A stretch of 64,000 nucleotides of DNA from Streptomyces djakartensis. GTDB taxonomy: Bacteria; Actinomycetota; Actinomycetes; Streptomycetales; Streptomycetaceae. The notes beneath the pieces are model-generated. The model had not been told where the DNA came from. It was given only the letters and a program-made list of their open reading frames with translations, and did not search any database. A program made the position numbers and the translations under genes. The stretch lies in contig NZ_BMWE01000014.1 in NCBI RefSeq assembly GCF_014651075.1, positions 62,001-126,000 on the forward strand, in the 5' to 3' direction. Shown here in pieces: positions 1-64,000 of the stretch (position 1 is its first letter; each line of letters begins with the position of its first letter).

Positions 1-1
1 G

Positions 2-337
2 AACCGGTCAGCGCCACCGGCCCATAAAGAGACAGGACCTAGCCCACGTGAGGCGAGCCGCCTGCGCTCCGGCTCGTCCTGGGCCAGCGCGAAGACGACC
101 GTCTCGTCGCCTCTACAGCGTCACGCCGAGCCAGGACCGCGGTGCTCCTCCGCCCCGCACATGCCCGGCGTCGTGGAGCACGTGGTGATCAGCAGGGGCC
201 GGGCACTGGTGGGCCTCACCGAAGACCCGATCGAACTTCACCCCGGCGACTACATCTGCTACCCGGCCGACGTCCCAGACGTCTTCCAGGCACTGGAGCC
301 CGGCACCCACGCGGTTCTCGTTTCCGAGCACCACTGA
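2..337 (+). CDS. cupin-domain protein, 5' end cut by window edge (probable XRE/cupin regulator C-terminus)
   Basis: The reading frame is open from the left edge to the TGA at 335-337. From about position 150 the translation follows a cupin barrel: PGVVEHVVISRGRALVG, then DPIELHPGDYICYPADVPD, ending ALEPGTHAVLVSEHH. This pattern and ending are typical of the C-terminal sensor half of HTH-XRE/cupin regulators in actinomycetes, where an N-terminal helix-turn-helix would lie outside the window. Upstream of residue 45 the match to the family is poor, so the gene may be degenerate; an internal ATG at 161 would give only 58 residues. The metal or ligand bound is unknown. It is followed by a long hairpin shared with the convergent hsp20 gene. 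Confidence 0.5.
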   Translation, partial: NRSAPPAHKETGPSPREASRLRSGSSWASAKTTVSSPLQRHAEPGPRCSSAPHMPGVVEHVVISRGRALVGLTEDPIELHPGDYICYPADVPDVFQALEPGTHAVLVSEHH

Positions 338-348
338 GCAAAAGGGAA

Positions 349-400
349 GAGACCATCTCTGCGGGCCCGGGCTGGCGTCCGGGCCCGCAGAGGTGGTCTC
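349..400. terminator. bidirectional hairpin terminator
   Basis: A 22-bp stem with a single G-U pair (349-370 with 379-400) closes an 8-nt loop. It lies between the convergent cupin gene and the hsp20 gene, so it can terminate both. Confidence 0.8.
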
Positions 401-409
401 GCTCTGACG

Positions 410-832
410 TCAGCCGTCCAGCTCCCTGCGGTCGCTGCCGCCACTGATGGCGATCTTGCGGGGCTTGGTCTGTTCCGCGACGGGGATCCGCAGCTTCAGC
501 ACGCCGGCCTCGTAGGAGGCTTCGATCTTCTCGGTGTCGAGGGTCTCGCCGAGGAACAACTGCCGGCTGAACGTCCCCGCGGGCCGCTCGGTGATCACGG
601 TTTCACTCTTCTCGCCGTACGCCGGCTTGCGTTCGGCCTTCACGGTCAGGACGTTGCGCTCGACATCGAGGTCGATGGACTCCGGGTTCACGCCCGGCAG
701 GTCCAGCTCGACGAAGAACGCCTCCCCCGCACGCCAGGCGTCCATCGGCATGCCGGCCGGGTGCGCGGCCGTACCCCGGACCCGCTCGACGAGCCGATCG
801 AGCTCGCGGAAGGGATCCGTACGCATCAGCAT
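410..832 (-). CDS. Hsp20/alpha-crystallin small heat-shock protein
   Basis: ATP-independent holdase chaperone of the small heat-shock family, 140 aa, cytoplasmic. The alpha-crystallin domain spans roughly residues 25-125 ([28 protein letters not shown], then the GVLKLRIPV strand). The C-terminal I-x-I motif used for oligomer assembly is visible as RKIAISGG. The ATG at 832 is chosen because AAGGAGGG lies 7 nt upstream (840-847); an ATG at 839 opens a different frame. It is divergent from a second hsp20 with which it shares the core and the [10 protein letters not shown] tail, and its promoter mirrors that of the partner. Similar in size to Hsp18 of Streptomyces; whether it belongs to the RheA regulon cannot be told. 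Confidence 0.93.
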
Positions 833-879
833 CTGTCATCCCTCCTTGACGTCGCTTCTGCGGTCTTCGCTCTGCTCCT

Positions 880-908
880 GATATATCACTGCACTAGAAA
901 GTTGACAA
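880..908 (-). promoter_or_regulatory. promoter of the leftward hsp20
   Basis: On the minus strand TTGTCA (908-903) is followed after exactly 17 nt by TATATC (885-880), a good vegetative promoter. Its -35 context CGCTACTTGTCA is almost identical to that of the rightward hsp20. Predicted start is near 873, giving a leader of about 40 nt. Confidence 0.65.
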
Positions 909-1070
909 GTAGCGGCTCAACATTCTGGTTCGACCTTAGTGGCGACCCGCCCCGGACAGACTCCACAGGGACAGCGCCAGCTTCCGATCTCCAACTTCTC
1001 GCCGGCTATCTGCCTGCCCACGGACTCACCACGGCAAGAGATTGAGCCTCGCGTTGTCAACTTCATGCAG

Positions 1071-1106
1071 CGCTTACTTGTCAGAGATTCTCCTGTCGGA
1101 TATATG
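1071..1106 (+). promoter_or_regulatory. promoter of the rightward hsp20
   Basis: CGCTTACTTGTCA (1071-1083) followed by a 17-nt spacer and TATATG (1101-1106). Same -35 context, spacing and -10 as the promoter of the divergent hsp20. A further TTGTCAAC copy lies at 1054-1061. The rest of 833-1165 holds no gene. Confidence 0.65.
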
Positions 1107-1165
1107 GATAGGCGGTACTCGATCGTCGGGCCGCAGCCCTGCGGCCTGCGTCCAGGGAGGAGAAG

Positions 1166-1594
1166 TTGGACATACTCGCGCGTACCGATCTGCTGGGGGA
1201 TCTGGACCGGCTCACGCATCAGCTCGCGCACGTCGGCGCCTCAGAAGGCACCGTCATACCGGCGGACGCCTGGCGCGACGACGAAGCGCTTTACCTGCAG
1301 TTCGACCTGCCCGGCATGGATCGTTCCACCATCGAACTGACCACGGAGCATCACACGCTGACCCTGACCGCGGAACGGCCCTCACCGATCCCGGCCGACG
1401 CCCGTCCCGTACTGACCGAGCGGCCCACCGGCCGGTTCACCCGCCGCCTGACCCTGTCCGACGCCCTGGACACAGCCGCCGCCGAGGCGGCCTACGACAA
1501 CGGCGTCCTCACCCTGCGCATCCCGCTGGCCGCACACGCCAAGCCCCGAAAGATCGCCATCTCCGGCGGAACACCCAAGCAGCTGACCACCTGA
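1166..1594 (+). CDS. second Hsp20/alpha-crystallin small heat-shock protein
   Basis: 142-aa holdase chaperone paralogous to the gene at 410-832. The alpha-crystallin domain covers about residues 30-130, with ALYLQFDLPGMDRSTIELT, the TERPTGRFTRRL strand and GVLTLRIPL; the tail [10 protein letters not shown] carries the I-x-I oligomerisation motif. The start is TTG at 1166: GGAGG at 1156-1160 sits 5 nt before it and no in-frame ATG or GTG fits better. The rare TTG may lower expression relative to its neighbour. A small membrane-protein gene follows after 50 nt with its own strong ribosome binding site. Confidence 0.9.
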   Translation: MDILARTDLLGDLDRLTHQLAHVGASEGTVIPADAWRDDEALYLQFDLPGMDRSTIELTTEHHTLTLTAERPSPIPADARPVLTERPTGRFTRRLTLSDALDTAAAEAAYDNGVLTLRIPLAAHAKPRKIAISGGTPKQLTT

Positions 1595-1644
1595 ACCGAG
1601 ATCCGCCCGCCCATCCGTCTCATCGCAGCGAAGGAGGTGAAGCC

Positions 1645-1821
1645 GTGGGCGCCCTGCTGTGGCTGCTCATCCCCCTCGTCGTCGGCGTCGCCGCCGGTAT
1701 CTGGGCCTGGGGCACCGAACGCCGCGACCCCGGTCCGCCCAACCACGACACCTGGGAAGACCTCGACCGCTACCAGCGGCTGCGGACCGTCCTCAGCGCT
1801 GAGCACCGCAAAACTGCGTGA
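1645..1821 (+). CDS. small single-pass membrane protein (58 aa)
   Basis: GTG start preceded by AAGGAGG (1631-1637) at a 7-nt spacing. The product opens with one hydrophobic segment (ALLWLLIPLVVGVAAGIWAW, residues 3-22) followed by a charged soluble tail (ERRDPGPPNHDTWEDLDRYQRLRTVLSAEHRKTA). No enzymatic motif is visible. Its position 50 nt behind hsp20 suggests co-transcription and a possible envelope-stress link, which is inference. Homologues are annotated only as hypothetical as far as I know. Confidence 0.7.
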   Translation: MGALLWLLIPLVVGVAAGIWAWGTERRDPGPPNHDTWEDLDRYQRLRTVLSAEHRKTA

Positions 1822-1836
1822 GCCAGGCCGTGCCTG

Positions 1837-2850
1837 TCAGGTGCTCGAGCGGGTGACCAGACGTGTGGGCAGGATCAGCGGGGTGGGATCGTGCCCGTTG
1901 ACGGCCGTTACGAGCATGCGCGCCATCTCCCGGCCGAGAGCTGTTATGGGCTGGTGGACGGTGGTGAGGGGCGGATCGGCGACCCGGGCGACGGTCAGGT
2001 CGTCGAAGCCCACCACCGCGACATCAGCGGGGACCGCCCGGCCGGTCGCGCGAAGCGTGCGCAGCGCCCCCGCCGCCATGTTGTCGTTGGCAGCGAACAC
2101 CGCGTCCAGGTCGGGCGTGTCGGCCAGCAGAGCTTCCATGGCGGCAGCTCCGCTCGGTTCGGTGAAGTCCCCTTCCCGCGGCGGCAGCGGATCGAGGCCG
2201 GCCGCCAGCAGGGCGTCCCGGTAGCCGCGGTACCGGGCGCGTCCGGCCTCGGTGTCCAGACGCCCGCAGATCGCCGCCACGCGAGTCCGGCCGCGTGAAA
2301 CCAGGTGCTCGGTCGCCGCCCGCGCGCCGCCGACGTTGTCGACGTCCACGTACCACCGGGGAACCGAGTCGACGGGTCGTCCTCCGAACACCACCGGTAT
2401 CTCCGCCTCCTCGGCCGCAGCGGCCAGTGGATCGCCGTCGCGCAGCGCCATCAGCATGACCCCGTCGGCGCCCCTCGACCGCAGGAGTTCCTCGACCCGC
2501 TTGCGGCCCCGTTCGGAGGCGGCCAGGCACAGCATCAGATGCAGGTCGGCTTCCTCCAGTGTCTGTGAGGCCCCCACGATCACCTGGGCGAAGAACGGAT
2601 CCGCGAAGATCGACGGATCCTCTCCCGAGATGACGAGGGCGGCAGCACCTGTCTGACGCGTGGCCAGAGCCCGGGCGGTCGGATTGGCCACGTAGCCGAG
2701 TTGCCGGACAGCCCGCTCGACCGCCTCACGCTTGGAAGGGCTGACATGCGGAGCCTTGTTGAGGACGCGGGAGGCCACGGAGCGGGAGACACCGGCACGT
2801 GCGGCCACCTCGTCGAGCGTCGGCTGCCGACGCGGTGCTGCGCCTGTCAT
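1837..2850 (-). CDS. LacI-family transcriptional regulator
   Basis: 337-aa sugar-responsive regulator. The N-terminal helix-turn-helix and hinge are clear (PTLDEVAARAGVSRSVASRV, then GYVANPTARALATRQT, residues 9-65), followed by a periplasmic-binding-like effector domain (about 68-330) with the family signatures DGVMLMALRDGD, VDNVGGARAATEHL, AVFAANDNMAAGALR and VGFDDLTVARVADPPLTTV. ATG at 2850 follows AGAGGG by 9 nt. It is divergent from a GH6 cellulase, and the shared intergenic region holds three palindromes of the TGGGAGCGCTCCCA type, which makes it a candidate regulator of the cellulase. The recognition helix differs from that of CebR as I recall it, so the boxes may also or instead be read by a CebR encoded elsewhere. 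Confidence 0.93.
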   Translation of the reverse strand: MTGAAPRRQPTLDEVAARAGVSRSVASRVLNKAPHVSPSKREAVERAVRQLGYVANPTARALATRQTGAAALVISGEDPSIFADPFFAQVIVGASQTLEEADLHLMLCLAASERGRKRVEELLRSRGADGVMLMALRDGDPLAAAAEEAEIPVVFGGRPVDSVPRWYVDVDNVGGARAATEHLVSRGRTRVAAICGRLDTEAGRARYRGYRDALLAAGLDPLPPREGDFTEPSGAAAMEALLADTPDLDAVFAANDNMAAGALRTLRATGRAVPADVAVVGFDDLTVARVADPPLTTVHQPITALGREMARMLVTAVNGHDPTPLILPTRLVTRSST

Positions 2851-2936
2851 GGACCACGACCCTCTTCCTCATGACCGGACGGGGAGCGTCTCACCCAGCG
2901 CCATGGCGCTGCCACCCGCCGCCCGGACTCCCGAGC

Positions 2937-2950
2937 TGGGAGCGCTTCCA
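2937..2950. promoter_or_regulatory. CebR-type operator, distal copy
   Basis: TGGGAGCGCTTCCA, one mismatch from the palindrome TGGGAGCGCTCCCA used by CebR and related LacI regulators. It is nearer the lacI gene (87 bp from its start) than the cellulase. Confidence 0.55.
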
Positions 2951-3069
2951 GGCCGAGGAGGCCAGAACCTCGCTCGCGATGTGAAATTACGTCAGTGCAC
3001 CGGCTCTTGACAGCTCAACTTCCCAGTCACACCATACCGAACACACCCCATACCTTCCCCGGCTGCTTT

Positions 3070-3083
3070 TGGGATCGCTTCCA
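3070..3083. promoter_or_regulatory. CebR-type operator, imperfect copy
   Basis: TGGGATCGCTTCCA, two mismatches from the consensus, separated by one base from the perfect copy that follows it. The pair would put two dimers on adjacent stretches of DNA. Confidence 0.5.
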
Positions 3084-3084
3084 G

Positions 3085-3098
3085 TGGGAGCGCTCCCA
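3085..3098. promoter_or_regulatory. CebR-type operator, perfect palindrome
   Basis: TGGGAGCGCTCCCA, an exact 14-bp palindrome identical to the known Streptomyces cellulose-utilisation operator, 58 bp before the GH6 cellulase ATG, where a bound repressor would cover the promoter or leader. Confidence 0.85.
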
Positions 3099-3156
3099 GC
3101 TCAGATCGCGCATCACCGTTCTCGATATACCCCCACCATGAAATCGAGGTTCTGTC

Positions 3157-4122
3157 ATGCGCCGCAGACTCCGCGCCCTGGCCGCGACTCTCTCCGCTGT
3201 GCCGCTGGCGCTCGCCGCCGCACCGTCCGCACATGCGGCCGACCCGACCACGATGACCAATGGGTTCTACGTGGATCCCGACTCCAGCGCGAAGAGGTGG
3301 GTGGCCGCCAATGCCGGTGACGGCCGAGCCGCCGCGATCAACGCCTCCATAGCCAACACCCCGATGGCTCGCTGGTTCGGCTCATGGAGCGGAACCATCG
3401 GCACCGCCACAGGGGCTTACACGGGAGCGGCGGACCGCGTCGACAAGCTGCCCGTCCTGGTCTCCTACAACATCTACAACCGTGACTACTGCGGCGGGCA
3501 TTCCGCAGGCGGAGCCGCCTCACCGTCCGCCTACGCCGACTGGGTCGCGCAGTTCGCCGGCGGGATCGGCGGCCGCCCGGCCGTCGTCATCCTCGAACCG
3601 GACTCCCTCGGCGACTACGGCTGCATGACACAGTCACAGATCGACGAACGCGAGGCCATGCTGACCGGCGCCCTCACCCAGTTCAGCCGCCAGGCCCCCA
3701 ACACCTGGGTCTACATGGACGCCGGCAACCCGCGCTGGGCCGACGCGGCGACCATGGCCAGGCGCCTCCACGAAGCCGGCCTCCGACAGGCCCACGGCTT
3801 CTCGCTCAACATCTCCAACTACATCCCCACCGCCGAGAACACCGCTTACGGCAACTCCGTCAACCGTGAACTGAGTTCCCGCTACGGCTACACCAAGCCG
3901 TTCGTCGTGGACACCAGCCGCAACGGGAACGGGTCCAACGGCCAGTGGTGCAACCCCTCAGGTCGTCGTATCGGCTCGCCCACCCAGCTGGGCGGAGGCG
4001 CCGAGATGCTTCTGTGGATCAAGGTGCCGGGCGAGTCCGACGGCAACTGCGGCGTGGGAGCGGGTACCTCGGCCGGGCAGTTCCTTCCCGAGGTCGCCTA
4101 CAAGATGATCTACGGCTACTGA
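3157..4122 (+). CDS. secreted GH6 endoglucanase (cellulase)
   Basis: Hydrolyses internal beta-1,4-glucosidic bonds of cellulose with inversion. 321 aa: a Sec signal peptide (RRRLRALAATLSAVPLALA, cleavage after AHA at about residue 27) and a single GH6 catalytic domain. Family motifs are YNIYNRDYCGGHSAGG, the catalytic acid region VVILEPDSLGDYGC, and the C-terminal WCNPSGRRIG and LLWIKVPGESDGNCG segments; cysteines suggest the two usual disulfides. There is no cellulose-binding module or linker, so it is a catalytic-domain-only enzyme. A weak ribosome site (GAGG) precedes the ATG. Three LacI/CebR-type operators upstream point to repression relieved by cello-oligosaccharides. Confidence 0.95.
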   Translation: MRRRLRALAATLSAVPLALAAAPSAHAADPTTMTNGFYVDPDSSAKRWVAANAGDGRAAAINASIANTPMARWFGSWSGTIGTATGAYTGAADRVDKLPVLVSYNIYNRDYCGGHSAGGAASPSAYADWVAQFAGGIGGRPAVVILEPDSLGDYGCMTQSQIDEREAMLTGALTQFSRQAPNTWVYMDAGNPRWADAATMARRLHEAGLRQAHGFSLNISNYIPTAENTAYGNSVNRELSSRYGYTKPFVVDTSRNGNGSNGQWCNPSGRRIGSPTQLGGGAEMLLWIKVPGESDGNCGVGAGTSAGQFLPEVAYKMIYGY

Positions 4123-4267
4123 TGCCGTTCCGCGGTGTGCGCCGCGCTCGTTCGGCTGGTGCCTTGCGCTCGGTCGGCCGCGGCGCGGCGTTCACCTGAA
4201 AGGGTCCAAGGTGCCGTAAAGAGAAGATCAGGAGCATAGCCGGCCACCAGCCGGTGAGACATCCGGC

Positions 4268-5083
4268 ATGACCGAACCCTCACCGGCCGGCTCCGTACCG
4301 GTCCCCGGCCGCCCGCTTTCCACTCAGGTCGTCTTCACAGCCGACTTCGCCTCCCCCACCCAATGGGTGGCGGGCCATTCGTGGGCCTATCCCGACGGGG
4401 GCCCGGTCAATCCGGGCAACGACAAGCTGGACTACTTGGTGGCCGATGCCGAGTACAGCCGCTCAGGCGTCTTCCGCGCCAGGCGACGAGTGGACGGGTG
4501 GTGGAACACCGGCCTGCTCACCACCGAGGGAAGCCAGGAAGGATTCACCGTCCGCGCGGGGGACGTCCTGGAAGCGCGGGTGCAGCTGCCGACGGAAATC
4601 GGCGCCTGGCCCGCGATCTGGACCTGGCGAGACGGCGACCAGGAGATCGACGTCTTCGAATACCACCCTGACAACCCCGACCTCATCGAATTCACCAACC
4701 ACGTGCGCGGCACCAACCGCTATCACCACGACGAAGCGGTACGTCCGGGCGCATGGGTGGACCTGCGCACCGTGTTCGGCGTCCGCTCGGTCGACTGGTG
4801 GCTCAACGGCAGACGGGTGTTCACGGACGGACGAGGCGTGGGCCGCGCCTGGCACGCCTTCCTCATCGTCAACCTCTCGGTCTGCGCCGGGCGTTATCAC
4901 CCGGCGCCTGAACCGGACACGACCGAGATGTGGTACGAGGTGAGCAGCCTGGTGGTACGGCGACCTGTGGCGATGCCCACCCGTCCCCCTGCGACGACGG
5001 CCGCGGGCGGGCATGAATCGACCTTCCCGGCGGACGATCACCAGCCGGGGGCGGCGTCCGGGACGGACACAGCGCCATCATGA
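4268..5083 (+). CDS. GH16-type beta-glucanase-like protein without signal peptide
   Basis: 271 aa. A concanavalin-like jelly roll of the GH16 type is indicated by WNTGLLTTEGSQEGFTVRAG, the AWPAIWTWRDGDQEIDVFEY segment holding the ExDxxE catalytic motif (E-I-D-V-F-E), and the late strand WWLNGRRVF. The natural substrate would be a beta-1,3- or mixed-linked glucan or galactan, not decidable here. GH16 enzymes are normally exported, but no signal peptide or lipobox is present and an in-frame stop lies upstream, so the start at 4268 (behind GGTGAG) is firm. The last 45 residues are low-complexity. It could be a cytoplasmic or non-classically exported relative, or a gene that has lost its signal sequence. 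It lies 145 bp behind the cellulase. Confidence 0.7.
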   Translation: MTEPSPAGSVPVPGRPLSTQVVFTADFASPTQWVAGHSWAYPDGGPVNPGNDKLDYLVADAEYSRSGVFRARRRVDGWWNTGLLTTEGSQEGFTVRAGDVLEARVQLPTEIGAWPAIWTWRDGDQEIDVFEYHPDNPDLIEFTNHVRGTNRYHHDEAVRPGAWVDLRTVFGVRSVDWWLNGRRVFTDGRGVGRAWHAFLIVNLSVCAGRYHPAPEPDTTEMWYEVSSLVVRRPVAMPTRPPATTAAGGHESTFPADDHQPGAASGTDTAPS

Positions 5084-5359
5084 GTCGGCATCACCGTGCC
5101 GTCGCCCTGGGGCCCAGGGTGCCAGGCGTCCACTTCCCCTTGCCCGCTTCCCAGTTCAGCGAACCGGCATCGGGGACGGCGGGCCGAGATCGGATCATTT
5201 CATCGCACATTGGTCTGGCTTGCCGCCGACGACGGCCGAAAGCCGCGTGAAAGCTGAGCCAAGAAGCAACCACACGCCGGGATTTGCGTCTTCCGATGCG
5301 CCAGGGCAGCCCGAGACCGATGGGTGCCCGAGCAAGCAGACCATGAGGAGGACCAAGAA

Positions 5360-8152
5360 GTGATCCGTGTCCCGCGCGTGGTGGCCGCCGCGACAGCGGC
5401 CCTCGCGGTGGCGCTGGGGTCGCCGGGGATGGCGCAGGCGGCGCCGGAACCGGAGCCCGGGCGGCCGTCCGCTCCAGTGTCGCCGGTGTCTCCGGGAATG
5501 GCCGAGGGCTGGACGATCACCGGCTCCGGGCAGGCGAAAGAGCTGGTGTGGCGCTCGCCCCGGAAGGTGCCGGTGGGCGACGCCCGGGTCGAATTCCACA
5601 GCGGGAACCGCCGGTTGGGCGCCCCGGTGCCCGCCGCCGACGGGCGCACCTTCCGGCTTCCGCTCGCCGGGGTACGCCTCGGGAAGGCGGAGGACCTGCG
5701 GGCCGTGGCCGCGGGTCGCCGTCTGGACGCGGCCGGAGAGAAGGCCGCCAAGGAGCGGCGCAGACTCGAGAGTCCGGCAGTTCCGTCGGCTCCGTCCCAG
5801 GCGGCGCCCGTGAACGAGGTCGACCCCGGTGTCACCGGCCCGTTCCGCACGGTCAGCGGGGAGTACTCGCTGCCGTCGGTGCGCCTGCCCGGCTACGACG
5901 CCAAGGTGGAGATGAAGGCGGCGGTGGTCGCGCCGGCGGGCGCCACGGGCCGCCGCCCGCTGGCGCTGTTCCTGCACGGGCGCCACATCACCTGCTTCAA
6001 GGGCGACGACGTGGACCTGGCGTGGCCGTGCCCGGCCGGCCAGAAGCCGGTGCCGAGCTACCGCGGTTACCGGCACGACCAGAAACTCCTGGCCTCGCAG
6101 GGATATGTGACCGTTTCGATCTCGGCCAACGGCATCAATGCCCAGGACGGGGGAACCGAGGACGCCGGCGCACAGGCCCGTTCCTCGCTGGTACGGCTGC
6201 ACCTGGCGCGCTGGGCGGACTGGGTCGCCGACCCGTCGACGGCCCCCGCGATCGTGCGGCAGGCGCCCCGGGCCGATCTCGGCGATGTCCTGCTGGTGGG
6301 CCACTCCCGCGGCGGCGAGGGCGTCAACCGGGCCGCACTGGACAGCCTGACCCCGCCGCCCGCCGGACAGGACGGCTACACGGGCCGGACCCGCTGGACG
6401 ATACGCGGCACCGTCCTGATAGGCCCCACCATCTTCGGGCAGAACCCCGTACCCGATGTGCCGTCCATGACGATCCTGCCGGGCTGCGACGGAGACGTCT
6501 CCGACCTTCAGGGCGAGATATTCGTCGACGGGACCCGCGGGGTCAGCCGCGGCAAGGCCCTGCACAGCGCGGTCTACATGACCGGCGCCAACCACAACTT
6601 CTTCAACAGCGAGTGGACCCCGGGCCAGGCCACGGCACCGTCCGAGGACGACTTCTCCTACGGCGGCGACGAGCACGACCGGGTGTGCTCGCCTGGGACC
6701 AGCACCCGGCTGACGGCCAAGCAGCAGCAGAAGGCCGGCTCGACGTACATCGCCGCCGCGGCCCGGCTGTTCGTCACCGGTGACGACCGGGTCCGCCCGC
6801 TGCTCGACGGGACCCCCGTGCGCGCCGCATCCGCCGGCCCCGCCCGGGTGCTGACCCATGCCGTCGGCGCCGCCCGCTCCGGGGCGTTCCTGCCCGGCTC
6901 CTCCGCCAGGATCAGCGGCGGCGGCCGGCTGTGCGCCCAGGTGGATCCGCGCCCCTCCGTCTCCTGCCTCCCCCCGAACCTTGAGGCCTCCTCTCCCCAC
7001 TTCGCCCAGTGGGAGACCGGTAAGGAGCCGGGCCGGCACGCACTGGCCATGAAGTGGAGCCGATCCGGCACCGCCACCGAGCTCAGCCCCGCCCGCCCGG
7101 TGTCCCTGTCCCGCGCGAAGGCACTGGCGCTGCGTGTGATCGTCCCGCCGAACAGTGCCGGGACCAAGCTGGACGTCGGCCTGACCGACGCTTCCGGCAA
7201 GCGGGCGGCCCTCGGCCAGGTCCGCCTCGACGGCCTGCCGGGCACCAGCCGGACCTCCTCCTACTGGGCGCGCGAAATCCGCGTACCGCTGTCCGCCGCG
7301 ACCCGGGCGGGCCTCGATCTCGGCCATGTCAAGACCCTGCGACTGACGCCGCGCACCGCGTCCGGGAAGGCGTGGCTGATGGACGCCTACGGCTGGCGGC
7401 ACGGCACTCCCGCGGTCGAGCCCGCCAAGCTGACGCGCGTGGACATCGGCCGGACGACCGTCAAGGAGGGCGACTTGGGCACGCGCACCTACCAGGTGCC
7501 GGTGCGGGTCTCCGGCACGGGCAGCGGCAAGGTCCGGCTGTTCGTGGACCAGCCGGGCAGCGAGTACCCGGCCGTGCGCGTCGTGACGGTCCAGCCGGGC
7601 ACCCGCGTCGACGTACCCGTGACGGTCAGGGGCAACACCCGCTACGCCGACGACGTCGACCATCCCGTGGCCGTGAAGACCGTGCGCGGCGCGGTGGTCG
7701 GCTCCCACCGGGGCGGACTCACCGTGGAGAACGACGACCCCAGGCCCACGATGACCATGACTCCGGTCGCCGACCAGGTCACCGAGGGGAAGCCGCTGGT
7801 CTGGCGGATCAGCCTCTCCAAGGCCGCCGACGTCCCTCTCTTCGGCGACCTGTTGATCCTGCCCGTCTCGGGCGGCACCGAACTGTCCACCAAGGACGTT
7901 CCCGCGGCCTGGCTGGACGAGCACTTCGACGCCTCGCCGACCCCTGAACGTCCGCTGTCCCGGCTGCCGGACGAGCCTCGTCTGTGGTTCCAGCTGCCGG
8001 CGGGCGGCCGGACCGTGGACGTGGCCGTACCCACGGTCACCGACCAGGTGAGCGAGGGGAAGGAGGCACTGCGGTTGCGGCTGGAGACCTACGACGACGG
8101 GGAGCCGGCCGAGGGCCCGGAGTTCACCGGCACGGTGCGCGACGCGTCGTGA
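5360..8152 (+). CDS. large secreted alpha/beta-hydrolase with C-terminal Calx-beta-like region
   Basis: 930 aa from GTG at 5360, which has AGGAGGA (5346-5352) 7 nt upstream and gives a proper signal peptide (VVAAATAALAVALGSPGMAQ, cleavage about residue 30). A more upstream ATG in frame has no ribosome site. Residues 150-450 hold an alpha/beta-hydrolase: PLALFLHGRHITC (oxyanion strand), the nucleophile elbow VLLVGHSRGGEG (Ser near 315), and a late histidine in YMTGANHNFF (near 409). The middle part resembles a beta-sandwich; the last 240 residues contain two Calx-beta-like strands sets (VTEGKPLVWRISLSKAA; VSEGKEALRLRLETYDD). Substrate unknown; esterase, lipase or cutinase-like activity is plausible. 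It ends in a strong bidirectional terminator. Confidence 0.85.
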   Translation: MIRVPRVVAAATAALAVALGSPGMAQAAPEPEPGRPSAPVSPVSPGMAEGWTITGSGQAKELVWRSPRKVPVGDARVEFHSGNRRLGAPVPAADGRTFRLPLAGVRLGKAEDLRAVAAGRRLDAAGEKAAKERRRLESPAVPSAPSQAAPVNEVDPGVTGPFRTVSGEYSLPSVRLPGYDAKVEMKAAVVAPAGATGRRPLALFLHGRHITCFKGDDVDLAWPCPAGQKPVPSYRGYRHDQKLLASQGYVTVSISANGINAQDGGTEDAGAQARSSLVRLHLARWADWVADPSTAPAIVRQAPRADLGDVLLVGHSRGGEGVNRAALDSLTPPPAGQDGYTGRTRWTIRGTVLIGPTIFGQNPVPDVPSMTILPGCDGDVSDLQGEIFVDGTRGVSRGKALHSAVYMTGANHNFFNSEWTPGQATAPSEDDFSYGGDEHDRVCSPGTSTRLTAKQQQKAGSTYIAAAARLFVTGDDRVRPLLDGTPVRAASAGPARVLTHAVGAARSGAFLPGSSARISGGGRLCAQVDPRPSVSCLPPNLEASSPHFAQWETGKEPGRHALAMKWSRSGTATELSPARPVSLSRAKALALRVIVPPNSAGTKLDVGLTDASGKRAALGQVRLDGLPGTSRTSSYWAREIRVPLSAATRAGLDLGHVKTLRLTPRTASGKAWLMDAYGWRHGTPAVEPAKLTRVDIGRTTVKEGDLGTRTYQVPVRVSGTGSGKVRLFVDQPGSEYPAVRVVTVQPGTRVDVPVTVRGNTRYADDVDHPVAVKTVRGAVVGSHRGGLTVENDDPRPTMTMTPVADQVTEGKPLVWRISLSKAADVPLFGDLLILPVSGGTELSTKDVPAAWLDEHFDASPTPERPLSRLPDEPRLWFQLPAGGRTVDVAVPTVTDQVSEGKEALRLRLETYDDGEPAEGPEFTGTVRDAS

Positions 8153-8175
8153 CGCGGTCGCAGTCGTGACGAAGT

Positions 8176-8213
8176 GGGGCCCGTGCCCGCGGACATCCGC
8201 GGGCACGGGCCCC
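8176..8213. terminator. bidirectional 18-bp hairpin terminator
   Basis: GGGGCCCGTGCCCGCGGA and its exact reverse complement are separated by two bases, between the convergent hydrolase and methyltransferase genes. Confidence 0.9.
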
Positions 8214-8224
8214 ATCCAGCGAAG

Positions 8225-9364
8225 TCAGCCGGCGGCATCCGGATTCGCCGCCAGCCGCCACAGCGAGGTCACTTCCGCCCTCCGGGCGGAGTGCAGGGGA
8301 TCGGCGGGGTCGTGGGCCCGGGGATGCAGCGGCCTGGCGTCAAGGCGCCCCACCACCGTCAGGCCGGCCCGGGCGAACAGTTCGGTCAGTTCCGTGCGGG
8401 AGCGCAACCCCAGGCGCTCGGCGAGATCGGAGATGACGAGCCATCCCTCACCGCCGGGTTCCAGATGGGTGGACAGCCCGTCGAGGAATCCGCGGAGCAT
8501 CCGGCTTCCCGGGTCGTACACCGCGTGGTCGAGCGGCGTCCGGGCCCTGCCGGGGAGCCATGGCGGGTTGCAGACAATCAGCGATGCCCGGCCGTCCGGG
8601 AACAGGTCGGCCTGTCGGATGTCCACAGTGGAGGACACGCCCAGTCGGTCGATGTTCTCCCGCGCGCAGGCGAGCGCACGAGCGTCGAGGTCCGTAGCCA
8701 CCACCCGCCGGACGCCGCGCCGCGCCAGGACGGCGGCCAGCACCCCCGTGCCGGTGCCGATGTCGAAGGCCGTGCCCCGCGACGGCAGCGGCGCCTCGGC
8801 CACCAGGTCGACGTACTCGCCCCGCACCGGGGAGAACACACCGTAGTGCGGCGTGATCGACTCGCCGAGCGCCGGCACGTGGACGCCCTTCTCGCGCCAT
8901 TCGGCGGCTCCGAGTACCCCCTGAAGCTCACGAAGTGACACAGCGTAGGGTTCGTGGCACTGCCCATACGCCTGCTCGCAGGCCAGCCGCACATCCGGGG
9001 CCCGGCGCAGGGGAATGACATGCCCCGCCTCGACCGGCAGGATCAGCATGCCCAGAATCCGCGCTCGCCTCGACCGCGTCTGACGGTACAGATGGAAGCT
9101 CTGCGCCGGTGACGTCCCGGGCTTCGGCGGTTTACGGTCGACGCGGCGTGCCAGCGCACGCAGTAACTGACGAGCGTTGTGGAAGTCACCGCTCCATAAC
9201 AGCGAGGTTCCTTCGCACGCCAGACGGAACGCAGCGTCGGCGTTCATCCGGTCATCGGCCACCAGTATCCGTTTCGGCGGCGGCGCGCCGCTCTCCGACC
9301 GCCACAGCGCGCGGCGCTCCTCTCCCGAACTCTCCAGCCAGCGAATGATCTCTTGCCTGTTCAC
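8225..9364 (-). CDS. class I SAM-dependent methyltransferase (MTS family)
   Basis: 379 aa. The C-terminal two thirds are a Rossmann methyltransferase: AdoMet loop FDIGTGTGVLAAVLA, acidic end VVATDLDARALACA, and the NPPW motif (LIVCNPPWLPGRA) that positions an amino or amide nitrogen in HemK/RsmC-like enzymes. The first 140 residues are an extra domain common to an actinobacterial subgroup of unknown target. The substrate could be a protein glutamine, rRNA or small molecule; nothing here decides. GTG at 9364 is the annotated start, with purine-rich GGGGATGATGAAGGG just upstream. It stands alone between two terminators, so it is probably monocistronic. Confidence 0.85.
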   Translation of the reverse strand: MNRQEIIRWLESSGEERRALWRSESGAPPPKRILVADDRMNADAAFRLACEGTSLLWSGDFHNARQLLRALARRVDRKPPKPGTSPAQSFHLYRQTRSRRARILGMLILPVEAGHVIPLRRAPDVRLACEQAYGQCHEPYAVSLRELQGVLGAAEWREKGVHVPALGESITPHYGVFSPVRGEYVDLVAEAPLPSRGTAFDIGTGTGVLAAVLARRGVRRVVATDLDARALACARENIDRLGVSSTVDIRQADLFPDGRASLIVCNPPWLPGRARTPLDHAVYDPGSRMLRGFLDGLSTHLEPGGEGWLVISDLAERLGLRSRTELTELFARAGLTVVGRLDARPLHPRAHDPADPLHSARRAEVTSLWRLAANPDAAG

Positions 9365-9482
9365 CCCTTCATCATCCCCGCGCCGCTGCCGGCCTTCGAC
9401 CGGTCGTGGCGGTCACCAGGCCCGCGTCGCGGTGTCGGACGTCCTCCCGGCGTCTCCCGGAAAACCCCTCGGAAACGGACCG

Positions 9483-9525
9483 ATGGCCGTGTCCCCGCCC
9501 TGGTTTCGGGCGGGGACACGGCCAT
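9483..9525 (-). terminator. 18-bp hairpin terminator of the lysyl oxidase gene
   Basis: ATGGCCGTGTCCCCGCCC (9483-9500) pairs perfectly with 9508-9525 across a 7-nt loop, just 3' of the lysyl oxidase gene stop on the minus strand. Confidence 0.88.
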
Positions 9526-9541
9526 GTCCGCGGGGGCGGGG

Positions 9542-11296
9542 TCAGTTGGCGTTCACCAGGTCGTGCGCCGGTACGGTGACCGTCCGCTTGTCCGGCTTGC
9601 CGCCGAGCACGATCTTCCGCAGGGCGCTGTTGTTGTCGAGGTTGGTTTCCTTCAGCCGCTTTTCCGGGTTGGCCAGCACCTGGATGTAGTAGGTGCCGTT
9701 GGGCACATCGGTGATGTCGAAGGACTGGCCGGGCAGGTCCTGGGTGTAAGTGTCGCCGGAGCCGACGTCCAGCACCTCGCGGACGGAGATCGAGTTCTCC
9801 TCACCGCAGGCGGTGGCCAGGTCCGTGTTGTACGGGTGCCAGTTGGCGTTCTTCACCGTGTAGTCGACGGCGTCGGTGTTGGCCAGGCAGAAGGCCTCCT
9901 TGCCGCTGCGCACGGCCTCCTTCTTGTCCGCCTTCAGCAGCCGGTAGCTGGCAAAGTCGGTGAAGTGCCAGTGCACGTGCCCCGGGCGCGGGTCCCACTC
10001 CATGGTGCCGGTCGGGGTGTAGCCGACCTGCTTGCCCTTGGCGTCGTAGAAGTACTGGAAGGCGTCCATCTTGGCCTTGCCGGGCGAGCGGAATCCGTCC
10101 ACCACTAGCTGTGCCGGGCCGGCGTTCCAGACGTTGGCGCTGAACGTCAGGTAGTCCTTGCCCGGGATGTCCTTCTCGCCGTCGCTGATGGTGATGCCGT
10201 AGGCAGGCAGCGAGCGCAGGTCCGGCTTGGGGACGTCCGGGACGGAGGGCTTGCCGGCGGGCCGCTTCGACAGCGGTTTCAGGGCGGGCGCCTGACGTGA
10301 TCCGTCGGTCTGGCCGCCGCCGTCCCCGGCCTGCGGAGACAGCGCGGCCTTCTGCTTCTTCAGCGCCCAGGGCAGAGCCGGCGGCGCGGCCCTCAGCGGA
10401 CCGTGGCCCACGTTGTACGAGGGACCCGCACCGCTCGTCACCGGCGCGGCTGCCTCGGCGGGGGACGGGGCGTGCCCCGGCCCGTGACCGGCGTGCGCGG
10501 CCGGCGCCTGGTGACCGGCAGCGTGCCCGGCGTGCTCGCCTGCCTTCGCGGACCGGGGCGCCGCCTCGGTGGCGCCCTCCTCGTCCTCGTAGCTGCCTTC
10601 CACCACGGTCACCTTGACCGTGGCCGCCCTGTCGGCAATGCCGAACAGGTCGCGGTACTTCTTGGCGACACGGACCTTGGCCGTGTACGTTCCGGCCGGC
10701 ACCTGGACGGGCTCGGTGTAGGAGCCCGCGTACGTGTTGGCCGCCCAGCCCTTCTCGACGCCCCACACGGAGCCGAGGGTGAAGGGGTTGGTGGGGCAGC
10801 TCTCCGGATACTTGGAGGTGGAGGGCGCGTCGGGCCGCACTCGGCCGCTGGCGTTGTTCGGGCAGAAGTCCTCGAAGCGGGTGAGGACCTTCTTGCCGGC
10901 TTTGTCGGTGAGGGTGACCTCCGCGAAGCCGGGAAGCCCGGAGAAGTCCTTCACGGTGCCCGCCGGCAGCTTCTTCGCCTTGGCCTTGCCGCCCTCGTAC
11001 ACGGTCTGGGTGACAGTGACCGGGTCCTTGTAGGACTTGCGGGTCACCTTGAGCTCGAGCGGCTTGCCCTCGGCGATGAGGTAAGTGCCGAGGTCCAAGT
11101 ACACACCCGGCTCCTCCTTGTAGGAGGTGAGCTTCACCGAGGTGGTCGCCGCGATGAGGCTCAGCTCGGGGCCCTTCGCGGCCTTCGCCGGTTTCTGCGC
11201 TGCGGCCACGATGCCGGCCGTCACGGCCGTCACGGCGATGGCCGTGGTTCCGGCGAGCAGCGTACGGCGCAGCCGAGCGGTGCGCTTTCTGGTCAT
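9542..11296 (-). CDS. secreted lysyl-oxidase-family copper protein
   Basis: 584 aa, starting at ATG 11296 behind GAGGGAA; a longer in-frame start at 11374 lacks a ribosome site and would bury the signal peptide (RTLLAGTTAIAVTAVTAGIV). The C-terminal 200 residues match the lysyl oxidase domain: GTMEWDPRPGHVHWHFTDFA with the HxHxH copper ligands, ANWHPYNTDLATACG, and the terminal GTYYIQVLANPEKRLKETNLDNN. Lysyl oxidases deaminate peptidyl lysine using Cu and a lysine-tyrosylquinone cofactor. The N-terminal region is beta-rich and cysteine-bearing (FEDFCPNN, YPESCPTN). A linker near residues 270-305 is unusually histidine-rich (GEHAGHAAGHQAPAAHAGHG) and may buffer copper. Role in the mycelial envelope or extracellular matrix is inference. 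Confidence 0.88.
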   Translation of the reverse strand: MTRKRTARLRRTLLAGTTAIAVTAVTAGIVAAAQKPAKAAKGPELSLIAATTSVKLTSYKEEPGVYLDLGTYLIAEGKPLELKVTRKSYKDPVTVTQTVYEGGKAKAKKLPAGTVKDFSGLPGFAEVTLTDKAGKKVLTRFEDFCPNNASGRVRPDAPSTSKYPESCPTNPFTLGSVWGVEKGWAANTYAGSYTEPVQVPAGTYTAKVRVAKKYRDLFGIADRAATVKVTVVEGSYEDEEGATEAAPRSAKAGEHAGHAAGHQAPAAHAGHGPGHAPSPAEAAAPVTSGAGPSYNVGHGPLRAAPPALPWALKKQKAALSPQAGDGGGQTDGSRQAPALKPLSKRPAGKPSVPDVPKPDLRSLPAYGITISDGEKDIPGKDYLTFSANVWNAGPAQLVVDGFRSPGKAKMDAFQYFYDAKGKQVGYTPTGTMEWDPRPGHVHWHFTDFASYRLLKADKKEAVRSGKEAFCLANTDAVDYTVKNANWHPYNTDLATACGEENSISVREVLDVGSGDTYTQDLPGQSFDITDVPNGTYYIQVLANPEKRLKETNLDNNSALRKIVLGGKPDKRTVTVPAHDLVNAN

Positions 11297-11962
11297 GGTT
11301 CCCTCGTTCTCCGGTGCTGTGAGAAGGAAGCAGGCGGCACGGCGCGTCGCGGAAGTCCGGGCCAGGGCCGTCACGTGAGGGGCGTTTGCTTCGCCCGCAG
11401 TGTGAGAGGAACGGGCCGGGTCCCCGGTTGTCCGAGAGACGGAAAAAGAGCGGGTGTTTGGCTGAATGCCGTCGTGGTGACGAGATCCGGCCGTTGCCGG
11501 CTCACCTCACCTGCCGCTCCGGCGCATTCGGCGCCGCACCGCTGGCCCTGGCCGGTGTGGTCGTCGGCCGGCTGGCTCCGGCCCGCTCGCGCCGCATCGG
11601 CTGACACCAGCGAATACGAGCGCGCGTCCGGGGATGCCTGATGGGCCATCAGCCTTGTTGCGTCACGGTGACCGTGACCAACGGGACGAACGCCAGGCCT
11701 TCTCCGCTGTCAGCACCCGGCGGGGTTCCGACACTCCGCAGGCGACGGCGGGTTCCCGCCGGGCATGGCGGTCGCCGAGGCACTGGGCCCGCACCCGGAG
11801 GCGACGTGACGGCGGGCGTCCCGGGTGATGTCCACGGTGCCGGGAGTGGGGAAAACACCTCCACAGCTTCGCTGAGACCGGGGAAGGGGCGCTTCGACCT
11901 CCCCAGGCGTGGACGGCCCTTCCCCGGTCGGCACCGTCCGTCTACCCCGGCACTCCGCCGCC
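11297..11962. other. 666-bp stretch without a supportable gene
   Basis: Open frames here lack ribosome sites, family motifs and normal third-position bias. Together with the decayed gene that follows, it looks like degraded DNA between the lysyl oxidase gene promoter and the DUF6328 gene. Confidence 0.5.
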
Positions 11963-12358
11963 ATGCCCGGCCTGCCCTGTGTGCACGGCCGCCGTCAGGT
12001 GATCGAGCAGGTCCTGGGGCATCGCCTCCTGCCCGGTCACGTCCGCGCATCGCGGCCCTGGCCTGCCGCCTACCGCGCCTTCGGCACCGACCCGCGCCGC
12101 ATCCGGCCCAGCGTCGACGCCCTCGGCCGCCGCATGGCCAAGAAGGGCACGCTGCCCCGCATCAACCCGGCCGTCGGCGCCTCCCGGCCGGGGGTTCTCG
12201 ATGGTGTCGGGTTCGCCAAGATCGTCTACACCGACACCACCGATGTGCTCACCCGGCACTGGAACCACCGTGACGCCCACCGCACCCGCGTCACCGAAGA
12301 CTCCGCCCACGTCCCCTTCGTCCTGGAGACCGTCGACTGCCTGACTCCACCCCCTTGA
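11963..12358 (+). pseudogene. remnant of a B3/B4 (PheT-type tRNA-binding) domain protein
   Basis: The translation keeps two blocks of the stand-alone B3/B4 domain family, the domain also found in the phenylalanyl-tRNA synthetase beta chain. The front block is YRAFGTDPRRIRPSVDALGR followed by KKGTLPRIN; the rear block is VYTDTTDVLTRHWNHRDAHR followed by TRVTEDSAHVPFVLETVD. Intact members carry about 60 residues between these blocks (the conserved VD.YNA..VRH segment and the strand after it); here they are joined by only about 15, indicating an internal deletion. The N-terminus is also short and has no ribosome binding site. Intact proteins are thought to act on tRNA or mischarged substrates; this copy is most likely non-functional. 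Confidence 0.6.
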
Positions 12359-12465
12359 AGTCCGCCCTGGCGTCCGGCGCCGGGCCGGATGCCGCTCCTC
12401 CCTCTTCACCTGCATGGAAGGCACCACGGCGGGGCAAGCGGACTCTCTGAATTGGGGAGGATGCC

Positions 12466-13041
12466 ATGACCATGACGCAGCAGCCCGTCGAGCCGGAGGA
12501 CAAGAGCACCGCTTGCTGTGCGCGGCACCACAGCGGAAGCACGAGCACGAAGCCCGGGGCCGAAGCACCCGAAGCAGCGCATGAACGGGTCAACCGCCGC
12601 TGGAACGAGATACTTCAGGAGACTCGGGTCACCCAGACCGGCGTGCAGATCCTCTTCGGTTTTCTGCTCAGCGTGGCCTTCACCCCCCTGTTCAGGGAAC
12701 TGCAGACGCTGGACCGCGCCATCTACGTCGCCACCGTGGTGCTCGGCGCGGCGGCTACCGGATCGCTCATCGCACCCGTCTCCATCCACCGCTTCCTGTC
12801 CGGTCAGCGGATGAAGGACGATCTGGTGAAGGCCGCCGGCCGCTTGATGATGTGCGGCATGGTCCTGCTCGCCCTGACCATCGGCTGCACACTGCTGCTG
12901 ATTCTCCGTTTCGTCGTTCCCGGCGTGCTCGCGGAGGTGCTCGTCGGCGGGGTCATGCTGTGGTTCGGCCTCTGCTGGTACGTGCTGCCGCTGTACCTGC
13001 GACGCCGCGCCGATCGGCGCTCCCGCACACCCGACGCGTAG
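12466..13041 (+). CDS. DUF6328-type multi-pass membrane protein
   Basis: 191 aa, ATG behind GGGGAGGA. A soluble N-terminus of about 50 residues is followed by the family core RWNEILQETRVTQTGVQILF and four hydrophobic segments (about 62-78, 84-105, 122-145 and 150-172). This arrangement matches the actinobacterial DUF6328 family of unknown function. It precedes a separate small hydrophobic protein gene by 195 bp. No catalytic motif is visible; a role in membrane stress or transport would be a guess. Confidence 0.8.
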   Translation: MTMTQQPVEPEDKSTACCARHHSGSTSTKPGAEAPEAAHERVNRRWNEILQETRVTQTGVQILFGFLLSVAFTPLFRELQTLDRAIYVATVVLGAAATGSLIAPVSIHRFLSGQRMKDDLVKAAGRLMMCGMVLLALTIGCTLLLILRFVVPGVLAEVLVGGVMLWFGLCWYVLPLYLRRRADRRSRTPDA

Positions 13042-13236
13042 CCGCTTCGCGACCTGGGGCGGGTGGACGGGGGCGTTCCGCTCGACCCCAGCCCCGGTCA
13101 CCGGGTCATGCGTCGGACGCGCGGACGGACGTGATGAAACTGGGTTCAGTTCCCGCAAGAACAGTGAAGAAACCAGGGAGATCGGCCGTATGTTCTTCGA
13201 ATCGCCGGGCACACGGAGCGACGGAGGTCGATAACT

Positions 13237-13407
13237 ATGGTTCCCCTGCTTCTCGTTCTGCTTCTGGCTCTGATCCTCTTCGGCGCGGGATTCGCGCTGA
13301 AGGCCCTGTGGTGGATCGCCGTCATCGTGCTCGTCGTCTGGCTGCTGGGCTTCGTGATGCGCAGTGCGGACACAGGCGGCCGCAAGAGCCGCTGGTATCG
13401 CTGGTAA
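13237..13407 (+). CDS. small hydrophobic membrane protein (56 aa)
   Basis: ATG at 13237 with GGAGGT (13223-13228) 8 nt upstream. The product is almost entirely two membrane segments (VPLLLVLLLALILFGAGFAL; LWWIAVIVLVVWLLGFVM) with a short basic end GGRKSRWYRW. Proteins of this length and tail recur in Streptomyces and other actinomycetes as 'hydrophobic protein', often with stress-associated genes; function unknown. A hairpin terminator follows 22 nt after the stop, so it forms a complete small transcription unit. Confidence 0.82.
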   Translation: MVPLLLVLLLALILFGAGFALKALWWIAVIVLVVWLLGFVMRSADTGGRKSRWYRW

Positions 13408-13428
13408 CCCAGCACAAGAACAGAGTCG

Positions 13429-13463
13429 GCCTGTGGGCTCCGGTGACACCGGGGCCCACAGGC
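13429..13463 (+). terminator. hairpin terminator of the small hydrophobic gene
   Basis: GCCTGTGGGC pairs with GCCCACAGGC at the ends and CCGGTG with CACCGG inside, forming a 17-step stem with one T-G pair and a one-base loop that would open to a larger one. Confidence 0.75.
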
Positions 13464-13637
13464 ATGTCCTGCCTCAGGACATCTCCTCCGACGAACGGTG
13501 TAGGCACCACCTTCCCGGGCACCCGGCCTCACGACTGGGGCCCGGTGAAGCAGCGGAACCTGTGCCTCCAACCATCGGGCCCCAGCCGGAACGGCACCAT
13601 CCTTCACGGATCGGTTCGTCGAGGCGGCCACCGCTGG

Positions 13638-14330
13638 TCATCGGGGCGCGCTCCCGCGGCTCGGCTCACGCCTCAGCTCCCTCGCCCAGCGCTGCAATCC
13701 GGGATCGGCCAGGCTTGCGCCGAGCCAGTCGTGGTCGAGGCCGGTTCCCGGGGCAAGGGACGGTACGACCGCGACGTACAGCCCGGCGGCACGGGCCGAG
13801 GCGATCCCCGTGGCCGAGTCCTCGAAGGCGACGGAACGCCTCGGGGCCACACCGAGTGTTTCGCAGGCCGTGAGGTAGAGCTCTGGTGCGGGTTTGGGCG
13901 CACGAACCTCGTCGGCGGCGAACGAGTGGGTGAAGCAGTCGGCGAGGCCTGCCGACCACAGCGCCGCGTCCAGCAGCTCCCGGGGGCTGTTGCTGGCTAC
14001 GGCGATGGGGACGGCCGCCCGGCAGGCACGCACCAGCTCTGCCGCCCCGGGGAGCGCTGCGGCACCTCGGGCAAGCTCCTTGCGGACCCTTGCGAGCAGA
14101 TCGGCGGCGAGTTCGGCCCCGGCGCCGGGTCTCCCGAGGTATCGGGCCATGGCCTCTCCCGCGGCATCCACGCTCCGGCCGATCACCAGGGCTTTCTGTT
14201 CGGGACCGAAGGGATGGCCGTGCGCCGCGAAGATCGCCGTCTCCGCGACGGTCCAGCACGCTTCGGTGTCGACCAGCAAACCGTCGCAGTCGAAGACCAC
14301 GGCCTCGGTGCCGGTGGGGAGTGAGCGCAT
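13638..14330 (-). CDS. HAD-superfamily phosphatase (beta-phosphoglucomutase-like subclass)
   Basis: 230 aa. All four HAD motifs are present: motif I VVFDCDGLLVDTE near residue 12 (nucleophile Asp and acid/base Asp), motif II AVASNSPRE, motif III lysine in RAPKPAPELY, and motif IV VAFEDSATGIASARAAG. The helical cap inserted after motif I is the C1 type of beta-phosphoglucomutase, GPP and phosphoglycolate phosphatases. Substrate cannot be assigned; a small sugar phosphate is likely. The ATG at 14330 follows GAAAGGA. It stands alone, with gene-poor DNA on its upstream side. Confidence 0.9.
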   Translation of the reverse strand: MRSLPTGTEAVVFDCDGLLVDTEACWTVAETAIFAAHGHPFGPEQKALVIGRSVDAAGEAMARYLGRPGAGAELAADLLARVRKELARGAAALPGAAELVRACRAAVPIAVASNSPRELLDAALWSAGLADCFTHSFAADEVRAPKPAPELYLTACETLGVAPRRSVAFEDSATGIASARAAGLYVAVVPSLAPGTGLDHDWLGASLADPGLQRWARELRREPSRGSAPR

Positions 14331-14806
14331 GCGGATGTCCTTTCGCTTCAGGTGATGCGCGGTTGACCGTGCGACGACGGCCGGTGGACCACGGTCGCGT
14401 CGATCGCTTGACTCACCGGCCGAACGCGGGCCGGACGTCGAAGGCTGCTGTGGCGGTGCCGGTGACGCGGTCGAAGTAGCCGTGGACGGTGAGGAGTTCC
14501 AAGGTGATCATGAGCGATCACTCTAAGTCGGCAGCCGACGAGATAGCCAGGCTCCTGCCCGGAATCGGGCAGGATTGCCGCGATACGCTCGCCACCACGA
14601 TCACCCGCCGGAACGAGTTGCTCGGGCTCCTGCTCCCGGTGGCCGCCGACCAGGCCGCACCGACCGACGATGGCGTCGATGACCGATGAGTTTCTGCGTG
14701 GGCGACAGTCAGAGATCATGGTTGGTGCGCTGCGACCGCGTGGCGGTGGGAACCTGCGCCGACCGAGTTTGCCGAGAACCCGGACACGAGACACCGAGGA
14801 ACCAAG
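14331..14806. other. gene-poor 476-bp intergenic region
   Basis: Only one weak small open frame (14510-14689, +) and a 32-codon frame on the minus strand (14413-14511, MITLELLTVHGYFDRVTGTA...) are seen, neither with recognised homology. They may be leftovers of decayed genes. Confidence 0.45.
14510..14689 (+). CDS. doubtful small hypothetical protein (59 aa)
   Basis: ATG with AAGGTG close upstream; product is acidic (MSDHSKSAADEIARLLPGIG..., ending DDGVDDR) with a predicted helix RRNELLGLLLPVAADQ. Third-position GC is lower than in the neighbouring genes and no family is recognised. It may be a small regulator, part of a decayed gene, or non-coding. Confidence 0.3.
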   Translation: MSDHSKSAADEIARLLPGIGQDCRDTLATTITRRNELLGLLLPVAADQAAPTDDGVDDR

Positions 14807-15379
14807 ATGCGCACCCTGATCAGCACTGCCTTCATATCGCTCGACGGCGTCGTGGAGGCCCCGGGCGGCGAGCCCGGTTACCGGAACTCCGGGTGGACCT
14901 TCAAGCACACCGAGTTCCTCCCCGAGGCCTTCGACATCAAGGCCCGGGAGCAGCAGGAAGCCACCGCGATGCTGATGGGCCGGAACAGCTACCAGGCGTT
15001 CAGCCCGGTGTGGCCCGACATGGAGGACTTCGCCGACTACAAGGTGATGCCGAAGTACGTCGTCTCCACCACCCTCGGCGAGGAAGACCTGGTGTCGAAC
15101 TGGGGCGAGACGACGATCCTGCGCTCACTCGACGAGGTGGCCGCGCTGAAGAGAACCGAAGGCGGCCCGATCATCGTCCATGGCAGCGCCTCCCTGAACC
15201 AGGCCCTCGCGGACGCCGACCTCATCGACCGCTACCACCTGCTCGTCTTCCCGCTCCTGCTCGGAGCGGGCAAGAGGCTCTTCAGCACCACGGACAAGGA
15301 CACCCAGAAGCTGAAGCTGGTCGAGCACGAGGTCTATGCCAACGGCCTGCAGAAGAACGTGTTCGACGTCGTGCGCTGA
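14807..15379 (+). CDS. RibD C-terminal / dihydrofolate-reductase-like protein
   Basis: 190 aa, ATG behind GAGGAA. The fold of the RibD C-terminal reductase domain is clear: ISTAFISLDGVVEAPGGEPG at the start, TAMLMGRNSYQAFSPVWP, KYVVSTTLGE, the nucleotide-binding turn GGPIIVHGSASLNQAL, and LLVFPLLLGAGKRLF near the end. Stand-alone members are common in actinomycetes and are NADPH-dependent reductases of mostly unknown substrate, not true DHFRs. It is convergent with tpg with 66 bp between them. Confidence 0.9.
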   Translation: MRTLISTAFISLDGVVEAPGGEPGYRNSGWTFKHTEFLPEAFDIKAREQQEATAMLMGRNSYQAFSPVWPDMEDFADYKVMPKYVVSTTLGEEDLVSNWGETTILRSLDEVAALKRTEGGPIIVHGSASLNQALADADLIDRYHLLVFPLLLGAGKRLFSTTDKDTQKLKLVEHEVYANGLQKNVFDVVR

Positions 15380-15445
15380 CGGGGGCTCCCGGGCTCGCTC
15401 CGCCGTCGCGCCTCGGTGGTTGCGCGGCACGCGGCTGTTCGGACC

Positions 15446-16003
15446 CTACAGGTCGAACTCCACGTGTTCGATGTCGGTGAAGCGAACCTCCTCCAGTGAG
15501 CCGGCGCGGCGGCCGCTGTCCTGGAAGTACACCTCCTTGAGCGCTTCGGCGGCGATGTCCCGAAGTTGCTGGTCGGCGGCGCCGGCCTGCTGGGCGTCGA
15601 AGAGACGGGCGGCGTACTGCGGCGGCAAGGCCACGGTCAGGTGCCGCAGCCGGGCGTCGTCGGTCGTGCCCACCGGCGCGGTGTAGCCGATCCGGGCGCG
15701 GGTGTCGATGACGATGCCGCCGGTGGTCGCCGCCCGCTGCCGCGCCCGGGCCCGGATCTGCGGCTGCCACCGCTTCTTCACCTCGCGTTCCAGGCGCGCG
15801 GCGAGATCCGGTCGCGGCTTCTTGATCTGGCCCTTCACATACCGCTCGACGGTGCGCTGGGAGATCCGCAGCATCTGGGCGACCGGCTTGGTGCCCTTGA
15901 GCTGCTTGACGAGGTACCGCATCTGTGCGGGCGCGCTCTTGGGCGCCGGGCGGGTGAAGGACTTCTGCACCGCGGCGTCCAGGCCGTCCCCGAACAGGCT
16001 CAT
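15446..16003 (-). CDS. tpg: telomere terminal protein Tpg
   Basis: 185 aa, matching the usual 184-185 aa terminal proteins that are covalently bound to the 5' ends of Streptomyces linear replicons and prime end-patching of the telomere overhang. An N-terminal helix-turn-helix-like segment (PVAQMLRISQRTVERYVKG, residues 40-58) precedes a basic region (REVKKRWQPQIRARARQR). The segment IGYTAPVGTTDDARLRHLTV carries threonines at 113 and 114; Thr114 is the residue reported as the DNA-linkage site in Streptomyces Tpg, so the active residue appears conserved. It starts 9 bp behind tap, the standard tap-tpg order, and is probably translated from the same mRNA. Presence implies a linear chromosome or linear plasmid. 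Confidence 0.93.
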   Translation of the reverse strand: MSLFGDGLDAAVQKSFTRPAPKSAPAQMRYLVKQLKGTKPVAQMLRISQRTVERYVKGQIKKPRPDLAARLEREVKKRWQPQIRARARQRAATTGGIVIDTRARIGYTAPVGTTDDARLRHLTVALPPQYAARLFDAQQAGAADQQLRDIAAEALKEVYFQDSGRRAGSLEEVRFTDIEHVEFDL

Positions 16004-16012
16004 CGCCTTCTC

Positions 16013-18256
16013 CTACTCGCCGTTGTCGATGTCGGTGACGGTGCCGTCCTTGATGTAGCGGGCGAGGTTGAGCTCCGGGGCGTTGAACCGCTCGCGGATC
16101 TCTTCGCCCCACAGGACGCTCTGGGTGCCCTCGTGCTTGACCAGGCCCGGGTTGACGCCAAGTTTGAAGCCGCCGGGCAGCGGCTTGCCGTCCCGGTACG
16201 GAAGGAAGTCCAGCGGTGAGGTGCCGTCGGCGGCGTACACGACGCAGTCGGAGAGGATCGCCACCGGGTACTGCCCGGTGAACGCAGCATGCTTGACGAT
16301 CTTGCGGTGGAGGTTGACGCGGGTGCGGGAGATGACCGCCGCGCGGATGTCCGGCCGCCAGGTCGGGCGGGACAGCGCCCGCCACGGCCGTCCCGGCCGC
16401 CAGCCTTCGCCTCGCGGACGCTCGCGCAGCTTGCCCAGGCCGCCCTTGACCGTGGCCTTGATCGCCGAGACGACGACGGTCAGCTGCGGATCACGCTCCT
16501 GGTAGCCGTCCATGGCCGCGAGGAAGTCGGCCGGCTCCATGTCGGCGTGCACACCGAGGTCGGCCATCGTGGCGAGGTAGGCGTCGCGCAGCCGGTTGTA
16601 CCAGCCGTCCAGGTAGCGGCCGTTGTCGTGGCGCACGTATGCCTCGATCGGGCGCACCTCGTAGCCCATCTCGACCGCGTAGGCCACCGTGGGCGTGGCG
16701 TACCAGGCCGGTGCCTCCGGCCGCTCGCCCTTCGGTGTGAAGGGGCTGGGCAGCAGACTCGCGTCCAGATCCGCCCACTTGTCCTTGCCGATCCTCACTC
16801 GGGACAGGTCGACGTGGGACAGGTCCACCAGCCAGGAGCCGGGCAGCTTCGGGTCGAACGGCGGCGCCTTGACGTGCGTCGGCTCGCCGAGGCCCACGAT
16901 CAGGCCGTTGGCTCCGGCGGCGAAGGCCATGTTGACGTCGATGCCGACCAGGTTGCGGCACATGCATTCGGCGTCGGTGAGCGGTCGGGCCCAGTCGTAC
17001 GCCTCCTCGAACAGTTTCTCGCCGGGGCCGCGGACATGGAAGCGCGGCAGGTCCGCCAGGAGCGGGTGCCCGTCGGGGGCCTCGCACGGAGCGCAGTCCA
17101 CCGGGTCCTTGCCCAGCGAGCCGGGGTTGTGCTCGGAGTGCCGCTTCCCCGTCCGGTCGGGTTCGGAGGCGCGGGTCGGCGGGTGCAGAGCGGTCATCAG
17201 CTCCAGGCCCGTGACGGCGGTGGAGCCGCGCGGCGTCATCACCCGGGACGCGTAGACGCCCAGGATCCGGGCGAGCTCCGCGGGCGGTAGCTGAGCGGCC
17301 TGGCCCCAGTGGCGGGAGTCGAGGGCGTGCCAGGACGGGATGCACAACTGCACGCAGTTGCGGTCCGAGCCCTGCGCTGGGCGGTAGATCCGTGCCCACG
17401 GACCGAATCCGCGCTTCGTCAGCTTCCAGTCGGCGCGCGCGAGTTGCTTGATGACCTTGTGGTCCTCCGGGATCCGCCCGGCGAGCCGCTCCTCGTCGGT
17501 GAGGGCGACCGGCAGGCCGTAGCGCTCGAGTGCGGCCTCGGTGAGCACGAGCAGCGGGTCGGCGTCCTTGCCCGGGCCGCACAGCTTCGGCTGGCCGAGC
17601 TTCGCCTCCGTCAGTGTCCACTCGACCAGGGCCGGGATGCTCTTGGCGGGCACGTCCAGGATCAGGCCGCCGGTGCAGTATGCGAGGACCCGGCCGTCCG
17701 CGTCGACGTCGACGACCGCGAGTGGGCCGTTCTCGAAGCGCTGGTCGGTGTCGCCCGCGGGGGCGCCGGCCGGGGGCGCCTTCCGCGTGCCCGGCCGGTG
17801 CGGCGTGGCCGGGCTCTTGGCGGTGGGCGCCGGGCGCGGCGTGGCCTGTTCGACGGGGGTGGCGGGAGCAGCGGGGGCGGGGGCGGTCTTGGTCTTCTCG
17901 TGCTCCGTCGTGACCGCGGCGTCCGGGGCCGGGCCCGCGGACCGGGGCTGCTCGGCCGGGCCGGGCGGGCTGGTGAGCGTGGAGGGTGCCGCGGCGGGGG
18001 CGGTGACGGGCACGGGGTACAGCTCCGCGAGCTTGTTCAGCAGCCGTGCGTAGGCCTCCCGCTCCGGTCCGCGCGGCTCGACCGGCTTCTTGACCGACTC
18101 CCAGCCGGACACCGTCGCCCGACGCACCTTCAGCGCGCCGGCCACCTCGTCCAGCGTCAGCCCGTGGGCCTGGCGCAGCCGCTTGCGCTCCTCCGCCGGC
18201 GGCAGCGGGGCGCGGGACGCGACGAGTGCGTCGACGGCGTCGAACAGTTCGGACAT
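16013..18256 (-). CDS. tap: telomere-associated protein Tap
   Basis: 747 aa, close to the roughly 740 aa of known Tap proteins, which bind the single-stranded 3' overhang of the telomere and recruit Tpg. Residues 20-55 form an XRE-like helix-turn-helix (RQAHGLTLDEVAGALKVRRA). A Pro/Ala-rich linker (about 85-165) separates it from the large C-terminal domain, which contains FGPWARIYRP, CNLVGIDVN-type CRNLVGIDVNMAFAAGANG, a cysteine pair CAPCEAP and KGGLGKLRERPRG. The ATG at 18256 has a near-perfect AGGAGGTG ribosome site. tpg follows after 9 bp. The gene is isolated from its flanks and may regulate itself through repeats in its promoter. Confidence 0.94.
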   Translation of the reverse strand: MSELFDAVDALVASRAPLPPAEERKRLRQAHGLTLDEVAGALKVRRATVSGWESVKKPVEPRGPEREAYARLLNKLAELYPVPVTAPAAAPSTLTSPPGPAEQPRSAGPAPDAAVTTEHEKTKTAPAPAAPATPVEQATPRPAPTAKSPATPHRPGTRKAPPAGAPAGDTDQRFENGPLAVVDVDADGRVLAYCTGGLILDVPAKSIPALVEWTLTEAKLGQPKLCGPGKDADPLLVLTEAALERYGLPVALTDEERLAGRIPEDHKVIKQLARADWKLTKRGFGPWARIYRPAQGSDRNCVQLCIPSWHALDSRHWGQAAQLPPAELARILGVYASRVMTPRGSTAVTGLELMTALHPPTRASEPDRTGKRHSEHNPGSLGKDPVDCAPCEAPDGHPLLADLPRFHVRGPGEKLFEEAYDWARPLTDAECMCRNLVGIDVNMAFAAGANGLIVGLGEPTHVKAPPFDPKLPGSWLVDLSHVDLSRVRIGKDKWADLDASLLPSPFTPKGERPEAPAWYATPTVAYAVEMGYEVRPIEAYVRHDNGRYLDGWYNRLRDAYLATMADLGVHADMEPADFLAAMDGYQERDPQLTVVVSAIKATVKGGLGKLRERPRGEGWRPGRPWRALSRPTWRPDIRAAVISRTRVNLHRKIVKHAAFTGQYPVAILSDCVVYAADGTSPLDFLPYRDGKPLPGGFKLGVNPGLVKHEGTQSVLWGEEIRERFNAPELNLARYIKDGTVTDIDNGE

Positions 18257-18301
18257 GGGACACCTCCTGACCGCACCCTAGCCGCAAGAACCGTACACAC
18301 G

Positions 18302-18341
18302 ACGCATCCCTTGCGTATCCCTCCCGTACAAGGGGCGTACG
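18302..18341. promoter_or_regulatory. two inverted repeats upstream of tap
   Basis: ACGCA-TCCCT-TGCGT (18302-18316) and CGTAC-AAGGGGC-GTACG (18325-18341) lie in the tap promoter region, and CCGTACA recurs at 18291-18297. They could be operators for the XRE domain of Tap or another regulator. Confidence 0.4.
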
Positions 18342-18397
18342 AAGGAGGAGGGGTCGCGGGTTGCGTCCGTTCCGGGCTCTGATCAGCCGCGGTGGCG

Positions 18398-18802
18398 TCA
18401 GGAGAGGGCGGCGTCGTCGACCGTGGCCCGCATCTCCAGCAGGCCGTCGACCCCGGTGATCTCACAGAGCCGCTGAACCTGTGGCGAGGGCGCGACCACG
18501 CGCAGGGTCCCCGTCTGGTGGGTGAGGATCAGCAGGTTCAGGAACGTCGAGTCCGCGAAGGTGACGCCAGAGGCATCCAGAACCACCTTCGGATGCTCGC
18601 CGACCGCGGCCTTCAGCGCCTCCGCCAACGGCGTGATCGAGTCCATGTCATAGGAGCCCCGGGCGGTGATGACGCAGGCCCCGCGCCATTCGTACCGGAG
18701 CACCACAGCGCCCTTTTCGGCATGCCCGGCCGCCTGTTCCGGCATTCCCGTTCCGCCGGGGTTGCTCATGAGCGTCGGCGAGGCGGCATCGTCCCAGGGC
18801 AC
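18398..18802 (-). CDS. STAS-domain anti-anti-sigma factor
   Basis: 134 aa. A single STAS domain (residues about 32-130) with the phosphorylatable serine in VLDASGVTFADSTFLNLLIL, the normal position for SpoIIAA/RsbV-like antagonists, which free a sigma factor by binding its anti-sigma kinase when dephosphorylated. The GTG at 18802 has AAGGAG 7 nt upstream; an internal ATG (MSNPGG) would drop 11 residues. No cognate kinase or sigma factor is adjacent, but SpoIIE-type phosphatases and an RsbW-like ATPase occur elsewhere in the window and are possible partners. It is divergent from a winged-helix regulator. Confidence 0.87.
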   Translation of the reverse strand: MPWDDAASPTLMSNPGGTGMPEQAAGHAEKGAVVLRYEWRGACVITARGSYDMDSITPLAEALKAAVGEHPKVVLDASGVTFADSTFLNLLILTHQTGTLRVVAPSPQVQRLCEITGVDGLLEMRATVDDAALS

Positions 18803-18901
18803 CTTTGGACTCCTTCTGTGGCTCTCCCCCGCGGGAGCATGTCATCCATTACCTGAAAACTATGTCATGTAACCAGGTTCCGGCAACGGTGGTCCCCTAA
18901 A

Positions 18902-19240
18902 ATGCTGAACATGGTCGGAGTGCCCGCATCCCACACCGGTTGGACGTTCATTACCAGTCACGCTCGCGTCCTGGCAGTCATCGCCGACAATCCGAACGTC
19001 CGTATCCGTGACATCGCCGCTCGCTGCCGGCTCACGGAGCGCGCCGTCGCGCGGATCATCTCCGACCTCGAGCAGGACGGGTACCTCTCCCGCACCCGGG
19101 AGGGGCGCACGAACACCTACCGCGTCGAGCCCGACAAGGTGCTGCGACACCCGGCCGAAGCCGGGCTCTCGGTGGCCTCTCTGCTGTCCCTGCTCGTACG
19201 GGACGAAGGCGAGCGCTTCGGCAAGCCGGTCACCCAGTAG
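18902..19240 (+). CDS. winged-helix (MarR/ArsR-like) transcriptional regulator
   Basis: 112 aa. A winged helix occupies most of the protein: SHARVLAVIADNPNVRIRDI, recognition helix LTERAVARIISDLEQDGYL, then the wing SRTREGRTNTYRV. There is no effector domain and no cysteine metal site, so it is not a classical ArsR metal sensor. The start at 18902 has only a weak GGTGG upstream. The 99-bp divergent promoter shared with the STAS gene contains ATGTCAT twice (18839-18845, 18862-18868) and an ACCTG/CAGGT inverted pair (18851-18855, 18874-18878), which could be its operator. Target genes beyond its neighbour are unknown. Confidence 0.83.
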   Translation: MLNMVGVPASHTGWTFITSHARVLAVIADNPNVRIRDIAARCRLTERAVARIISDLEQDGYLSRTREGRTNTYRVEPDKVLRHPAEAGLSVASLLSLLVRDEGERFGKPVTQ

Positions 19241-19361
19241 CACCGAGGTGGAGCGGTTTGAGGAGTGCGGCGCCGAGCAGTGGTTCGGGGTGTGGTCGTC
19301 GTGTGGTCGTCGGTCACGCCGCCCGACTGAACGACATCACGGGCAGCAGGAACGCAGGGCC

Positions 19362-20207
19362 CTACGGACCTGGAGTGGTGTCGAGGTCGGCGCGCAGCAC
19401 GTGGTGGTCGGAGTACGGGGTCGGACGCACGCGGTGCCCGAGCGGGGCGATGCCCCGCAGGAAAACGTAGTCGAACTTGCTCTGCCAGTCCGTGGTCGGT
19501 TCGCAGGCACCGGCGGACGAAGGGCGACACCCGGGATCCGCGTCCGTGGCCAGTGACCATATCCGGGTGAGTTCGGGAGCGTCGGGCACGGCGTTGAGAT
19601 CGCCGAGAAGGATCACGCGGTCGTGTCGTGCGACGTCCGCGGCCAGTACGCCGGCCTGGTCCGCCCGGACCGCCTCTTGGCGTCGTTGGGCGAGGTGGGT
19701 GTTGAAAACGCGGACGGTGCGGCCGCCCACGGTGGTGGTGACCGCCATGTACCCCCGGTGTTCGGACCCTCCGTCGGGGTACTCCACCTTGACGTGGTCC
19801 GTCATCGGTGCCGCCGAGAGGATCGCCTGGCCGAAGGCCCCCGGGTTCCACGGTGCTCCCCCGCAGCGGCCCCAATCCCGCAGAACCATCCCGTACTCGA
19901 CGTGGTACACCAGCCCGTGAACGCTCCTCAGATACCTGCGGATCCTCTCGACGTCGCCCACGCAGGCCTCTTGCAGACCGATGACCTGAGGGGCGTGAGT
20001 GGCGATCTCCGCCGCCCTGTGAGCGTTGCTCGCGTCGCAGGGATTGCAGATGTTCCACGTCATGACCCGGTTCGGTACGACGTCCCTGGCGTCGCCGACG
20101 GGCAGGGAGCCGGCGAAGACCGCACCGCTCGGTGCGCTGGGGCCGACGAGCGCGATGCAGATGGCTGCCATCGCGACCGCGAGCAACCGTGTGCCCCTCC
20201 CGACCAC
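19362..20207 (-). CDS. secreted endonuclease/exonuclease/phosphatase-fold protein
   Basis: 281 aa from GTG at 20207, preferred over the GTG at 20231 because GGGGAGG lies 5 nt upstream and the signal peptide then begins the protein (RLLAVAMAAICIALVGPSAP). The EEP fold is clear: VMTWNICNPC (Asn of motif 1), VIGLQEACVGD (catalytic Glu), VFNTHLAQRR, VILLGDLNAVPD (Asp/Asn pair) and the final YSDHHVL with the Asp-His dyad. Such proteins are Mg-dependent phosphodiesterases: secreted nucleases, sphingomyelinases or phosphatases. Four cysteines suggest disulfides, fitting export. Substrate is open. No operon partner. Confidence 0.88.
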   Translation of the reverse strand: MVGRGTRLLAVAMAAICIALVGPSAPSGAVFAGSLPVGDARDVVPNRVMTWNICNPCDASNAHRAAEIATHAPQVIGLQEACVGDVERIRRYLRSVHGLVYHVEYGMVLRDWGRCGGAPWNPGAFGQAILSAAPMTDHVKVEYPDGGSEHRGYMAVTTTVGGRTVRVFNTHLAQRRQEAVRADQAGVLAADVARHDRVILLGDLNAVPDAPELTRIWSLATDADPGCRPSSAGACEPTTDWQSKFDYVFLRGIAPLGHRVRPTPYSDHHVLRADLDTTPGP

Positions 20208-20586
20208 CGCCGCCTCCCCACTGTGGACCACATGGCATCGGGCATCCCCCTGGATGAGGTTATGGGACGGGGCGGTCGGCTGCGCACCGCCCGCGAAACC
20301 ACCTCACGAGCCTCTGCTCTACTCCTCCGCACGGCCCGTGGCTCTTTTCGGGACACCGATCAGCACAACGGGACAAGCCCCGGAAACGACCAGGCCTGGG
20401 ACACCAGACGCAAGAGCGGTGATTACTTCAACGCGGCAGCGACCCCGCGCACCCACATCTCACACTGACCACCAGTGGCCGGCACAGGCCGCGGTGCCGC
20501 GCACCCGGTGCGCCGAGGGTATGGCCTTCGACGACCGCCCGGCCAACACTGGTGCAGGGCGCGCGAGTTAGGGGGGAGGACGCGGC
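20208..20586. other. 379-bp divergent intergenic region
   Basis: Separates the secreted EEP gene and the acyltransferase gene. No conserved gene, clear promoter or inverted repeat was recognised; the open frames across it show no ribosome site or motif. Confidence 0.45.
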
Positions 20587-21816
20587 ATGACGACGCGTGG
20601 GGATCCGCCGCGAGTCGCGGTGCCGGAACGGCGGCGGCCGGAGCTGGACGCGATGCGGATGCTGGTGGTCATCGGGCTCGTCTTCTTCCACTCGGCACTG
20701 GTGTTCGCGACCGAGGGCGACTTCTACGTCAGGAACGCCGAGACCACCGAAGTCATCACGGTCATCGCCGGGTTCGGGGTCGTCTGGGCGATGCCACTGC
20801 TGTTCCTGATCTCGGGCCTGGGCGCCTGGCACTCGCTCCAGCGCCGCGGTGCGGGCACCTTCGCAAAAGAGCGCCTGCTCCGGCTGGGGGTCCCCCTGCT
20901 CCTCGCGACGCTCGTTCTGAACCCGCTTCCGCAGTGGCTGCGCCGGCGCTCGTCCGACCCCGGCCACGACGAGTCGTACCTCGAGTTCCTGCCCCACTTC
21001 TTCGATTTCCACGTGGAGTGGGACGAGTTGCCGTTCCTCGTCCAGGGTGAGTACTTCGAGACCGGCCACCTCTGGTTCGTCGTACTGCTGCTGACGTTCT
21101 CCCTCATGCTGGCCCTCCTCCACCGCCGGCTTCCAAGCGAGCCCTGCCGGCGCCTCGCCGACCGCACGGCGGCCCTGGCGCTGCGTCGGCGAGGTGCCGT
21201 GCTCCTTCCGGCCCCCGTCTTCGCCGCGATCTGCGCCTTCGCCGGTATGGAGGAGGACTACGCGGGCTGGCACCGCTGGTCGTACCTCCTGTTCTTCGCC
21301 GCCGGCTTCGCCCTCGCCGCCGATGCCCGCTTCCGCACCGCCATGCGTCGTGACGCCCTCCTCGCGGCCTGTGCCGGCGCCTTCCTGTTCGGGGCGAGCG
21401 CTCCGGGCTTCATCACGGCCGACGATCCCTTCACGGAGTCGACCCCGCTGGCCGTGGCCTCCCGGGCCCTGTTCGGGGCGGCCGGCTGGTGCCTGGTCGC
21501 CGGCATCCCCGGGCTGCTCGACCGGCCCCGCCCACAGCCACCACAGGAGTCCGTGTCCCTCACCTCTCCCCCGACTCCGACGACGCGTCAACGCGTCTAC
21601 CGCTACCTTGCCGCCGCCGTGCTCCCGCTGTACGTCCTGCACCAGCCGATCGTCGTCGCCGTCGCCTACTTCGTGGTGGGCTGGTCGGCGCCGATCCCGG
21701 TCGAGTACGTGGTGCTCGTGACGATCTCCCTCGCCCTGACGCTGGCCGCGTACGAGCTGCTGGTGCGCCGGACCCGTGTGACACGCTTCCTGTTCGGGAT
21801 GCGCGTCCGGTCCTGA
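20587..21816 (+). CDS. membrane acyltransferase (acyltransferase 3 / MdoC-like)
   Basis: 409 aa integral membrane protein behind a GGGGGGAGGA ribosome site. It starts with the family signature: R-x-x-x-x-DAMRMLVVIGLVFFHSALVF, a membrane helix with the catalytic-type His, followed by AMPLLFLISGLGAWHSL and about ten predicted helices, ending PLYVLHQPIVVAVAYFVVGW, also family-typical. Members transfer O-acetyl, succinyl or other acyl groups to glycans, lipids or antibiotics. No glycan cluster adjoins it, so the acceptor is unknown. The gene is convergent with the response regulator at 21842 with only 25 bp between. Confidence 0.88.
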   Translation: MTTRGDPPRVAVPERRRPELDAMRMLVVIGLVFFHSALVFATEGDFYVRNAETTEVITVIAGFGVVWAMPLLFLISGLGAWHSLQRRGAGTFAKERLLRLGVPLLLATLVLNPLPQWLRRRSSDPGHDESYLEFLPHFFDFHVEWDELPFLVQGEYFETGHLWFVVLLLTFSLMLALLHRRLPSEPCRRLADRTAALALRRRGAVLLPAPVFAAICAFAGMEEDYAGWHRWSYLLFFAAGFALAADARFRTAMRRDALLAACAGAFLFGASAPGFITADDPFTESTPLAVASRALFGAAGWCLVAGIPGLLDRPRPQPPQESVSLTSPPTPTTRQRVYRYLAAAVLPLYVLHQPIVVAVAYFVVGWSAPIPVEYVVLVTISLALTLAAYELLVRRTRVTRFLFGMRVRS

Positions 21817-21841
21817 CGGCCGAGCCGGTCGCCGCCTGCTC

Positions 21842-22428
21842 TCACCCGGTGCCGGTGCCGCCCGGAAGCAGCGCTCCCACAGCGCGTTCCACCTCCGTGA
21901 TCCGGTCGACCAGTTCTCCCGTGTCGGCGTCCGGCCTGTCGCGCAAGAGCAGCACGATCTCGGTGAGCCGCTCGGTGATCTCCGCGAGCCGGTCCCCGTC
22001 CGCACCCGTCGTGCGCATCGCCAGCTCCCGGTTCTTCCGGTGCAGTTCCAGGAAGACGTTGACCTTGGTGCGCAGCACCCACGGATCGACGGGCTTGGCT
22101 ATGAAGTCGGCGGCGCCGATGGCATATCCCCGGTAGGCGTAGTCCGCACCGCCTTCGGTCCCGGTGACCAGAATGATGGGCACGTGCTTGGTCTGGTCGA
22201 GCCGCTTGATGTTGGCGGCGGTCTCCAAGCCGTCCATTCCGGGCATCCGGACGTCGAGAAGGACGACCGCGAACTCCTGACGCAGCATCGCCTTCAGCGC
22301 CTGCTCCCCCGAGCGCGCGCGGACCAGGTGCTGGTGCAGCGGGCCGAGTACGGCCTCGAACGCGATGAGGTTCTCCTCCATGTCATCGACGATGAGGATG
22401 CTGGACGGGGTGGCCAGGCTGGTGCTCA

Positions 22429-22429
<1 letters not shown>
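21842..22429 (-). CDS. response regulator (REC) with coiled-coil tail, no DNA-binding domain
   Basis: 195 aa. A receiver domain (residues about 10-130) has the acidic pair in ILIVDDMEEN, phosphoacceptor Asp59 in VVLLDVRMPGMDG, the switch Thr in LVTGTEGG and Lys in FIAKPVDPW. The remaining 65 residues are charged and helical (LAEITERLTEIVLLLRDR...) with no output domain. The ATG at 22429 overlaps the stop of the poly-HAMP hybrid kinase gene (TGATG), so the two are translationally coupled and the kinase is the likely phosphodonor. The output probably works by protein interaction, perhaps with the divergent phosphatase; that is inference. Confidence 0.9.
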
Positions 22430-26739
<4,310 letters not shown>

Positions 26740-26789
26740 GACAGCTCACTTCTTCGGACAAACGCACCGTGTCTCCCATTTAGGCTACA

Positions 26790-26808
26790 TTCGTCCTGTA
26801 TTCGTCCG
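26790..26808. promoter_or_regulatory. 11-bp-phased direct repeat in the divergent kinase/phosphatase promoter
   Basis: ATTCGTCC occurs at 26790-26797 and 26801-26808, one helical turn apart, in the 93-bp region between the hybrid kinase and the SpoIIE gene. Such phased repeats are typical of OmpR/PhoP-type regulators. Confidence 0.4.
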
Positions 26809-26832
26809 CAGTCACTCGGCGAGGGGTTGCCG

Positions 26833-28722
26833 ATGGGACCACGAACGGGGTCGTCTTCGGGACCGCGTGCGGCAGCGAGAATGCGTGTACCGGCCAACGA
26901 GATGGCGGCCTCAGCGGCGCGCAGGTTCGTAAGGGCCGTGCTCGTCGAACGGACCCCACCGCACTCCCCCGGGGTGCCGACGATCAGTGAACGCTCCGTC
27001 GACGACGCCGTGCTCCTCGTCAGCGAACTGGTCACCGGCGCTGTCGCGCACGCCGGGTTCGAGATCGAGTTGGCCTGCCACCTGGAGGCCGGCCCCGGCC
27101 CCCCGGCCGACGGCGCGCGGGCGGAGGCGGGGTGGGTGGATGTCGTGGTCGAGGTGCTGGAACGCGGCCCCTCGGAAGGCCTCGGCGACGTGAAGAGCGT
27201 ACGGAGTTACGGGCGCGGCTACGGCAAGCAGCTGATGCGCGCCTTGGCCGAGTCCTGGGGCGTGACCCACCGGCGGACCGAAAAGGCCACCTGGTTCCGT
27301 CTGGAATGCGCGGTCGTGACCCCGCTCGCCACCCCGAAGGAGAGCGTCGGCGGCCCCCTCACCGAGGCCGTCCGCCTCGGGCCGTCCCTTCCCGAGCCCC
27401 TCGTGCCGGGCGAGCGCCCCGGTCACCGGGCCTTGTGGGCCGAGCGCGAAGGACAGTGGTTCCTCGCCGAGGCCGGAGAGCTCCTCGCCGGCCAGCTGGA
27501 CGAGGACATGGTCGCCGCGCTCGCCGGCCAGCTTCTGGTGCCCCGGCTCGCCGACTGGTGCGCTGTGTGGCTGACCTCGGACCAGGCCCAGATGCGGCTC
27601 TCCCGGGTCTGGCACATGAACGAACGGCGTATCCGCAGGCTCCGCCTGGCCCTGGAGAAGGACCGCCCGTCCGCCGGGCTGAGCACGACCGGCGTCCCCT
27701 GGCCCTGGCCCGACTTCGCGGACGAGGAGAACACCGGTGGCTCGGCGCTGGCGTTCCCCCTGGTCGCGGGCGGCCGATACCACGGCACGCTTCTGATCGG
27801 CCAGGCTGGACTGCCCGACCTGACCGACACCGTCGTGCGGCTCGTCGAGGACGTGGCCCGGCGCATGGCGCAGGCCGTGGTCACCGCCCGCCACTACACA
27901 CGGCAGGCGAGCATCAGCCGGACCCTTCAACGCAGGCAGCTCCCCACGTCCCTCGCCGCCATTCCGGGCGTCGACACGGCGATCGTCTACGAGCCCTGGG
28001 GAGAGGGCCAGACCGTCGGCGGGGACTTCTACGACCTGTTCCCGATGGGGGACCGACGGTGGTGCTTCCTGCTCGGCGACGTGTCCGGCCACGACGTCGA
28101 GGCGATGTCCGTCACCGGCCTGGCCCGGCACCTCGTACGGCTGCTGGCGCGTGAGGGCCACGGTGTCGGGACGCTGCTCAAGCGGTTGAACCTCGCCATG
28201 GCGGAGGAGGCGGCCGAGGCCATGAGGGTCCGCGGCGAACAGGAGGGTTCCCGCTTCCTGAGCCTGCTGTACGGGGAGTTGGAGCCCGATCCGGTCGACG
28301 GCGGCACCCGGTGCACGATCGCCAGCGCCGGGCACCCACCGCCGCTGCGGCTGGCGACGGACGGCACCGTGACGCCGGCCGCGAGCCCGCAGATCCTGCT
28401 CGGGGTCGAGAAGGACGCCGAGTTCCACGCCGACTCCTTCACCCTGGCTCCGGGCGAGACACTGCTGTGTGTGACCGATGGTGTGACCGAACGCCGCAGC
28501 GGCGCAAGGCAGTTGGACGACGACGACGGCCTTGCCGAGGTGCTGCGAGGGTGCAGGGGACTCGGCGCGAAGGCCGTGGCGGAACGGGTCCGGCGGGCGG
28601 CCCACGACTTCAGCGCCGAGCCGCTCGACGACGACCTCGCCATCCTGGTGCTGGAGGCCGTACCGGTGCTCAGGAGCGCCGCGGCCGTGGCGACGCCTCT
28701 CCGGGGTGACCGGACCGGCTGA
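26833..28722 (+). CDS. SpoIIE-type serine phosphatase with N-terminal ATPase-like and GAF-like domains
   Basis: 629 aa from ATG 26833 with GAGGGG 6 nt upstream; the frame is open far upstream but only as antisense to the kinase gene. Residues about 10-170 resemble a GHKL anti-sigma kinase (VDDAVLLVSELVTGAVAHAG; RSYGRGYGKQLMRALAESWG). Residues 190-350 are GAF-like. The PP2C/SpoIIE phosphatase follows (about 375-615): VGGDFYDLFPMGDRR, CFLLGDVSGHDVEAM, ASAGHPPPLRL, CVTDGVTERR and LDDDLAILVLE with the metal-binding aspartates. Such proteins dephosphorylate STAS anti-anti-sigma factors; the ATPase-like part could supply the opposing kinase. Divergent from the hybrid kinase, hence probably the same pathway. 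Confidence 0.9.
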   Translation: MGPRTGSSSGPRAAARMRVPANEMAASAARRFVRAVLVERTPPHSPGVPTISERSVDDAVLLVSELVTGAVAHAGFEIELACHLEAGPGPPADGARAEAGWVDVVVEVLERGPSEGLGDVKSVRSYGRGYGKQLMRALAESWGVTHRRTEKATWFRLECAVVTPLATPKESVGGPLTEAVRLGPSLPEPLVPGERPGHRALWAEREGQWFLAEAGELLAGQLDEDMVAALAGQLLVPRLADWCAVWLTSDQAQMRLSRVWHMNERRIRRLRLALEKDRPSAGLSTTGVPWPWPDFADEENTGGSALAFPLVAGGRYHGTLLIGQAGLPDLTDTVVRLVEDVARRMAQAVVTARHYTRQASISRTLQRRQLPTSLAAIPGVDTAIVYEPWGEGQTVGGDFYDLFPMGDRRWCFLLGDVSGHDVEAMSVTGLARHLVRLLAREGHGVGTLLKRLNLAMAEEAAEAMRVRGEQEGSRFLSLLYGELEPDPVDGGTRCTIASAGHPPPLRLATDGTVTPAASPQILLGVEKDAEFHADSFTLAPGETLLCVTDGVTERRSGARQLDDDDGLAEVLRGCRGLGAKAVAERVRRAAHDFSAEPLDDDLAILVLEAVPVLRSAAAVATPLRGDRTG

Positions 28723-28723
28723 C

Positions 28724-28740
28724 ACCGCGGCGACCGCGGT
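28724..28740 (+). terminator. possible hairpin terminator
   Basis: ACCGCGG-CGA-CCGCGGT, a 7-bp stem with a 3-nt loop, immediately after the phosphatase stop codon, followed by another GC-rich hairpin-forming stretch. Confidence 0.4.
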
Positions 28741-28929
28741 CACCCCGCGCTGCGGCGGGGCCGTCGGAGGCCGGGCCATAGCCGTGTGCGTCCGTTCCGG
28801 GGCCACCGGCCCGGGCCGGGTCCGGCGCTCGGTCCGGGCGCCGGAGCGGGGCGGCCGTGGAACAGTGGTGGAGAGCGAACGGGCGCCTGTGGGGTTCGCG
28901 GCCCGCGGGCCCGGACGAAGGAGGCCAGG

Positions 28930-29793
28930 GTGCGTCTTCCTGTGCTGGCGGGTGTCGACGGATCCGGCTCCGGCGCGGCGGCGGCCGGCTGGGCTGCGCG
29001 GGAGGCCGCGCTGCGGGGCGTCCCGCTGCGGCTGTTCCACGCCTCTCCGCCGCTTCCAGGGGCCACCGTGCCGGCCGCGGCCCTGGATCGGTTGCACCAG
29101 ATGGGTGACTGGTTGCTCGAGCGCCTGGTCACGGACCTCGGCGATCGCCACCCGGACCTCGAGGTGCGAGTCGAGCAGGCGGACGAAGCCCCGGCCGCGG
29201 CGCTCCTCGCCGCGGCCCGTGATGCCGGACTCCTCGTCATCGGCATGCGCGGGACGGGCGGCTTCGATGGTCTGGCGGTCGGCTCGGTGGCCCTGCGCAC
29301 GGCGGCGGCCGCCCCGTGCCCTGTCGTGCTCGTCCCCCACCGCTGCGGTGGCCTGCCCGACGGGCAGGTCGTGCTGGGGTTCGACGGGCGCCGGCCGGCC
29401 GGCGAGGTGGCCGACTTCGCCTTCTCGGCCGCCGAGGCACGCGGAGCGCGTCTGCGCGTGGTGCAGGCCTGGGCGTTTCCCGCCGAGTCCGTCTCCGCCC
29501 GGATGCCGGTGGTGACCGAGGAGGACCGCGCCACGTGGGAGGACCAGGAGGTTCTGCTGCTCTCGGACGCGCTGCGGGCCTGGCGGGAGAAGTATCCCGG
29601 CGTCAGGGTCGGCACCGATGTCATGCTGCTGCACCCCGCCGAGGCGCTGCTGAACGCCTCCCGGGGTGCGGGCCTGCTCGTGGTGGGGCGCCGCACCGAT
29701 CCCAGGGCCGCCGAAGGCCGGCTGGGTCCGGTCGCACACGCGGTACTGCACCACGCCCGCTGCCCGGTGGCGGTCGTACCCCACGGCGGGTGA
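28930..29793 (+). CDS. universal stress protein with two UspA domains
   Basis: 287 aa. GTG at 28930 has AAGGAGG (28918-28924) 5 nt upstream. Two UspA units: the first opens VLAGVDGSGSGAAAAGWAAR and closes LLVIGMRGTGGFDGLAVGSV plus PCPVVLVPH; the second opens VVLGFDGRRPAGEVADFAFS and closes GLLVVGRRTD...CPVAVVPHGG. The ATP-binding glycine motif GxxGxxxxGSV is kept in the first domain but altered in the second (RRTDPRAAEGRLGPVAHAV). Tandem Usp proteins in actinomycetes accumulate in hypoxia, starvation and dormancy. It is convergent with pfk, 7 bp apart. Confidence 0.92.
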   Translation: MRLPVLAGVDGSGSGAAAAGWAAREAALRGVPLRLFHASPPLPGATVPAAALDRLHQMGDWLLERLVTDLGDRHPDLEVRVEQADEAPAAALLAAARDAGLLVIGMRGTGGFDGLAVGSVALRTAAAAPCPVVLVPHRCGGLPDGQVVLGFDGRRPAGEVADFAFSAAEARGARLRVVQAWAFPAESVSARMPVVTEEDRATWEDQEVLLLSDALRAWREKYPGVRVGTDVMLLHPAEALLNASRGAGLLVVGRRTDPRAAEGRLGPVAHAVLHHARCPVAVVPHGG

Positions 29794-29800
29794 GGGCCGG

Positions 29801-30826
29801 TCAGCCGTAGAACACCTCGAACTCGTCGTACAGCGACGGATCGACCACCTTGTTCGCCCCGGTGGCGTCGGCGAGAGGGAGGCGGACGATCCGCGTGCCC
29901 CGCAGGGCGACCATGACGCCGAAGTCACCGTCCTTGACCGCGTCGATGGCGTGCAGCCCGAAGCGGGTGGCCAGCCACCGGTCGAAGGCGCTCGGGGTGC
30001 CGCCGCGCTGGATGTGGCCCAGCACCGTGGTGCGGGCGTCCTTCTCGGTGCGGGCCGAGATCTCCCGGGCCAGCCATTCGCCGATGCCGGACAGCCGCAC
30101 ATGGCCGAACTCGTCCAGTGACTGGTCCTTGAGAACCATCTGCCCGTCCTTGGGCACGGCCCCTTCGGCGACGACGACGATCGGCGCGTAGTTGATCTCG
30201 AATCGGCGTTTCACCTGCTCACAGACCTGATCGATGTCGAACGGCCGCTCGGGGATGAGGATCACGTTGGCGCCGCCCGCGATGCCGGCGTGCAGGGCGA
30301 TCCATCCGGAGTGCCGTCCCATCACCTCCACCACGAGGGCGCGCATGTGCGACTCGGCGGTGGTGTGGAGGCGGTCGATCGCCTCCGTCGCGATTCCCAC
30401 GGCGGTGTCGAAGCCGAAGGTGTAGTCGGTGCCCGAGACGTCGTTGTCGATGGTCTTCGGCACGCCGACCAGGTTGATCCCCTGCCGGCTCAGCTCCCTG
30501 GCCGCTCCCAGCGTGTCCTCGCCGCCGATCACGACGAGCGCGTCCACCTCGTGCGTGGCGAGGGTCTCCCGTACCCGTCGCAGCCCGTCCTCGTGCTTGA
30601 ACGGGTTGGTGCGGGAGCTCCCGAGAATGGTCCCGCCGCGCGGGAGAATGCCCCGCACGCCGGCGATGTCCAGGGGAACGACGTCGTTCTTGAGCAGACC
30701 GAGCCAGCCGTCCCGCACACCGACGAAGTCGAAGGCGTATTCCTGGACGCCTTTGCGCACGACGCTGCGGATCACCGCGTTGAGCCCGGGACAGTCACCG
30801 CCACCGGTGAGAACTCCGACCTTCAT
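29801..30826 (-). CDS. 6-phosphofructokinase, predicted pyrophosphate-dependent
   Basis: 341 aa from ATG 30826 behind GGGAGAAGG. Phosphorylates fructose 6-phosphate in glycolysis. The family motifs are GVLTGGGDCPGLNAVIRS, PRGGTILGSSRTNPF, KTIDNDVSGTDYTFGFDTA (catalytic TIDND), EVMGRHSGWIA and LGHIQRGGTPSAFDR. At the phosphoryl-donor site it has GGEDT with Asp104 and Lys124 (numbering as in E. coli PFK, where these are Gly and Gly); Asp104/Lys124 is the signature of PPi-dependent PFKs. So it likely uses PPi reversibly rather than ATP. It is convergent with the Usp gene and runs the same way as the DUF998 gene 88 bp upstream. Confidence 0.93.
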   Translation of the reverse strand: MKVGVLTGGGDCPGLNAVIRSVVRKGVQEYAFDFVGVRDGWLGLLKNDVVPLDIAGVRGILPRGGTILGSSRTNPFKHEDGLRRVRETLATHEVDALVVIGGEDTLGAARELSRQGINLVGVPKTIDNDVSGTDYTFGFDTAVGIATEAIDRLHTTAESHMRALVVEVMGRHSGWIALHAGIAGGANVILIPERPFDIDQVCEQVKRRFEINYAPIVVVAEGAVPKDGQMVLKDQSLDEFGHVRLSGIGEWLAREISARTEKDARTTVLGHIQRGGTPSAFDRWLATRFGLHAIDAVKDGDFGVMVALRGTRIVRLPLADATGANKVVDPSLYDEFEVFYG

Positions 30827-30914
30827 GGGCCTTCTCCCGTTCGCTGGACACCCTGCCTCCAGCCTCCCTCCGTTGTATCCGCGGTGACCACTCGACGGCT
30901 CCACGGCGCTTGCG

Positions 30915-31514
30915 TCAGACCGGGAACCGGTCGCGCGCCGAGCGGTGCAGGCAGGAGAGGACCACCACGAGAGGCCAGAGGGACTGGAGGGTCGTCACCG
31001 CGCGTTCGGCCACGCCCGGGGCGCCTTGCAGCTGAAGCTCCACCAGGAACCAGGCCATGCCCACCGCCATCGCGGCGGTGGCGCCGAGGGAGGGAAGCGG
31101 GCGCAGCCCCCACGGCACGGCGCCACCCGTTCGGGCGGCCAGGACCGGCCAGGCGGCCAGGAAGGAGAAACCGACGGCGGCGATCGAACCGTGGCTCAGG
31201 GAGCCACCGCTGCTCGGTGCCGGGATCACCGCCACCGCCAGGGCCGCGACGCCGCCCGCCGCCAGCGCCAGGCGGCCGGGTGTCGCGGCGGGGCGGAGCC
31301 CCCAGGAGGTGAGGAGGTGGCAGGCGCCCACGGCGACGAAGGCTCCCGTCATCACCCAGGAGCCCGAGGTTCCGGGGGCCGCCAGGACACTGATCGTCTG
31401 AGCGGCTGGGTCGTAGGCGGGGCCGTGCAGTGATGCGGCCACCATCCAGCCGAGAACCAGGACGGCAGGCGCGCAGCTCGACGGCAGCAGTACCCATTTA
31501 GGGACAGATCGCAT
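30915..31514 (-). CDS. DUF998-family membrane protein
   Basis: 199 aa from ATG 31514. Six predicted membrane helices begin with VLLPSSCAPAVLVLGWMVAA and the family's PAAQTISVLAAPGTSGSWVM loop (typical 'iS.L...g..g..m' of DUF998). The conserved short loops suggest a transport or lipid-handling role, but function is not known. It is divergent from the phosphate permease gene across a 118-bp region holding an AACGGG-CGA-CCCGTT inverted repeat, and lies upstream of pfk on the same strand. Confidence 0.78.
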   Translation of the reverse strand: MRSVPKWVLLPSSCAPAVLVLGWMVAASLHGPAYDPAAQTISVLAAPGTSGSWVMTGAFVAVGACHLLTSWGLRPAATPGRLALAAGGVAALAVAVIPAPSSGGSLSHGSIAAVGFSFLAAWPVLAARTGGAVPWGLRPLPSLGATAAMAVGMAWFLVELQLQGAPGVAERAVTTLQSLWPLVVVLSCLHRSARDRFPV

Positions 31515-31527
31515 CGAGACACCGTAA

Positions 31528-31542
31528 AACGGGCGACCCGTT
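31528..31542. promoter_or_regulatory. inverted repeat in the DUF998/pit divergent promoter
   Basis: AACGGG-CGA-CCCGTT, a perfect 6-bp inverted repeat placed 13 bp before the DUF998 start, suitable as an operator for one or both genes. Confidence 0.35.
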
Positions 31543-31632
31543 CTTCCTGTGCCACCACTGCGGCTCCTGGCGCGTCCCCCGGCGGCTTTCGCGGCACGAT
31601 GGGTCCGTGCGGCTGCGGAAAGGCGATCGGGC

Positions 31633-32631
31633 ATGGAGCTCACTCTGGTGGTGCTGATCATCGTCGTGGGACTGACGTTCGACTTCACCAACGGTTTCCA
31701 CGACGCGGCGAACGCCATCGCCACCTCGATCTCCACCAGGGCCCTGACGCCACGTGTGGCGCTGGTCATGGCGGCGGTGATGAATTTCTTCGGCGCCTTC
31801 CTGGGGACCGGGGTCGCCGAGACCGTCGGCAGTGGCATCATCGGCGCGCCCGAGGACACCTCGGGCCTGCTGCTGGTCCTGTGCGCTCTCCTCGGAGCCA
31901 TCGGGTGGAACGTCTTCACCTGGTGGCGGGGGCTGCCCACCTCGTCCTCGCACGCGCTGATCGGCGGGCTCGTCGGCGCCGCCCTCGCCGCCTCCGCCTC
32001 GGTTCACTGGTCCGGCATCGTGGACAAGGTCATCCTGCCGATGCTGCTGTCCCCACTGGTCGGTGTGTTGCTGGGGTACGCGCTGCACACGGCCATCCTG
32101 TGGATCTTCCGCCGTGCGACTCCCCGGCGCACCGTGCGCCGCTTCCGTATGGCACAGACCGTGTCCGCCGCGGCCATGGGGCTGGGCCACGGGCTTCAGG
32201 ACGCGCAGAAGACCATGGGGGTCATCGTGCTCGCCCTGGTCACGGCGGGCTGGCAGGACGACTTCTCCGTCCCCACCTGGGTGATCGCCGCCGTGGCGGC
32301 CGCCATGGCCGCAGGGACCTACAGCGGCGGACGACGCATCATCACCACCCTCGGCCGGCGCATCGTGCACCTCGATCCCCCGCGCGGCTTCGCCGCCGAG
32401 ACCGCCGCCGCGACCGTTCTCTACACGACCGCGTTCCTGGTGAAGGCGCCGATCTCCACCACGCAGACGATCACCGCGGCCATTCTGGGCGCCGGTGCCA
32501 CCCGGCGTGCCTCCGCGGTGCGCTGGCAGGTGGCCCGCTCGATCGTCACCGCCTGGGTCCTGACGTTCTTCGGGGCCGGGGTTCCCGCCGCCGCGATCTA
32601 TCTGGTTCTGCATCACCTCACCGGGGCGTGA
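31633..32631 (+). CDS. pit: PiT-family low-affinity inorganic phosphate transporter
   Basis: 332 aa, H+- or metal-phosphate-coupled permease. ATG at 31633 (AAAGG upstream) puts the first helix at the start. The PiT signature appears twice as expected: GLTFDFTNGFHDAANAIATS near the N-terminus with the GFHDAAN motif, and AMGLGHGLQDAQKTMGVIVL in the middle, each followed by a P-T/I-S-S/T-T-(S/Q) loop (GLPTSSSHALIGGL; KAPISTTQTITAAILG). Eight to ten helices are predicted. No PhoU-like gene adjoins it, and no clear PHO box was seen in its promoter. A link with the PPi-type PFK nearby, both handling phosphate economy, is speculative. Confidence 0.93.
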   Translation: MELTLVVLIIVVGLTFDFTNGFHDAANAIATSISTRALTPRVALVMAAVMNFFGAFLGTGVAETVGSGIIGAPEDTSGLLLVLCALLGAIGWNVFTWWRGLPTSSSHALIGGLVGAALAASASVHWSGIVDKVILPMLLSPLVGVLLGYALHTAILWIFRRATPRRTVRRFRMAQTVSAAAMGLGHGLQDAQKTMGVIVLALVTAGWQDDFSVPTWVIAAVAAAMAAGTYSGGRRIITTLGRRIVHLDPPRGFAAETAAATVLYTTAFLVKAPISTTQTITAAILGAGATRRASAVRWQVARSIVTAWVLTFFGAGVPAAAIYLVLHHLTGA

Positions 32632-32770
32632 CGGCGGCCCGGAGGGACCACGGCCGGGAAGCGCGAGTCGTCGCGAAGCGCTTCGGCTGAGTATCATCCT
32701 ATGGACGTAAATCGGGTGATTTGCCTTCGAGGGTCGTCGCCGACGGCGGCCATCCTCGCCGGAGTGATCC

Positions 32771-33601
32771 ATGTCCCGCACCGGCACGACGGACGACGGC
32801 GACGAGCTGCTGACCAGGCTCGGCACCCTGACCGCGCAGGCGCGTGCGCAGGCCGAGATGCAGCGGTCGCGGGTCGAGCTCGCCATCGCGCTGCAGCGTG
32901 GCATGCTGCCGCGGGATCTGCCCGTCGCCCACCGGCTGCATCTGGCCGTCCGGTACGCCCCCGCCTGCCAGGGGCTCAACGTGGGCGGTGACTGGTACGA
33001 CGCCTTCCCGCTGGGCGACGGACGTATCGGCCTGTCCATCGGTGACGTCCAGGGACACAACATCGAGGCGGCCGCCTTCATGGGGCAGGTGCGGGCGGGG
33101 ATGCGGGCCCTGGCCTCCGTCACCGGGGACCCGGGCGAGGTCCTCGCCCGGACCAACGGGCTGCTGCTGTCCCTGGGCTCCGATCTGTTCGCCACCTGCA
33201 CGTTCATGCGGCTCGACCCGTGTGCCGGTGTGCTGGAGAGCGCGCGGGCGGGGCATCTGCCGTGCGTGTGGGCCACCGCGGACGGGAAGTCCGGCGTCAC
33301 GGAGGACGAGGGCGGGCCGCCGCTCGGCGTCCAGGCGGGCCTGCCGTACCCGGTGACCCGGTACGAGCTCACCACCGGCGGTGTCTTCGCGCTGCTCACG
33401 GACGGAGTCGTGGAGGGACCGTCGATGCGGCTCGAGGAGGGCCTGGACCAGGCGGTCCGGCTCGTCGGCATCGCGGCCGTGGCGGCCCTGGACGTGGACG
33501 CGCTCGCGGCTGCCCTGATCAAGGGCGCCGAGCGCGTGGGTCACGACGACGACGCCGCCGTTCTGGTGGTGGGCCTCGACGGGCCGGACGCTCAGCCGTA
33601 G
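32771..33601 (+). CDS. stand-alone SpoIIE/PP2C-type serine phosphatase
   Basis: 276 aa, ATG behind GGAGTG. After a helical lead-in (RSRVELAIALQRGMLPRDLP, the linker typical just before SpoIIE domains) comes the phosphatase: LNVGGDWYDAFPLGDGRI, LSIGDVQGHNIEAAAFMG, ESARAGHLPCVW, FALLTDGVVEGPSMRLEEG and GHDDDAAVLVVG with the metal-site aspartates. It lacks any sensor domain. The next gene, 100 bp on, encodes a MASE1 membrane sensor without an output domain, an arrangement that looks like a split receptor-phosphatase. Likely target is a phosphorylated STAS protein. Confidence 0.92.
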   Translation: MSRTGTTDDGDELLTRLGTLTAQARAQAEMQRSRVELAIALQRGMLPRDLPVAHRLHLAVRYAPACQGLNVGGDWYDAFPLGDGRIGLSIGDVQGHNIEAAAFMGQVRAGMRALASVTGDPGEVLARTNGLLLSLGSDLFATCTFMRLDPCAGVLESARAGHLPCVWATADGKSGVTEDEGGPPLGVQAGLPYPVTRYELTTGGVFALLTDGVVEGPSMRLEEGLDQAVRLVGIAAVAALDVDALAAALIKGAERVGHDDDAAVLVVGLDGPDAQP

Positions 33602-33701
33602 GGCCGGCCGCGGGTTCCTCAGCCGTCGCGCCGCGGGGTCCTCGGCCATTGGGCCGGACGGCCCCGCGCTCACCTCGCCGACGCCGCGGCCTCGGTGTCT
33701 C

Positions 33702-34712
33702 ATGGCTGCTGTGGTGGGTAGCCAGGATCCGCGTGCGCCGGTCGTCGTCGTTCTGCAAGCGCTGGCCGTCGCCGCCTGCTACTACGTCTCCGGGCAGCTG
33801 GGTCTGCTGCGGGAACTGGTCGTCGGGGGCTCGGTCGTCACCCCCATCTGGCCTCCCACCGGCGTATCGGTCGCCTTCCTGCTGATCTTCGGGCCGCGCT
33901 GCTGGCCGGGCATCGCCCTGGGGGCCTTCTTCGTCATCATGTCCCTCACCACCCTCAGCCCTTCGGTGTTCGGCGTGCTGGTGGGAAACACGGCCGCGCC
34001 GGTCGTGGGGTACCTGCTGCTGCGCCGGGCCGGTTTCCGTACCGACCTCGCCCGGCTGCGGGACGGTCTCGCCCTGGTGTTCCTGGGCGCCTTCACCGCC
34101 ATGCTGATCAGCTCGACGGTGGGCGCCGGCCTGCTGCTCGTCACGGACAAGGTCGACTGGCCGGATTTCTGGGCCGTGTGGCTGGCCTGGTGGGTGGGCG
34201 ACGCGATGGGCGTGCTGCTCGTCACCCCCGTGCTGCTTCTGCTGTCCCGCGTCCGCCGGCCGCTGCGGCTGACACGCTGGAAGGAGGTTCTGGGACTGGC
34301 GCTGATCGCCTGCTGCGTCGTTCCGCTGGCCGCGCACAGCTCGATCAGCGTGATGTTCCTCGTCTACCCGCTGCTGATCTGGGCAGCTCTGCGTTTCCAG
34401 CTGGCGGGCAGCATGCTGTGCGCGCTCGTCGCCTCCGTCCTGGCGACGGTGGCGGCGACCGACCGGAGCGGGCCGTTCGAGCGGCTGACCCGGGTGGAGG
34501 TGATGATCAAGCTGCAGGCCTTCAACGGGGCGATGGCTCTGACGGCCCTGATCCTCTCGGCGGTGATCACCGAGCAGATCAACACCCGGCGTTCGGTGGA
34601 GCACGCCTGCCAGGAGCTGGTCGAGGTCCTTGAGCATCTCACCGCGGGCGAGCCGGCCGACGGCCGGGCCGCCGCGGAGGAGGGCACGCCCGGACGGACG
34701 GAGGGCGAATGA
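33702..34712 (+). CDS. stand-alone MASE1 membrane sensor protein
   Basis: 336 aa. Eight predicted membrane helices form a MASE1 domain: YYVSGQLGLLRELVVGGSVV followed by TPIWPPTGVSVAFLLIFGPR (the conserved P-x-W-P-P-T-G), PGIALGAFF, GNTAAPVVGYLLLRR and WWVGDAMGVLLVTPVLLLL. In other proteins MASE1 is fused N-terminally to histidine kinases, diguanylate cyclases or SpoIIE phosphatases. Here only a 45-residue charged tail (QELVEVLEHLTAGEPAD...) follows the last helix. The preceding phosphatase gene is the probable partner. The ligand of MASE1 domains is not established. Confidence 0.85.
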   Translation: MAAVVGSQDPRAPVVVVLQALAVAACYYVSGQLGLLRELVVGGSVVTPIWPPTGVSVAFLLIFGPRCWPGIALGAFFVIMSLTTLSPSVFGVLVGNTAAPVVGYLLLRRAGFRTDLARLRDGLALVFLGAFTAMLISSTVGAGLLLVTDKVDWPDFWAVWLAWWVGDAMGVLLVTPVLLLLSRVRRPLRLTRWKEVLGLALIACCVVPLAAHSSISVMFLVYPLLIWAALRFQLAGSMLCALVASVLATVAATDRSGPFERLTRVEVMIKLQAFNGAMALTALILSAVITEQINTRRSVEHACQELVEVLEHLTAGEPADGRAAAEEGTPGRTEGE

Positions 34713-34788
34713 CGCGCCGGGAGGGCCGGCCGGTGCCGCCGGCCGCCGGCCCCGCAGGCGGCCGGCACCCGGGCGTAGGGTGGCCGCC

Positions 34789-35298
34789 ATGACCGAGGTG
34801 GAGGTGCTGCAGCTGCTGGTGTCGCCCGCGCACCGCCTGGCCGGGCGGCCGTCGGACGGGCCCGCGGACGGCCCGTCGGACGAACGGGTCGACCGGGTGG
34901 AGGTACGCCGCGGTCTCGGGCTGGTCGGTGACCGCTACTTCGCCCGGCCGGCGCATCGGAACGCGGCCGTGACCATCATGGCGGCGGAGAAGCTGCCCGT
35001 GGACATCGCCCCGTCCGCCGACCTGCGTCACACCCGCCGGAACGTCCTGCTCCGGGGCGTCGACATCGACGGGTACGTCGGCGCGACGATCTCCCTCGAC
35101 TGCGGCACCGGTCCGGTGGTGTTCGCCGTGAACCGTCCCGCCCGGCCCTGCGCCTGGATGGACGTGACGATCGGCCCCGGCGCGCAGCGCGCCCTGCGCG
35201 GCGCGGGTGGTGTGCGGTGCACACCGCTGAGCGACGGGGTGATCAGGCTGGGCCCAGCGACGTTCCGTGTCGTGGCCGGGCCCGGGAACGCGGCATGA
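34789..35298 (+). CDS. MOSC-domain protein
   Basis: 169 aa from ATG 34789. Compact MOSC domain: LQLLVSPAHRLAGR, a GLVGDRYFARP segment, the TRRNVLLRGVDI motif (family 'RRN..t.Gvd') and the conserved cysteine in VNRPARPCAWMDV, which in MOSC proteins is thought to carry a sulfur for molybdenum-cofactor-type reactions. No Moco genes adjoin it. 76 bp separate it from the MASE1 gene. It converges on the YceI gene. Confidence 0.88.
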   Translation: MTEVEVLQLLVSPAHRLAGRPSDGPADGPSDERVDRVEVRRGLGLVGDRYFARPAHRNAAVTIMAAEKLPVDIAPSADLRHTRRNVLLRGVDIDGYVGATISLDCGTGPVVFAVNRPARPCAWMDVTIGPGAQRALRGAGGVRCTPLSDGVIRLGPATFRVVAGPGNAA

Positions 35299-35321
35299 GC
35301 CGTACGGCCGCGGCTGGGTCG

Positions 35322-35975
35322 TCAGCCGCCCGTCGGGGCCAGGCGGATGGCGGCGATGTCGAGCTGCAGCCGCACCTTCTCGCTCACCATCGCGCCGCCC
35401 TCGGCCAGTCTGCTGTTGTACGTCAGGCCCCAGTCGGAACGGTTGATCGTGGTGGTGCCGTCGAAACCGACCCTTTCGTATCCGAAGGGGTCGGTGACGT
35501 GGCCGATGTACGTCATGTCGAGTACGACCGGCCGGGATACGCCTTTGATGGTGAGGTCGCCCGACATGCGAAAGAGGTCGCTACCCGTGTGTTCCACCCC
35601 GCTGCTGGTGAAGCGCATACGCGGATAGGTCGCGGCATCGAGGAAGTCACGGCCGACCAGGTGGGCGTCGCGTTGTTCCACCCCGGTGTCGACACTGGCG
35701 GTGAACAACGTGATGTCGGCCCGTGAGCGGGCGGGGTCGAGAGCGTCGAAGTAGAGCCTGCTTTCGTATTCCAGGAAACAACCGCGCACGGTGGTCACCA
35801 TGGCGTGGCGGACGGAGAAGCCGATCCTGCTGTGCGCGGGGTCGACGACCCATTCACCGGTGAGATTCACCAGGCCGGGGTCGGACAGGGCGGAGGACGC
35901 CGACGTGCCGGCCGGACGCTGTGGGGGGAGGGGCGCGTGTCGGCGGGACGGCACGACGCGGTTGAACAAGTTCAT
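35322..35975 (-). CDS. YceI-family lipocalin-like protein
   Basis: 217 aa. After a 38-residue N-terminus without a clear signal peptide, the YceI barrel begins GEWVVDPAHSRIGFSVRHAM and continues RADITLFTASVDTGVEQRDA, HLVGRDFLDAATYPRMRFTS, DLTIKGVSRPVVLDMTYIG and GFDGTTTINRSDWGL. YceI proteins bind isoprenoid-type lipids in a barrel; a role in quinone or polyprenoid handling is inferred from the family. The ATG follows AGGTGA. Monocistronic by context. Confidence 0.92.
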   Translation of the reverse strand: MNLFNRVVPSRRHAPLPPQRPAGTSASSALSDPGLVNLTGEWVVDPAHSRIGFSVRHAMVTTVRGCFLEYESRLYFDALDPARSRADITLFTASVDTGVEQRDAHLVGRDFLDAATYPRMRFTSSGVEHTGSDLFRMSGDLTIKGVSRPVVLDMTYIGHVTDPFGYERVGFDGTTTINRSDWGLTYNSRLAEGGAMVSEKVRLQLDIAAIRLAPTGG

Positions 35976-36155
35976 GATTCACCTGGGTACTTCAGTTTCG
36001 TTATGGCCGCAAGTCCCCTTGGCGTTCACGGTTGTTGAGACGACCGCCTGAACCTCTTTTGCCGCCCCTTCACACAGAATCCACACATGTCTGCCGCGGC
36101 GCACCGCCGGAATAACCATCCGAAACGCCATGGTTTTCATTTGGGGGCATATCGG

Positions 36156-36971
36156 CTATTCGGTCGGCGTCACCTCGATCGCGAGGTCGTTGTCCACCGT
36201 GTAGTAAGGGCGCATGACCGTGTTGCCGGTCGTCACCGCCGGGTAGACGAAGACGTGCTTGCGGTCGGCCAGGTCGTCGAGCAGCCGGGCGATCCTGACC
36301 GGCGGCGCGTCGGCGGCGGGCCGGACGAAGGCGTCCCAGACCCGGCCGGGCCGCTCCCCCGCGACCGTCAGGTCCTCGCTGCCGGCGGTGAAGGAGAAGC
36401 CCCTGCCGTCGTCGTCGATCCGCGGGCGCAGCTCCCGTACGGTTTCGCTGCCGCGCAGGCGCAGCCGCACGGTGGCGTCCTCGTCGAGGCGGGCGCCGTG
36501 CAGGCGGGCCGTGACCGTGATGGCCCGGTCCGTGACGTCGACGGTGCCGGCCTCCGCGTGGGCGGCGCGCCGCCATGCCCTGAGCGCGAGGAAGCCGTCC
36601 TTCGTGACGTACGGGATGGTGACGCTTACCGGGGAGGGCCGGTCGCGCAGGTGTCCGTCGACCAGGGCGCGCTGATCTCTGAGACCGGGGCGCAGCCGCT
36701 GTCGTCCGGCCTCGGGGTCCGCCAGCAGGTACAGGTCCCAGCGGCCTTCGTCGAGGGCCGGGTGCGGTTCCAGTACGGCGTGCAGGTGGCCGTCGGTACG
36801 GCCGGGCTCCAGGTCGAGGAGGCGGCGGGTCGTCTCGGGCTGCCCCTTCTCGGGGCGCAACCGCAGCAGCAGCCGGGGGCGGGTACCGGAGTCCGGGGGG
36901 AGGCTGAAGACGATGCGGCCGTCCGCGGCGGTCGTGCAGTCGGCGCGCAGGGTGTTCTGGTACGCGGTCAT
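36156..36971 (-). CDS. beta-rich hypothetical protein coupled to a glycosyltransferase
   Basis: 271 aa, no recognised catalytic motif. The sequence alternates short strands typical of two or three beta-sandwich modules (GRIVFSLPPDSGTRPRLLLR; DGHLHAVLEPHPALDEGRWD; VTVTARLHGARLDEDATVRL), ending YYTVDNDLAIEVTPTE. Its ATG overlaps the stop of the GT4 gene by 4 nt, so the two are translationally coupled and the products probably act together. The repeated sugar-polymer-like sandwich units resemble accessory domains of teichoic-acid glycosyltransferases, but this is a structural guess. Homologues are often labelled 'transferase' with no basis I can see. Confidence 0.7.
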   Translation of the reverse strand: MTAYQNTLRADCTTAADGRIVFSLPPDSGTRPRLLLRLRPEKGQPETTRRLLDLEPGRTDGHLHAVLEPHPALDEGRWDLYLLADPEAGRQRLRPGLRDQRALVDGHLRDRPSPVSVTIPYVTKDGFLALRAWRRAAHAEAGTVDVTDRAITVTARLHGARLDEDATVRLRLRGSETVRELRPRIDDDGRGFSFTAGSEDLTVAGERPGRVWDAFVRPAADAPPVRIARLLDDLADRKHVFVYPAVTTGNTVMRPYYTVDNDLAIEVTPTE

Positions 36972-38236
36972 CGTCGTCCCTTCCGTATCGCGCGCAGAGC
37001 GCCGGCGGCCGCGGCGTGGGCGGCGTCGCGGGCGGCGTGGCCCCGTCCGGCCAGTGCGCCGGGTGTGCGGTGGTTCCGATCGGCGGTGACACGCCGGCCG
37101 GTGCTCCGGGCCGTGACGGCACGCCGCAGGAGGTCTTCGGCCTGTGCGACGACGGGTCCGGGGGCGAAGCGGCGCGCGTTCTCCAGGGCGGTGCGGCCCA
37201 TGCGACGACGGCGTTCGTCGTCGCCGACGAGTTCCAGCAGGGCCGAGGCGAGCGCGTCACGGTCTCCGACCGGTACCAGCCGGCCGTCGGCTCCGTCCTC
37301 GATGATCTCGCCGGGGCCGTAGGGGCAGTCCGTACTGACGACGGGCAGCGCGCAGCGCATCGCTTCGACGATGGTCATGCCGAACGGTTCGAAGTTCGAC
37401 GTGGCCGCGCCGATCGAGGCCTTGACCCATTCGGCCTCCATGGGGGTGGCGGCCCCCATCAGGAACACGTTGTTCCACAGGCCGAGCTGTTCGATGAGCT
37501 GCCGCAGCCTGGGCTGCTCCTCGCCCTTGCCGTAGATGCGCAGCTGCCAGTCCGGGAACGCGGCGGCGACCTGGGCGAACGCCTCGATGAGCAGGTCGTA
37601 GCGCTTGACCGGGACCAGGCGGCCGGCGGCGATCACGACCTTGGCGGTGCCGTCGGCCGGAGGCAGCACGGGGTCGGGGACGCTGTTCGGGAGCGCTTCC
37701 ACGAGGACGCCGGGCAGCCACATCTTGCGCCGGTAGGAGGCGGCGTCCGCCTCCGTGACGGTGGTGATCACGTCGAGGTGGCGGTAGGCGCGGCGCAGCG
37801 CCGTGCGCAGGCGGGGCGAGTGGTTGTCGAGGGTGAGGTGCTCCTGGCCGACGCGGACGACGCGCCGCGGGGCCTGGCGCGCGATGTGCACGTTGAGGCC
37901 CGGCCGGGTGCCGATGACGACGTCGGCGTCGAGCGCCTCGAGGTGCTCGCCGATGCGCTGGTCGGTCAGCTCGCTGTACTGGCGGTGGCGGTACTCGGCG
38001 GCGGGGAACACCTTCGCCGGTCTGTGATGCAGCGGATGGTCCGCTTCCTTGCGCAGGTCCACCAGCGCCCGCAGCCGCACTGAGGGGTGCAGGGCGAGGT
38101 TGGGGTGTTCCCGGTGACGTAACGCCGAGACGATCTCCACGTCGTGCCGCTCGGCTAGCGCCCCGGCCAGGTTGAACGTGGTGGTGATCGTGCCTCCGAT
38201 CCCGTAGGCGTTGTGGATGAGGAAAGAGATCTTCAT
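36968..38236 (-). CDS. GT4-family glycosyltransferase
   Basis: 422 aa retaining glycosyltransferase of the GT-B fold. The N-terminal domain opens FLIHNAYGIGGTITTTFNLA; the donor-binding C-terminal domain carries VIAAGRLVPVKRYDLLIEAF, LRIYGKGEEQPRLRQLI, VFLMGAATPMEAEWVKASI and the E-x7-E motif NFEPFGMTIVEAMRC that binds the nucleotide sugar. A basic, Ala/Arg-rich tail (from about 385) is extra. Substrate not identifiable; teichoic or other polyol-phosphate glycosylation fits the family. It is translationally coupled to the beta-rich protein downstream and divergent from a VanW gene, forming an envelope group. Confidence 0.9.
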   Translation of the reverse strand: MKISFLIHNAYGIGGTITTTFNLAGALAERHDVEIVSALRHREHPNLALHPSVRLRALVDLRKEADHPLHHRPAKVFPAAEYRHRQYSELTDQRIGEHLEALDADVVIGTRPGLNVHIARQAPRRVVRVGQEHLTLDNHSPRLRTALRRAYRHLDVITTVTEADAASYRRKMWLPGVLVEALPNSVPDPVLPPADGTAKVVIAAGRLVPVKRYDLLIEAFAQVAAAFPDWQLRIYGKGEEQPRLRQLIEQLGLWNNVFLMGAATPMEAEWVKASIGAATSNFEPFGMTIVEAMRCALPVVSTDCPYGPGEIIEDGADGRLVPVGDRDALASALLELVGDDERRRRMGRTALENARRFAPGPVVAQAEDLLRRAVTARSTGRRVTADRNHRTPGALAGRGHAARDAAHAAAAGALRAIRKGRR

Positions 38237-38465
38237 GGTGGCCTAGACCGTGGCGACGATCCGACAGTTGTTCGTCGTTACCACTCTGTGGCCCTGGGCC
38301 GGCCGGGTCGGTGCGCGGTCCGTCCGGCCGCTTTCGGCATGATCTCGGACAAAAGTGTTGTGGGCCATACCGGTTTGCCGTGTTGGTGTGGATAGCTTGA
38401 GGGGCCTGTGCGCATCAGCGTTCCGTCCCGGGCGCACCGACCCTTTTTCGATCAGCAGGAGACCC

Positions 38466-40184
38466 ATGCGTCCCCGAATAGCCGCCGTCCCGCGCATCAC
38501 CTCCCTGCCACCCCTCGCTCTGGCCGGCGGCGCACTGGCCGTGGGTGCCGGTGGTCTGTATCTCGCCGGGCTGATGCTCGCGGGCGGGGAGATCGACTCC
38601 GGTACGTCGGTGCGCGGGGTGCAGATCGGGGGCCTGACCCGTGCGGAGGCGGTGCGGAAGCTGGAGCACGACCTGGGCGCGGCCGGACCGCGGGAGCTGC
38701 GGGTGAGGGTCGGCGACCGCACGGGCACGGTCGATCCGCGGCGGGCCGGGCTCTCCTTCGACGTCCGGGAGACCGTCGACCGGGCGGCGCGCACCGGCGC
38801 GGATCCGTTCAGCGTCTTCGGCGGGTTCTTCCGCTCCGGCGGCGAGATCGAACCCGTGCTGCGCGTCGAAGGAAGCAGGGCGCGGGCCGCCCTCGGCCGG
38901 CTGGCGAAGGGGCTCGATCAGAAGGTCCGCGACGGTGCCGTCGCCTTCGAGGGCGGGCGAGTCGAGGAGACCGCGCCGCGCACGGGCTACGCGCTGGACG
39001 TGGACGCCGCGGTCGGCCCGCTGCGGGCCGCCTTCCTGCGGGGGGACAGCGACTCGGTCACGCCTTTGCCCGCTCGCGCGACCCGGCCGAAGGTCACACC
39101 CGAGGAGGTACGCAGGGCGGTGCGCACGTTCGCGGAGCCGGCCATGTCGGCACCCGTCACGCTCACCGCGGGCGGCAGGCGGTTCACGGTCGGACAGGAG
39201 GTGCTGGGCGAGCACCTGAGGATGCGGCCGGACGGCGGCGGCCGGTTGCAACCGGAGCTCGACGCGAAGGGGCTGCGGGATGATCCGGCCGTGGCCACGC
39301 CGCTGAACGACGTCACCACCACCGCCCGGAACGCCCGGCTGCGAGCGGACGGCGACGGGGTCGTCGTCGCCGAGGACGCAAGGCCCGGCCAGGAGGTCAC
39401 CGACAAGGCGCTGGGCAAGGCGGTGCTGCCCCTGCTCACGCGGACGGGTTCAGCCCGCAGCGGTGAGGTGGCCGTGCGCCGGATCCAGCCCGAGGTGACC
39501 CGCGAGAGCGCCGCGGAACTGGGGCTGACGGAGACGATGTCCTCCTTCACCGTCCACTTCGAACCCGCCGAGTACCGCACCAGGAACATCGGCCGGGCGG
39601 TGGAACTGATCGACGGCTCCGTCGTCGAGCCGGACGAGACCTGGAGCTTCAACCGCACCGTCGGGGAGCGCACCGAGGCCAACGGCTTCATGGAGGGCAT
39701 CATCATCCTCGACGACCAGTTCACCAAGGCGTCCGGCGGCGGGGTCTCGACCGTGGCGACGACGGTGTACAACGCCATGTTCTTCGCCGGGGTCAAGCCC
39801 GTGGAGCACGGAGCCCACTCCTTCTACATCGAGCGCTACCCGGAGGGCCGCGAGGCGACGGTCGCCTGGGGCAGCCTGGACCTGAGGTTCGCCAATGACT
39901 CCGGCAAGGCGATCTACATCCAGGCCGAGTCCACGGACACGTCCGTGACCGTCTCCTTCCTCGGCACCAGGAAGTACGACGAAGTCACGTCGGTCAAGGG
40001 CCCGCGCACCAACGTGAGGCAACCCGGGAAGAAGGTGAGCCACGACGAGAAGTGCGTGCCGCAGACGCCGCTCGAGGGGTTCGACGTCACGGTGGAGCGG
40101 GTCTTCCACGACAACGGCACGGAAGTGGGGCGGGAGCCGTACCGCACGCACTACACGCCGCGTGACGAGATCGTGTGCGAGTGA
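38466..40184 (+). CDS. VanW-family protein with peptidoglycan-binding-4 repeats
   Basis: 572 aa from ATG 38466 behind GGAG. An N-terminal membrane anchor (LPPLALAGGALAVGAGGLYL) is followed by two YoaR/PG_binding_4-type repeats (VQIGGLTRAEAVRKLEHDL; VTLTAGGRRFTVGQEVLGE) and a C-terminal VanW domain: TWSFNRTVGERTEANGF, LDDQFTKASGGGVSTVATTV and HSFYIERYPEGREATVAWG. VanW occurs as an accessory in some vancomycin-resistance clusters but its activity is undefined; this one is a housekeeping-type copy with no vanHAX genes near. Predicted location is outside the membrane, at the wall. Divergent from the GT4 gene. Confidence 0.92.
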   Translation: MRPRIAAVPRITSLPPLALAGGALAVGAGGLYLAGLMLAGGEIDSGTSVRGVQIGGLTRAEAVRKLEHDLGAAGPRELRVRVGDRTGTVDPRRAGLSFDVRETVDRAARTGADPFSVFGGFFRSGGEIEPVLRVEGSRARAALGRLAKGLDQKVRDGAVAFEGGRVEETAPRTGYALDVDAAVGPLRAAFLRGDSDSVTPLPARATRPKVTPEEVRRAVRTFAEPAMSAPVTLTAGGRRFTVGQEVLGEHLRMRPDGGGRLQPELDAKGLRDDPAVATPLNDVTTTARNARLRADGDGVVVAEDARPGQEVTDKALGKAVLPLLTRTGSARSGEVAVRRIQPEVTRESAAELGLTETMSSFTVHFEPAEYRTRNIGRAVELIDGSVVEPDETWSFNRTVGERTEANGFMEGIIILDDQFTKASGGGVSTVATTVYNAMFFAGVKPVEHGAHSFYIERYPEGREATVAWGSLDLRFANDSGKAIYIQAESTDTSVTVSFLGTRKYDEVTSVKGPRTNVRQPGKKVSHDEKCVPQTPLEGFDVTVERVFHDNGTEVGREPYRTHYTPRDEIVCE

Positions 40185-40227
40185 TCCATCCGCCGCCCGC
40201 CTTCTTCCGGAACCTCGCTGCCGGTCG

Positions 40228-41007
40228 TCAACCGATGTGGTGGACCGCCTGGTTGGTCAGCTCGTAGCGGGCGCCGACGATGGCGAGCGCGCCGGTTCCG
40301 ATCCTGGCGGCCAGGTCGGGCTCGGCCGCCAGCGCGGCGCGCACGAGCCGGACGTTGGCGTCCACGGTGGCGTCGATCCGCGCGTCCCCCTCCTTGCTGT
40401 GGTCGATGGCAGGGCTTATCCGGTCGGCGAGGTACTGGATGTGGGCGGGCAGCTGTTCGCCGGACCGCTCCGCCTCGACGGCGGCACGCACCGCGCCGCA
40501 CGACTGGTGCCCGAGCACCACGACCAGCGGGATGCCCAGTTCCAGGACGCCGTAGGCGACGCTGCCGAGCACGGCCTCGTCCAGGACCTCGCCGGCGGTA
40601 CGCACGGTCATCAGGTCCCCCAGCCCCTGGTCGAAGACCAGCTCCGGGGGTACGCGTGAGTCGATGCAGCCGAGCACGACCGCGAAGGGGTGCTGCCCTG
40701 TGACCAGCGTCCGCCGCACGGCCGGGGTTTCGTGCGGGTGGCGCTCGCGGTAGGCGCGCCAGCGGCGGTTGCCGGCGGCCAGTTCTTCGAGGGCCTCCCG
40801 CGGAGTGCCGGGCCGCGGGCGGGTGTGCGGCGTGCTCGCGGCGGTTGCCGGGGTGCCGGCGGCGAGGCCCGCGCCGAGGGCCGCTGCCCCGGTCAGCGCG
40901 GTGCGCAGGAGGGTACGGCGGCCGGTGCCGCCGGTGGTCGGCCATGGACCGGCGAAGGGGTGCGGTTCAGGACCGGTGCCGCTGTGGGCGGTGGCATGTG
41001 AGTTCAC
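40228..41007 (-). CDS. exported beta-class carbonic anhydrase
   Basis: 259 aa. A twin-arginine signal (TGRRTLLRTALTGAAALGAG) leads to the beta-carbonic anhydrase domain with zinc ligands in VVLGCIDSRVPPE (Cys, with the Asp-Arg dyad) and VVVLGHQSCGAVRAA (His and Cys), and the usual VRTAGEVLDEAVLGSVAYG. It interconverts CO2 and bicarbonate; Tat export implies it folds with zinc in the cytoplasm and acts outside. GTG at 41007 has only a weak ribosome site, so the exact start is not certain. It converges on the VanW gene, 43 bp apart. Confidence 0.9.
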   Translation of the reverse strand: MNSHATAHSGTGPEPHPFAGPWPTTGGTGRRTLLRTALTGAAALGAGLAAGTPATAASTPHTRPRPGTPREALEELAAGNRRWRAYRERHPHETPAVRRTLVTGQHPFAVVLGCIDSRVPPELVFDQGLGDLMTVRTAGEVLDEAVLGSVAYGVLELGIPLVVVLGHQSCGAVRAAVEAERSGEQLPAHIQYLADRISPAIDHSKEGDARIDATVDANVRLVRAALAAEPDLAARIGTGALAIVGARYELTNQAVHHIG

Positions 41008-41134
41008 GGCCAGAACGTACGCCCGAATTCGGGCGCGGCCGCGGTTCTTGCCGTTTCATGGTGAGAGTTGGGCGAGTGATGTAATTACTTTGCCCGGTCT
41101 TTGACGACGCATCAGCAAGCGGCGGGAAACGGCG

Positions 41135-41167
41135 GGACGCCCGGGCCGGTCGGCGGCTCGGGCGTCC
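41135..41167 (-). terminator. katG terminator
   Basis: GGACGCCCG (41135-41143) pairs with CGGGCGTCC (41159-41167); the loop itself can form GCCG-GT-CGGC. It lies 17 nt beyond the katG stop. Confidence 0.75.
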
Positions 41168-41183
41168 TGTCAGGCGGGGGCGA

Positions 41184-43433
<2,250 letters not shown>

Positions 43434-43460
43434 TCACGGTGCTCGGGTGGATCACATCGC

Positions 43461-43898
43461 TCAGGGATTGCGGGCGGTGGAGCAGGCGGGGCACAGGCCC
43501 CAGTAGATGACCTCGGCCTCGTCGACGGCGAAGCCCCGGTCGTCGGACGCGGTCAGGCACGGGGCATGGCCCACCGCGCAGTCGACGTCGGCGACGGTCC
43601 CGCACGACCGGCACACGAGGTGGTGGTGGTTGTCGCCGACCCGTCCCTCGTAGAGGGCCGGGCTGCCCGGCGGGTCGAGGCGGCGTATGAGTCCCGCCGC
43701 GGTGAGTGCGTGGAGCCCCTCGTAGACGGCCTGGACGGAGATGTGGCCGACGCGGCCGCGCACCTCGGAGGCGATCGCCTCGGCGCCGAGGTGGTCACCG
43801 TCCCGCACGGTCTCGAGCAGCGCGACGCGGGCGGCCGTCACCCGCAGGCCGGCACCGCGCAGCTCCTCGGCGGTGGTCGGGTTCCGGGATGCGGTCAT
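43461..43898 (-). CDS. furA: Fur-family regulator FurA of katG
   Basis: 145 aa from ATG 43898. Winged-helix N-terminal domain (EELRGAGLRVTAARVALLET; ISVQAVYEGLHALTAAGLIR) and a C-terminal metal-binding dimerisation domain with HHHLVCRSCGTVADVDC and a final LCPACSTARNP supplying the CxxC pairs for structural zinc. This is the FurA/CatR type that represses its own operon and katG, and releases DNA on peroxide oxidation. An in-frame GTG at 43916 would add six residues, but a -10-like hexamer ends 7 nt before the ATG, suggesting transcription begins at the ATG. There is no ribosome binding site. Confidence 0.93.
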   Translation of the reverse strand: MTASRNPTTAEELRGAGLRVTAARVALLETVRDGDHLGAEAIASEVRGRVGHISVQAVYEGLHALTAAGLIRRLDPPGSPALYEGRVGDNHHHLVCRSCGTVADVDCAVGHAPCLTASDDRGFAVDEAEVIYWGLCPACSTARNP

Positions 43899-43905
43899 GG
43901 CGGAC

Positions 43906-43935
43906 AACCTATCCACACAAACACGAGTGATTCAA
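43906..43935 (-). promoter_or_regulatory. furA promoter, probably leaderless
   Basis: Minus-strand TTGAAT (43935-43930), an 18-nt spacer and TAGGTT (43911-43906). Seven bases later comes the furA ATG, so the mRNA should start at or next to the start codon. The surrounding 45 bp are unusually AT-rich and would hold the FurA operator. Confidence 0.6.
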
Positions 43936-44056
43936 GAAAACGAACGGTTCAATTTTGGTGTCGTGGCGGTGAGGCTTTGCGTGACGGCCTTGCTGACCCA
44001 TTGTGAGCTACGCCACAGCCATCATGATCGTGCCGCGGCGTGGTGCCGGGATGGTG

Positions 44057-44974
44057 TCAGCCGTGTCCGTGTCGCGCCAGCACCGCACGTGCGGTTTCGG
44101 CCATGGCCTCGTCGACCATCCGGCCCTCGAAGACGAGGGCCCCTACACCGTCGCGCTGGGCCGCCTCCACGGCGGCGACGAGTCGGGCGCAGCGGTCGAG
44201 CTCCTCCGGGTTGGGGGCGAAGACCTCGTTGATCACGGGGACGTGGGCCGGGTGGATGGCCATCATGCCGTCGTAGCCGAGGGAGCGGTTCTGCTCGGCG
44301 AAGGCGCGCAGGCCCCTCAAGTCCGTGATGTCCGTCCACAGTCCGCTCACCGGGTACGGCGCTCCGGCGGCACGGAGGTCCAGCAGGACGCGGGAGCGCA
44401 GGGCGAGGGTCTCCGTGCCCTCGGGGCTCCAGCGGTAGCCGACGGCGCGCTCCACGTCCCCGCCCGGCGCGGTCAGCGCGCCGGCGTAGGCGACCCGGGG
44501 AGTCGTCGCGGCGATGTCGTAGGCGTCGTGCAGCGCGCGGGCCGACTCCAGCAGCGGGACGAGGGCCGTCGTCCCGGGCGGCAGGCCATGCTCGTGTTCG
44601 CACCAGCCGATCAGGCGGTCCGCGAGCCGTACGTCGGCGCGGGTGCGCACTTTGGGCAGGACGACTCCGGCCAGCCCTGGGCGCACCACGGCACGCAGCT
44701 CTTCGGCGGCCGTCCAGTCGTCGAGGGGGTTGATGCGGACGAACAGGGCCATGCCGCCGACCGGTTGGGCCGCGGCCTCCGCCAGGGCGTCGGTCACCCG
44801 GGCACGGGCGAGCGGCCTGTCGGGGGCGGGTACCGCGTCCTCCAGGTCGAGGACGACGGCGTCGGCACCGGCGGCCCGGGCCTTGGGGAGCCAGTCCGTG
44901 CGGTGGCCGGGGACGAAGAGCAGGGAGCGGAGCGGGGAGCGGGGCGGGGCCGCCGGGAGGTCGTCAGACGACAT
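44057..44974 (-). CDS. CitE-like HpcH/HpaI-family CoA-ester lyase
   Basis: 305 aa TIM-barrel lyase of the citrate-lyase beta / malyl- and citramalyl-CoA lyase family. Signatures are RSLLFVPGHRTDWLPKA (family 'RS.LfvPg'), DAVVLDLEDAVPAPDRP (acidic Mg site), ALFVRINPLDDW (catalytic Arg), VVLPKVRTRADVRL, ALVPLLESARAL (metal-binding Glu) and DGMMAIHPAHVPVINEVF. Such enzymes cleave 3-hydroxyacyl-CoAs with a carboxyl group to acetyl-CoA plus a keto acid. The ATG at 44974 (GGAGAAG upstream) lies inside the end of the CaiB-type gene, overlapping by 11 nt, so the lyase acts on the product of that CoA-transferase. No citrate lyase alpha, gamma or CitC genes adjoin it. Confidence 0.92.
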   Translation of the reverse strand: MSSDDLPAAPPRSPLRSLLFVPGHRTDWLPKARAAGADAVVLDLEDAVPAPDRPLARARVTDALAEAAAQPVGGMALFVRINPLDDWTAAEELRAVVRPGLAGVVLPKVRTRADVRLADRLIGWCEHEHGLPPGTTALVPLLESARALHDAYDIAATTPRVAYAGALTAPGGDVERAVGYRWSPEGTETLALRSRVLLDLRAAGAPYPVSGLWTDITDLRGLRAFAEQNRSLGYDGMMAIHPAHVPVINEVFAPNPEELDRCARLVAAVEAAQRDGVGALVFEGRMVDEAMAETARAVLARHGHG

Positions 44975-46181
44975 CGTGCTTCTCCAGGTGGGCCAGTTCC
45001 CGGTCGCTCAGTCCCAGCCAGTCCCGGTACACGAGTTCGTTGTCCTGGCCGAGTGCGGGCCCGGTGCGCCAGACATGCCCGGGGCGCTGCCGGAAGTGCG
45101 GGATGACCGCCTGCATGCGGACCTCGCCCAGGTCGGGGTCGTCGACGGTGACGATGTCGCCGCGTTCCGCGTAGACCGGGTCTGCGGCGATGTCGGCCGC
45201 GTCGAACACCCGGGAGGCCACGACTTCGGCGCGGGCGAACGCCTCCAGGCACTCGGCGGCGGAGCGGCCGGCGACCCAGGCCCGCAGTCCCTCGTCCAGC
45301 TCGCCACGCCGTGCGTGCTGTTGCTCCGACGTGGCGAACTCCTCCTCCGGCAAGTCGAGCAGCCGCGCCACGTTGCGCACGGAACGCGGTGTCGCGGAGG
45401 TCACCGTGATCCACTGCTCGTCCCGGGAGCGGTAGGTGTTGATGACGGCGGCGGGCGCGACCGCCAGCTGGTTGCCGGAGCGCTGGGGCACGGTACCCAG
45501 CTGGTCGTGCACGATGACCTGCCACTCGACGAGCCGGAAGAGGGGTTCGAACAGGGCGAGGTCGATCCACTCGCCGTCGAATCCGGGGTCGTGGTCGCGC
45601 CGGTGGAGGGCGGCGAGGACGGCGTAGGCACCCATCAGGCCGGTCACCGCGTCGCCGTGCGAGAAGCCGGTGTGGACGGGTGGCCCGTCCGGATGTCCCG
45701 TCAGATGGACGACCCCGCTGCGGGCTTCACCCATCTTGCCGAAGCCGGGGGCGTCCGCCTGGCTCGAGGTGGCGCCGAAGCCGGAGATCTGCAGCAGGAC
45801 CGCCTTCGGGTTGATCCGGTGCACGGCCTCCCAGTCGAGGCCCCAGCTGCGCAGACGCCCGGCGCGCAGGGTGACGATGACGACGTCCGCCCAGGCGACG
45901 AGGCGGCGGGCGACCGCGCGGCCCTCCGCGTGGTGCAGGTCGAGGGTGACGGAGCGCTTGTTGCGGGCGGCGACCTTGAACCACAGAGGGACGCCGTCGC
46001 GCCGGGGCCCCATCGCGCGGGCGGCGTCGCCGGTGCCCGGCGGTTCGACGTGGACCACGTCCGCCCCCTGGTCGGCGAGCATCGAACCGGCGAGCGGGCC
46101 GGCCACCACGTGGGCGAACTCGACGACCTTCAGTCCTCGCAACTGCCCGTGCCCCGTGGTGTTCCGCTGGTCGTCCGGCAC
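44964..46181 (-). CDS. CaiB/BaiF family (type III) CoA-transferase
   Basis: 405 aa from GTG 46181, with GAGGGG upstream. Type III CoA-transferases move CoA between carboxylates through a mixed anhydride on a conserved Asp; here that residue is in GFGKMGEARSGVVHLTGHPD or the adjoining GFSHGDAVTGLMGAYAVLAA region typical of the family. The N-terminal core LKVVEFAHVVAGPLAGSMLA with DQGADVVHVEPPGTGD is diagnostic. Overlap with the CitE-like lyase gene implies a two-step path: acid to CoA ester, then cleavage. Relatives include succinyl-CoA:malate and citramalate CoA-transferases. An operator-like repeat lies about 90 bp upstream. Confidence 0.92.
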   Translation of the reverse strand: MPDDQRNTTGHGQLRGLKVVEFAHVVAGPLAGSMLADQGADVVHVEPPGTGDAARAMGPRRDGVPLWFKVAARNKRSVTLDLHHAEGRAVARRLVAWADVVIVTLRAGRLRSWGLDWEAVHRINPKAVLLQISGFGATSSQADAPGFGKMGEARSGVVHLTGHPDGPPVHTGFSHGDAVTGLMGAYAVLAALHRRDHDPGFDGEWIDLALFEPLFRLVEWQVIVHDQLGTVPQRSGNQLAVAPAAVINTYRSRDEQWITVTSATPRSVRNVARLLDLPEEEFATSEQQHARRGELDEGLRAWVAGRSAAECLEAFARAEVVASRVFDAADIAADPVYAERGDIVTVDDPDLGEVRMQAVIPHFRQRPGHVWRTGPALGQDNELVYRDWLGLSDRELAHLEKHDVV

Positions 46182-46268
46182 CGCTGCGCCCCCTCGCCTC
46201 AGCTGGTCAGGTTCGTCTTCAGACTGCCGAGGCGGAGAAATGCCTGTCCAGCAAAAGAACGCCATCAA

Positions 46269-46290
46269 TCAATGCGGAGAGCGCATCAAT
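46269..46290 (-). promoter_or_regulatory. LysR-type operator upstream of the CoA-transferase/lyase operon
   Basis: Minus strand reads ATTGATGCG-CTCTC-CGCATTGA (46290-46269), with a further TTGATGG after it. The arms match the copy at 47249-47270 at 16 of 17 bases while the spacers differ. Confidence 0.75.
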
Positions 46291-46295
46291 CGGGT

Positions 46296-47219
46296 TCAGG
46301 CCCAGGACACTCCCGGCGGAAGTGGCCTTCCCTCGGCACGGAAGTTCTCCAGCGTCTCCAGGAAGTGCTCGGTGACGCTCGGGAGGGTGCGCCGGGCGCG
46401 CAGGGCGATGTCCAGGCGCCGGTCGACGACGGGGCCGACGAGCGGCCGGAAGACGAAGGGCCCGGTGCCCAGCAGGGGCAGGACGAGGGCGGGCAGCGCG
46501 GTCACGCCGAGGCCGGCGGCGACCAGTCCGCCCACCGTGGCGACGCTGCCGGCTTCCGCCGCGGGATCCGCGTGCGCGCCGACCTGGCCGAAGGCGGCGT
46601 CGGTGAGACGCCGCACGCTGGAGTCACGTCCGACCGCGAGGAACGGCTCGCGCGCCAGGTCCGCCCAGCCCATCTCGTCGCGGCCGGCGAGCGGATGGTC
46701 GTCGCGCAGGACCGCCACGAAACGGTCCCGGACCAGGGGGCGGAGTTCCAGCCGCTCCGGGGGCACGCCGACCGTGGTGATCGCGAAGTCCGCGTCGCCC
46801 GACAGGACGCGGTTCAGCACCGCCCGTTCCAGACCGTCGAGCAGGCGCACGGCCACCCGCGGCCGGTCCGTGCGGAAGCCGGAGATGACCTGTGGGAGCA
46901 GCACGGCGGCGACGGAGGGCAGCGTGGCGACGGCGACCGTGCCGGACTCACCGAGCAGGAAGCGGTCCAGTTCCCTCATGCCGGCCCGGTGGGCGCCGAG
47001 GATCTGCTCGGCGATCCGCAGTGCCTCGACGCCCGCGGCGGTCAACTGCACGTTGCGGGTGTCGCGTTCGAGCAGTTGGGCGCCGACCTGCCGCTCCAGG
47101 TCGGCGACCGCGCGGCTGAGGGACGACTGCGACACGCCCAGCCTGAGGGCGGCGGCGGTGAAGCTCGTCGCCTTGGCGACGGCAGCGTACGCCGAGAGTT
47201 GGCGCAAGGTGGCCTCCAT
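46296..47219 (-). CDS. LysR-family regulator of the carboxylate module
   Basis: 307 aa. The N-terminal winged helix is standard (LRQLSAYAAVAKATSFTAAA; LGVSQSSLSRAVADLERQVG, then LLERDTRNVQLTAAG), followed by the periplasmic-binding-like effector domain (VAVATLPSVAAVLLPQVISG; DADFAITTVGVPPERLELRP; GLVAAGLGVTALPALVLPLL). Start at ATG 47219, with no strong ribosome site; the frame is open further upstream but conserved sequence begins here. It lies between the divergent transporter gene and the CoA-transferase operon, and one palindrome occurs beside each, so it probably activates both in response to the imported acid or its CoA-derived product. Confidence 0.93.
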   Translation of the reverse strand: MEATLRQLSAYAAVAKATSFTAAALRLGVSQSSLSRAVADLERQVGAQLLERDTRNVQLTAAGVEALRIAEQILGAHRAGMRELDRFLLGESGTVAVATLPSVAAVLLPQVISGFRTDRPRVAVRLLDGLERAVLNRVLSGDADFAITTVGVPPERLELRPLVRDRFVAVLRDDHPLAGRDEMGWADLAREPFLAVGRDSSVRRLTDAAFGQVGAHADPAAEAGSVATVGGLVAAGLGVTALPALVLPLLGTGPFVFRPLVGPVVDRRLDIALRARRTLPSVTEHFLETLENFRAEGRPLPPGVSWA

Positions 47220-47248
47220 GGCCGGGAAGCGTAGGCCACAGCGCGCCG

Positions 47249-47270
47249 ATTGATGCGTGAATCGCATCGA
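47249..47270. promoter_or_regulatory. LysR-type operator between lysR and the CitMHS transporter gene
   Basis: ATTGATGCG (47249-47257), spacer TGAAT, CGCATCGA (47263-47270): a T-N11-A type inverted repeat, with an extra TTGATGC half-site at 47282-47288. It is 30 bp from the lysR start and 80 bp from the transporter start, so it can serve autorepression and activation. Confidence 0.78.
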
Positions 47271-47349
47271 GAGATATCTGTTTGATGCTGGACATGGATC
47301 TGCCGGCGCTCGGACACTCTCGGCTATCCCCGAGAAAGCGAGCGTCATC

Positions 47350-48681
47350 ATGCAGGCAGCGCTGGGCTTCGCCACGATCGCCCTGTTCCTGTTGCTCACC
47401 ATGTCCGGACGCGTCTCGGTGCTGGTCGCGCTGGTGGTGCTTCCGGTGCTGGCGGCGCTGGCGGGCGGGTTCGCGGGCGAGCTGGGCGAGATGGTGCTCG
47501 ACGGGCTGTCGAAGGTGGCGCCCACCGGCATCATGATCGCCTTCGCCGTTCTGTACTTCAGCCTCATGGTCGACGCCGGCCTGTTCGATCCGCTGATCCG
47601 CGGTCTGCTGCGGCTGGCCGAGGGCGATCCGCTGCGCATCACCGTCGCCACGGCCGTCCTGACGCTGTGTGTGGCCCTGGACGGGGACGGAGCCTCCACC
47701 TTCCTGATCACCGTGTCCGCGCTGCTGCCCGTCTACCGCAGGCTCGGCATGAGCCCGCTGGTGCTGTCCGGGGTGGTCTGCCTCGGGGCGGGCGTGATGA
47801 ACATGGTGCCCTGGGGCGGGCCCACGGTGCGGGCCATGGCGGCGCTGAAGCTGGAGAGCTCGGAGGTGTTCACGCCGGTGCTGCCCGCGATGGGGCTCGG
47901 CATCGTCTGGGTCCTGGTGGCGGCCTGGCTGATCGGCCGCCGGGAGCGGCGGCGGCTCGGGGCGCTCACGGTGCCGGGTCCGGGGACCACCGAAGCCGTC
48001 CGGACGACCGCTGCCGCGCCCGGCGACGGTCCTGGCGCCGTCCGGGTGGCGGAGCACCGGCGGCTGGGGCTGACGGTCTTCAACCTGTTGCTGACCGTCG
48101 TGCTCGTCGTCGCCCTGGTCCTCGAGGTGATGCCGCTGCCGGTGCTGTTCGTCCTCGGGTTCGCGGTGGCGCTCCTGGTCAACCACCCCACGTGGGAACA
48201 GCAGCAGGCACTGCTCGACAGGCACGCGAAGAACGTGGTCCTCGTGACCACGATGATCTTCGCCGCGGGTGTGCTCACCGGGGTTCTCACCGGGACCCGG
48301 ATGATCGACGCGATGGCCGAGGCGCTGGTGTCGGTGATACCGGGCTCCCTCGGCGGACATCTGCCGGTGCTGGTGGCGGTCACAGGCATGCCGCTGAGTC
48401 TGGTCTTCACCCCGGACGCCTACTACTTCGGTGTCCTGCCCGTGCTCGCCGAGACGGCACACGGCTTCGGCACCGACCCGGCCGAGGTGGCCCGGGCCGC
48501 CATCCTCGGCCAGATGACGACGGGCTTCCCGCTCAGCCCGCTCACCGCCTCGACCTTCATCCTGGTCGGCATGAGCGGCGTCCAGCTCGGTGAACACCAG
48601 CGGTTCGTCTTCCGCTGGGCCTTCGCCACCACACTCGTGATGACCGCCGGTGCCCTCCTGACCGGGGCCCTCTCCCTCTGA
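47350..48681 (+). CDS. CitMHS-family citrate/carboxylate transporter
   Basis: 443 aa secondary transporter with about twelve membrane helices. ATG at 47350 is preferred because the first helix (ALGFATIALFLLLTMSGRVS) then starts the protein. CitMHS landmarks are VAPTGIMIAFAVLYFSLMVD, VALDGDGASTFLITVSALLP, NMVPWGGPTVRAMAAL and, late, FTPDAYYFGVLPVLAETAHG. Family members import metal-citrate or free citrate by proton symport. A 45-residue cytoplasmic loop after helix six (TVPGPGTTEAVRTTAAAPGD...) is variable. Divergent from lysR and sharing its operator, it is the likely entry step for the CoA-transferase/lyase pathway. Confidence 0.93.
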   Translation: MQAALGFATIALFLLLTMSGRVSVLVALVVLPVLAALAGGFAGELGEMVLDGLSKVAPTGIMIAFAVLYFSLMVDAGLFDPLIRGLLRLAEGDPLRITVATAVLTLCVALDGDGASTFLITVSALLPVYRRLGMSPLVLSGVVCLGAGVMNMVPWGGPTVRAMAALKLESSEVFTPVLPAMGLGIVWVLVAAWLIGRRERRRLGALTVPGPGTTEAVRTTAAAPGDGPGAVRVAEHRRLGLTVFNLLLTVVLVVALVLEVMPLPVLFVLGFAVALLVNHPTWEQQQALLDRHAKNVVLVTTMIFAAGVLTGVLTGTRMIDAMAEALVSVIPGSLGGHLPVLVAVTGMPLSLVFTPDAYYFGVLPVLAETAHGFGTDPAEVARAAILGQMTTGFPLSPLTASTFILVGMSGVQLGEHQRFVFRWAFATTLVMTAGALLTGALSL

Positions 48682-48787
48682 CGGAGGCTGACAGCCCGCC
48701 ATCAGGCAGACCCGCTCCCGGCGGAGGCCCCGGGGCGGGCCGGAAAGGCGACGCCGCGCTTCGTCGGACTCGCCCTCGCCGTGCCCC

Positions 48788-49660
48788 TCAGGTCTCCGCT
48801 GAGGTCAGGCGGTCCAGTTGGGACGCGGCCGTGGCGGCCCGGCGTCCGGCTTCGCGGACGCGGCGGTCGGCCGTGCGCGCCGCTTCCCGTGCCGTGCGTT
48901 CGGCGAAGCGGGCCTGCTGGTGTTCACCACGAACGTGTTCCAGTTCCCCGGTGAGCTCGTCCACCTGCCGCTGGAGGCGCTCCACCTGCTGTTTCGCGTC
49001 TTCCAGCGCCCGGCCGGCGGCCGCCGCATCGTCCTGCAGCGTGCGCAGGTCCCGCTCGGCTGCCTCGGCCTCCTGACGGGCCTTGGCCAGTCGCCGCCGG
49101 TGCTCCGCGTCGGCCTTCCCGTCCGGGCGGGAGGGGGCGGCTTTCGCGGGTGCCGTGCCACGCCGCGGCCCCGCGCCCTCGGCGGCGGCCGGGAATCCGA
49201 CGGTCGCGCTGAGCGGCCTGGCCAGCCGGCCGGTCGCCCATGCCTCGGCCGCTGAGGGGTCGGCGAGCACGGCGTGCAGGGTGTTCTCGACCTCGCGCTG
49301 CACGCTCTCGCTGATCCGATGGCCGGCCTCCGCGGCGAGTTGCCGGGCCTGCTGGGACAACGCGCGGATGAGCGCGTGCTGCCGGCGGCTCAGCTCGCGC
49401 AACTGGGTGCCGTCCAGGTCCCGGTGGGCCTGCCGCAGCCCCTCCCCCAGCCGGAGCAGGGGTTCGACCTCGCCGGGCCGGCTGCGGACCAGGAGGTTGC
49501 TGACCCACGCGGCGAGGCTGGGTTTGCGCAGGGAGCCGATCCGGTCGGCGAGCTCGCGGTCTCCGGCGGTGCGGGCGGCGGCCACGGCCTGGGCGCGGGC
49601 TGCGGTGAAGTCCTCCGGCCGCGTGGCGTACAGCTCGTCGGCCACGGCGTCGTAGTCCAT
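48788..49660 (-). CDS. coiled-coil hypothetical protein divergent from gap
   Basis: 290 aa from ATG 49660 (AAAGGA upstream), no cysteine and no signal peptide. The first half is helical (LYATRPEDFTAARAQAVAAA; SLAAWVSNLLVRSRPGEVEP), and residues about 185-285 form a long charged coiled coil (RLAKARQEAEAAERDLRTLQ; KQQVERLQRQVDELTGELEH). No catalytic motif. The gene pair, long GAPDH and this protein head-to-head, recurs in Streptomyces as I recall. A scaffold or stress-assembly role is possible but unsupported. Confidence 0.75.
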   Translation of the reverse strand: MDYDAVADELYATRPEDFTAARAQAVAAARTAGDRELADRIGSLRKPSLAAWVSNLLVRSRPGEVEPLLRLGEGLRQAHRDLDGTQLRELSRRQHALIRALSQQARQLAAEAGHRISESVQREVENTLHAVLADPSAAEAWATGRLARPLSATVGFPAAAEGAGPRRGTAPAKAAPSRPDGKADAEHRRRLAKARQEAEAAERDLRTLQDDAAAAGRALEDAKQQVERLQRQVDELTGELEHVRGEHQQARFAERTAREAARTADRRVREAGRRAATAASQLDRLTSAET

Positions 49661-49730
49661 GAGCGTCCTTTCGCGTGAAGGCTCCGCCGCTCCGATGGTC
49701 TCAGGCCCTGCGGCCGGGGGCTCGCGGAGT

Positions 49731-49780
49731 GGCCCCCGGAGGGGTGGCTGGGCCCCCGGGAGGGGTGGCCTGGGCCCCCG
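49731..49780. repeat. short GC-rich tandem repeat upstream of gap
   Basis: Units GGCCCCCGGAGGGGTGGCTG (49731-49750), a 22-nt variant with two inserted bases (49751-49772) and a third partial GGCCCCCG. It lies between the divergent coiled-coil and gap genes; strand slippage or a protein-binding array are both possible. Confidence 0.65.
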
Positions 49781-49841
49781 TTCATGATCCGGAAATCGAC
49801 GGTTTAACATATGAGCGCCGCCTAGCTCGAAAGATGGATTC

Positions 49842-51287
49842 GTGACTGCCAACGAGGACTCCTTCACCAACTGGAAGAACCGCGAGGAGATCGCGGAGTC
49901 GATGATCCCGATCATCGGGAAGCTGCACCGGGAGCGGGACGTGACCGTCCTGCTGCACAGCCGCTCCCTGGTGAACAAGTCGGTGGTCAGCATCCTCAAG
50001 ACCCACCGGTTCGCCCGGCAGATCGCCGGTGCGGAGCTGTCGGTCACCGACACGCTGCCGTTCCTCGAGAGCCTCGCCGGACTCGACCTCGGGCCGTCCC
50101 AGATCGACATCGGCATGCTCGCCGCGACGTACCGCGAGGACGACCGCGGTCTGTCGGTCGCGGAGTTCACCGCCGAGGCCGTCGCCGGTGCCACCGGCGC
50201 CAACAAGATCGAGCGCCGCGAGGGACGCGACGTCGTCCTGTACGGCTTCGGCCGCATCGGCCGGCTCGTGGCCCGGCTGCTCATCGAGAAGGCCGGTTCG
50301 GGCAACGGCCTGCGGCTGCGGGCCATCGTCGTGCGCGGGGGCGGTGAGCAGGACATCGTCAAGCGCGCCTCGCTGCTGCGCCGCGACTCGATCCACGGCC
50401 AGTTCCAGGGCACGATCACCGTCGACGAAGCGACCAGCACGATCGTGGCCAACGGCAACGAGATCAAGGTCATCTACGCGAACGACCCGTCCGAGATCGA
50501 TTACACGGCGTACGGCATCAAGGACGCCATCCTCATCGACAACACCGGCAAGTGGCGCGACCGCGAGGGCCTGTCCGAGCACCTGCGTCCCGGCATCGAC
50601 AAGGTCGTCCTGACCGCGCCCGGCAAGGGCGACGTCCCGAACATCGTGCACGGCGTCAACCACGACACCATCAAGCCGGACGAGCGGATCCTGTCCTGCG
50701 CGTCCTGCACCACGAACGCCATCGTGCCGCCGCTGAAGGCGATGGACGACGAGTTCGGGGTCCAGCGCGGCCACGTGGAGACCGTCCACTCCTTCACCAA
50801 CGACCAGAACCTGCTGGACAACTACCACAAGTCCGAGCGCCGGGGCCGGTCCGCGCCGCTCAACATGGTGATCACGGAGACGGGCGCCGCCTCCGCCGTC
50901 GCCAAGGCTCTTCCCGACCTCAAGGCGAAGATCACCGGCAGCTCCATCCGGGTCCCGGTGCCGGACGTGTCCATCGCGATCCTCAACCTTCAGCTCGCGC
51001 GTGAGACCGACCGCCAGGAGGTCCTCGACTACCTGCGTGAGGTGTCCCTGACCTCGCCGCTGAAGCGTCAGATCGACTTCATCAGCGCGCCCGACGCGGT
51101 CTCCAGCGACTTCATCGGCTCGCGGCACGCCTCGATCGTCGACGCCGGCGCCACCAAGGTCGAGGGCGACAACGCGATCCTGTACCTGTGGTACGACAAC
51201 GAGTTCGGCTACTCCTGCCAGGTCATCCGGGTCGTGCAGCATGTGTCGGGGGTGGAGTACCCGACGTACCCGGCCCCGGCGGTCTGA
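49842..51287 (+). CDS. gap: long-form glyceraldehyde-3-phosphate dehydrogenase
   Basis: 481 aa against about 335 for standard GAPDH: an extra 125-residue N-terminal region (KNREEIAESMIPIIGKLHRE ... ATGANKIERR) precedes the NAD-binding domain, which starts VVLYGFGRIGRLVARLL. The catalytic cysteine is Cys289 in SCASCTTNAIVPPL, with the partner His in HVETVHSFTNDQNLLDNYH, then SERRGRSAPLNMVITETGAA and the late YLWYDNEFGYSCQVIRV. It oxidises glyceraldehyde 3-phosphate with phosphate in glycolysis. GTG at 49842 is used, because the nearby ATG at 49834 is out of frame. The extension may alter oligomer state, cofactor use or partner binding. Confidence 0.95.
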   Translation: MTANEDSFTNWKNREEIAESMIPIIGKLHRERDVTVLLHSRSLVNKSVVSILKTHRFARQIAGAELSVTDTLPFLESLAGLDLGPSQIDIGMLAATYREDDRGLSVAEFTAEAVAGATGANKIERREGRDVVLYGFGRIGRLVARLLIEKAGSGNGLRLRAIVVRGGGEQDIVKRASLLRRDSIHGQFQGTITVDEATSTIVANGNEIKVIYANDPSEIDYTAYGIKDAILIDNTGKWRDREGLSEHLRPGIDKVVLTAPGKGDVPNIVHGVNHDTIKPDERILSCASCTTNAIVPPLKAMDDEFGVQRGHVETVHSFTNDQNLLDNYHKSERRGRSAPLNMVITETGAASAVAKALPDLKAKITGSSIRVPVPDVSIAILNLQLARETDRQEVLDYLREVSLTSPLKRQIDFISAPDAVSSDFIGSRHASIVDAGATKVEGDNAILYLWYDNEFGYSCQVIRVVQHVSGVEYPTYPAPAV

Positions 51288-51299
51288 TCCCCTGAGGCG

Positions 51300-51332
51300 A
51301 CGCGGGGCGTGTCCGGCTGGCACGCCCCGCGT
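51300..51332. terminator. bidirectional terminator between gap and the GH30 gene
   Basis: ACGCGGGGCGTG pairs perfectly with CACGCCCCGCGT across a 9-nt loop, followed by TTCTC on the plus strand. Confidence 0.88.
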
Positions 51333-51341
51333 TCTCATGCG

Positions 51342-54300
51342 TCAGGAGCCGGTGAGCTCGATCCTGTACTGCCGGGTCCGCGTACCGTCCTCACTGCGCA
51401 CGGTGACCACCTGGGCCCGCCGTGCGGTGTCCTCGCGGACCGACACGGCCGCGTACGGGTCGCGCGGCGTGGCGGTGATCCTCGCCCGGTCCGGGCGGTC
51501 GCTGGTCACGCGGTAGCTCGTCCGTTCCGGGTCGAACCCGTCGATCGGCACGCCGTCCACCTCGATCGCCGCCGCGGCGGCGTCCGCGGAGGTGCCGGGT
51601 GCCTTGGCCCGGAGCTCGATCTCCCCGAGGGTGAGGTAGCCGCCCGGGCGGGCCGTCATGACCACGCGCACCCCGGTCACCGGGCCGGAGCCGCGCACCG
51701 GCACGTCGGCGACGGGCGTGCCCTCGGTACCGACGGGGACGGAGTCGCTCGCGTCGGCCCAGCTGCCGTCGGCGCCACGCACCTGCACCTTGAGGGACTC
51801 CGCGAAGCTGACGTTGGAGCCGTCGCGGTGGAAGTGGGTCACGACCCGCGTCAGGTCGCGTGGCTGCGGCAGGGTGAAGGTGATGGTGTCGGAGGGGTTC
51901 TTGGCGCCCGGCTTCCAGTTGGACCAGGCCTTCTCGGAGGTGTTTCCGTTGCGCAGCCCTTCCGCGGAGTAGCCGCTCTCGGTGAACGTCGCCCCGGTGG
52001 TCACGCCGTCGTCAAGCGCGGCGTTGGCCTCGCGGGGTGCGGTGACCTGGACGCGCAGGGTCGCCGCTGCCGTGGTGCCGCCGGGGACGCGGGCGGTGCC
52101 GCGCAGGGTCACCACACCGGCGGCGTCGTACGCGCCGTCGGGTGCGGGGTCCCAGGTGACCGGGAGTTCGGCGGTTCCGCCGTGCCGGCCGACGCCGGTG
52201 ACGGTGGCGGGCAGGCCAGGCCGCCCGCCGGTGTAGGTCTTGGCCCGGGCCGGAAGCGTCGAGGCGACGGTGTCCACGGTGACGACCGCCCGGGCGGGTA
52301 CGGTCCGGCCGAGCGCGTCGGTCGCCCTGCCCTTCACCCGTACCGTTCCGGGCTCGTCCCAGCGGGCGTCGGAGGGCGGCGTCCACCGCACGGGGAGCGC
52401 GCCGCGGGCGCCGTCGCGGAAGACGGGCGTCACGGTCGCGGGCAGTTCGGGTGCGCGGCCGGGCACGGTGAACGCCGTGGCCGGCTCGGTACGCAGCACC
52501 GTCTCGTCCGTCACGGACCACCGCTGGTTCGCGTTGGAGGCCGACAGGTGGGCCGACACGCGGGCACCGTCGGCCGTCGACTGACCGACGACGTCGAGCA
52601 GCCGTCCCGTGGCGGCGTTGACGAAGGTCCAGGTGCCGTCCCCGGTGGTGGACATGATCCACTGCGCGCCCGGCGTGTCGGCGTCCTCCAGCACGGCCTC
52701 GTTGTCGCGCACGGCGAGGCGGTCGCCCGTCTCCGCGTTGACCAGGGCGTAGCGCTCGCGGTTGCCGTCCCCGCGGGTCAGCCGCTTCACGGACCACAGC
52801 TGCGACACGGCGTCCGGGTCGCCCGTACGGATGACGACGCCGTCGCCGTCGGCTGCCGGGGCCAGGGACTTTCCGCTCTGGGCGCCCTGGAGGCGGTAGA
52901 CATGGCCGGGCTGGACGAGCGCGGCGTCCTTGTCGGTGCCCGACACGCCGTCGACGAGGAGGGTGGTGACGGACTTCGGCGGGACGGTCACGGTGGCCGA
53001 GTCGTTCTTCACCCGCTGGGCAGTGCCACGGACGAGGGCGCCGTCGGCGCTGGTCACCACAGGTGTCACGGTGGCGCCGTGGGTGACGCGCCGGAACCGC
53101 GACAGGTCCAGGGTCACGGCGCGCGGGGTGGTGCCGTTGTTGACGTGCACGACGGTCGCTCCGCGGCCGGACCCCCGGACAGCGGCGACGCTGGAGGGGT
53201 CGTCGGTCTTCACGAAGTGGTCGCCGGGGCGGATGTGGTGGGTGAAGTTGCGCAGCGTGTGGAACTTGGTGTTGGTCTTGACCGGGCAGGTCTCCAGGGT
53301 GTCCTTCGCGGTGCAGTTGAAGGGGATGTGGATGCTGCCCCAGTTCTTGCCCGCCTGCGCCTGAGGGATGGCGTCCTCGACGGGCTGCCACAACACCCAG
53401 GCGGACGGCTCGAGTTCCCGGATGTCGTCGACGATGCGGGTGGCGATGCCGAGTCCGGGTTCCATCCCGGTGAAGTCGGTGCCGGTGCCCCAGGTGCCCT
53501 CGACCTCGCTCATCCAGAGGGGCCGGTCGGCGGCCTTGGCGCTGTCCCGGGCGCTGGTGCGCATGCCGGTGCCGTAGGTGTGCACGTTGAGCTGGTCGAC
53601 GGCGGCGCGGGCGGAGTCGTCGTAGGCGTTCCAGTTGCGCACGAAGGTGCTCGGGTTGGTCTCGTCCATCGCGGAGACGGCGGCACGGGTCTTCGCCTTG
53701 TCGAGGGCGCGGCGCAGGGCCAGGACGACCTTCTGCTGAAGCTCCGGTCCGGCGTGCGCCCCCTCCTGGCGGCCGCCCGTGGGCTGCCCGTCAGGGCCGA
53801 GCCGGGTGCCCCAGTAGTTGGTGTTGGGTTCGTTGAGCGGGGCGATGGTGTCGAACCTGATGCGGTGCTTCTTCTCTAGGTGCTCGGTCACCTTGACCAG
53901 GTACGCGGCGAAGTCGTCGACGCGGTCCGCCCTGATCTGGTCGGTGTTCGCGTCGAAGCCGCCGGAGACGTAGCCGCTGACGGTCTGGAACCAGGGCGGC
54001 GAGTTGCTGAAGGCCTCCCAGCGGGTTACCTTCCTCTTCACCCGGTCCACCCACCAGCGCTGCCCCGCGTCGGCGGACCAGTCCCAGTGCTCGGGGTTGT
54101 CCGGGTTCCACCAGTCGGTGTCCTCCCGGGTGGTGCCCTCGGGGGCCTTCCAGAAGCCGTCCATCGTCGCGCCGGTCTTCATGTAGTCCTTGCGGACGTC
54201 CGGGGCGTTGCCGCCGCCGATGTTGTAGCGCGCGATGTTGAGGCGGAGGCCGTCATCCCCGAAGAGCATGTCGGCGAGCTTCTGCCGGATGGGTTCCGGG

Positions 54301-54512
54301 TAACGGCCGGTGATGTTGGCGAACCAGACGAGGCTCGTCCCCCACCCTTCGAACTCCTGCTGCCGGTAGGACGGGTCGATCCGTACCGTGACCGCGCCGC
54401 CGGGCGGTTCGGCGGCAGCTGCGGCAGCGGGCGGCATGTTGACGAGCCCCGCACCGAGGGCCAGGGGAACGGTGATCGCCAGGGCCCGGGCGAGGCGATG
54501 TCTGCTGGACAT
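51342..54512 (-). CDS. secreted modular GH30 glycosidase (endo-beta-1,6-galactanase-like)
   Basis: 1056 aa. Signal peptide (ALAITVPLALGAGLVNMPPA), then a GH30 catalytic domain (about 45-500): QEFEGWGTSLVWFANITG, GLRLNIARYNIGGGNAP, acid/base Glu228 in IAPLNEPNTNYW and nucleophile Glu336 in LWMSEVEGTW. Next come a ricin-type CBM13-like trefoil unit (VYRLQGAQSGKSLAP; YALVNAETGDRLAVRDN; NQRWSV), two bacterial Ig-like modules (AGRAPELPATVTPVFRDGA-type repeats), a discoidin-like CBM (FTLPQPRDLTRVVTHFHRDG) and a cadherin-like beta module. The architecture matches Streptomyces endo-beta-1,6-galactanases acting on arabinogalactan; glucanase activity is the alternative. ATG follows GAAGGGAA. No CebR box upstream. 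Confidence 0.88.
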   Translation of the reverse strand: MSSRHRLARALAITVPLALGAGLVNMPPAAAAAAEPPGGAVTVRIDPSYRQQEFEGWGTSLVWFANITGRYPEPIRQKLADMLFGDDGLRLNIARYNIGGGNAPDVRKDYMKTGATMDGFWKAPEGTTREDTDWWNPDNPEHWDWSADAGQRWWVDRVKRKVTRWEAFSNSPPWFQTVSGYVSGGFDANTDQIRADRVDDFAAYLVKVTEHLEKKHRIRFDTIAPLNEPNTNYWGTRLGPDGQPTGGRQEGAHAGPELQQKVVLALRRALDKAKTRAAVSAMDETNPSTFVRNWNAYDDSARAAVDQLNVHTYGTGMRTSARDSAKAADRPLWMSEVEGTWGTGTDFTGMEPGLGIATRIVDDIRELEPSAWVLWQPVEDAIPQAQAGKNWGSIHIPFNCTAKDTLETCPVKTNTKFHTLRNFTHHIRPGDHFVKTDDPSSVAAVRGSGRGATVVHVNNGTTPRAVTLDLSRFRRVTHGATVTPVVTSADGALVRGTAQRVKNDSATVTVPPKSVTTLLVDGVSGTDKDAALVQPGHVYRLQGAQSGKSLAPAADGDGVVIRTGDPDAVSQLWSVKRLTRGDGNRERYALVNAETGDRLAVRDNEAVLEDADTPGAQWIMSTTGDGTWTFVNAATGRLLDVVGQSTADGARVSAHLSASNANQRWSVTDETVLRTEPATAFTVPGRAPELPATVTPVFRDGARGALPVRWTPPSDARWDEPGTVRVKGRATDALGRTVPARAVVTVDTVASTLPARAKTYTGGRPGLPATVTGVGRHGGTAELPVTWDPAPDGAYDAAGVVTLRGTARVPGGTTAAATLRVQVTAPREANAALDDGVTTGATFTESGYSAEGLRNGNTSEKAWSNWKPGAKNPSDTITFTLPQPRDLTRVVTHFHRDGSNVSFAESLKVQVRGADGSWADASDSVPVGTEGTPVADVPVRGSGPVTGVRVVMTARPGGYLTLGEIELRAKAPGTSADAAAAAIEVDGVPIDGFDPERTSYRVTSDRPDRARITATPRDPYAAVSVREDTARRAQVVTVRSEDGTRTRQYRIELTGS

Positions 54513-54893
54513 GGATTCCCTTCGGGAGCGAACAGAACCACGCAGAACCGATCGAGCTTCCCGAATGTTTTAGGACGGCAATCAACACGTCAAGAGGCAG
54601 GGCGAGTTGGGATGGAGAACCTCTCCGTCGCAGGACCTCACCCCAGGAGCTCGCGCACCAGCGCCCCCGCACCACGACCGGCCGGGGACCACCGTCGCCC
54701 TCGGCTTCGCCCTTCTCATCGTCGCCGGGAGTGCACGGGCCTCAGGCGGGCGTACACCGCGTCGCGACAGGGCGATCATCCTGTCGTCGATCGTGGCACC
54801 TTTCGCAGTGGGCTGGCAGCGGCCAACTCCCGCTCCCTAGGATGTACTTCCTGTCCGGCCAGTCCGTTGGCGCGGCGCCACACAGGGGGAGCG
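54513..54893. other. 381-bp divergent intergenic region
   Basis: A minus-strand TTGACG with TAAAAC 15 nt later (54595-54569) could be a weak GH30-gene promoter. An open frame at 54607-54840 has no ribosome site or homology. Nothing else recognised. Confidence 0.4.
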
Positions 54894-55721
54894 ATGCAAT
54901 CCGAGAAGCGGCTGTCGACCGAGATCGACGCGAACGTGCCGACGGCAGCGCGCATGTACGACTATTACCTCGGGGGCAAGGACAACTACGCGGCGGACCG
55001 TGCCGCGTGCGAGGAACTCGACAAGGTCGTGCCCAGCACGCGCCGCCTGGCTCTCAACAACCGGCGCTTCCTGCAGCGGGTGGTGCGGACCCTGTCCGAG
55101 GAGTACGGCATACGGCAGTACCTCGACCACGGATCCGGTCTGCCCACGCAGGACAACGTGCACCAGGTCGCCCAGCGCATCGATCCCACGGCCCATGTGG
55201 TGTACGTCGACAACGACCCGATGGTGCTGGTGCACGGCCGGGCGCTGCTGGAGCAGGACGAGCGCACGAGCGTCATCCACGCGGACATGCGCGACACGGA
55301 CCTGATCTTCGACCACCCCGACACCAAGCGGCTGATCGACTTCTCGGAGCCGGTGTGCGTGCTGTTCAACTCGGTGTTCCACTGCATCCCGGACAGCGAC
55401 ACCGACGGGCCCCTGGCGGTGGCCCGGCGGGTACGGGAAAGGCTCGCGCCCGGGAGTTTCATGGTGATGTGCCAGCTGGTCAGCGAGGACGCCGAGGTCC
55501 GTGATTTCGTGACGGACTTCATGGACCAGGCGACGCAGGGGCACTGGGGCCGGGTGCGTGAGCCGAAGGACGTCACCACGTACTTCGAGGATCTGGAGAT
55601 TCTCGAGCCGGGCCTCGTGGAGGTGTCGACGTGGCGCCCCGACACCGAGGTGGCGCCCCGTCAGCTCAGCCACGAATGGATCGAGTTCGGCGGTGTGGGG
55701 CGGCTCCCCCTCGCAAGGTGA
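54894..55721 (+). CDS. actinobacterial SAM-dependent methyltransferase (DUF574 type)
   Basis: 275 aa, ATG with AGGGGGA upstream. It opens with the family's EIDANVPTAARMYDYYLGGK DNYAADR motif, found in a large Streptomyces paralogue family, then IRQYLDHGSGLPTQDNVHQV (AdoMet loop), AHVVYVDNDPMVLVHGRALL (acidic ribose-binding end) and VIHADMRDTD. Substrates of the family are unknown; members often sit beside XRE/DUF397/ATPase genes, as here. A strong terminator follows and the gene converges on the XRE regulator. Confidence 0.92.
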   Translation: MQSEKRLSTEIDANVPTAARMYDYYLGGKDNYAADRAACEELDKVVPSTRRLALNNRRFLQRVVRTLSEEYGIRQYLDHGSGLPTQDNVHQVAQRIDPTAHVVYVDNDPMVLVHGRALLEQDERTSVIHADMRDTDLIFDHPDTKRLIDFSEPVCVLFNSVFHCIPDSDTDGPLAVARRVRERLAPGSFMVMCQLVSEDAEVRDFVTDFMDQATQGHWGRVREPKDVTTYFEDLEILEPGLVEVSTWRPDTEVAPRQLSHEWIEFGGVGRLPLAR

Positions 55722-55726
55722 CAGAG

Positions 55727-55765
55727 GTGCCTCCCGCCGGACGCGGGCCGTCCGGCGAGAGGCAC
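55727..55765. terminator. bidirectional terminator
   Basis: GTGCCTC-C-CGCCGGAC pairs with GTCCGGCG-A-GAGGCAC (one internal mismatch) around a 7-nt loop, between the convergent methyltransferase and XRE genes. Confidence 0.88.
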
Positions 55766-55772
55766 TCACCCG

Positions 55773-56687
55773 TCACGGATAGCGCTGCTCCATCGTCGTC
55801 CGCAGCAGCTCCAGCGAGTCACGCGGCTTGAGCGCCTCATCCGCGAGCCGGTCCAGCGCGATCCGGTACTCCTCCGTCTCGTCACGGTCCTCGAGGAAGT
55901 TCGCGCTCCTGATGTGCTCGAGGTAGACCACGTCTGGAAGGTCGAGGCCGCCGAAGCGCAGATACGTGACCGGAATGGCCGGCGCCGAGGCGTTCGTGAC
56001 GTTCAACGGCACGATCTGCAGGGTCACGTTGGGGCGCTCGGCCATTACGGCGAGGTGCGCGAGCTGTTCGCGCATCACCTCGGCACCGCCCAGGACCCGC
56101 AGCAGCACCGACTCGTCGATGATCGCCCACAGCTGCGGTGCCTCCGGCCGCGACAGCAACCGCGCCCGCTGTTCGCGGAGTTCGACGCGCCGCTGCACCT
56201 CACCGGCAGGAGCGTTGGGCAGGCCGCGCTCCACCACCGCCCTGGTGTAGGCGGGTGTCTGCAACAGGCCGGGCACGTACTGGATCTCGAAGGTACGGAT
56301 GGTGGCGGCGGCCTCCTGCAGGCCGACCAGACGGTCGAACCACTCGGGCATCAGCCGCTTGTCGTAGCGCTGCCACCAGCCCGGCTCACCGGCGCACCGC
56401 AGCAGCTTGAGCAAGACCGAGGACTCGTAGTCGTCGGTGCCGTACAGCCGCAGCAACGCCCGGACGTCGTTCTCCGTCGGTGGGCGGCGGCCTTTGCCCG
56501 ACTCGATGCGGGACAGTTTCGCGGCACTGAAGCCGACAGCGCGCGCCGCCTGGTCCTGGGCGAGACCGGCGTCCTCGCGGAAGCCCGCGAGCTGCACACC
56601 GACCAGCATCTTCAGCAGAGTCGGCGCCGGCTCGGGTCTGTCCAGATAGGGTTCCAGACGGGAGATGCGATGCGACGCGGCGGACAT
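55773..56687 (-). CDS. XRE-family regulator with DUF5753
   Basis: 304 aa from ATG 56687 (GGGAG upstream). N-terminal helix-turn-helix (VQLAGFREDAGLAQDQAARA; VGFSAAKLSRIESGKGRRPP), then the DUF5753 domain with WWQRYDKRLMPEWFDRLVGL, IRTFEIQYVPGLLQTPAYTR and LQIVPLNV plus FGGLDLPDVVYLEHIRSANF. This type, typical of Streptomyces with dozens of paralogues (BldB/WhiJ-like systems), pairs with a small DUF397 protein; here that partner is the next gene upstream on the same strand. It would bind DNA with DUF397 modulating it. Confidence 0.93.
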   Translation of the reverse strand: MSAASHRISRLEPYLDRPEPAPTLLKMLVGVQLAGFREDAGLAQDQAARAVGFSAAKLSRIESGKGRRPPTENDVRALLRLYGTDDYESSVLLKLLRCAGEPGWWQRYDKRLMPEWFDRLVGLQEAAATIRTFEIQYVPGLLQTPAYTRAVVERGLPNAPAGEVQRRVELREQRARLLSRPEAPQLWAIIDESVLLRVLGGAEVMREQLAHLAVMAERPNVTLQIVPLNVTNASAPAIPVTYLRFGGLDLPDVVYLEHIRSANFLEDRDETEEYRIALDRLADEALKPRDSLELLRTTMEQRYP

Positions 56688-56813
56688 CCTGGCTCCCAGC
56701 AGACCGACACAAGGGCGACTTACACTATCGCACCCTGCCGGACTCCGCCGCATTCAGTCCCGCAGTGGCCGTCCGGAATTGGGCAGTTGAGCTCCACTTC
56801 ACCGCACCTCACG

Positions 56814-57044
56814 TCACACCAGATGGTCGAACTCGCCATCCTTCGCCCCGGCCAGGAACGCGGCCACCTCCGCCTCCGTGTAGACGAGCGCGGGCCCGTC
56901 GGGGTCACGGGAGTTGCGCATGGCGATCCCCCCGCCGGCGAGGGTGGCCACTTCGACGCAGTTGCCTTCGGCGTTGCTGCGCCGGCTCTTGATCCAGCAG
57001 GCGTCCAGCGAGCTTGCCTGCACTCCGTTCCGCACTCGTGGCAC
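56814..57044 (-). CDS. DUF397 small protein, partner of the XRE regulator
   Basis: 76 aa from GTG 57044, which has AAGGAG 6 nt upstream; the frame continues upstream but without a ribosome site. The DUF397 signature is complete: WIKSRRSNAEGNCVEVATLA, then AMRNSRDPDGPALVYTEAEV and AAFLAGAKDGEFDHLV. In Streptomyces these small proteins are encoded beside WhiJ-like XRE regulators and influence development and antibiotic production. Divergent from the ATPase gene, completing the common trio. Confidence 0.93.
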   Translation of the reverse strand: MPRVRNGVQASSLDACWIKSRRSNAEGNCVEVATLAGGGIAMRNSRDPDGPALVYTEAEVAAFLAGAKDGEFDHLV

Positions 57045-57209
57045 CGCAGTCTCCTTGTTGTTCTCGTTCCCCGGCTCGCGTACCCCCGACGGCTGGCTTC
57101 TCACGCAATTTCTCGTGCAATTGCACGCGGGGGCCGTCAGCGTGGATAATAGCCGCGGCGTCAACCCCCGGGCGGGCGCCGAGTCCTGACGTCGCATCGG
57201 GGAGATGCC

Positions 57210-57779
57210 GTGTCATCAGCCGCGCAGCACGTGCTCAGGCCGCCGAGTGAGGTCGCGGCGCTCGCGGTCGCACCCGGCCCGAGCGACGAACTCGCTTCCG
57301 GACCATGGGCCTCGATGGCGTCCGGGCCCCCACCGTCGATGCCGCGGACGCTGCCGCAGTTCTCGGGTGTCCTGGCCGCATCGGCCGCCCTGCGCGTCGA
57401 GTGCAGCCGGGAGGGATTCACGCGAGTGCGGTCCTTCACCCGCGACACACTGCACGACTGGTCGCTCGACCACCGCTGTGACGACACCGCTCTCGTCGTC
57501 ACCGAGCTCACCGCCAACGCCGCCACGCACGCGGCGCCGGGGGAGGCGGGCGTACCGGAGATCCTGCTCGGATTCCTCCTGGACCCCACCCATGTGCTGG
57601 TCACCGTCTCCGACCCCGACGACCACCCGCCCGTCTACGCATCCGCGGACTCCGGCCTGGAGGAACACGGCCGGGGCCTGCGCATCGTCGACACCCTCGC
57701 CGAGGAATGGGGCTGGGTCCTCCGCTCCCCGGCGGGCAAGACGGTCTGGGCCAGGTTGCCGGCCTGTCCACCCATCTGA
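57210..57779 (+). CDS. RsbW-like ATP-binding protein (HATPase_c_2)
   Basis: 189 aa from GTG 57210 with GGGGAG 5 nt before it. After a disordered 50-residue N-terminus the GHKL fold appears: FTRDTLHDWSLDHRCDDTAL, N-box VVTELTANAATHA, G1-like VSDPDDHPP and G2 EEHGRGLRIVDTLAEEWG. Resembles the anti-sigma/switch kinases RsbW and SpoIIAB; in this gene trio the ATPase may act on the XRE/DUF397 pair or on a STAS protein. No sigma factor gene adjoins it. The next gene starts 28 nt on. Confidence 0.9.
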   Translation: MSSAAQHVLRPPSEVAALAVAPGPSDELASGPWASMASGPPPSMPRTLPQFSGVLAASAALRVECSREGFTRVRSFTRDTLHDWSLDHRCDDTALVVTELTANAATHAAPGEAGVPEILLGFLLDPTHVLVTVSDPDDHPPVYASADSGLEEHGRGLRIVDTLAEEWGWVLRSPAGKTVWARLPACPPI

Positions 57780-57807
57780 CACGACTGCCGCGGAAAGGCC
57801 CCTCGCC

Positions 57808-58359
57808 ATGCGCAGCGCTTCGACGGAAAACCCGAGCAGCGAGCGCCCACAGCGCCCCGACGCCCCGAGCGGGGTGGCAAGGAACACGCCGCTCACCGCT
57901 CTGGACCGCGTGCCCTGGAGTGACATCCAGGACTCCACGGGTTCGGCGGCGGCCATTCCGCTCCTGCTCAACGGCATCGCCTGGGGCGACGCCGAGACCG
58001 CCCGGTCCGCTCTCGACGACCTGCGGAAACGGATCTGCCAGTTCGGCTTCGTCGTGGAGCAGGCGACGGCCGCCACGGTCCCGTTCCTCTGGGAGCTGGC
58101 GAAGCTGCCACAGGTGACATGCCGGGCCCAGATCATCCGGTTGCTCAAGTGCATCGCCGACGCACGGCAGTGGGAGAGCACCGCCGCGGTCTACCCGAAG
58201 CTTTTGAACCACCGGGAGAACCCGGTGGTGTGGGAGCGCGCGGCGCGCCAGGCGGTGCGTGCGCGGTGCGGTGAGCTCGGGCGGCTGATGTCGGACGGGG
58301 ACACGGAGATCGCCCGGGCAACGTCCGAGCTCGCCCGCTCCCTTGGGTACCTGAAGTGA
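57808..58359 (+). CDS. hypothetical helical-repeat protein
   Basis: 183 aa, ATG behind AAAGG, 28 nt after the ATPase gene and probably co-transcribed. After 30 disordered residues it is all-helical with HEAT-like pairs: IPLLLNGIAWGDAETARSAL, VEQATAATVPFLWELAKLPQ, RAQIIRLLKCIADARQWEST and RAARQAVRARCGELGRLMSD. Similar sequences in actinomycetes occur near immunity or toxin genes and are annotated only as hypothetical. No active site is visible. Confidence 0.72.
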   Translation: MRSASTENPSSERPQRPDAPSGVARNTPLTALDRVPWSDIQDSTGSAAAIPLLLNGIAWGDAETARSALDDLRKRICQFGFVVEQATAATVPFLWELAKLPQVTCRAQIIRLLKCIADARQWESTAAVYPKLLNHRENPVVWERAARQAVRARCGELGRLMSDGDTEIARATSELARSLGYLK

Positions 58360-58435
58360 CGAAACGGTGAGAGCCCGCTGTCACCACGGGAGATGCCCCT
58401 CGCCTCCCGGGGGCCGGGCAGTGTAGACATGGCAC

Positions 58436-61171
58436 ATGGTCCGACTCTTGGGTCGATCCGGGACTCGATCGCCCCAGCGGCCCGGCGCTGCCCCGCCCGG
58501 ACGGCGGCAACGGGAGGCGGGCCCGTCGCGGTGGCATCCGGTGGCGGGGCTGCGTTCGGTGCTGGGCGGGCGCAGTGTCGCCGGACAGGTGTTCCTGCTC
58601 GTCGTGGTGATCGTGCTGCTGCTGGTGGTGGCGGCCGTGGGGGCGCTGGTGCTCCAGGTGCGGCACGACACCACACAGGAGGCCCGCAACCGCTCGCTCG
58701 CCGTGGCGGAGACCTTCGCCAACGCGCCGGGCACGATCGAGGCGCTGGAGAGCCCCGACCCCACGGCGGTCCTCCAGCCGCGTGCCGAGGCCGCCCGTAA
58801 ACAGTCGAAGGTCGACTTCGTCGTCGTCATGAACACCGACGGGATCCGCTACACCCACCCCAAACCGGACCGCATCGGGAAGAAGTTCGTCGGGACGATC
58901 GCGCCCGCGCTGGCCGGCAAGGCGGTGACCGAGGAGGTCGAGGGCACCATCGGCCGCCTGGTGCAGGCCGTGGTGCCGGTGAAGGCACCGGACGGCCAGG
59001 TCGTCGGCCTGGTGTCGGCGGGGATGACGACGAAGAACGTCGGCGGCACCGCCGACCGCCAGCTGCCGCTCGTGCTGTCGGCCGCCGCGGTGGCGCTCGC
59101 CCTGGCGACGGCGGGCGCCGCGCTGGTGAGCAGGCGGCTGCTGCGCCAGACCCATGGGCTGGGGCCGCACGAGATGACCCGGATGTACGAACATCACGAC
59201 GCGGTGCTGCACGCCGTGCGCGAGGGCGTGCTCATCGTCGACGACGAGGGCACCCTGCTGCTCGCCAACGACGAGGCGCACCGCCTGCTCGGGCTGCCGG
59301 CCGACGCCGAGGGCCGGCCCGTCCGCGGTCTGGGTCTGGACCCGGGTATCGCCGGCCTGCTGGCCTCCGGGCGCGTCGCCACGGACGAGGTGCACCTGGT
59401 CGGGGACCGGCTGCTGGCCGTCAACCAGCGCACCACGGACCGTGCGGGGGTGCCGCCCGGCAGTGTCGCCACCCTGCGCGACTCGACGGAACTGCGCGCG
59501 CTGTCCGGCCGGGCGGAGACGGCGCGGGAACGGCTCAACATGCTGTACGACGCCGGGGTGGGCATCGGGACGAGCCTCGACGTGACGCGTACGGCCGAGG
59601 AGCTGACCGAGCTGGCCGTGCCCCGGTTCGCCGACTTCGTCACCGTGGACCTGTTCGACGCGGTGCTGGGCGGCGGTCAGCCGGACGCCGCGGCCAGGCT
59701 GAGCCGCACGGCGCTGGGCGGCATCCGCAAGGACGCCCCGCTCTACCCCGTCGGCGAGCGCATCCGGTTCGTCGGGTCATCCCCGCAGGGCCGCAGCCTC
59801 GCCACCGGCCGGCCCCTGCTGGAACCCAGGCTGGGCGAGGCCCCCGGCTGGCGGGCTCAGGACCTCGAACGCTCCGCGCAGGTCGTGGAGTACGGCATCC
59901 ACTCCCTGATCACGGTGCCACTGCGCGCCGGCACCCTGGTGCTGGGCGTGGTCAGCTTCTGGCGCTGCGAGAAGCCGGAGCCCTTCGACGAGGACGAGCT
60001 GGCCCTGGCGGAGGAACTGGTGGCGCGGGCCGCCGTCTCCATCGACAACGCACGCCGCTACACCCGCGAGCACAGCATGGCGGTGACCCTCCAGCGCAGC
60101 CTGCTCCCCCGCAGCCTGCCCGAGCAGGGGGCGCTGGAGATCGCCTACCGCTACCTGCCCGCGCAGGCCGGGGTGGGCGGCGACTGGTTCGACGTGCTCC
60201 CGCTCTCGGGAACACGGGTCGCGCTCGTGGTCGGGGACGTCGTCGGTCATGGGCTGCACGCCGCGGCCACCATGGGGCGGCTGCGCACCGCCGTGCACAA
60301 CTTCTCCTCGCTCGACCTCCCGCCCGACGAGCTGATCAGCCTGCTGGACGAGCTGGTCGGCCGCATCGACCAGGACGAGACGGAGGTGGAGGGCAGCGCC
60401 CCGGTCACCGGCGCGACCTGCCTGTACGCCGTCTACGACCCGGTCTCCCGGCGGTGCACCGTCGCACGGGCCGGGCATCCCCCGCCGGCCCTGATCCATC
60501 CCGACGGCGGCGTCGAGTTCCCGGACGTGCCCGCCGGTCCCCCGCTCGGGCTCGGCGGACTGCCGTTCGAGACGGCCGAACTGGAGCTGCCGGAGGGCAG
60601 CCGGCTCGTCCTCTACACCGACGGGCTGGTCGAGGACCGCGAGCGGGACATCGACGTCGGGCTGGAGATGCTGAGAGAAGCGCTGAGCCGGGCCGGCGAG
60701 TCCCCCGAGGACACCTGCCGGGAGGTGCTCGACTCCCAGCTCACGGCACGCTCCAGCGACGACATCGCCCTGCTCGTCGCGCGTACCCGGGCGCTCGCCT
60801 CCGACCAGGTCGCCGAATGGCCGGTACCGGCCGACCCGGCGGCCGTGGGCGAGGTGCGGGCGGCGGTCACCCGGCAGCTGTCCGAGTGGGGCCTGGACGA
60901 GCTGACCTTCACCACCGAGCTCATCCTGAGCGAGCTGGTCACCAACGCGCTCCGGTACGGCGGCGGCCCCATTCACGTGCGGGTGCTGCGCGAGAGGAAC
61001 CTGATCTGCGAGGTGTTCGACAGCAGCAGCACGTCGCCGCACCTGCGGTACGCGACGATGAACGACGAGGGCGGCCGCGGGCTCTTCCTCGTCGCGCAGC
61101 TCGCCGAGCGGTGGGGGACGCGGTACCTGCCGGCGGGGAAGGTCATCTGGGCGGAGCAGCCATTGCCGTGA
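58436..61171 (+). CDS. membrane SpoIIE phosphatase with CitA-like sensor, PAS, GAF and ATPase domains
   Basis: 911 aa. Two membrane helices (about 50-73 and 205-230) flank an extracellular CitA/DcuS-type sensor domain (VDFVVVMNTDGIRYTHPKPD, IGKKFVG, GRLVQAVVPVKAPDGQVVGL). The cytoplasmic part has PAS (VLHAVREGVLIVDDEGTLLL), GAF (about 365-540), SpoIIE/PP2C (VGGDWFDVLPLSGTRVALVV GDVVGHG; VARAGHPPPALIHPDG; LYTDGLVEDRERDIDVG; SSDDIALLVAR) and a C-terminal RsbW-like ATPase (ELILSELVTNALRYGGG; GGRGLFLVAQLAERWG). It thus joins a carboxylate-type sensor to both phosphatase and kinase halves of a partner-switch. The ATG at 58436 is used; an ATG at 58429 is out of frame. Confidence 0.92.
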   Translation: MVRLLGRSGTRSPQRPGAAPPGRRQREAGPSRWHPVAGLRSVLGGRSVAGQVFLLVVVIVLLLVVAAVGALVLQVRHDTTQEARNRSLAVAETFANAPGTIEALESPDPTAVLQPRAEAARKQSKVDFVVVMNTDGIRYTHPKPDRIGKKFVGTIAPALAGKAVTEEVEGTIGRLVQAVVPVKAPDGQVVGLVSAGMTTKNVGGTADRQLPLVLSAAAVALALATAGAALVSRRLLRQTHGLGPHEMTRMYEHHDAVLHAVREGVLIVDDEGTLLLANDEAHRLLGLPADAEGRPVRGLGLDPGIAGLLASGRVATDEVHLVGDRLLAVNQRTTDRAGVPPGSVATLRDSTELRALSGRAETARERLNMLYDAGVGIGTSLDVTRTAEELTELAVPRFADFVTVDLFDAVLGGGQPDAAARLSRTALGGIRKDAPLYPVGERIRFVGSSPQGRSLATGRPLLEPRLGEAPGWRAQDLERSAQVVEYGIHSLITVPLRAGTLVLGVVSFWRCEKPEPFDEDELALAEELVARAAVSIDNARRYTREHSMAVTLQRSLLPRSLPEQGALEIAYRYLPAQAGVGGDWFDVLPLSGTRVALVVGDVVGHGLHAAATMGRLRTAVHNFSSLDLPPDELISLLDELVGRIDQDETEVEGSAPVTGATCLYAVYDPVSRRCTVARAGHPPPALIHPDGGVEFPDVPAGPPLGLGGLPFETAELELPEGSRLVLYTDGLVEDRERDIDVGLEMLREALSRAGESPEDTCREVLDSQLTARSSDDIALLVARTRALASDQVAEWPVPADPAAVGEVRAAVTRQLSEWGLDELTFTTELILSELVTNALRYGGGPIHVRVLRERNLICEVFDSSSTSPHLRYATMNDEGGRGLFLVAQLAERWGTRYLPAGKVIWAEQPLP

Positions 61172-61174
61172 GCG

Positions 61175-61203
61175 GCTCATAAAGTCGCCTTATGAGCTCA
61201 TAG
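61175..61203. promoter_or_regulatory. triple CTCATA half-site array upstream of the ferredoxin reductase gene
   Basis: GCTCATAA (61175-61182) and TTATGAGC (61190-61197) form an 8-bp inverted repeat with a 7-nt spacer, and a third half-site CTCATAG (61197-61203) makes TATGAGCTCATA a perfect palindrome. Very AT-rich for this DNA. Probable operator of an unidentified regulator, or less likely a weak terminator of the phosphatase gene. Confidence 0.55.
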
Positions 61204-61222
61204 ACCGGACCCGCATACCGAC

Positions 61223-61252
61223 TTAGGCATGCCTTAGCTTAGGCTTCACGGC
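61223..61252. promoter_or_regulatory. iron-box-like repeats
   Basis: TTAGGCATGCCTTA (61223-61236), with a perfect AGGCATGCCT core, and TTAGCTTAGGCT (61234-61245), which matches 11 of 12 bases of the TTAGGTTAGGCT half of the DmdR/IdeR iron box. It lies 36 bp before the ferredoxin reductase start. Confidence 0.45.
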
Positions 61253-61287
61253 GAGATCGCTTGTCGCCGTTCGAAGGGAACCTGACC

Positions 61288-62652
61288 ATGCCCCGCCCCC
61301 TGCGGGTAGCCATCGTCGGATCCGGCCCCGCCGGGATCTACGCCGCCGACGCCCTGCTCAAGTCCGAGGTGGCCACCGAACCCGGCGTGTCCATCGACAT
61401 CTTCGAGCGCATGCCGGCGCCGTTCGGCCTGATCCGTTACGGCGTCGCCCCCGACCACCCGCGGATCAAGGGCATCATCACGGCCCTCCACCAGGTCCTC
61501 GACAAGCCGCAGATCCGGCTCTTCGGCAACGTGGACTACGGCACCGACATCGGCCTGGACGACCTGCGCGCGTTCTACGACGGCGTCATCTTCGCCACCG
61601 GCGCGATGGCCGACCGCGCGCTGTCCCTCCCGGGCATCGACCTCGACGGCTCGTACGGCGCCGCCGACTTCGTGTCCTGGTACGACGGCCACCCGGACGT
61701 GCCGCGCACCTGGCCGCTGGAGGCGGAGAAGGTCGCCGTGCTCGGCGTCGGCAACGTCGCGCTCGACATCGCGCGGGTGCTGGCCAAGACGGCGGACGAG
61801 CTGCTGCCGACGGAGATCCCGCCGAACGTCTACGAGGGTCTGAAGACCAACCGGGCCAAGGAAATCCACGTGTTCGGCCGCCGGGGCCCCGCCCAGGCGA
61901 AGTTCAGCCCGATGGAGCTGCGGGAGCTGGACCACTCCCCCAACATCGAGGTCATCGTCGACCCCGAGGACATCGACTACGACGAGGGCTCGATCGCGAC
62001 CCGGCGCGGCAACAAGCAGGCCGACATGGTCGCCAAGACCCTGGAGAACTGGGCGATCCGCGACACCGGCGACCGGCCGCACAAGCTCTTCCTGCACTTC
62101 TTCGAGTCCCCGGTCGAGATCCTCGGTGAGGACGGCAAGGTCGTCGGGCTGCGCACCGAGCGCACGGAACTCGACGGCACGGGCAACGTCAAGGGCACGA
62201 GCACGTTCAAGACCTGGGACGTCACGGCGGTCTACCGGGCCGTCGGCTATCTGTCCGACAAACTCCCCAAGCTGCCCTGGGACATCGACTCGGGGACGGT
62301 CCCGGACGAGGGCGGCCGGGTCGTGCAGGAGTCCGGCGAGCACCTGCAGTCCACATACGTCACCGGCTGGATCCGGCGCGGGCCCGTGGGCCTCATCGGG
62401 CACACCAAGGGCGACGCGAACGAGACGGTCGCGAACCTGCTGGACGACTACGCGAACGGCCGGCTGCACACGCCCGCCTCTCCCGCGCCCGAGGCCGTGG
62501 ACGCGTTCCTCGCCGAGCGCGACGTCCGCTTCACCACCTGGGACGGCTGGTACCGGCTGGACGCCGCCGAGAAGGCGCTGGGTGAGCCCGAGGGGCGCGA
62601 GCGCGTGAAGATCGTCGAGCGTGAGGACATGCTGCGGGCGAGCGGCGCCTGA
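61288..62652 (+). CDS. ferredoxin/adrenodoxin-type NADP+ reductase (FprA-like)
   Basis: 454 aa from ATG 61288 with GAAGGGAA 7 nt upstream. FAD and NADP-binding Rossmann folds: VAIVGSGPAGIYAADALLKS at the N-terminus, IFERMPAPFGLIRYGVAPDH (the adrenodoxin-reductase signature) and VAVLGVGNVALDIARVLAKT for NADP, followed by VFGRRGPAQAKFSPMEL and the C-terminal TGWIRRGPVGLIGHTKGDAN with the conserved GTxK-type loop. It moves electrons from NADPH to ferredoxin, feeding P450s or Fe-S assembly. Promoter repeats suggest iron- or redox-linked control. Terminated by a hairpin just downstream. Confidence 0.95.
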   Translation: MPRPLRVAIVGSGPAGIYAADALLKSEVATEPGVSIDIFERMPAPFGLIRYGVAPDHPRIKGIITALHQVLDKPQIRLFGNVDYGTDIGLDDLRAFYDGVIFATGAMADRALSLPGIDLDGSYGAADFVSWYDGHPDVPRTWPLEAEKVAVLGVGNVALDIARVLAKTADELLPTEIPPNVYEGLKTNRAKEIHVFGRRGPAQAKFSPMELRELDHSPNIEVIVDPEDIDYDEGSIATRRGNKQADMVAKTLENWAIRDTGDRPHKLFLHFFESPVEILGEDGKVVGLRTERTELDGTGNVKGTSTFKTWDVTAVYRAVGYLSDKLPKLPWDIDSGTVPDEGGRVVQESGEHLQSTYVTGWIRRGPVGLIGHTKGDANETVANLLDDYANGRLHTPASPAPEAVDAFLAERDVRFTTWDGWYRLDAAEKALGEPEGRERVKIVEREDMLRASGA

Positions 62653-62669
62653 CGCTCACGCACCCCCCG

Positions 62670-62704
62670 GGGCGGGTTCGGTGGCAATGTCACCGGGCCC
62701 GCCC
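62670..62704 (+). terminator. terminator of the ferredoxin reductase gene
   Basis: GGGCGGG pairs with CCCGCCC and GGTG with CACC, linked through wobble-capable TTC/GGG, around a GCAATGT loop and followed by TTCT. Confidence 0.8.
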
Positions 62705-62737
62705 TTCTACGTACTTGAAGCGTGTACGATCCGGATG

Positions 62738-62770
62738 CTTCACCGAACCATCACATGACCTTCACAGTAA
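62738..62770. promoter_or_regulatory. PHO-box-like array upstream of the lamin-tail gene
   Basis: Three consecutive 11-nt units, CTTCACCGAAC, CATCACATGAC and CTTCACAGTAA, each with TCAC at positions 3-6 as in PhoP direct-repeat units. Overlapping it, GACCTT-CACAGT-AAGGTC (62757-62774) is a perfect inverted repeat. Confidence 0.45.
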
Positions 62771-62796
62771 GGTCCTGCAAGGGGGGACGAACGTCC

Positions 62797-63291
62797 ATGC
62801 GCATACGCCTTGTCGCCACCACGGCCGTCGCTGCCGGAGCCCTGACCGCCCTGACGGCGGTCCCGGCCCAGGCCGCCGAGTACGACTCCGCTCTGAAGAT
62901 CCGGGGCATCCAGTACAACGCCCCCGGGACCGACTCCAACCGCTGCTCGACGGGGAACACCGACGAGGAGTACCTGACCATCAAGAACTACTCGCGGTCC
63001 ACGACCGTGAACCTCAAGGGTTACGTCGTGAAGGACGCCGCGGGCAACAAGTTCACCTTCACCGCGAACCACACCCTTCAGCCGGGTGACTACGTGAAGC
63101 TGCGCGGCGGCAACGGCTCCGACTCCGACGCCGGCAACGTCGTGTACCGCGACAACTGCAACTTCATGTGGAACAACGACAGGGACACGATCTACGTGTA
63201 CAAGCCGTCCGGCAGCCGTGCCGACGTGCACTCGTACACCGCGAGCGGCTCCGACAGCGACGGCAACGGGTACATCACGTACCACGGCTGA
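62797..63291 (+). CDS. small secreted lamin-tail-domain protein
   Basis: 164 aa from ATG 62797, behind AAGGGGGG. A signal peptide (ATTAVAAGALTALTAVPAQA, cleavage after AQA near 27) precedes a single immunoglobulin-like lamin tail domain: LKIRGIQYNAPGTDSN, EEYLTIKNYSRSTTVNLKGY, NKFTFTANHTLQPGDYVKLR and the final DSDGNGYITYHG. Two cysteines could form one disulfide. Bacterial lamin tail domains are usually appended to secreted nucleases and phosphoesterases as binding modules; this stand-alone copy has no enzyme domain. The upstream repeat array suggests phosphate control. Confidence 0.9.
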   Translation: MRIRLVATTAVAAGALTALTAVPAQAAEYDSALKIRGIQYNAPGTDSNRCSTGNTDEEYLTIKNYSRSTTVNLKGYVVKDAAGNKFTFTANHTLQPGDYVKLRGGNGSDSDAGNVVYRDNCNFMWNNDRDTIYVYKPSGSRADVHSYTASGSDSDGNGYITYHG

Positions 63292-63322
63292 CCTTTTGCC
63301 GCGGCTTCCCCGGCCTCTCCCG

Positions 63323-64000
63323 TCATCTGGGCGCCCCACCGGGGGAGATGAGCCCCGTCTCGTAGGCGAAGACCACGGCCTGGACGCGGTCGCGCAGATC
63401 CAGCTTCGACAGGATGCGGCCGACGTGACTCTTGACCGTGGTCGGGCTGAGGAACAGCCGGGAGGCGAGTTCGGCGTTGCTGAGGCCCGTCGCGAGGAGG
63501 CGGAGCACCTCGAGTTCACGCGGGGTCAGGCCGGACAGATCGCGGTGCGGGGCGGTGATCTGCGGTTCGTCGTGAGGGGCGAAGCGCTCGATCAGCCGGC
63601 GAGTGATCGCGGGCGCGAGGAGAGCGTCGCCGGTCCGCACCAGGCGCAAGGCGGACACCAGGTGTTCGGGGGTGACGTCCTTGAGCAGGAAGCCGCTGGC
63701 GCCGGCCGTGAGCGCGGCGTAGACGTAGTGATCCAGGTCGTACGTGGTGAGGATGACGACCCGCGTTCCGGCCTGGCCCGCGTCTCCCACGATGCGCCTG
63801 GTGGCCTCGATGCCGTCCATCTCGGGCATCCGGATGTCCATGAGGACGACGTCGGGCCGCGTACGGCGAACCGCTGCGACCGCCTCGGCCCCGTCGGCGG
63901 CCTCGGCCGCCACCTCGATGCCGTCCGCGGCCAGGATCATCTTGAAACCGGTGCGTACGAGGGCCTGGTCGTCGGCGATGACGGCGCGCAGCGGCTGCCG
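63323..64000 (-). CDS. NarL/LuxR-type response regulator, 5' end cut by window edge
   Basis: The frame is open to the right edge (codons begin at 64000), so the true start lies outside. The visible 225 residues contain most of a receiver domain: AVIADDQALVRTGFKMIL with the acidic pair, phosphoacceptor Asp in VVLMDIRMPEMDGIE, switch Thr in VVILTTYDLDHYVY and Lys in GFLLKDVTP. A GerE/LuxR helix-turn-helix follows (GLTPRELEVLRLLATGLSNA; LFLSPTTVKSHVGRILSKLD). The usual partner histidine kinase would be encoded immediately upstream, beyond the window. Confidence 0.93.
   Translation of the reverse strand, partial: RQPLRAVIADDQALVRTGFKMILAADGIEVAAEAADGAEAVAAVRRTRPDVVLMDIRMPEMDGIEATRRIVGDAGQAGTRVVILTTYDLDHYVYAALTAGASGFLLKDVTPEHLVSALRLVRTGDALLAPAITRRLIERFAPHDEPQITAPHRDLSGLTPRELEVLRLLATGLSNAELASRLFLSPTTVKSHVGRILSKLDLRDRVQAVVFAYETGLISPGGAPR

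Follow-up and report, generated by a model that had tools for sequence, protein, structure and literature searches.

The phosphofructokinase (PFK) encoded on the minus strand of the window, the 64,000-nucleotide stretch of Streptomyces djakartensis DNA that was analyzed, is best read as a reversible PPi-dependent enzyme that serves as an accessory, stress-associated isoenzyme, with a universal stress protein (USP) as its partner and sometimes an FBP aldolase. This reading is given a probability of roughly 60%. The use of PPi instead of ATP is very probable from the residues of the donor site, and reversibility, induction by stress, and any role of the USP each carry about even odds. Enzymes of this type seem to be common in Streptomyces, and the unusual point is that the window copy falls in a distinct lineage with links to USP and aldolase genes. 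The gene and the two donor-site codons, whose positions were calculated from the start codon (30826), are as follows:

29801-30826, minus strand: predicted PPi-type phosphofructokinase (PFK-A, mixed-substrate group III), W clade, 341 aa (translation, profiles, alignment, tree)
30515-30517, minus strand: codon of Asp104, the residue that discriminates between phosphate donors
30455-30457, minus strand: codon of Lys124, which is common to the Gly104 paralogues and so nondiscriminating here

Translation of the minus strand of 29801-30826 gives 341 residues and a stop, and translation of the plus strand gives no PFK. The motifs GGEDT and PKTIDND start at residues 101 and 123, which places an aspartate at position 104 and a lysine at position 124. 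These numbers coincide with positions 104 and 124 of the Escherichia coli enzyme in the alignment to K-12 PfkA (reference DNA from NC_000913.3), where both are glycines. Asp104 and Lys124, as named in the original prediction, are therefore borne out by direct count and by alignment. The profile TIGR02483 (PFK_mixed) scores 497.1 bits over residues 2-321, above its cut-off of 430.55, and PF00365 scores 369.8 bits; the NCBIfam "ATP-dependent" subfamily PRK03202 also takes in the protein (424.8 bits vs 253). The residues that we take to be the catalytic and F6P residues of PFKs (D127, D129, R162, M169, R171, E222, R243, H249, and R252 in E. coli numbering) all match E. coli. Among the positions that presumably make up the allosteric effector site of the E. 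coli enzyme, R54, D59, R154, E187, K211, K213, and H215 are changed and R21, R25, D151, and G185 are kept; most of the changed positions differ in the Gly104 paralogues too. Comparison with eight relatives yields a dN/dS of ∼0.10-0.23 (dN 0.03-0.09, dS 0.28-0.44), which indicates that the gene is under constraint and maintained.

Passages of PMC11609450 describe a conserved Asp of PPi-PFKs that stands in place of Gly104, anchors PPi, and blocks the adenine moiety. In the same passages, the Asp-to-Gly substitution in the Entamoeba histolytica PFK moved donor specificity toward ATP, and an excerpt of PMC5931981 gives an 18-fold better Km for ATP for this substitution. Asp104 can thus be regarded as a good predictor of PPi use, and the predicted PPi dependence of the window enzyme is well supported by this published discriminating residue. 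The original prediction had further treated Asp104 and Lys124 as a pair that distinguishes PPi- from ATP-dependent enzymes. The Asp104 half of this statement stands, but Lys124 is present in both Gly104 paralogues of the genome as well, so only Asp104 carries a donor signal here. Asp104 and Lys124 occur together in 134 of 134 distinct D-type sequences, in which the 18 positions checked vary only at 108 (Ala, Val, or Thr) and 271 (one Tyr).

Contrary to the rarity of PPi-type PFKs in Streptomyces that the original prediction implied, such enzymes seem to be widespread. In a survey of 200 Streptomyces genomes (minimum completeness 95), the best match had an E-value of 4.4e-137 or better in 157 genomes, a score range in which the residue was read in part of the genomes and proved to be Asp104 in all 134 distinct sequences read; 43 genomes had weaker matches only (9.7e-122 or worse). 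The best matches of G029, G040, G083, and G193 lie between 1e-137 and 1e-148. In the phylum sample, 66 of 197 genomes had a match with an E-value of ≤1e-110, within which both types occur, and the 22 loci from other genera (L102-L123, 60-66% identity) all have Asp104. By their residues, Asp104 PFKs look ordinary in Streptomyces, and most of them look like the core copy.

The Asp104 loci of Streptomyces split into two groups by residue 130 (Val or Leu) and by the tree: the W clade, which is the window type with Val130, and the V clade, which is the core copy with Leu130. The W sequences (45) form one branch with an SH-aLRT value of 97 in a quick tree of 92 rows, built without bootstrap and with a long outgroup branch that leaves the root unsure. 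The named loci are the best 80 among the matches listed and lean toward close relatives. W enzymes occur in at least 30 of the 200 genomes, and all 30 read Asp104, Lys124, and Val130. The position of the W gene on large contigs is not fixed, with distances to a contig end between 0.16 Mb (G051) and >5 Mb (G157). The eleven largest V neighbor clusters hold no W locus. Branch and placement together point to W as a separate accessory lineage that is found at variable positions.

The flanks were clustered with a crude ORF caller based on G+C that missed most USPs, and tblastn was used for the USP counts instead. The clustering left out L001, L084-L089, all loci of <7000 bases, and those with a PFK protein that the set already contained; the phylum loci L095-L123 are short and hence lie outside the 60 V loci. 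A gene ∼5.3 kb upstream of the PFK is common to 48 of these 60 loci and, recognized by eye, appears to be a ROK-type glucokinase. Since SCO2126 is a glucose kinase in passages of PMC8981147, the V clade probably represents SCO2119 (pfkA1), an assignment made by synteny with the Streptomyces coelicolor sequence outside the comparison. The same passages list SCO2119 among ATP-consuming enzymes, a label that the residues would contradict if V is indeed SCO2119. The window PFK is 76-78% identical to three core (V) copies.

The paralogue count proposed as a check in the original prediction comes to three in the window genome (PF00365 search). The other two PFKs (L154 and L155) both have Gly104 and Lys124; they share 73.9% identity, and their identity to the window PFK is 55-57%. 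In passages of PMC12727718, SCO1214 and SCO5426 are 72% identical and SCO2119 is the more distant of the three. The identities in the window genome fit this three-way pattern, and L154 and L155 are probable counterparts of SCO5426 (pfkA2) and SCO1214 (pfkA3), whose sequences lay outside the comparison. The syntenic core-PFK locus of the window genome is L161 (C27:12500-30000), where the PFK gene is missing at ∼6883-6945: positions 4835-6846 and 8109-13240 of the intact locus L021 align to positions 4876-6883 and 6945-12081 of L161, and the PFK of L021 (7001-8026) has no counterpart. Because the core copy is missing and the other two PFKs carry Gly104, the window PFK is the only Asp104 PFK found in its genome.

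Four PFK matches were found in 26 of the 30 W genomes, so V is apparently present there too. The other four W genomes have three matches (the window's, G011, G117, and G122), and the absence of V from G117 and G122 is deduced from this count. W as a genus-wide compensation for loss of the core copy was considered and rejected, as V is absent from 4/30 W genomes vs 43/170 others (p = 0.24). With respect to PPi, the window genome encodes one H+-PPase and three PPDK_N-family proteins (frames of 995, 934, and 909 aa; PPDK or PEP synthase), and thus plausibly contains both sources and sinks. A GlpX FBPase is present, so the window PFK is not needed for gluconeogenesis. Contig C5 of the window genome (G000) holds a PPDK_N-family gene and, at a distance of ∼12 kb, a cluster of USP genes (∼116.8-117.8 kb and 129.6-131.4 kb), a layout that recalls the USP/PPDK pair in the OsdR region of S. 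coelicolor.

Next to the 3′ end of the PFK gene lies the following feature:

28786-29793, plus strand: universal stress protein with tandem domains, whose ORF converges on that of the PFK at a spacing of 7 bp (PF00582 5.4e-41, two stretches)

The true start of the USP is probably near 28927, judging from where the domain begins. Its first domain holds a G-2x-G-9x-GS motif at ORF residue 153, which we take to be the ATP-binding signature of USPs. This neighbor, already pointed out in the original prediction, turned out to be a conserved partner: a convergent USP lies within 200 bp of the PFK 3′ end at 30 of the 45 W loci (window included) vs 0 of the 60 V loci, the latter searched by tblastn in flanks of up to 7 kb a side. 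The PFK-adjacent USPs are 53-75% identical to that of the window, and other USPs in those flanks are 31-42% identical to it. A convergent USP is missing at 15 of the 45 W loci, among them L150 with only 260 bp of downstream sequence. The adjacent USPs share a single orientation and a single USP group across the deepest split of W, which makes a chance linkage unlikely. When 96 flanking ORFs at 16 of the 45 W loci were scanned against Pfam, Usp came out as the most frequent family (13 members), with 6 each for the HATPase domains and 5 for sigma-70 region 4.

At some W loci, an aldolase gene joins the pair. At L005, L013, L125, L131, and L133, it sits immediately past the USP, in the orientation of the PFK; at a sixth locus, L142, which lacks the USP, it directly follows the PFK, and L139 contains fragments only. 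Among solved structures, this first aldolase matches the FBP aldolases 4moz (2e-17) and 1ojx (class I, 1.2e-11) as well as a putative aldolase. At L020 (9289-10200) and L047 (9204-10112), the same slot beside the PFK-USP pair is occupied by a second class I aldolase, an archaeal-type FBP aldolase that is ∼30% identical to the first and, with the L020 protein as query, matches class I 1ojx at 4.3e-57. The flanks of 36 of the 45 W loci, including those of the window, showed neither aldolase and no fragment, and the first aldolase has no match in the genome of the window.

Near-full-length copies of the first aldolase are found in only 8 of the 200 genomes, a count that leaves out a partial second aldolase hit in G085 and a 31% hit in G138 (the second aldolase type). 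Seven of the eight lie beside an intact or decayed W PFK. The PFK is intact and within ∼1.5 kb in G046, G100, G140, G164, and G181. In G085 and G095, it is decayed or truncated and nearer to W than to V (325 vs 270 and 165 vs 137 bits, respectively); G095 additionally has a USP-like stretch near the aldolase and an intact W gene elsewhere. In G064, there is no PFK beside the aldolase and a USP is ∼3 kb away. The decayed or truncated W-type PFKs beside an intact aldolase are seen at L163 (∼5251-5841) and L164 (∼4607-5387). The aldolase is present in 6/30 W genomes vs 2/170 others (Fisher p = 1.6e-4, not corrected for shared ancestry).

Two further neighbors lie on the upstream side of the PFK:

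30915-31940, minus strand: ORF with a DUF998 domain (residues 157-328; domain scan), between the PFK and the permease
31549-32631, plus strand: PHO4-family phosphate permease, probably a chance neighbor (PF01384 9.7e-91)

The phosphate permease, which the original prediction had put forward together with the USP, is present as described and is not conserved. It was rejected as a functional partner, since it was found in the flanks of 0 of the 44 other W loci (L126 having only 331 bp of upstream sequence). The DUF998 ORF was likewise rejected as an operon partner, having been found in the window and at 0 of the 44 other W loci. Control by OsdR/DevR was also considered, by means of a position matrix for the 16-bp palindrome that was built from the 13 sites listed in the relevant part of PMC5069765. 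The best score upstream of the window PFK is 0.2 vs 13.5-19.0 for the listed sites, which are those that built the matrix. Scores of ≥9 occur in 3/45 W upstream regions and 0/60 V upstream regions vs 4.9% of random pieces of W loci, so there is no enrichment, and this control was rejected on the negative box search. Five OsdR-type sites of ≥9 lie in the window, including one at 29793 (10.4), between the ends of the USP and PFK genes, and one at 62783 (13.5), the sole site in the window that reaches the lowest listed score; all five are read as chance.

Several other genes of the window are recorded here as observations. A hybrid histidine kinase of 1436 aa, encoded at 22429-26739 (minus strand), combines six or seven HAMP repeats with GAF, HisKA, HATPase, and response-regulator domains. 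A phosphatase of the GAF-SpoIIE type lies directly upstream of the USP in the 3′ part of the frame 23167-28722 (plus strand), and further SpoIIE and MASE1 genes are found at 32771-33601 and 33702-34712. Two Hsp20-family genes lie close together at 410-832 (minus strand) and 1166-1594 (plus strand), as would fit a region rich in stress genes. The gene at 41184-43916 (minus strand) adjoins that of a Fur-family regulator and encodes a protein of 741 aa with two peroxidase stretches, which is probably a catalase-peroxidase. A second glycolytic gene, for a long (481 aa) glyceraldehyde-3-phosphate dehydrogenase, is located at 49842-51287 (plus strand), ∼19 kb from the PFK.

The window enzyme resembles several described systems in part. 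The PPi-PFK of Amycolatopsis methanolica (pfp), likewise actinobacterial, is presumably a short PFK-A with Asp104 and Lys124. It is PPi-dependent and was measured in both directions according to passages of PMC10339645, and is tied to glucose and methanol metabolism by the titles cited there; those passages mention no USP link, and it is set beside the window PFK by description. The core V enzyme of Streptomyces shares Asp104, Lys124, and the active site with the window PFK but sits at a conserved syntenic locus without a USP and outside the W branch. The probable counterparts of the ATP-PFKs SCO5426 and SCO1214 differ by Gly104. The structure 1ojx, matched by the second W-linked aldolase, we take to be the FBP aldolase of Thermoproteus tenax, with its gene beside pfp, and we know of no USP link of the T. 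tenax PPi-PFK. That enzyme uses PPi likewise (passages of PMC11609450) and is archaeal, of a different lineage. In Mycobacterium tuberculosis, Rv2028c-Rv2031c (USP - PfkB - Rv2030c - HspX) places a PFK beside a USP, as in W, and is hypoxia-induced in passages of PMC4410610. There, the PFK is PfkB-like (resembling E. coli isozyme 2), is predicted to use ATP, and belongs to one operon, whereas the window PFK is a PFK-A of PPi type that is convergent with its USP, and no dormancy box was found for it.

In the proposed mechanism, the PFK would catalyze F6P + PPi <-> FBP + Pi reversibly. Asp104 would replace the Gly that accommodates the α-phosphate of ATP, so that the nucleotide would be excluded and PPi anchored, with the rest of the active site unchanged. 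The W PFK would travel as an accessory copy with its convergent USP and sometimes the FBP aldolase. As growth slows down, such a module may run F6P <-> FBP <-> triose phosphates reversibly with PPi in place of ATP, and the USP would be a stress partner that binds adenylates. The evidence for a stress role is gene linkage, which makes energy-sparing glycolysis under stress, as hinted at in the original prediction, a reasonable inference. A more far-reaching proposal is speculative: PFK, USP, and aldolase would form a portable, PPi-run upper-glycolysis module that works reversibly without ATP and is switched on when adenylates fall, with the ATP-binding USP as sensor or partner, and that has replaced a lost core PPi-PFK in some lineages including this one.

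Two alternatives concern the identity of the enzyme. Use of ATP, or of both donors, despite Asp104 is improbable. The family name "mixed-substrate" and the match to PRK03202 would allow for it, and passages of PMC12727718 and PMC8981147 label the probable core relative SCO2119 ATP-dependent or ATP-consuming, without an assay of that isoenzyme alone; yet Asp104 is the published PPi signature and invariant in the 134 distinct relatives, and both paralogues in the genome retain Gly104. That the window PFK is merely the core SCO2119 ortholog at a new position is very hard to maintain. It shares the key residues and the stated identity with the core copies and is the only D104 enzyme of its genome, but the W sequences form a branch of their own, four PFK matches in most W genomes are consistent with the presence of both copies, and the core locus of the window genome is retained in synteny with its PFK gene missing. 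Compared with SCO2119 (V), the window PFK lies on a different branch and in a different neighborhood.

The other two alternatives accept a PPi-PFK and question its setting. Its main task may not be glycolytic and could be PPi scavenging, the reverse reaction to F6P + PPi, or phosphorylation of sedoheptulose 7-phosphate (S7P). PPi-PFKs are reversible and some use S7P in passages of PMC10339645 and PMC12203962, and two Gly104 PFKs are available for ATP-driven glycolysis; the aldolase linkage, however, points to flux between F6P, FBP, and triose phosphates in either direction, and this alternative is considered unlikely. Similarly doubtful is a passive linkage, in which USP and aldolase are co-located with the PFK in accessory stress islands without functional coupling. 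USPs are plentiful (33 Usp-domain matches in the window genome, further USPs at several W loci) and a third of the W loci lack the partner, but the adjacent USPs form one closer group in a fixed orientation, and the rare first aldolase in seven of eight cases keeps to W PFKs, even where these are decayed. The accessory, stress-associated PPi-PFK with a USP partner remains the preferred reading.

In the literature searched, no description of a PPi-PFK/USP/aldolase module in Streptomyces was found, and an earlier PPi assay of PfkA1 is possible. Passages of an S. coelicolor glycolysis paper (PMC12727718) describe all three PFKs of that species as ATP-dependent. Judging from the residues, most Streptomyces species may have one PPi-type PFK, and about one in seven a second, which is linked to a stress protein. 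If this holds, reversible flux driven by PPi at the PFK step would have gone unnoticed in antibiotic producers, and the conserved PFK-USP pair would open a direct route to the question of how USPs act on central metabolism.
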